The position numbers and the translations under genes were made by a program. DNA of 17,187 nucleotides from Oscillospiraceae bacterium (GTDB lineage: Bacteria > Bacillota > Clostridia > Oscillospirales > Oscillospiraceae): NCBI GenBank assembly GCA_017458025.1, contig JAFTGG010000191.1, positions 1-17,187 on the forward strand, given 5' to 3'. The notes beneath the pieces were generated by a model. That model was not told the origin of the DNA, searched no databases, and saw only the letters and a program-made list of their open reading frames with translations. This document shows positions 1 through 17,187 of the stretch, piece by piece. Position 1 is the first letter of the stretch. Every line of letters starts with the position of its first letter.

Positions 1-210
1 CTTTCAGACTGTAGACAAAAGCCTCGCAGAGTTTCGCGTCCGCAGGCGCGAAAGAGCTTTGATCGTTTTTTCTGACGACATGCGCGTCAGAAAAAACTCT
101 TTGCGCGGAGCGAACGTGCGATTTGTCCGTGTAAAGCGGACAAATCGTGCGCTGAGCGGAGTGAAGCCTTTTCGTCGGCAAAGGCTTTTGCCTTTGTCGA
201 CGATTTGAAA
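1..210. repeat. Intergenic cluster of four consecutive hairpins
   Basis: No credible gene is present. Four inverted repeats follow one another: arms 32-38/47-53 (7 bp), 65-77/85-97 (13 bp perfect, loop 78-84), 119-129/137-147 (11 bp perfect, loop 130-136) and 172-185/190-203 (14 bp with one G-T wobble, TTTT loop). The linkers are alike (GGAGCGAA near 117, GAGCGGAG near 154), so this may be a repeated-unit intergenic element. It lies 3' of the minus-strand ruvX. Whether it is transcribed cannot be told from the sequence. Confidence 0.6.
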
Positions 211-237
211 GGAACGGCGTCAGCCGTTCCTTTTTTT
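211..237 (+). terminator. Hairpin overlapping the ruvX stop codon, T-tract on plus strand
   Basis: An 8-bp perfect stem (GGAACGGC/GCCGTTCC) with a GTCA loop is followed by seven T on the plus strand, the form of an intrinsic terminator for rightward transcription. On the minus strand only three T follow, so it is a weak terminator for ruvX. The ruvX TGA stop (220-222) lies across the loop. Confidence 0.55.
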
Positions 238-639
238 GTACGTCAGATACCCTTCGAGCATCAGCGACGCGGCGACCGCGTCGACGGTCTTTTTGCGCTC
301 TTTGGCGCGTTTGCCGTTGTTCGCGAGGATATTGTGCGCGTCGATGGTCGTGCGCCGCTCGTCCCAGAGCGCGACGGGAAGCCCCGTCGCGGCGCGGAGC
401 TGTTCCGCGAACGCCTCCGCCTTTTCGGCGCGCGGGCCGCGGGTGCCGTCCATGTTGAGCGGGTGGCCCAGCGCCAGCTCCGTGACCTCATGCTCGGCGA
501 TCAGCTTTTGCAGCTGCTCGACCACCGCCTCGGGGCGGTACGCGGTGACGACGGTGGAAAACCCGCAGAGCGTCAGCGTGCGGTCGGAGACCGCGACGCC
601 GGTGTGGGCGTCGCCGTAGTCGATGGCCATGATCTTCAT
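220..639 (-). CDS. ruvX: RuvX/YqgF family Holliday junction resolvase-like protein
   Basis: Predicted RNase H-fold nuclease of the YqgF/RuvX family, implicated in Holliday junction resolution and, in some bacteria, 16S rRNA 5' maturation; cytosolic. The 139 residues match the usual family length. Visible acidic positions are D7 in the opening strand MKIMAIDYGD, E94 in WDERRTT and D120 in KKTVDAVAA, the expected catalytic triad. The reading frame stays open upstream to 711, but the ATG at 639 is chosen because it begins at the family's conserved first strand and overlaps the ftsK TGA in an ATGA arrangement, implying translational coupling. It is the last gene of uppP-ftsK-ruvX. Family assignment is secure; the exact in vivo substrate is not shown by the sequence. 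Confidence 0.93.
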   Translation of the reverse strand: MKIMAIDYGDAHTGVAVSDRTLTLCGFSTVVTAYRPEAVVEQLQKLIAEHEVTELALGHPLNMDGTRGPRAEKAEAFAEQLRAATGLPVALWDERRTTIDAHNILANNGKRAKERKKTVDAVAASLMLEGYLTYKKRNG

Positions 640-3200
640 GCCTCGCCCTCCGGCGCGGCGCTTTCCGCGGCCTCGGGCAGCTCTTGCCCCTTCATCTTGA
701 GCTCCTCCCACTGCGCGCGGGTGATAAGCAGCGCTCGCGGCTTCGAGCCCTCGAACGGGCCCACGATGCCGCGTTCCTCCATCTGGTCGACGATGCGCGC
801 GGCGCGGGAATAGCCGAGCTTCAATCGGCGCTGGAGCATCGACACCGACGCCTGTCCGGTTTCGAGCACGACCTCGATGGCGGCGCTGAGCATCTCGTCG
901 GCGTCGTCGGCGGGCGCGTCGGTTTCCGGCGCGGACGCGCCCTTGCCGCCGCCGCGCTCCTTCTCGGCGACGTTCTGCTCGATCTTGTCGATCACGTCCT
1001 TGTCGTAGCTCGCCTCGCCGTTCTCCTTGACGAAGCTGACGACGCGCTCGATCTCGTCCGCGGAGATGAAGCAGCCCTGCACGCGGCGGGGCTTGCCCTC
1101 GCCGAGCGGCGCGTAGAGCATATCGCCCTTGCCGACAAGCTTCTCCGCGCCGGCGTTATCGAGGATAATGCGGGACTCTAAGCTCGACGCCACCGCGAAC
1201 GCGATGCGGCTCGGGATATTGGCCTTCATCAGGCCGGTGATGACGTCGGCGCTCGGGCGCTGCGTCGCAATGACGAGGTGCATGCCCGCCGCGCGGCCCA
1301 TCTGCGCGACGCGGCAGATCGACTCCTCGACCTCCTTCGCCGCGACGAGCATTAGGTCGGCCAGCTCGTCGATGACGACCACGACCGTCGGGAACTTCCG
1401 CATTTCGGGATCGGTCTCGGCGAGCTTGTTATAGGCGGACAGCTCCTTGACGCCGTGGTTCGAGAACAACTGATAACGCTTCATCATCTCGTACACCGCC
1501 CACTGCAGCGCGCCGGCGGCCTTCTTCGGGTCGGTGACGACGGGAATGAGCAGATGCGGGATCCCGTTGTACGGCGCGAGCTCGACCATCTTCGGGTCGA
1601 CCATGATGAAGCGCACGTCCTCCGGCGTCGATTTATAGAGCAGCGAGACGATCAGCGAGTTGGTGCACACCGATTTGCCGGAGCCGGTCGTGCCGGCGAT
1701 GAGCACATGCGGGAACTTCGCGATGTCGCCGACGATGGGGCTGCCGTTGATGTCTTTGCCGACGGCGAACGCGACGCCGGACTTGTGATTCGCGAACGCG
1801 CCCGACTCCAACACGTCGCGGATATGCACGGCGGTGACGAGCTTATTCGGCACCTCGATACCGACGACGGAAATTTTGTCGGGGATCGGCGCGATGCGCA
1901 CGCCCGTTGCGCCGAGCGCAAGGGCGATATCGTCCTGCAGGTTGGTGATCTTCGAGAGCTTGACGCCCTGTTCGAGCGTGAACTCGTAGCGCGTGACGCT
2001 CGGCCCGCGCACGACGTCGCCGGCGGCCGCCTCGACGCCGAAGCTCTTGAGCGTTTCGGCGAGGCGGCGGGAGTTGTTGCGCAGCTCCGCGCCCGCGGCC
2101 TCGGCGCTGCCGCCCACGCCTTGCTCCAGAAGCGTAATGGGCGGGTAGCGGTACTCGCTCGCTTTGTTTTCCGCGCCCTCGATCTCGGCTGCGACCTCCG
2201 CGGCCGCTTTTTGCACCTCGGCGCTCGACGGCTTGTCCGCTTTCGGTTCGGCGGGCGCGGGCGGCTCGATGGGATCGAGCTTCGGCACGGCGGCGGGCGC
2301 GGGCGGCTCGGCGGCGGGAGGAGGCGCGGCGGCAATGACAATGTTCGGCTCCTTCACGGGCTTGGCTTCCGGCTCCGACGCGGGCGCGTCGGTCAACAGC
2401 TCGTCCGGCGTGCGGACGTGGTCGTCTTTCTTGCGGAAGAAGCCGGCCCCGGGCAGGACGGGCATGTCCGCCTTCGGCTCCGGTTGGGGCAGCGGGTCGT
2501 CGACGGGAATGTCGATGCTCGGCTTCGCCTTGGCGAATCTGGCGGGACGCGCGGGCACCTTTTCCGGCTTATCCGGCTTCTCCTCCGGCTCGTCATAGGG
2601 TACGAGCTCGTGGCTCTTGACCGCGTCGACGATGGCGGCGGGCGTCAGCCGCAGCGCCGCCATGAGGCACGCGACGAACGCCACGACAAAGACGGTCAGC
2701 GTGCCGACCTTGCCCAGCACCGCGTGGAAGCCGACGGCGAGCGCGCCGGAGAGCGCGCCGCCCGATTCGAGCGCCAGCCCCGACGCCCAGAGCGATTTGA
2801 GCAGCCCTTCGGAGTCGGGCGCCGCCTCCATCGTGGCGATATGGACAATGGCGCCCAGCATCACCGGCAGCAGCAGCGAGCAAACAAGGTGCGGCGCGAC
2901 CGGACGCCCGCGGTGGAGCAGCAGGATCCACGATGCGATCAGCAGCGCGGGCAGCGCGGCGTACCAGCCCCAGCCCGACAGGCCGCGGCAGAGCATGTAG
3001 AGCCATTTGATGAACAGCGCGTCGTGCTGGTAGTAGCTGATCCCGACAAACAGCGCCAGCAGCAGGCAAATGACGCCGCCGACCTCGCGGCGGACCGGCT
3101 GCTTTTTCGGCGCCGCCTTGCGTTTGCCGCCGCCGCTGCGCGTCGGGGCGCCGCGGCTGCGCGAGGAGCTGCTTTTTGTGGTTTTCTTCTGTGTGGTCAT
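636..3200 (-). CDS. ftsK: DNA translocase FtsK/SpoIIIE
   Basis: Membrane-anchored hexameric ATPase that pumps chromosomal DNA through the division or sporulation septum. The 854 residues show a basic N-terminus (1-40), about four membrane segments (roughly 41-185), a Pro/Ala/Glu-rich linker (about 200-345), and the motor. Walker A is GTTGSGKS at 503-510 and Walker B is VVVVIDELAD at about 606-615. The C-terminal winged-helix gamma domain (about 768-826), which reads polarity sequences in DNA, includes the stretch SVSMLQRRLKLGYSRAARIV. Minus-strand AAAGGA precedes the ATG at a spacing of 7. The gene begins 15 bp after uppP and overlaps ruvX by 4 bp. In a sporulating host it could serve as SpoIIIE, FtsK or both; the sequence does not separate these roles. 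Confidence 0.96.
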   Translation of the reverse strand: MTTQKKTTKSSSSRSRGAPTRSGGGKRKAAPKKQPVRREVGGVICLLLALFVGISYYQHDALFIKWLYMLCRGLSGWGWYAALPALLIASWILLLHRGRPVAPHLVCSLLLPVMLGAIVHIATMEAAPDSEGLLKSLWASGLALESGGALSGALAVGFHAVLGKVGTLTVFVVAFVACLMAALRLTPAAIVDAVKSHELVPYDEPEEKPDKPEKVPARPARFAKAKPSIDIPVDDPLPQPEPKADMPVLPGAGFFRKKDDHVRTPDELLTDAPASEPEAKPVKEPNIVIAAAPPPAAEPPAPAAVPKLDPIEPPAPAEPKADKPSSAEVQKAAAEVAAEIEGAENKASEYRYPPITLLEQGVGGSAEAAGAELRNNSRRLAETLKSFGVEAAAGDVVRGPSVTRYEFTLEQGVKLSKITNLQDDIALALGATGVRIAPIPDKISVVGIEVPNKLVTAVHIRDVLESGAFANHKSGVAFAVGKDINGSPIVGDIAKFPHVLIAGTTGSGKSVCTNSLIVSLLYKSTPEDVRFIMVDPKMVELAPYNGIPHLLIPVVTDPKKAAGALQWAVYEMMKRYQLFSNHGVKELSAYNKLAETDPEMRKFPTVVVVIDELADLMLVAAKEVEESICRVAQMGRAAGMHLVIATQRPSADVITGLMKANIPSRIAFAVASSLESRIILDNAGAEKLVGKGDMLYAPLGEGKPRRVQGCFISADEIERVVSFVKENGEASYDKDVIDKIEQNVAEKERGGGKGASAPETDAPADDADEMLSAAIEVVLETGQASVSMLQRRLKLGYSRAARIVDQMEERGIVGPFEGSKPRALLITRAQWEELKMKGQELPEAAESAAPEGEA

Positions 3201-3215
3201 GGCGTTATCCTTTCG

Positions 3216-4049
3216 TTAGCCCGCAAAGGTGAAGACAAGCACTAAGATACCGACCGCCCAGCAGTAGTAGGCGAACACGCCGAAGCGGCCCCTGTCGGCG
3301 ATATAGCGCAGAAGCCTGATACAGGCGTAGCCCACGACCGCCGCGACGCACACGCCGACAAGATAGATCGGTACGTCCTTCCAGACGATGCCGGCCCCAA
3401 GCGCGTCCTTGAGCGCGAGGATGTTCGCGCCGAGGATCGCGGGGATCGACATGAGGAACGAGTAGCGCACGGCGAAGCGGCGCTCAAAGCCCATGAAGCA
3501 GCCCGCCGTGATGGTCATGCCCGAGCGGGAGATACCGGGGCAGGTCGCGATTGCCTGCGCGACGCCGACGGCGAGCGCGTCGGTGAGCTTTGCGTTTTTT
3601 TCGCTCTTGCGCCCCTTCTTCACACCGTCGCAGAACCAGAGCATGAAGCCCGTGAACAGCAGCGCCGCGCCGACGAAATACATGCTGTCCGACAGCGCCT
3701 CGACCTTGTCCTTGACGGGCAAGACGAGGAACAGCGGCAGCGTGCCGGCAATGATGAGCAGGATCATGCGCCGCGCGGGCGGGACGCGCTTCGGCGTTGT
3801 GTGGTGAACGAGGTCGCCGACGCCGCGGAAAAATTCTGAAACGATGTCCTTGACGTCGCCCCAATAGGCGATAAACACCGCGACGAGCGTGCCGAGGTGG
3901 AGCAGCACGTCGAAAAACTCCGGGATCTCGGAGGCGCCCTCCATGCCGAGCAGGTGCTCCGCGATGGCGAGGTGGCCCGAGCTGGAGATCGGCAGGAACT
4001 CCGTGACGCCCTGAATGACGCCGAGCAGAATGGAATGAAGCAGACTCAT
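3216..4049 (-). CDS. uppP: Undecaprenyl-diphosphatase UppP/BacA
   Basis: Integral membrane phosphatase that converts undecaprenyl diphosphate to the monophosphate, recycling the lipid carrier for peptidoglycan synthesis; family members give bacitracin tolerance. The 277-residue polytopic protein has both signature motifs: QGVTEFLPISSSGHL at residues 13-27 (with E17 and H26) and PGISRSGMT at 171-179 (with R175). The frame extends upstream to 4370, but that extension is composition-driven. The ATG at 4049 starts right at the conserved first helix, with AAAGGG about 11 bases upstream. It is the first gene of a minus-strand operon with ftsK and ruvX and is divergent from cwlJ. Confidence 0.95.
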   Translation of the reverse strand: MSLLHSILLGVIQGVTEFLPISSSGHLAIAEHLLGMEGASEIPEFFDVLLHLGTLVAVFIAYWGDVKDIVSEFFRGVGDLVHHTTPKRVPPARRMILLIIAGTLPLFLVLPVKDKVEALSDSMYFVGAALLFTGFMLWFCDGVKKGRKSEKNAKLTDALAVGVAQAIATCPGISRSGMTITAGCFMGFERRFAVRYSFLMSIPAILGANILALKDALGAGIVWKDVPIYLVGVCVAAVVGYACIRLLRYIADRGRFGVFAYYCWAVGILVLVFTFAG

Positions 4050-4088
4050 CGGTAACAATGCCCTTTCTGCACAAATTCTTACACATAT

Positions 4089-4097
4089 ACTATAACA
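4089..4097 (-). promoter_or_regulatory. Putative extended -10 promoter of the uppP operon
   Basis: Minus strand reads TGTTATAGT, a TG-N-TATAGT extended -10 element, about 40 bases upstream of the uppP ATG. No good -35 was found at normal spacing, as is common for extended -10 promoters. It lies in the divergent uppP/cwlJ spacer. Confidence 0.4.
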
Positions 4098-4142
4098 CAG
4101 CCGAACGGAAAATACCACCATGATTTTGCGCGGCGCGATTTC

Positions 4143-4171
4143 GCACAGCGGACCGGCCGTCGCCATAGAAT
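4143..4171 (+). promoter_or_regulatory. Possible sigma-E-like promoter of cwlJ-gerQ
   Basis: CATAGAAT at 4164-4171 matches the sigma-E -10 consensus (CATACAHT) at seven of eight positions. The -35 position 14 bases upstream (4143-4149) matches only four of seven. Bacillus cwlJ is transcribed by sigma-E, so the placement is biologically sensible, but the -35 is weak and this is an inference. Confidence 0.35.
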
Positions 4172-4203
4172 GGTTCGAGAGAAAAGGCGGGGGAGGTGAG
4201 ACG

Positions 4204-4644
4204 ATGGCCTTTTCCGACCGGGAACTCCTCGCGCGCCTGATCGAGTGCGAGGCGGGCGGCGAGGGCGACAGCGGCATGAAAGCCGTGGCGGGCGTCGTGA
4301 TGAACCGTGTGGAGGCGTCGGGCGGCGAATACGCCCGCGTCGGGCAGAGAAGTATCCGCAACATCATCATGCAGCCCGGGCAGTTCGTCTGCGCGAGCGA
4401 CGTGGTGGGCGGGGTCTACAATCCGCAGAACATATACAATATGCGGCCCACCGACGTACATTACTACATCGCCGATTGGGCGATCGCGGGCAACCGTATC
4501 CCCGAGGTGGGCGAGGCGCTGTGGTTCTTTAATCCCTATTCGCCCTACTGCCGCCCGTACTTCCCAACGGAGGTGGGCGAGTTCCGCGCCCGCATCGGCG
4601 ACCATTGCTTCTACACGCCGACGGCGGCGTATTTCGATACCTGA
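4204..4644 (+). CDS. cwlJ: Spore cortex-lytic cell wall hydrolase, CwlJ type (SleB domain)
   Basis: Hydrolase_2 (SleB catalytic domain) protein that degrades spore cortex peptidoglycan during germination. The 146 residues are essentially the domain alone: the N-terminal ARLIECEAGGEGDSGMKAVA corresponds to the family's (L)xxEARGE block with its catalytic Glu, followed by GVVMNRV and later ALWFFNPYSP. There is no signal peptide and no peptidoglycan-binding domain. That separates it from secreted SleB and agrees with CwlJ, which reaches the coat from the mother cell. The ATG at 4204 is chosen over upstream in-frame starts because of GGGGGAGGTGAG just upstream. It lies 10 bp before gerQ, reproducing the Bacillus cwlJ-gerQ operon, which is the main support for CwlJ rather than another SleB-domain protein. 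Confidence 0.85.
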   Translation: MAFSDRELLARLIECEAGGEGDSGMKAVAGVVMNRVEASGGEYARVGQRSIRNIIMQPGQFVCASDVVGGVYNPQNIYNMRPTDVHYYIADWAIAGNRIPEVGEALWFFNPYSPYCRPYFPTEVGEFRARIGDHCFYTPTAAYFDT

Positions 4645-4654
4645 AAGGAAGGAT

Positions 4655-5224
4655 ATGGATATGACAACGAATCAAAGCTGCGCGCCGGCGCAGCGGAATC
4701 ACTTTCAAGGCAACGGCAGCTGCGACGCGGCGCGCGAGGCAAACAAGCGCGCGGACCATCAGGCCGCCGCGGCAACCGGCATGGAGAGCGAGATCGCGCC
4801 GTATACCGCCGCGGAGCTGCAGCAAATGCAAAGCGGCGGCGCGTTCGGCCAGCTGGCGCCATACAACGGCGCGGAGTCCGATATGATCTACGACGGCTAC
4901 GGCACCGACCACGACCACACGGGAAACGAGGAGGACGGCATGACCAGCATTCCGCAGGACAGCTTCAACGAGCCGCTGACCGCCGACGAGGCGGCGCGCA
5001 ACTCGTGGCGGGCGCTGCTGGCGCGCAACGTCGGGCGCAATGTGCTGGTGCAGTTTCTCATGGGCACGCAGAACATGGTGACCGTTGAGGGCGAGCTGTA
5101 TGAGGTCGGCACCGACTACATCGTGATCTACCAGCCGCTCTGGGACAGCCACATCACCGCCGATCTCTACTCGGTGAAGTTCGTGGAGTTTCGCGAACCG
5201 CCCGGAGGCATGATCCTCAATTGA
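4655..5224 (+). CDS. gerQ: Spore coat protein GerQ-like
   Basis: Likely GerQ (YwdL), the coat protein that Bacillus CwlJ needs for localisation and calcium-dipicolinate-triggered germination. The protein has a variable N-terminal two thirds rich in Gln, Ala, Gly and His. The conserved C-terminal domain runs from about residue 122 (ARNVGRNVLVQFLM) through VTVEGELYEVGTDYIVIYQP to SVKFVEFREPP, a small beta-rich module like that of GerQ. Glutamines such as QLQQMQ-type clusters in the variable part are compatible with transglutaminase cross-linking. Two starts are plausible: ATG 4655 (AAGGA at 5 bases) or ATG 4661 (AAGGA at 7 bases). The assignment rests on the C-terminal domain plus adjacency to cwlJ. 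Confidence 0.8.
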   Translation: MDMTTNQSCAPAQRNHFQGNGSCDAAREANKRADHQAAAATGMESEIAPYTAAELQQMQSGGAFGQLAPYNGAESDMIYDGYGTDHDHTGNEEDGMTSIPQDSFNEPLTADEAARNSWRALLARNVGRNVLVQFLMGTQNMVTVEGELYEVGTDYIVIYQPLWDSHITADLYSVKFVEFREPPGGMILN

Positions 5225-5233
5225 TACGAGTCC

Positions 5234-5260
5234 GCAATGAAAATAAGATATTTTCATTGC
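5234..5260. repeat. 12-bp perfect inverted repeat after gerQ
   Basis: GCAATGAAAATA and TATTTTCATTGC face each other across a 3-base loop (AGA), 10 bp after the gerQ stop. It has no T-tract on either side and a low-GC stem, so it is not a standard terminator. It may be a 3' stabilising hairpin or a binding site. Confidence 0.6.
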
Positions 5261-5309
5261 AGCCGCTGGGCTACGCACATCGCGCGTCTCATGTATTTCA
5301 GTATGACGC

Positions 5310-5338
5310 AAAAAAGGTCTTTGCCGAGCGGCAAAGAC
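5310..5338 (-). terminator. Intrinsic terminator of infC-rpmI-rplT
   Basis: On the minus strand, GTCTTTGCC and GGCAAAGAC form a 9-bp perfect stem with a 4-base loop, followed by C and six T. It lies 19 bp beyond the rplT stop. Confidence 0.85.
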
Positions 5339-5356
5339 ATTTTTCTTTGTGCAATT

Positions 5357-5707
5357 TTACGCCTTCTGCGCAACCTCGACCAGCTTCGCGAACGCGGCGG
5401 GATCGTTGATCGCCATTTCGCTGAGCATCTTGCGGTTGATCGTGACGTTCGCCTGCTTCAGGCCGTGCATGAACGTGGAGTAGTTCACGCCGTTCGCCTT
5501 GCACGCCGCGCTGATGCGGGTGATCCACAGGGAGCGGAAATCGCGCTTCTAGAGACGGCGGCCGACGGAGGCGAAGGTCAGGGACTTCATGACCTGCTCG
5601 TTGGCCATCTTATAGTGACGGGATTTATTGCCCCAATAGCCCTTCGCGAGCTTGAGGGTCTTGTTCCTTCTCTTGCGCGTCATCATCGCGCCTTTTACAC
5701 GTGCCAT
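5357..5707 (-). pseudogene. rplT: 50S ribosomal protein L20 with an in-frame amber codon
   Basis: L20 binds 23S rRNA, is needed for large-subunit assembly and in Firmicutes represses its own operon through the leader. The frame encodes a full-length L20 of 116 codons from ATG 5707 (AAGGAG upstream) to TAA, matching the family from [16 protein letters not shown] to [17 protein letters not shown]. Codon 53 (5551-5549), however, is TAG. It falls in the basic segment [13 protein letters not shown], where the family has Lys or Arg. Both flanks align without a gap, so this is a single-codon change, for example AAG to TAG. No downstream ATG would restore the protein. The rest shows no decay. Explanations are sequencing error, true nonsense mutation with suppression or a second gene copy, or recoding; error or recent mutation seems likeliest. 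Confidence 0.85.
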
Positions 5708-5742
5708 ATCATTAAGCTCCTTTCAGCGTACTTTCTTTTCAG

Positions 5743-5940
5743 TTATTTGTAGGGGATCATCTTTTCGATGGTCTTCTGCTTCGTCACGTCGGCATAGCCG
5801 CCCTGACGCAGTCTGCGCGTACGCTTGGTGGGCTTCTTCGTGAGAATGTGGCTCTTGAACGCTTTGGCGACCTTGATCTTGCCGGTCTTGGTCTTGTTGA
5901 AGCGCTTCTTCGCGCCGCTGTGAGTCTTCAGCTTGGGCAT
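5743..5940 (-). CDS. rpmI: 50S ribosomal protein L35
   Basis: Small basic protein of the large ribosomal subunit. The 65 residues are full length for the family and open with [14 protein letters not shown], with the expected Lys/Arg-rich core [17 protein letters not shown]. Minus-strand AAAAGGAG precedes the ATG by about 9 bases. It sits between infC (26 bp upstream) and rplT (35 bp downstream) in the standard Firmicutes order. It is probably co-regulated with both by L20 acting on the leader. Confidence 0.97.
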
Positions 5941-5966
5941 GGTTGTTGTTCTCCTTTTCTTTTAGG

Positions 5967-6485
5967 TTACTTTCCCGCCTTCGGGGCGAGGAAAATGGAC
6001 ATACTGCGTCCTTCCATTTTGGGTTCCTTCTCAAGGTTGGCAAGCTCGCGCGTCTGCTCGGCAAATTTGAGCAGGAGGTCGCGGCCGATCTCCGTGTGCG
6101 CCATTTCGCGGCCGCGGAAGCGGACGCTGACCTTGACGCGGTTGCCCTCGCTCAGGAACTTCTGGGCGTTTTTCAGCTTGGTATTGAAGTCGCCGACGTC
6201 GATGCCGGGCGACATGCGCACTTCCTTGATCTCGACGACATGCTGATTCTTGCGGGCTTCCTTCTCGCGTTTGCTCTGTTCAAAACGGAACTTGCCGTAG
6301 TCCATGAGCTTGCACACGGGAGGATTGGCCTGCGGAGAAATCTTGACAAGGTCGAGGCCCTGCTCGTCGGCGATCTCAAGCGCCTGCGCGGCGGACATGA
6401 TGCCGAGCTGCTCGCCGGTAGAGCCGATCAGACGGATCTCGCTGTCGCGGATTTCCTCGTTGAGCTGATGCACATTGCTGCTAAT
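5967..6485 (-). CDS. infC: Translation initiation factor IF-3, probable AUU start
   Basis: IF-3 binds the 30S subunit, blocks premature 50S joining and checks initiator tRNA and start codon. N-domain (VHQLNEEIRDSEIRLI), linker (KFRFEQSKREKEARK) and C-domain (KEVRMSPGIDVGDF, VSVRFRGREMAH) are all visible. No ATG precedes the conserved N-terminus. The first candidates are GTG at 6473, with no ribosome binding site, and ATT at 6485, with GGGGGTG seven bases upstream. ATT is preferred: it adds ISSN (read Met-SSN) before VHQLNEE and gives 172 residues. A rare AUU start is the known device by which IF-3 represses its own translation in E. coli. The gene opens the infC-rpmI-rplT operon. Confidence 0.93.
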   Translation of the reverse strand: MSSNVHQLNEEIRDSEIRLIGSTGEQLGIMSAAQALEIADEQGLDLVKISPQANPPVCKLMDYGKFRFEQSKREKEARKNQHVVEIKEVRMSPGIDVGDFNTKLKNAQKFLSEGNRVKVSVRFRGREMAHTEIGRDLLLKFAEQTRELANLEKEPKMEGRSMSIFLAPKAGK

Positions 6486-6649
6486 ACCGAAGCACCCCCA
6501 AAAATGGATTTAGGCAAAGAAAAACGAGCGCGAAAAGCCGCACCCGCAACAATAAGCGCAAGGAAACCGCAAACGGTTCCTTTGCCGCCGTATTGACCCC
6601 TTCGCTTCGCTGAGGGTGAGAACGGATGCGCCGTCCTTCTTTGTTTTGC
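6486..6649 (-). promoter_or_regulatory. infC leader, likely L20-responsive attenuator region
   Basis: About 165 bases separate the predicted transcription start from infC. On the minus strand the leader has a hairpin (6559-6582: AAGGAACCG paired with CGGTTTCCTT, one bulge) and then the terminator-like hairpin at 6516-6546. Firmicutes infC leaders carry an L20-binding attenuator (Rfam L20_leader); position and structure fit, but the L20 binding motif was not verified base by base. Confidence 0.5.
6516..6546 (-). terminator. Putative attenuator terminator in the infC leader
   Basis: The minus strand reads CGGGTGCG, a 6-base loop, CGCGCTCG (8-bp stem with two G-U pairs), then TTTTTCTTT. It lies between the promoter and the infC start, so stopping here would prevent expression of the whole operon. 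Confidence 0.6.
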
Positions 6650-6655
6650 GGAGGT

Positions 6656-6684
6656 ATATTACCACGGGTAAGGCGCGTTGTCAA
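6656..6684 (-). promoter_or_regulatory. Promoter of infC-rpmI-rplT
   Basis: Minus strand: perfect -35 TTGACA (6684-6679), 17-base spacer, -10 TAATAT (6661-6656). Predicted start is near 6649. Confidence 0.8.
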
Positions 6685-6759
6685 GTATTTTTTCGTATTC
6701 TTTTGGCGGAAATAGATAACAGCGGCTGCCGAAAACCGGATATATAATTTTCCGCTCTT

Positions 6760-6789
6760 GTATATTTTTCCTTTCCGGCGTCCATACTA
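6760..6789 (+). promoter_or_regulatory. Putative sigma-G (forespore) promoter
   Basis: GTATA (6760-6764), 18 bases, CATACTA (6783-6789) fits the published Bacillus sigma-G consensus GHATR-N18-CATNHTA at every defined position. A vegetative alternative (TTGTAT at 6758) has no good -10 at 17 bases. It is followed by CTACGA-C-TCGTAG (6787-6799), a small inverted repeat at the expected start site, and then the peptide gene at 6827. Confidence 0.55.
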
Positions 6790-6826
6790 CGACTCGTAGC
6801 AGAACTTCGGAAAGGAGGTTTGCGCG

Positions 6827-6919
6827 ATGAAGGGCAACAATCAGAACAACAACCAGAACCAGAACAACAATAACAACCAGAACAACAACCAGAATCAGCA
6901 GAATCAGAACAACAAGTAA
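6827..6919 (+). CDS. 30-residue Asn/Gln-rich peptide
   Basis: Unrecognised small gene. After MKG the sequence consists only of Asn and Gln (17 Asn, 9 Gln) up to a final Lys before TAA. It has no hydrophobic segment, so it is probably a soluble, disordered peptide. Coding is supported by an excellent AAAGGAGG (6811-6818) eight bases before the ATG and by mixed AAC/AAT codons rather than a pure nucleotide repeat. It also has its own promoter upstream matching the sigma-G consensus, which suggests synthesis in the forespore; several minor small acid-soluble spore proteins are short, polar and Asn/Gln-rich. That spore role is inference. A simple-sequence tract that merely lies after a ribosome binding site remains possible. 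Confidence 0.65.
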   Translation: MKGNNQNNNQNQNNNNNQNNNQNQQNQNNK

Positions 6920-6928
6920 AAAAGCGCG

Positions 6929-6963
6929 AAAAAACGCGGCGAAAGTCTTGTGCTTTCGCCGCG
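6929..6963 (-). terminator. Strong hairpin with T-tract only on the minus strand
   Basis: An 11-bp perfect stem, CGCGGCGAAAG (6935-6945) with CTTTCGCCGCG (6953-6963), has six A at 6929-6934. Read on the minus strand this is hairpin plus six T, a textbook terminator. No minus-strand gene ends here; on the plus strand, where the peptide gene ends, no T-tract follows. Confidence 0.5.
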
Positions 6964-6976
6964 CGTACTATATAAT
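6948..6976 (+). promoter_or_regulatory. Putative promoter of the 7024-8844 operon
   Basis: Perfect -10 TATAAT (6971-6976) lies 17 bases after TTGTGC (6948-6953), a three-of-six -35 that falls in the loop and arm of the preceding hairpin. The first gene starts about 48 bases downstream. Confidence 0.5.
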
Positions 6977-7023
6977 GTGTTTGATTTTTGCGGCAATACC
7001 ATAGATAAGGGGTACCTTGATTG

Positions 7024-7521
7024 ATGCTTCAAGCGATATCGCTCTGGCTCCACGCCAGCGCGGCAGGCGAGTTCCTGCTGACGATGCTCATCTCCGCGGT
7101 TCCGGTGGTGGAGCTGCGCGGCGGGATACCGGCGGGCGTCGCGATGGGACTGCCGATTCCGCTGGCGCTGCTCGCGGCGGTGCTCGGCAACATGCTGCCC
7201 GTGCCGTTTGTGATCCTATTTATCCGCCGGATTTTCAAGTGGGTACGCGTACATATCCCCAAGCTCGGCGGCTTTGTCGACCGGCTTGAGGCGCGCGCTT
7301 ACGCCAAAATGCGCAATGAGCGCCTCGTGCGCTATCAGGAGTGGGGGCTGCTGCTGTTTGTCGCCGTTCCGCTGCCCGGCACCGGCGCGTGGACCGGCTC
7401 GCTGATCGCGGCGCTGATGGATCTGCGGCTTAAAAATGCCGTGCCGGTCATTTTCACGGGCGTTGTGATTGCGGGATTCATCATCACCGTGCTGACCTAT
7501 GGAGCGACTGTCGTATTATGA
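7024..7521 (+). CDS. Small multidrug export family membrane protein (COG2426 type)
   Basis: Small integral membrane protein resembling the 'small multi-drug export' family (Pfam Sm_multidrug_ex); the transport function is poorly tested, so the name is only a family label. The 165 residues include hydrophobic segments at about 12-36 and 45-70, a basic amphipathic stretch (FIRRIFKWVRVHIPKLGG), a loop with the characteristic LFVAVPLPGTGAWTGSLIAALM, and a last helix near 137-163. ELRGGIPAG early in the protein is typical of the family. ATG 7024 is chosen, with AAGGGG 11 bases upstream; TTG 7021 is possible. It overlaps the phosphodiesterase gene by 4 bp (ATGA), so the two are probably translationally coupled. 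Confidence 0.75.
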   Translation: MLQAISLWLHASAAGEFLLTMLISAVPVVELRGGIPAGVAMGLPIPLALLAAVLGNMLPVPFVILFIRRIFKWVRVHIPKLGGFVDRLEARAYAKMRNERLVRYQEWGLLLFVAVPLPGTGAWTGSLIAALMDLRLKNAVPVIFTGVVIAGFIITVLTYGATVVL

Positions 7522-7985
7522 AGGTTTTGGTTGTATCGGATTCCCACGGCGACGTGGAGAATATGTGCCGGGCCGTCGAGCGGGAGCAGCCGCGCATGCT
7601 GCTGCACCTCGGCGACGGCTGGCGCGACGCGGAGCTGTTGGCGGAGCGCTATCCCGACCTGCCGATCGAGAAAGTGGCGGGCAACTGCGATTTCCGCGCC
7701 GGCGAGCCGGCGGTGCGGGTCATCATGATCGCCGGCAAGCGGATCATGCTCTGCCACGGGCACACGCTCGGCGTCAAGACGAACTTGAGCATGCTGCTGC
7801 GCGAGGCGATCGAGCGCAAGGCGGACGCGGCGCTGTTCGGGCATACGCACGAGCCGTTCGTCGATATCCGCGCGGGCGTTGTGATGCTCAATCCCGGCAG
7901 CGTCGGCAATTACCGCCGCCCGACCTACGGGACGCTGAGCTTTGAAGACGGGAAGTGCCTGCCCGCCACTTACATACTGAAATGA
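7518..7985 (+). CDS. YfcE/MJ0936-family metallophosphoesterase
   Basis: Calcineurin-like phosphoesterase of the small YfcE/YsnB group, expected to hydrolyse phosphodiesters using two metal ions; the natural substrate is unknown. All metal-site blocks are present in 155 residues: DSHG (D8, H10), LGDG (D33), GNCD (N56), CHGH (H80) and GHTH (H109, H111), followed by the typical NPGSVG. The ATG lies within the ATGA overlap with the upstream membrane protein gene, and the D,D-carboxypeptidase gene starts 13 bp downstream. All three are likely one transcript. Confidence 0.92.
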   Translation: MKVLVVSDSHGDVENMCRAVEREQPRMLLHLGDGWRDAELLAERYPDLPIEKVAGNCDFRAGEPAVRVIMIAGKRIMLCHGHTLGVKTNLSMLLREAIERKADAALFGHTHEPFVDIRAGVVMLNPGSVGNYRRPTYGTLSFEDGKCLPATYILK

Positions 7986-7998
7986 GAGGGGTCCGGCA

Positions 7999-8844
7999 AT
8001 GCATTGGAAGCTTTTACGCCGCCTATCGGCGCTCGCGCTCTCCGCGCTGCTGACGCTGCCGCCGGCGGCGCCTGCCCTCGCGTCGGGCGAGACGGAGCGG
8101 GAGGCGTTTTTGGCGGAGCTTGCCGCGCTGCCGCACTATCAGGAGGAACGCGCGGAGCGGTATCTCGCCTACCTCGGCAGCGGGGAGTATACGCCGGAGC
8201 AGATTCTGCGTATTGTCAACACGGACAGCGACCTGACGCCCTATGAGGACATGGTCGAGGCGGACGTCTCCTACGGTATCCTGACGCTCGTGAACAAGCA
8301 CCGCTACCTCGCGGAGTACGAGCCGGAGGCGCTGTCGGCGTTGGGGCAGTACGGCTCCTGGGGCTCGATGGAGAAAGAGGCGCGGAACGCGTTCGCGTCG
8401 CTCGCGGACGCGGCGGCGGCGGACGGGTACCGCATCTGGGGCGTGTCGCCGTACCGCAGCTATGAGCGGCAGCGCAGCATCTACAACAGCTATGTCAGGG
8501 CGCATGGGCAGGCGGAGGCGGATACCTACTCCGCGCGCCCGGGCTGGTCGGAGCATCAGACGGGCCTTGCGGTGGACGTGGCGGTGCGCGGACGCGGCTA
8601 CGACGCGTTCGACGGTACGCCGGAGTGCGAGTGGCTGAAAGAACACGCGCATGAATTTGGCTTTATTCTGCGCTACGGCGAGGGAATGGACTACATCACC
8701 GGCTATATGTACGAGCCGTGGCATTACCGCTATGTCGGCGCCGAGGCAGCGGCGGTGATTTGGGAGAACGATTTGACGTTTGAGGAATATTACTATTATT
8801 ATGTGATAGGCGATGAAGCGCTGCCGGAGGCGGCGCTTCATTGA
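7999..8844 (+). CDS. VanY-type D-alanyl-D-alanine carboxypeptidase (M15B)
   Basis: Secreted zinc peptidase that trims the terminal D-Ala from peptidoglycan stem peptides. A signal peptide covers about residues 1-29 (basic start, hydrophobic core, cut near ALASG). The catalytic domain occupies about 125-255: VSPYRSYERQ at 149-158, SEHQTGLAVDV at 184-194 giving zinc ligands H186 and D193, and EPWHYRYVG at 239-247 giving catalytic E239 and ligand H242. The segment from 30 to 120 is not assigned. The last 20 residues are acidic and contain five consecutive Tyr (264-268). AGAGGGG precedes the ATG. It is the third gene of its operon. The substrate is not shown; resistance function cannot be inferred without other van genes. 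Confidence 0.9.
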   Translation: MHWKLLRRLSALALSALLTLPPAAPALASGETEREAFLAELAALPHYQEERAERYLAYLGSGEYTPEQILRIVNTDSDLTPYEDMVEADVSYGILTLVNKHRYLAEYEPEALSALGQYGSWGSMEKEARNAFASLADAAAADGYRIWGVSPYRSYERQRSIYNSYVRAHGQAEADTYSARPGWSEHQTGLAVDVAVRGRGYDAFDGTPECEWLKEHAHEFGFILRYGEGMDYITGYMYEPWHYRYVGAEAAAVIWENDLTFEEYYYYYVIGDEALPEAALH

Positions 8845-8886
8845 TTTTGACTGCCGTCGCGCGGCAGCCGCGGCATAGAAATGGCG

Positions 8887-8915
8887 TCGCAAGCTGCAAG
8901 CCTGCGATATTTTTT
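8887..8915 (+). terminator. Intrinsic terminator after the carboxypeptidase gene
   Basis: TCGCAAGCT and AGCCTGCGA form a 9-bp stem with one A-C mismatch and a GCA loop, then TA and six T. The rest of the 8845-9087 spacer shows only small hairpins, for example CTGCCG/CGGCAG at 8850-8866, and no convincing promoter. Confidence 0.65.
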
Positions 8916-9087
8916 CGTATTTCGGGAACACTTCCTGTTAAGGCAGACCGCATCATTCGCGCGCGCAAATTCCGCAGGGCATGCGCCGGCGCGTGGCCGA
9001 TGGGTTTTGGGACATATAGCGAGCATTTTCGCAAGCAGGATACGCGCGTCGAATTGTGCGGCGCTGCCTGCAAAAGGGAGGTTTGTC

Positions 9088-9771
9088 ATGGCGACCGCGT
9101 TTGTGCGTACCATTTTATTATACTTTGTGTTGATCGTCGGCATTCGCGCGATGGGGAAGCGGCAGATCGGCGAGCTGGAGCCCATCGAGCTGGTGCTGAT
9201 GCTGCTTATCTCCGACCTTGCCGCCGTGCCGATGCAGGATTTCGGCATCCCGCTGCTCAACGGCGTGGTGCCGATCGTCACGCTGCTGGCGCTGAGCATG
9301 CTGCTCTCGTTCTTTTCCATGCGGAGCGTCCGCTTCCATCGGCTCGTGTGCGGCAACCCGACGACGCTCATCAAGGACGGCGCGATCCAGCAGGACGCGA
9401 TGCGCCGCAACCGCTTCACGCTCGACGAGCTGCTCGAGGAGCTGCGCGCCCAGAGCGTGACCGACCTCACGACGGTCAAGTACGCGGTGCTCGAAACGAA
9501 CGGGCAGCTTTCGGTGATGCTCTATGCCGACGCCGCGCCCGCGACGCCGCGGCAGCTCGGAAAGCCGGTGAAGGACGACGTGTTTATTCCCGTCGTGCTC
9601 GTCAACGACGGGCGCGTGCTGAAAAACGGCCTGAAGGATAAGGGCCTCGACGAGGCGTGGCTCGACAAAACGCTCCGCGCCCACGGCTTTCGCAGCGCGC
9701 ACGAGGTGCTGCTGCTGACAATCGACGGCGCGGGCAAGGTGCTGTGCGTCGGAAAGGACGGCGGGCGATGA
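9088..9771 (+). CDS. DUF421 (YetF-like) membrane protein
   Basis: Membrane protein of the DUF421/YetF family. Three N-terminal hydrophobic segments (about 4-20, 30-48, 58-76) enclose the conserved GKRQIGELEPIELVLMLLIS block. The soluble alpha/beta part follows, with PTTLIKDG, the RFTLDELLEELR stretch, a TVKYAVLETNGQLSV strand and the late LKNGLKDKGL block. The length of 227 residues is typical. The frame is open back to 8881, but ATG 9088 has AAGGGAGG upstream and begins at the first helix. Relatives in Bacillus spores (YetF, YdfS and DUF421/DUF1657 '2Duf' proteins) influence inner membrane permeability and germination, so a spore role is possible but not shown here. It overlaps the DUF4363 gene by 4 bp. 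Confidence 0.88.
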   Translation: MATAFVRTILLYFVLIVGIRAMGKRQIGELEPIELVLMLLISDLAAVPMQDFGIPLLNGVVPIVTLLALSMLLSFFSMRSVRFHRLVCGNPTTLIKDGAIQQDAMRRNRFTLDELLEELRAQSVTDLTTVKYAVLETNGQLSVMLYADAAPATPRQLGKPVKDDVFIPVVLVNDGRVLKNGLKDKGLDEAWLDKTLRAHGFRSAHEVLLLTIDGAGKVLCVGKDGGR

Positions 9772-10148
9772 AATATTTTTGGATCCCCGCCGCGATCCTG
9801 GCGGCGCTGGTGGCCGCGTCGCTCTGGAACGCGCGGCAGGTGGAGGCGGACATCACGCCGTGGCGCGAGGCGGCCGGGTACGCCATCGACGCGGCGGAGC
9901 GCGGCGGCTGGGACGCCGCGCTGGACGCCGTGCGCGAGACGCGGGACGACTGGTACGCGCATCATTCGTATTTTCACATCGTCATCGCCCACGACGAGCT
10001 GGACAAGGTGGACGCGCTGTTCGCCGAGGCGGAGAGCTTTGCCGTTGAGCGCGACATGGGCGAGTTCCGCGCCGAGATGTCGGAGCTGATCGTGCAGCTC
10101 GGTATCCTTGCGGAGACGCAGAAGCTGACGATACGAAACGTGTTATAA
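9768..10148 (+). CDS. DUF4363 family protein
   Basis: Conserved protein of unknown function, often found beside DUF421 genes in clostridia. The 126 residues start with one hydrophobic segment (about 4-20, MKYFWIPAAILAALVAAS), an uncleaved anchor or signal, followed by an all-helical soluble part. The soluble part includes WYAHHSYFHIVIAHDELDKV and ends with MSELIVQLGILAETQKLTIRNVL. The start codon is in the ATGA overlap with DUF421, so the two are translationally coupled and probably act together at the membrane. Its 3' end is exceptional: parts of it recur twice downstream (10485-10527 and 10847-11054), each beside an XRE repressor gene. Confidence 0.85.
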   Translation: MKYFWIPAAILAALVAASLWNARQVEADITPWREAAGYAIDAAERGGWDAALDAVRETRDDWYAHHSYFHIVIAHDELDKVDALFAEAESFAVERDMGEFRAEMSELIVQLGILAETQKLTIRNVL

Positions 10149-10175
10149 AAGGTCAGCCTTGCGGCTGACCTTTTT
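10133..10175 (+). repeat. 43-bp direct repeat, copy A
   Basis: Covers the last 16 bases of the DUF4363 gene plus the following terminator. It is identical over 43 bp to 10485-10527. Confidence 0.95.
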
Positions 10176-10176
10176 T
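10151..10176 (+). terminator. Bidirectional terminator between DUF4363 and the first XRE gene
   Basis: GGTCAGCC, TTGC loop, GGCTGACC, then six T; four A precede the stem, so it could also act on the minus strand. The C-terminal QPQG codons and stop of the convergent XRE gene are encoded inside the stem. Confidence 0.85.
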
Positions 10177-10389
10177 CTTTGGATATGCTTTGGCAACATC
10201 GGTTAAATCAAGCAGGTAATCGGTGCTCACATGGTAATAGTTGGCAAGTTTTATCAAAACTTCAGTCGGAATATCGCGTTTTCCGGTTTCATAATTGCTG
10301 TAACAAGCTTGACTACAGCATAAATAATCGGCAATATCCTGTTGGTGCAGATCGCTGTCCTCGCGCAAATCCCGAATGCGATGATACAC
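10153..10389 (-). CDS. XRE-family transcriptional regulator (first of three)
   Basis: Small Cro/CI-type helix-turn-helix protein of 78 residues, expected to bind DNA as a dimer and act as a repressor. The HTH spans about residues 4-60: IRDLREDSDLHQQDIADYL, then the recognition region CCSQACYSNYETGKRDIP, then LIKLANYYHVSTDYLLDLTD. The start is GTG at 10389, with AGAGGG seven bases upstream. The tail KKKGQPQG is encoded by the terminator hairpin shared with DUF4363. The gene is clearly more AT-rich than its neighbours, suggesting acquisition. Near-identical 14-bp repeats upstream (10433-10471) are candidate autoregulatory operators. There is no toxin, integrase or phage gene beside it. Confidence 0.85.
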   Translation of the reverse strand: MYHRIRDLREDSDLHQQDIADYLCCSQACYSNYETGKRDIPTEVLIKLANYYHVSTDYLLDLTDVAKAYPKKKGQPQG

Positions 10390-10432
10390 TCCATAACCCT
10401 CTTTGCAATAAGCTTATGGAGAGTATATGCAA

Positions 10433-10471
10433 AACAAAATGTTATATTGACATATATAACAAAACGTTATA
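10433..10471. promoter_or_regulatory. Direct-repeat operator upstream of the first XRE gene
   Basis: AACAAAATGTTATA (10433-10446) and AACAAAACGTTATA (10458-10471) match at 13 of 14 bases, 25 bp apart. They lie upstream of a minus-strand -10-like TATACT (10427-10422). A plus-strand TTGACA (10447-10452) followed after 17 bases by TAAACT (10470-10475) is also present and would read only about 45 bases before the next terminator. Confidence 0.5.
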
Positions 10472-10484
10472 AACTCGACGAAAC

Positions 10485-10527
10485 ACGAAACGTGTTATAA
10501 AAGGTCAGCCTTGCGGCTGACCTTTTT
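10485..10527 (+). repeat. 43-bp direct repeat, copy B, with terminator
   Basis: Second copy of the DUF4363 3' tip plus terminator (stem 10503-10510/10515-10522, TTGC loop, five T). It has no gene on its left and serves as the 3' boundary of the second XRE gene. Confidence 0.95.
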
Positions 10528-10768
10528 CAATCCCTTTTGGATATGGCTGCGGCTGATCGGTGCGTCCGACCAAGTAATCCAATGAAACATGATATTGGTC
10601 GGCAATCCTTACTAAAATTTCCAACTTGGGCTCACGCGTTTTCAGTTCATAGTTTTGGTATGTCTTTTCCGTAATGTTGCAGTATGTGGCAATCTGCCAT
10701 TGTTTAAGCCCAGCCTCTTTTCTGCATTGCTTTAGCCGTCTTGCCAAAATTTCTTTCAAATTTATCAC
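10505..10768 (-). CDS. XRE-family transcriptional regulator (second of three)
   Basis: Cro/CI-type HTH protein of 87 residues, probably a dimeric repressor. The HTH occupies about 7-68: LARRLKQCRKEAGLKQWQIA, then TYCNITEKTYQNYELKTREP, then LVRIADQYHVSLDYLVGRTD. The end, IEKGQPQG, repeats the tail of the first XRE protein because both are encoded by the same duplicated terminator, although the domains differ in sequence. The start is uncertain: GTG 10768, or TTG 10759 with AGGTG about six bases upstream. Three ACAATTGT-like sites lie just upstream (10771-10830), suggesting autoregulation and control of the divergent plus-strand promoter. AT-rich composition suggests acquisition. Confidence 0.83.
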   Translation of the reverse strand: MINLKEILARRLKQCRKEAGLKQWQIATYCNITEKTYQNYELKTREPKLEILVRIADQYHVSLDYLVGRTDQPQPYPKGIEKGQPQG

Positions 10769-10770
10769 CT

Positions 10771-10830
10771 ACAATTGTTCTTGACAAGACAATTGTGAGG
10801 GATTAGGATAGAAAATATACTAACAATCGT
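10771..10830. promoter_or_regulatory. Operator array and divergent promoter at the second XRE gene
   Basis: The 8-bp palindrome ACAATTGT occurs at 10771-10778 and 10789-10796, with a variant ACAATCGT at 10823-10830. A plus-strand promoter with perfect TTGACA (10781-10786), 17-base spacer and TAGGAT (10804-10809) contains one palindrome in its spacer, the layout of a repressor-controlled promoter. It reads into the DUF4363 fragment. Confidence 0.55.
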
Positions 10831-10846
10831 TGGCGTATAAAAATAA

Positions 10847-11054
10847 AGACGCGGGACGGTACGCGCACCATTCGTATTTTCACATCGTCATCGCCCACGA
10901 CGAGCTGGACAAGGTGGACGCGCTGTTCGCGGAGGCGGAGAGCTTTGCCGTTGAGCGCGACATGGGCGAGTTCCGCGCCGAGATGTCGGAGCTGATCGTG
11001 CAGCTCGGTATCCTTGTGGAGACGCAGAAGCTGACGATACGAAACGTACTGTAA
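10847..11054 (+). pseudogene. Duplicated 3' fragment of the DUF4363 gene
   Basis: Copy of 9937-10148, encoding the C-terminal half (YAHHSYFHIV to the stop). At the left junction the copy lacks four bases (ACTG, 9949-9952). From there to the stop, six substitutions occur in 194 bases; five are silent and one gives Ala to Val near the end. That pattern is typical of two functional alleles, not of a decaying pseudogene, so the fragment probably derives from a gene recently under selection. A TTG-initiated frame at 10830 could express a 74-residue piece without the membrane anchor, but it has no ribosome binding site. It is followed by its own terminator and the third XRE gene. Confidence 0.9.
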
Positions 11055-11057
11055 AAA

Positions 11058-11088
11058 CCTGCAAGCCCTTGCGGGCTTGCAGGTTTTT
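11058..11088 (+). terminator. Terminator between DUF4363 fragment and the third XRE gene
   Basis: CCTGCAAGCCC, TTGC loop, GGGCTTGCAGG (11-bp perfect stem) then five T; five A precede it. It has the same position and loop as the terminator at 10151 but a different stem sequence. Confidence 0.88.
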
Positions 11089-11296
11089 AATCGCTTTCAT
11101 CTTCGATATATTCTACGATATCTCCCACTTGGCAATGAAGGATTTTGCAGAACATCTCTATCGTATGTGTGGTGACGCTTTCATTTCGCTTTAATCTTGT
11201 GATTTGAGCAGGGCTGATATGATATTGATGAATAAGCGCGTATATAGTAATGCCGCGTTCTTTCATTACAACCCATAAATTGTTATATGAAATCAT
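11087..11296 (-). CDS. XRE-family transcriptional regulator (third of three)
   Basis: Compact Cro/CI-type HTH protein of 69 residues, of a kind common in clostridial mobile regions. It reads MISYNNLWVVMKERGITIYA, then LIHQYHISPAQITRLKRNES (HTH), then IEMFCKILHCQVGDIVEYI with an acidic end, EDESD. The ATG at 11296 has AAAGGG ten bases upstream; TTG 11305 is in frame but sits too close to that site. The stop overlaps the terminator T-tract. It differs in subfamily from the first two XRE proteins, so the three are not simple tandem copies. Repeated TTAACC motifs in the divergent spacer (11325-11374) are candidate binding sites. Confidence 0.83.
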   Translation of the reverse strand: MISYNNLWVVMKERGITIYALIHQYHISPAQITRLKRNESVTTHTIEMFCKILHCQVGDIVEYIEDESD

Positions 11297-11317
11297 AACA
11301 TTCAAGCCCTTTCATAC

Positions 11318-11374
11318 TTGAATGTTAACCGAAATTAGTGTACATTAATATTAACCAATATCGGTTAATATTAA
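11318..11374. promoter_or_regulatory. Divergent promoter with 12-bp inverted-repeat operator
   Basis: TTGAAT (11318-11323), 17 bases, TACATT (11341-11346) is a modest plus-strand promoter. TTAATATTAACC (11345-11356) and GGTTAATATTAA (11363-11374) form a perfect inverted repeat with a 6-base gap; a further TTAACC is at 11325. The right arm touches the AAGGAGGT ribosome binding site of the next gene, so control could be by repressor, by RNA hairpin, or both. Confidence 0.55.
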
Positions 11375-11385
11375 GGAGGTGCGTT

Positions 11386-11844
11386 ATGGCAGACTATAAA
11401 AAGATGTACCATGAGCTGCTGATCGGCTCGGAGCAGGCCATCGCGGCGATAGACGAGGGGAGGCCGGACACAGCGAGGCAGCGCCTGATTATCGCGGAGC
11501 ACCGCGCGGAAGAAACCTATGCCGCGACGGACGATAACGGCGAGGCGGAGGAAAGCGAGGAGGACCGCTTCGCAAAAATCATGGCGTCGTTCGAGCGGCT
11601 CACCGAGGAGGAGCGGCGGGCGCTGCGGTGGGTTTCGGAACACTATGAAATCCTACGGAAAATCACCGTGGGGGAGCCGCTCACGGCGGGGGAGATGGGC
11701 GCGCTGATCGAAGCGACTATGGATTACGGAGTTTACCCGTTGTTTTTTATCCATACGCGCAAGACCGAGCTGGACGAGACGATCGCGCTGGCCGCCGCCC
11801 AAGAACGCGTGGCGCGGAGGGCCGCGGAACGGCAGAAGCAATAA
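11386..11844 (+). CDS. Hypothetical protein, divergent from the third XRE gene
   Basis: Function not recognised. The 152 residues are soluble and strongly helical. The N-terminal part, MADYKKMYHELLIGSEQAIA through RLIIAEHRAEETY, resembles short helical proteins common in clostridial prophage and accessory regions. An acidic linker follows (DDNGEAEESEEDRF), then a helical part (RFAKIMASFERLTEEERRAL) and a charged end. No signal peptide or transmembrane helix is seen; MDYGVYPLFFIH is one short hydrophobic patch. ATG 11386 is chosen because AAGGAGGT lies five bases upstream. It is probably the regulated partner of the third XRE protein, since they share the operator-containing spacer. GC content is like the core genome, unlike the repressor. 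Confidence 0.7.
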   Translation: MADYKKMYHELLIGSEQAIAAIDEGRPDTARQRLIIAEHRAEETYAATDDNGEAEESEEDRFAKIMASFERLTEEERRALRWVSEHYEILRKITVGEPLTAGEMGALIEATMDYGVYPLFFIHTRKTELDETIALAAAQERVARRAAERQKQ

Positions 11845-11845
11845 G

Positions 11846-11880
11846 CGGGCGCCCGGCAAATTGCCGGACGCCCGTTTATT
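11846..11880. terminator. Shared terminator between convergent genes
   Basis: CGGGCG-C-CCGGC and GCCGG-A-CGCCCG form an 11-bp stem with one internal mismatch, followed by TTTATT on the plus strand. It lies in the 34-bp gap between the hypothetical gene and the SprT-like gene. Confidence 0.75.
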
Positions 11881-12397
11881 ACAGATTTTCAATCGCGAAC
11901 CGGTGCCCCTTGCAGTGGGGGCAGGTACAGTACCGCGACGCGCCGCGCTCGACGAGGCGGAGCACCTTCGCCTTGCGCTTGTAGTCCCACGACGCGCCGC
12001 AGCCGAGGCAGCGCAGGCGGTAGTGATACGCTTCCGCGCGGCGGTTTCCGGCGTTGGGAAGCAGCGACGGATCGCAGCAGCGCTCGGGCGCGCAGCCGAC
12101 CTCGCGGCACGCGGCCTTCCATACCGCGTCATGCCCGTGCTTCTCGCGCGGGCGGCGCAGCTTCACGAGCGCGTGGGCGTACTCATGGCGGATCGTATCG
12201 TAGAACACGTCGTCCGCGGCGGCCATCACGAAGTCGGAAATCGTGACGCACTCGACGGCGTTCCCGACGTACTTGCAACTGCCGAGGCGCTTCGACGCGC
12301 GCGTGGAGACCCGAAGCGCGACCGCCCTCGTATCGACGCCGCAGAGCGTGTCGAGCCGGTCGTATTCGCGGCGGATATCGTCTAAGGTGTGGCTCAC
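11879..12397 (-). CDS. SprT-like zinc metalloprotein
   Basis: SprT-like domain protein: a zincin fold followed by a zinc ribbon, related to the Spartan protease family; the bacterial function is not established. Of 172 residues, the active-site helix has HEYAH at 71-75 with a likely third ligand in KHGHD (H87 or H89). The ribbon uses CLGCG (C130, C133) and CTCPHC (C157/C159, C162). The start is GTG at 12397, which overlaps the nrdR TGA as GTGA; the upstream open frame to 12760 is only the nrdR gene in another frame. Coupling to nrdR suggests a joint transcript, but no functional link is evident. Confidence 0.87.
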
Positions 12398-12849
12398 TTT
12401 TCGTCCATCAGCTTGTTCAGCTCGTGCATAAAGTCGTCGATGTTCTGGAAGTGGCGGTGCACGGAGGCAAAGCGGACATAGGCGACCTCGTCGATGGGGC
12501 GGAGCTTCGCCATGACCAGCTCGCCGACGTAGTCGCTGCTGATCTCGCGCTCCAGGGAGTTCTGGAGCGTCTGCTCGATCTCCTCGCTCATCTTTTCGAT
12601 CTGTTCGAGACCGACGCGGCGCTTCTCGCAGGCGCGGATCATGCTCGCCGTGACCTTTTCGCGGTCGAAGCTCTGGCGGCTGCCGTCCTTCTTGACGACG
12701 ATCATCGGCAGGCTCTCGACCGTCTCGTAGGTGGTGAAGCGCTTGGCGCAGCTCAGGCACTCGCGGCGGCGGCGGATGCTGCTGCCTTCCTCGGCGGGAC
12801 GGGAATCGACGACCTTACTCTCGCTGTGACCGCAGTAGGGACACTTCAT
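12394..12849 (-). CDS. nrdR: Transcriptional repressor NrdR
   Basis: Zinc-ribbon/ATP-cone repressor of ribonucleotide reductase genes that senses ATP/dATP. The 151 residues show the zinc ribbon CPYCGH...CLSC (C3, C6, C31, C34), the [17 protein letters not shown] block, and the ATP-cone from about 46 ([19 protein letters not shown]) through [16 protein letters not shown] 12849 is chosen over GTG 12858 because the protein normally begins MKCPYCG and AGAGGTG lies six bases upstream of the ATG. No ribonucleotide reductase gene is in the window, so its targets lie elsewhere. The SprT-like gene is coupled downstream. Confidence 0.96.
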
Positions 12850-13102
12850 AGGAGACACCTCTTTCTATGTTTTGGGCTTTCCATCAATTTCCTATGATAT
12901 CATACTTTTTTTGAAATTGGTAGACATAATTTAAAAAAATTTTAAGAAAACGCAAGATGCTGTATGCCGCGCGAAGCGCGACCCCAAGACAAAGAAATCA
13001 CGCCGAAATGACGGAAATCCTTCATTTGACGGGCAAAAGCTACAAAATCAGCGCACAAAATTTGTCAAAAAGAATGAATTACAGATTTGGTTGATGTTTT
13101 TC
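12850..13102. other. Intergenic spacer nrdR/bcd, left part
   Basis: No gene seen. It holds a 12-bp perfect palindrome TATGATATCATA (12893-12904); the same bases include a TATGAT that could be the nrdR -10 on the minus strand, without a good -35. It is otherwise A/T-rich near 12905-12950, with a GC-rich patch at 12966-12980 (CCGCGCGAAGCGCG). Confidence 0.4.
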
Positions 13103-13131
13103 TTGCCTAACGGGGCGGCGAAGATTATAAT
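13103..13131 (+). promoter_or_regulatory. Promoter of bcd-etfB-etfA
   Basis: TTGCCT (-35, four of six), 17-base spacer, perfect TATAAT (-10). Predicted start near 13138 gives a leader of about 65 bases. Confidence 0.7.
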
Positions 13132-13202
13132 ATCAGATGTGCGAAAGCGGTTTGTTAAAAAAAAGACAAATCAACGAATTTTTAGTGAAGGAGCAAAAGA
13201 GT

Positions 13203-14345
13203 ATGGATTTTCATCTGTCCAAAGAGCATGAGCTGGCTCGAAAGATGTACCGCGAATTTGCGGAGACCGAAGTCAAGCCCTTAGCCGAGGAAATTGATGA
13301 GGAAGAACGCTTCCCTATGGAGACCGTCGAAAAGATGGCCAAGCTCGGCATGATGGGCATTTACTTCCCGAAGGAATACGGCGGCGCCGGCGGCGACGTT
13401 CTGTCCTATGCCATGTGCGTCGAGGAGCTGGCGAAGGTCTGCGGCACCACCGCGGTCATCGTCTCCGCGCATACCTCCCTCTGCTGCGCGCCGATCTTTG
13501 AGAACGGCACCGAGGAGCAGAAGAAGAAGTACCTGCCGGACCTCCTTTCCGGCAAGAAGATCGGCGCCTTCGGCCTCACCGAGCCGAACGCCGGCACCGA
13601 CGCCTCCGGCCAGCAGACGATCGCGGTGCTCGACGGCGACCACTATGTGCTCAACGGCTCGAAGTGCTTCATCACCAACGGCTCCGTCGCCGACACGTTC
13701 GTCGTGTTCGCGATGACCGATCCGAAGGCGGGCAACCACGGCATCTCCGCGTTCATCGTGGAGCGCAGCTTCCCCGGCTTCTCCAGCGGCAAGCATGAGA
13801 AGAAGATGGGTATCCGCGGCTCCTCCACCACCGACCTCGTCTTCGAGGACTGCATCGTCCCGAAGGAGAACCTGCTCGGCAAGGAGGGCGGCGGCTTCAA
13901 GATCGCGATGAAGACGCTCGACGGCGGCCGTATCGGCATCGCCTCCCAGGCGCTCGGCCTCGGCGAGGGCGCCGTCGACGAGGCGGTCAAGTACACCAAG
14001 GAGCGTATCCAGTTTAAAAAGCGCCTCAGCCAATTCCAGAACACGCAGTTCCAGCTCGCCGATATGGCGTGCCGCATGAAGGCCGCGCAGTATCTGGTCT
14101 ACGCCGCCGCGATGAAGAAGCAGAACCACGAGGACTACTCCTGCGACGCTTCTATGGCGAAGCTGTTCGCGGCGGAGGCGGCGTCCGACGTGACGCGCCG
14201 CGCCGTCCAGCTCTTCGGCGGTTACGGCTACACCCGTGAGTATCCCGTCGAGCGCATGATGCGCGACGCGAAGATCACGGAGATCTACGAGGGCACGAGC
14301 GAGGTCCAGCGCATGGTCATCGCCAAGTACCTCGGTGTGAACTGA
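13203..14345 (+). CDS. bcd: Butyryl-CoA dehydrogenase (short-chain acyl-CoA dehydrogenase)
   Basis: Flavoenzyme that reduces crotonyl-CoA to butyryl-CoA in clostridial butyrate formation, working with EtfAB. The 380 residues are a full acyl-CoA dehydrogenase. The N-terminal helical domain starts MDFHLSKEHELARKMYREFA. The middle domain has FGLTEPNAGTDASGQQT and NGSKCFITNG. The C-terminal domain has ARRAVQLFGGYGYTREYPVE-type motifs and EIYEGTSEVQRMVIA, where E363 is the expected catalytic base. ATG 13203 is preceded by GAAGGAG; upstream in-frame codons to 13137 are non-conserved. The immediately following etfB and etfA strongly favour butyryl-CoA dehydrogenase over other acyl-CoA dehydrogenases. 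thl, crt and hbd are not in the window. Confidence 0.93.
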   Translation: MDFHLSKEHELARKMYREFAETEVKPLAEEIDEEERFPMETVEKMAKLGMMGIYFPKEYGGAGGDVLSYAMCVEELAKVCGTTAVIVSAHTSLCCAPIFENGTEEQKKKYLPDLLSGKKIGAFGLTEPNAGTDASGQQTIAVLDGDHYVLNGSKCFITNGSVADTFVVFAMTDPKAGNHGISAFIVERSFPGFSSGKHEKKMGIRGSSTTDLVFEDCIVPKENLLGKEGGGFKIAMKTLDGGRIGIASQALGLGEGAVDEAVKYTKERIQFKKRLSQFQNTQFQLADMACRMKAAQYLVYAAAMKKQNHEDYSCDASMAKLFAAEAASDVTRRAVQLFGGYGYTREYPVERMMRDAKITEIYEGTSEVQRMVIAKYLGVN

Positions 14346-14365
14346 GAAAAGGGAGGTAGAAAACA

Positions 14366-15166
14366 ATGAAGATTCTTGTTTGCGTCAAGCAGGTTCCCGA
14401 TACCTCCGGCAGACTCGCTGTCAACCCGGACGGCACCCTCAACCGCGCGCTCATGCAGACCATCATCAACCCCGACGACATGAACGCCGTCGAGGCCGCG
14501 CTCAAGCTCAAGGACGAGACCGGCTGCAAGGTCGTCGCCGTCACGATGGGCCCGCCGCCGGCGGAGGGCATGCTCCGCGAGCTGATGGCGATGGGCGTCG
14601 ATGAAAGCTATCTGATCTCCGGCCGCGAGTTCGGCGGCTCCGATACTTACGCCACCTCCCAGATCATCGCCGCGGGCCTCGACACCATCGGCATCGAGGA
14701 CGACGACCTCGTCTTCTGCGGCCGCCAGGCCATCGACGGCGACACCGCGCAGGTCGGCCCGCAGATCGCGGAGAAGCTGCACCTGCCGCAGATCACCTAC
14801 GCCGCCGAGATCCACAAGGACGGCGACACGATCACCGTCAAGCGCGTGCTCGAGGACGGCTACATGATGATCAAGGAGAAGACCCCGTGCATGGTCACCT
14901 GCATCAAGGAGCTGAACACCCCGCGTTACATGAGCGTTTCCGGCATTTTCGAGACTTATGGCAAGCCCATGACCGTCCTCGACTACGAGGCGCTCAAGGA
15001 CAATCCCCTGATCGACAAGACCACCATCGGCCTGAACGGTTCCCCGACCAATATCCTGACGTCCTTCACGCCCCCGCAGAAGGAGCCGGGCAAGATGCTC
15101 GAGGGCAACGACATGAAGACCTGCGAGGAGCTCGCGGGTATCCTTGTCGAGAAACACATCATTTAA
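14366..15166 (+). CDS. etfB: Electron transfer flavoprotein beta subunit
   Basis: Small subunit of the ETF that carries electrons to or from Bcd. The 266 residues open with MKILVCVKQVPDTSGRLAVN and include INPDDMNAVEAALKLKDE, VTMGPPPAEGMLRELMAMG, and the nucleotide-site block FCGRQAIDGDTAQVGPQIAE. In clostridial Bcd-EtfAB complexes the beta subunit site takes a flavin that bifurcates NADH electrons to ferredoxin and crotonyl-CoA; the operon order suggests that type, but bifurcation is inferred from family, not seen. GGGAGG precedes the ATG. It starts 20 bp after bcd and ends 18 bp before etfA. Confidence 0.95.
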   Translation: MKILVCVKQVPDTSGRLAVNPDGTLNRALMQTIINPDDMNAVEAALKLKDETGCKVVAVTMGPPPAEGMLRELMAMGVDESYLISGREFGGSDTYATSQIIAAGLDTIGIEDDDLVFCGRQAIDGDTAQVGPQIAEKLHLPQITYAAEIHKDGDTITVKRVLEDGYMMIKEKTPCMVTCIKELNTPRYMSVSGIFETYGKPMTVLDYEALKDNPLIDKTTIGLNGSPTNILTSFTPPQKEPGKMLEGNDMKTCEELAGILVEKHII

Positions 15167-15184
15167 GGAAAGGGGATCGAGAAA

Positions 15185-16363
15185 ATGCGTATCAAGACTG
15201 AACTTGCCAATAAGGCATTCGACAGCTCCAAGATCGAAGAATTTAAAAATGTCTGGGTCTTCTGCGAGCAGCGCGAGGGCAAGATGATGCCCACCAGCTT
15301 CGAGCTGATCTCCGAGGGCCGCAAGCTCGCCAACGAGCTGGGCGTCAACCTGGTCGGCCTGCTGCTCGGCGACAACGTCGAGGGCATCGCCAAGGAGCTC
15401 GGCGGCTACGGCGCGGACGAGGTCATCGTCTGCGACCACCCGCTCCTCAAGACCTACACCACCGACGCCTATGCGAAGGTCATCTGCGACGCCATCTCCG
15501 AGCTCAAGCCGGAGGCGTTCCTGATCGCCGCGACCAACATCGGCCGCGACCTCGGCCCCCGCTGCGCGGCGCGCCTGCACACCGGCCTCTGCGCCGACTG
15601 CACGCACCTCGACATCGACATGGCGAATTACAAGGACTTCCTGCGCAGCGCCTCCACGCTGCCCGAGGAGCGTATCGAGAAGCTCGGCACCATCATGCTC
15701 AAGAACAACGAGACCGAGAAGATGGAGAAGCACGACGTTTCCCGCGGCCTGAAGATGACCCGTCCGGCGTTCGGCGGCAACCTGATGGCCTCCATCGTCT
15801 GCCCGCGCTTCCGTCCCGCGATGGCGACGGTCCGTCCCGGCGTTATGAAGAAGAACGCGTTCGACCAGGCGAAGGCGGACGCGGTCAAGATCACCAAGTA
15901 TGACGTCCAGCTCAGCCAGGACGACATGGCGACCGAGGTCGTCGAGGTCGTCAAGGCGGCGAAGAAGCTCGTCGACCTGATCGGCGCGGACTTCATCGTC
16001 TCCGTCGGCCGCGGCATCAGCAAGGACGTCGAGGGCGGCATCAAGCTGGCGGAGGAGCTGGCGGACGTGCTCGGCGGCGTCGTCGGCGGCAGCCGTGTCG
16101 CGATCGACAGCGGCTGGCTCACGCAGGACCATCAGGTCGGCCAGACCGGCAAGACCGTGCACCCGAAGGTGTACATCGCGCTGGGCATCTCCGGCTCGAT
16201 CCAGCATAAGGCGGGCATGAGCGAGAGCGAGTGCATCATCGCGGTCAACAAGAACGAGAACGCGCCGATCTTTGAGATCGCGGACTACGGCATCTGCGGC
16301 GACCTGTTCAAGGTCACGCCGATGCTGACCGAGGCGTTCAAGGCGGCCAAGGCGGCGAAGTAA
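15185..16363 (+). CDS. etfA: Electron transfer flavoprotein alpha subunit
   Basis: Large ETF subunit binding FAD. In 392 residues the N-terminal domain runs to about 200 (VWVFCEQREGKMMPTSFELI, LGGYGADEVIV, AATNIGRDLGPRCAARL). The C-terminal FAD domain contains VSVGRGISKDVEGGIKLAEE, GGSRVAIDSGWLTQDHQVGQ, TGKTVHPKVYIALGISGSIQ and HKAGMSESECIIAVNKNENA, all standard ETF-alpha signatures. The length is at the long end for ETF-alpha and agrees with clostridial Bcd-linked forms. AAGGAAAGGGG precedes the ATG. Last gene of the operon, with a strong terminator 18 bp downstream. Confidence 0.95.
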   Translation: MRIKTELANKAFDSSKIEEFKNVWVFCEQREGKMMPTSFELISEGRKLANELGVNLVGLLLGDNVEGIAKELGGYGADEVIVCDHPLLKTYTTDAYAKVICDAISELKPEAFLIAATNIGRDLGPRCAARLHTGLCADCTHLDIDMANYKDFLRSASTLPEERIEKLGTIMLKNNETEKMEKHDVSRGLKMTRPAFGGNLMASIVCPRFRPAMATVRPGVMKKNAFDQAKADAVKITKYDVQLSQDDMATEVVEVVKAAKKLVDLIGADFIVSVGRGISKDVEGGIKLAEELADVLGGVVGGSRVAIDSGWLTQDHQVGQTGKTVHPKVYIALGISGSIQHKAGMSESECIIAVNKNENAPIFEIADYGICGDLFKVTPMLTEAFKAAKAAK

Positions 16364-16380
16364 GCAACTATTGCATATAA

Positions 16381-16414
16381 AAATGGTGAGAACTGTCGTT
16401 CTCACCATTTTTTT
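16381..16414 (+). terminator. Intrinsic terminator of bcd-etfB-etfA
   Basis: AAATGGTGAGAAC and GTTCTCACCATTT form a 13-bp perfect stem with a TGTC loop, continuing into a run of seven T (16408-16414). Confidence 0.92.
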
Positions 16415-16418
16415 GCGC

Positions 16419-16447
16419 GAAAATCTTTGCGTTTTTGCCGCATACTA
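16419..16447 (+). promoter_or_regulatory. Possible sigma-G-like promoter of the lipoprotein gene
   Basis: CATACTA (16441-16447) is a full sigma-G/F-type -10; GAAAA 17 bases upstream matches GHATR at four of five. Weaker than the site at 6760. Confidence 0.3.
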
Positions 16448-16492
16448 AACGTCGGGTATTGCAAGTAGAAGGAAGTAAGGAGAATTTCAACG

Positions 16493-17011
16493 ATGAAAAG
16501 AACCCTTGCGATCACGGCGGCGACGGCGCTGCTCGCTCTCTCGCTCGCGGGCTGCGGCGCGGAGCGGAACGGCGACCTGGATCTCCTGCCGGATTTTGAC
16601 GGCACGAACGCCAACGATACCACCGCGACGGATACCATGCGCAACGATAACGCGATGAACGGCACCGGCACGACAAACGGCGCGACCGCCAATGCCGGCG
16701 CCGCGAACGGCGGCCTCGGCAGCGTGACGGGCGCGGTGAATCGCGGCACGCAGTACGGCAGCGCGCGCTATGGCGCGACCAGCGGCAATTACGCGGGCGG
16801 CAGCGGCGGCTACAGCGCGGCGTACAACGGCGCGAACGCCTACACCGCGACGAACAACGGCGGCATGACGGCGAAAAATGGCGGCGGCGCTTCGTTTTAC
16901 GGAAGCAAAGAGGCGAATGACCGCTATCAGTTGATGCTCGAAAACGCGCGTGTGCACGATACCGACGGTTTCCTGTTCGACGGCGAGAACGCACATTATC
17001 ACACATTTTAA
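16493..17011 (+). CDS. Low-complexity Asn/Gly/Ala/Thr-rich lipoprotein
   Basis: Membrane-anchored lipoprotein of unknown function. Residues 1-20 form a lipoprotein signal peptide with lipobox LAGC, placing the lipidated Cys at 21. Residues from about 37 to 135 are low complexity (Asn, Gly, Ala, Thr, Tyr) and probably disordered. The C-terminus (about 139-172) is ordinary in composition: SKEANDRYQLMLENARVHDT, then DGFLFDGENAHYHTF, with a His/Glu/Asp-rich end that could bind metal. AAGGAG lies ten bases before ATG 16493. It is a single-gene unit between the etfA terminator and a hairpin cluster. An upstream CATACTA hints at sporulation expression, and clostridial spores carry such lipoproteins, but this is only a suggestion. 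Confidence 0.85.
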   Translation: MKRTLAITAATALLALSLAGCGAERNGDLDLLPDFDGTNANDTTATDTMRNDNAMNGTGTTNGATANAGAANGGLGSVTGAVNRGTQYGSARYGATSGNYAGGSGGYSAAYNGANAYTATNNGGMTAKNGGGASFYGSKEANDRYQLMLENARVHDTDGFLFDGENAHYHTF

Positions 17012-17159
17012 GCGCGACCCCATTTCTCTTTCTCGGAAAGAGAAACGGTGTCGCCCGCCAAAGAGAAAGGACCAGAGGGGATTTCGATTTCCCCTCTGGA
17101 CTTCCTTGAAACGACCAAAGGGAGGGCTTCGGCCCTCCCTTTGGAAACTCTCCCGCAGT
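17012..17159. repeat. Intergenic cluster of three strong hairpins
   Basis: Three perfect inverted repeats in succession: 17023-17032/17036-17045 (10 bp, TCG loop), 17072-17081/17090-17099 (10 bp), and 17115-17127/17132-17144 (13 bp with a TTCG tetraloop). None has a T-tract of terminator type. It resembles, in style but not sequence, the cluster at 1-210. Confidence 0.7.
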
Positions 17160-17187
17160 TTAATCAGTCGGATCGTCGATGTATTCC
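17160..17187 (-). CDS. Possible C-terminus of a further gene, cut by the window edge
   Basis: The minus strand encodes EYIDDPTD then TAA, running off the window. The end of the third XRE protein is EYIEDESD, so this may be the tail of another short XRE regulator. Eight residues are too few for more than a suggestion. Confidence 0.35.

Follow-up and report, generated by a model that had tools for sequence, protein, structure and literature searches.

How three XRE repressor genes came to lie in a row behind a single gene, each converging on a copy of that gene's 3' end, is the question raised by a 17,187-nt stretch of an Oscillospiraceae genome (GCA_017458025.1, contig JAFTGG010000191.1, positions 1 to 17,187; hereafter, the window). 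Approximately 1.7 kb, including the three XRE genes, separates the host gene, DUF4363, from a SprT-like gene in the window. The features of the locus, in window positions, are as follows.

9088..9768, plus strand: DUF421 (YetF C-terminal domain) gene, the upstream neighbour (PF04239, E 9.1e-38)
9768..10148, plus strand: intact DUF4363 gene, the host gene with the repeated 3' end (PF14276, E 1e-20)
10133..10175, plus strand: repeat copy 1, terminator 1 together with the final 16 nt of DUF4363 (43-bp exact repeat; hairpin -19.0 kcal/mol)
10153..10389, minus strand: XRE1 gene, with its stop codon inside the terminator 1 hairpin (HTH_3, E 3.2e-13)
10390..10484, minus strand: P1, the XRE1 upstream region and putative operator, with palindromes TATAACGTTTTGTTATA and TGTTATATATGTCAATATAACA (sequence and palindrome scan)
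10485..10527, plus strand: repeat copy 2, terminator 1 preceded by 16 nt from the DUF4363 end (43-bp exact repeat)
10505..10768, minus strand: XRE2 gene, its PYPK...KGQPQG tail being atypical of the XRE2 family (HTH_3, E 4e-12; tail counts)
10769..10847, minus strand: P2, the XRE2 upstream region and putative operator, with a paired motif found upstream of 22/28 XRE2-family loci examined
10848..11054, plus strand: repeat copy 3, a 5'-truncated DUF4363 3' end of 207 nt (199 nt at 97%; alignment with a 4-nt deletion)
11053..11091, plus strand: terminator 2, its stem unrelated to terminator 1 (hairpin -27.8 kcal/mol)
11087..11305, minus strand: XRE3 gene (HTH_26, E 4.1e-20)
11306..11385, no strand assigned: P3, a divergent region and putative operator, with the 30-nt palindrome TTAATATTAACCGATATTGGTTAATATTAA (sequence analysis)
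11386..11844, plus strand: ORF152, which diverges from XRE3; its N-terminal 50 aa are similar to S, a small divergent protein found in other modules (38% to one S)
11845..11880, no strand assigned: terminator between ORF152 and SprT, where the extra stretch ends (hairpin -25.6 kcal/mol)
11879..12400, minus strand: SprT-like gene, as usually found next to DUF4363 (8/15 relatives; PF10263, E 1.4e-10)

Repeat and profile searches confirm the layout described in the original prediction, in which three minus-strand XRE genes each converge on a copy of the DUF4363 3' end and a terminator. The genes belong, as proposed, to different subfamilies, passing the curated cut-offs of HTH_3, HTH_3, and HTH_26, respectively, with XRE1 and XRE2 43% identical; they are also AT-rich (36–44% G+C, compared with 64–67% in DUF421, DUF4363, and SprT), as are their upstream regions. 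Several details required revision. While copy 3 does retain 207 nt of DUF4363, copy 2 retains 16 nt (10485–10500, an exact match) rather than 18. The terminator described as repeated three times is common to copies 1 and 2, whereas the TTGC loop is the only part that terminator 2, behind copy 3, has in common with it. The target gene end is indeed repeated, though XRE1 and XRE2 additionally share their last coding bases, both frames ending at a TGA within the terminator hairpin (tail KGQPQG). Finally, the extra stretch extends beyond 11305 to a plus-strand ORF (11386–11844).

The inner repeat (10133–10175 and 10485–10527) shows no difference over its 43 bp. The outer copy is diverged, and its terminator is a different one: the 199-nt repeat (9952–10150 and 10858–11056) is 97% identical, and alignment of copy 3 with the DUF4363 end reveals six substitutions along with the 4-nt deletion. 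The longest exact repeat is 85 bp. Querying the genome's own assembly (282 contigs, 89% complete, probably a metagenome bin) with positions 9900–11400 identified no copies of the repeat elsewhere; the three matches, all within the window, comprise the self match and two short inverted matches of the locus's own palindromes.

Additional observations concern the tails of the XRE genes. The XRE2 tail appears to be mosaic: PYP occurs in the tails of 6 of the 119 XRE2 relatives listed (with PYSK or PYQK in two more), and a YP tail in 111 of the 119 XRE1 relatives listed. Across loci, tail identity exceeded the 99th percentile (0.64) of 942 control pairs in 7 of 18 adjacent XRE pairs, a set that is not independent (six pairs come from L135 and three from L145). 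Identity reached 0.96 in L145 and 0.95 in L135, and was 0.78 in the window, a value exceeded by the largest control value of 0.79. Among loci selected for two XRE matches close together (L135–L138), tails are shared in L135, L136, and L137 and unshared in L138; L137 is a tandem duplicate of the whole gene (identity 0.70 in the tail and 0.67 in the N-terminal protein). L145 and L146 were selected after repeats had been observed in L106 and L110, and no shared tail was found for one of the two L146 genes or for the remaining L145 pairs.

The empty sites anticipated by the original prediction were recovered: no XRE gene is present at any of the 15 other DUF4363 loci of the genus, and in 12 of these SprT/NrdR or NrdR directly follows DUF4363. 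The original prediction also anticipated that a single gene 3' end would carry different XRE genes, and this was seen behind queF; at DUF4363 itself, the variation is limited to presence or absence between species. In another genus, the four queF-carrying genomes among the 17 compared contain three XRE genes, two plus a remnant, one, and none behind the queF 3' end, and the order of the XRE genes differs between genomes. The queF end and its terminator are repeated in one of these four genomes (a duplicated stretch of ~16–20 nt plus the terminator). Behind rpsR, msrA, and cofE, in one genome each, a module is flanked on both sides by copies of a terminator or gene end. Only the terminator is repeated at rpsR (L243; 32 bp, one mismatch) and at msrA (L090; 41 bp, one mismatch), and at cofE (L093; ~22–29 nt) the gene end is repeated without the terminator. 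In genome G294, XREa and XREc are backed by the same joint, and the divergent gene S is ~95% identical between units with unlike heads. Modules were seen in two orientations.

Taken from sequence alone, these data suggest, with a probability that we place at roughly 0.5, that the repressor array was built stepwise at the gene 3' end without a dedicated recombinase, through one-sided homologous recombination and head exchange. Incoming DNA would derive from a relative carrying another XRE gene at the same gene end. The gene, terminator, and XRE tail would provide the homology for pairing, and the opposite end of the incoming DNA, being unrelated, would be joined illegitimately within the resident gene end. 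The outcome would be a whole gene adjoined by the new XRE gene, with the old gene end, terminator, and XRE gene displaced outwards, making XRE3 the presumptive oldest and XRE1 the youngest addition. Once arrays had grown, modules could be reordered and the operator-plus-HTH head swapped by recombination between shared arms, one made up of XRE tail, terminator, and gene end and the other of the divergent small gene. One-sided homology would account for the layout of the window without a trans-acting integrase. The palindromes are unlike, and each XRE probably acts on its own one, which would let modules coexist without cross-regulation.

Several features fit a displacement array. Old gene ends are kept outside and are cut at varying points (16 nt in copy 2, 207 nt in copy 3, with varying lengths at other loci too), and at queF the relatives differ in which XRE genes are present and in what order. 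The XRE-free DUF4363 loci of the genus, the perfect inner and diverged outer repeat, the XRE2 tail mosaic, the sharing of tails, a ComEC homologue in the genome (a common gene, present in 10/14 control genomes), published precedent, and the lack of a recombinase among the proteins scanned are further points in favour of stepwise stacking; that bracketing repeats occur at a minority of XRE loci (4/54: L080, L090, L093, and L243) counts against it, as does a window tail identity below the largest control value. One-sided joining alone also leaves the exact terminator bracketing at rpsR and msrA, and the two orientations, unexplained. Moreover, two G294 units with one joint imply that growth there needs recombination between repeats, not repeated illegitimate joining.

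The G294 joint and the near-identity of S despite unlike heads would be expected had a unit of gene end, terminator, XRE gene, and promoter been duplicated in place, its XRE head subsequently being replaced by gene conversion with a foreign XRE gene. The similar size of the inner units (352 and ~363 nt) and the tandem duplicate at L137 are likewise consistent with such a history. However, for the XRE1 head to be converted in the window, homology would have to extend past P1, and none is seen there; the outer unit, with terminator 2 instead of terminator 1, has an unrelated terminator. We consider this origin rather unlikely for the window. An assembly artefact, in which a metagenome assembler joined strain variants with different XRE genes, is very improbable. 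Strain variants are what an assembler could string together, and the assembly, probably a bin, is in 282 contigs, but the longest exact repeat is 85 bp, related layouts occur in other assemblies, and XRE1 and XRE2 are each recorded in two contigs, the window's contig being counted and the second possibly stemming from the same sample.

Integrative elements that enter gene 3' ends leave a restored end adjoining the insertion and the displaced old end beyond it. The original prediction likened the array to such elements: small cassettes, dependent on something acting in trans or on host recombination, would have entered at the DUF4363 3' end and restored it each time. Its geometry holds, in that additions at the DUF4363 3' end have left the gene intact with old ends further out; units are bracketed by direct repeats of the gene end, and like bracketing occurs at queF and cofE. 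The comparison with integrative elements is not supported: the duplicated stretch varies in length and sequence between loci and within the window (43 bp exact, as opposed to 199 nt at 97% with another terminator), no constant attachment repeat, common site, or common core by eye was found, and attachment sites alone do not account for the shared tails and terminators of neighbours. In line with the prediction, no recombinase was identified among the 17 scanned window proteins (including no integron integrase), nor among seven neighbours identified at L090 and L093. The data do not favour a site-specific integrative element, and we regard entry by a trans-acting recombinase as improbable. Alternatively, the terminator hairpins could be the true targets of a hairpin-recognising enzyme, with gene-end bases sometimes carried along. 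Bracketing by the terminator alone at rpsR and msrA would suit such targeting, as would the inclusion of terminators in the queF repeats and in copies 1 and 2 of the window; the cofE repeat lacks a terminator, however, copies 1 and 3 of the window have the gene end and not the terminator in common, and we know of no enzyme for hairpin-targeted recombination. We doubt this explanation strongly. A broader and similarly doubtful proposal is that intrinsic terminators at gene 3' ends serve as recombination sites for widespread minimal cassettes; the result, in Clostridia, would be arrays resembling integrons, with operator-plus-HTH heads exchanged while the arms stay constant. The minimal cassette would then be an XRE gene under its own regulation, frequently accompanied by a small divergent gene, and a lineage would gather a changing set of heteroimmune repressors.

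Whether repeats mark XRE loci in general was assessed at 54 XRE loci chosen independently of repeats. Direct repeats of any kind were detected by blastn at 11/54 XRE loci and 2/50 control windows (Fisher p 0.016), the controls being shorter (mean 2.5 kb, compared with ~3.2 kb) and the blastn self-search having missed the known 87-bp repeat of L139; for exact repeats of at least 18 nt, the counts were 9/54 and 3/50 (p 0.13). Given the shorter controls, the miss at L139, the p value for exact repeats, and the low count of bracketing repeats, the enrichment over control windows is weak and is not claimed as proven. In a comparison of stretches, 4/42 loci scored higher than any of 492 mismatched pairs; L106 did not, as its known repeats fell outside the compared stretches. 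The repeat at L110 comes from the next S gene. Among 30 HTH loci of the window's own genome, the only long exact repeat located outside the window (87 bp) was in L034/L036, one tandem pair; repeats of 16–20 bp were found in three others.

A phage or plasmid origin was considered and rejected: the XRE2 query returned no relative in viral contigs. Searching viral contigs with the XRE2 family alignment returned 69 relatives, at no more than 56% over short segments and 50% for the best full ones; the 100 phage and 41 plasmid records that matched were all below 60%. For XRE1, the single query identified four viral relatives at 35–46%, and its alignment five at 49–66%, the best three near contig ends; given these relatives, the rejection is less firm for XRE1, which may have a phage link. 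XRE1 and XRE2 score 45.1 and 64.5 bits against the RstR phage repressor family (NF041951), under its curated cut-off of 80. In PADLOC, XRE1 and XRE2 match anti-phage defence models over the HTH part only, and XRE3, ORF152, and S do not match; PADLOC and profile searches together returned no specific defence or toxin–antitoxin match for the module proteins. S has no family above cut-off. One divergent protein matches DUF6809, below cut-off, a family for which no paper was found in the literature searched. Nor did a literature search, judged by title or the start of the abstract, return any paper describing tandem XRE arrays.

The closest published parallel is the orphan immunity-gene array of the Vibrio T6SS, which grows by sequential displacement (Kirchberger et al., 2017, PMC5361080); its authors propose that this growth resembles homology-facilitated illegitimate recombination, in which incoming DNA is homologous at one end and illegitimately joined at the other (PMC3240628; discussed in PMC2884548). 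That recombination was shown experimentally, whereas here it is read from sequence. The T6SS arrays resemble the present one in that additions occur at an anchored position, older genes are moved outwards, and no integrase is involved; the anchor there is the region upstream of the effector and immunity genes are retained, whereas here it is a gene 3' end with its terminator. Unlike those arrays, the cargo here consists of small XRE repressors whose neighbours have shared tails. Integron cassette arrays are also mentioned in PMC5361080. Here, no integron integrase is seen nearby, the hairpins are ordinary terminators, and the XRE genes have their own upstream regions. What integron arrays have in common with these is small units that carry different genes but end in similar 3' hairpins. 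Temperate phages offer another parallel: in their heteroimmune immunity regions, the operator changes along with the repressor head while the flanks are shared; the present arrays are chromosomal, with several heads stacked at one place. The stacking reading likewise predicts that operator and head change together. If it is correct, displacement arrays reach beyond toxin immunity genes, and the order of addition would be readable from truncated gene ends. To our knowledge, the spread and diversification of small HTH regulators are mostly unexplained; the compared loci suggest one route, namely stacking at gene 3' ends with exchange of the DNA-binding head and operator between shared tails. The bacterial family is rich in such regulators, with 56–76 HTH_3 matches per genome in four genomes of one or two contigs.

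The XRE array between DUF4363 and the SprT-like gene, in an assembly of 2.0 Mb and 282 contigs, is real, lies beyond chance, and has counterparts elsewhere.

9088–9768, forward strand: DUF421
9768–10148, forward strand: DUF4363
11386–11844, forward strand: ORF152 (152 aa), divergent from XRE3

DUF421 and DUF4363 are followed by terminator 1 and XRE1 (minus strand); then by 16 nt of the DUF4363 end, a second terminator 1, and XRE2 (minus); and then by a 207-nt DUF4363 3′ fragment, terminator 2, which is unrelated to terminator 1, and XRE3 (minus). Beyond XRE3 lie ORF152 (plus), the SprT-like gene (minus), and NrdR (minus). The intact gene's own end (copy 1) has 43 bp exactly in common with the end facing XRE2 (copy 2) and is 97% identical over 199 nt to that facing XRE3 (copy 3), where 4 nt are deleted immediately ahead of the matching stretch. 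Repeats and gene order bear out the original description of three XRE modules, each with a DUF4363 end and a terminator; the 207-nt copy size also stands, but the copy given as 18 bp is 16 nt, and copy 3 carries a terminator other than the supposedly common one. The repressors are AT-rich, as had been noted (43.5, 43, and 36% G+C in XRE1, XRE2, and XRE3, and 30–33% in their upstream regions, vs. 64–67% in DUF421, DUF4363, and SprT); ORF152 is at 62%. Motifs differ among the three upstream regions. XRE1 and XRE2 share a KGQPQG end because their stop codon is the TGA within the terminator hairpin. A search of 5.8 billion proteins at E 1e-3 returned one other relative of ORF152 (81%). The ORF152 cluster holds three member sequences on four contigs, as compared with two contigs each for XRE1 and XRE2; the higher count might reflect strains without XRE1 and XRE2, or merely broken contigs.

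DUF4363 is present in 16 of the 18 genomes compared within the genus, the window's own included. Profile searches of the available sequence (≤1.5 kb each side) found no XRE gene at any of the 15 other loci; the extra 1.7 kb is therefore peculiar to this species among those compared, and the empty sites anticipated among relatives do exist. NrdR lies downstream at 12 of these 15 loci (8 with SprT between, 4 without); L005, L006, and L012 have a different DUF4363 neighbor.

Different XRE genes at a single gene 3′ end, likewise anticipated, occur behind queF, a gene present in 4/17 genomes of genus g53. The order is S-XREa, S-XREb, XREc in G294, where S is a small divergent protein; S-XREb, an XRE-tail remnant, S-XREa in G212; and S-XREc in G319, whose contig stops shortly afterwards. 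G315 has no XRE gene there. Behind both XREa and XREc of G294 stand the terminator and an imperfect copy of the last 16–20 nt of queF. Repeats of 213 nt (95%) and 141 nt (98%) span the queF end, terminator, and S, and also the XRE tail plus flank; heads and promoters are unlike. Shorter repeats (41, 29, and 70 bp) flank the modules at L090 (msrA), L093 (cofE), and L080 (beside another XRE gene). In G292, a small divergent gene and XRE unit follow rpsR, with a copy of the rpsR terminator beyond (32 bp, one mismatch). XRE-like matches lie downstream of rpsR at 4 of the 30 loci listed from this genus (rpsR matched in 34 of its 41 genomes; L252 covers just 312 nt downstream): G292, one other clear match (64 bits), and two weak ones within longer frames. 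One kind of msrA-adjoining XRE module occurs in three MAGs (L085, L089, L090), with a duplicated terminator in L090 only.

We infer the donors, joining, event order, and function from sequence; one-sided homologous recombination with illegitimate joining probably built the window array. Homology with a relative's locus would anchor one end of the incoming DNA, and the other would join illegitimately inside the resident gene end, from which the window layout follows directly. Addition in the order XRE3, XRE2, XRE1 would be consistent with the condition of the repeats. One joint common to two units in G294 suggests growth also by recombination between repeats. The original proposal of integrative elements holds only in part: it would account for the intact gene, the outward old ends, and the XRE-free sites, but a scan of 17 window proteins (part of the window's genes) turned up no recombinase, and repeat lengths vary. 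Seven proteins identified around L090 and L093 likewise included none; at L145, the three frames examined had no match and are uninformative. Room should be left for the hairpin itself as a recombination target, since at rpsR and msrA the terminator alone is copied, which one-sided recombination explains poorly.

The nearest published case is the displacement array of Vibrio T6SS immunity genes, whose authors propose a mechanism resembling homology-facilitated illegitimate recombination (PMC5361080); PMC3240628 describes that process, and PMC2884548 considers it in connection with small variable segments. The XRE arrays differ in cargo, anchor, and their mosaic XRE genes, and no description of this type was listed in the open-access library searched.

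Bracketing is real at single loci, and statistics on its generality are weak. Among 42 loci, four exceeded all 492 mismatched pairs. XRE-bracketing repeats occur at 4 of 54 XRE loci chosen without regard to repeats; direct repeats of any kind occur at 11/54 vs. 2/50 control windows by blastn and 9/54 vs. 3/50 by exact-repeat count (p 0.13). Enrichment is therefore not established, and bracketing is a minority.

Tails (the final 36 nt of each gene and the 40 nt that follow) were compared in 18 adjacent same-strand XRE pairs and 942 control pairs. Identity exceeded the control 99th percentile (0.64) in seven pairs (L145 0.96, L135 0.95, L136 0.79, window 0.78, L080 0.71, L137 0.70, L111 0.66) and not in the other 11; the top control pair reached 0.79. 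N-terminal protein identity is 0.26–0.43 in five of the seven (L136 0.60, L137 0.67). A YP tail is present in 111 of 119 listed XRE1 relatives, and a PYP tail in 6 of 119 listed XRE2 relatives, including its closest (P0002–P0005, P0007), with PYSK/PYQK in two more. By sequence, XRE2 is itself a mosaic. In heteroimmune phage regions, operator and repressor are exchanged between shared flanks, which resembles the proposed exchange of XRE heads. L135 (G103:C1:3500-9500) has four consecutive XRE genes, with a 348-bp repeat (92.5%) spanning intergenic sequence and XRE tail. On contig C254 of the window's own genome (L034, L036, L139), an 87-bp exact repeat is common to two HTH genes on the same strand. 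P0122 (134 aa) and G221:C1:165065-165454 (156 aa), both XRE1-type, seemingly carry two HTH domains per reading frame and may have arisen when tandem XRE genes recombined.

The XRE2 family comprises 934 database proteins (best 120 listed). In the bacterial family at large, 294 of 300 genomes have matches at E 1e-3, most of them distant, and 15 foreign loci exceed 89 bits. The paired motif upstream of XRE2 recurs in the same position at 22 of 28 family loci, often, by eye, beside a small divergent gene of variable kind. At L068–L096, these partners vary: some carry paired CxxC-like motifs, one is of MazE/AbrB type (PF04014, above cut-off), and one is RHH-like (below cut-off).
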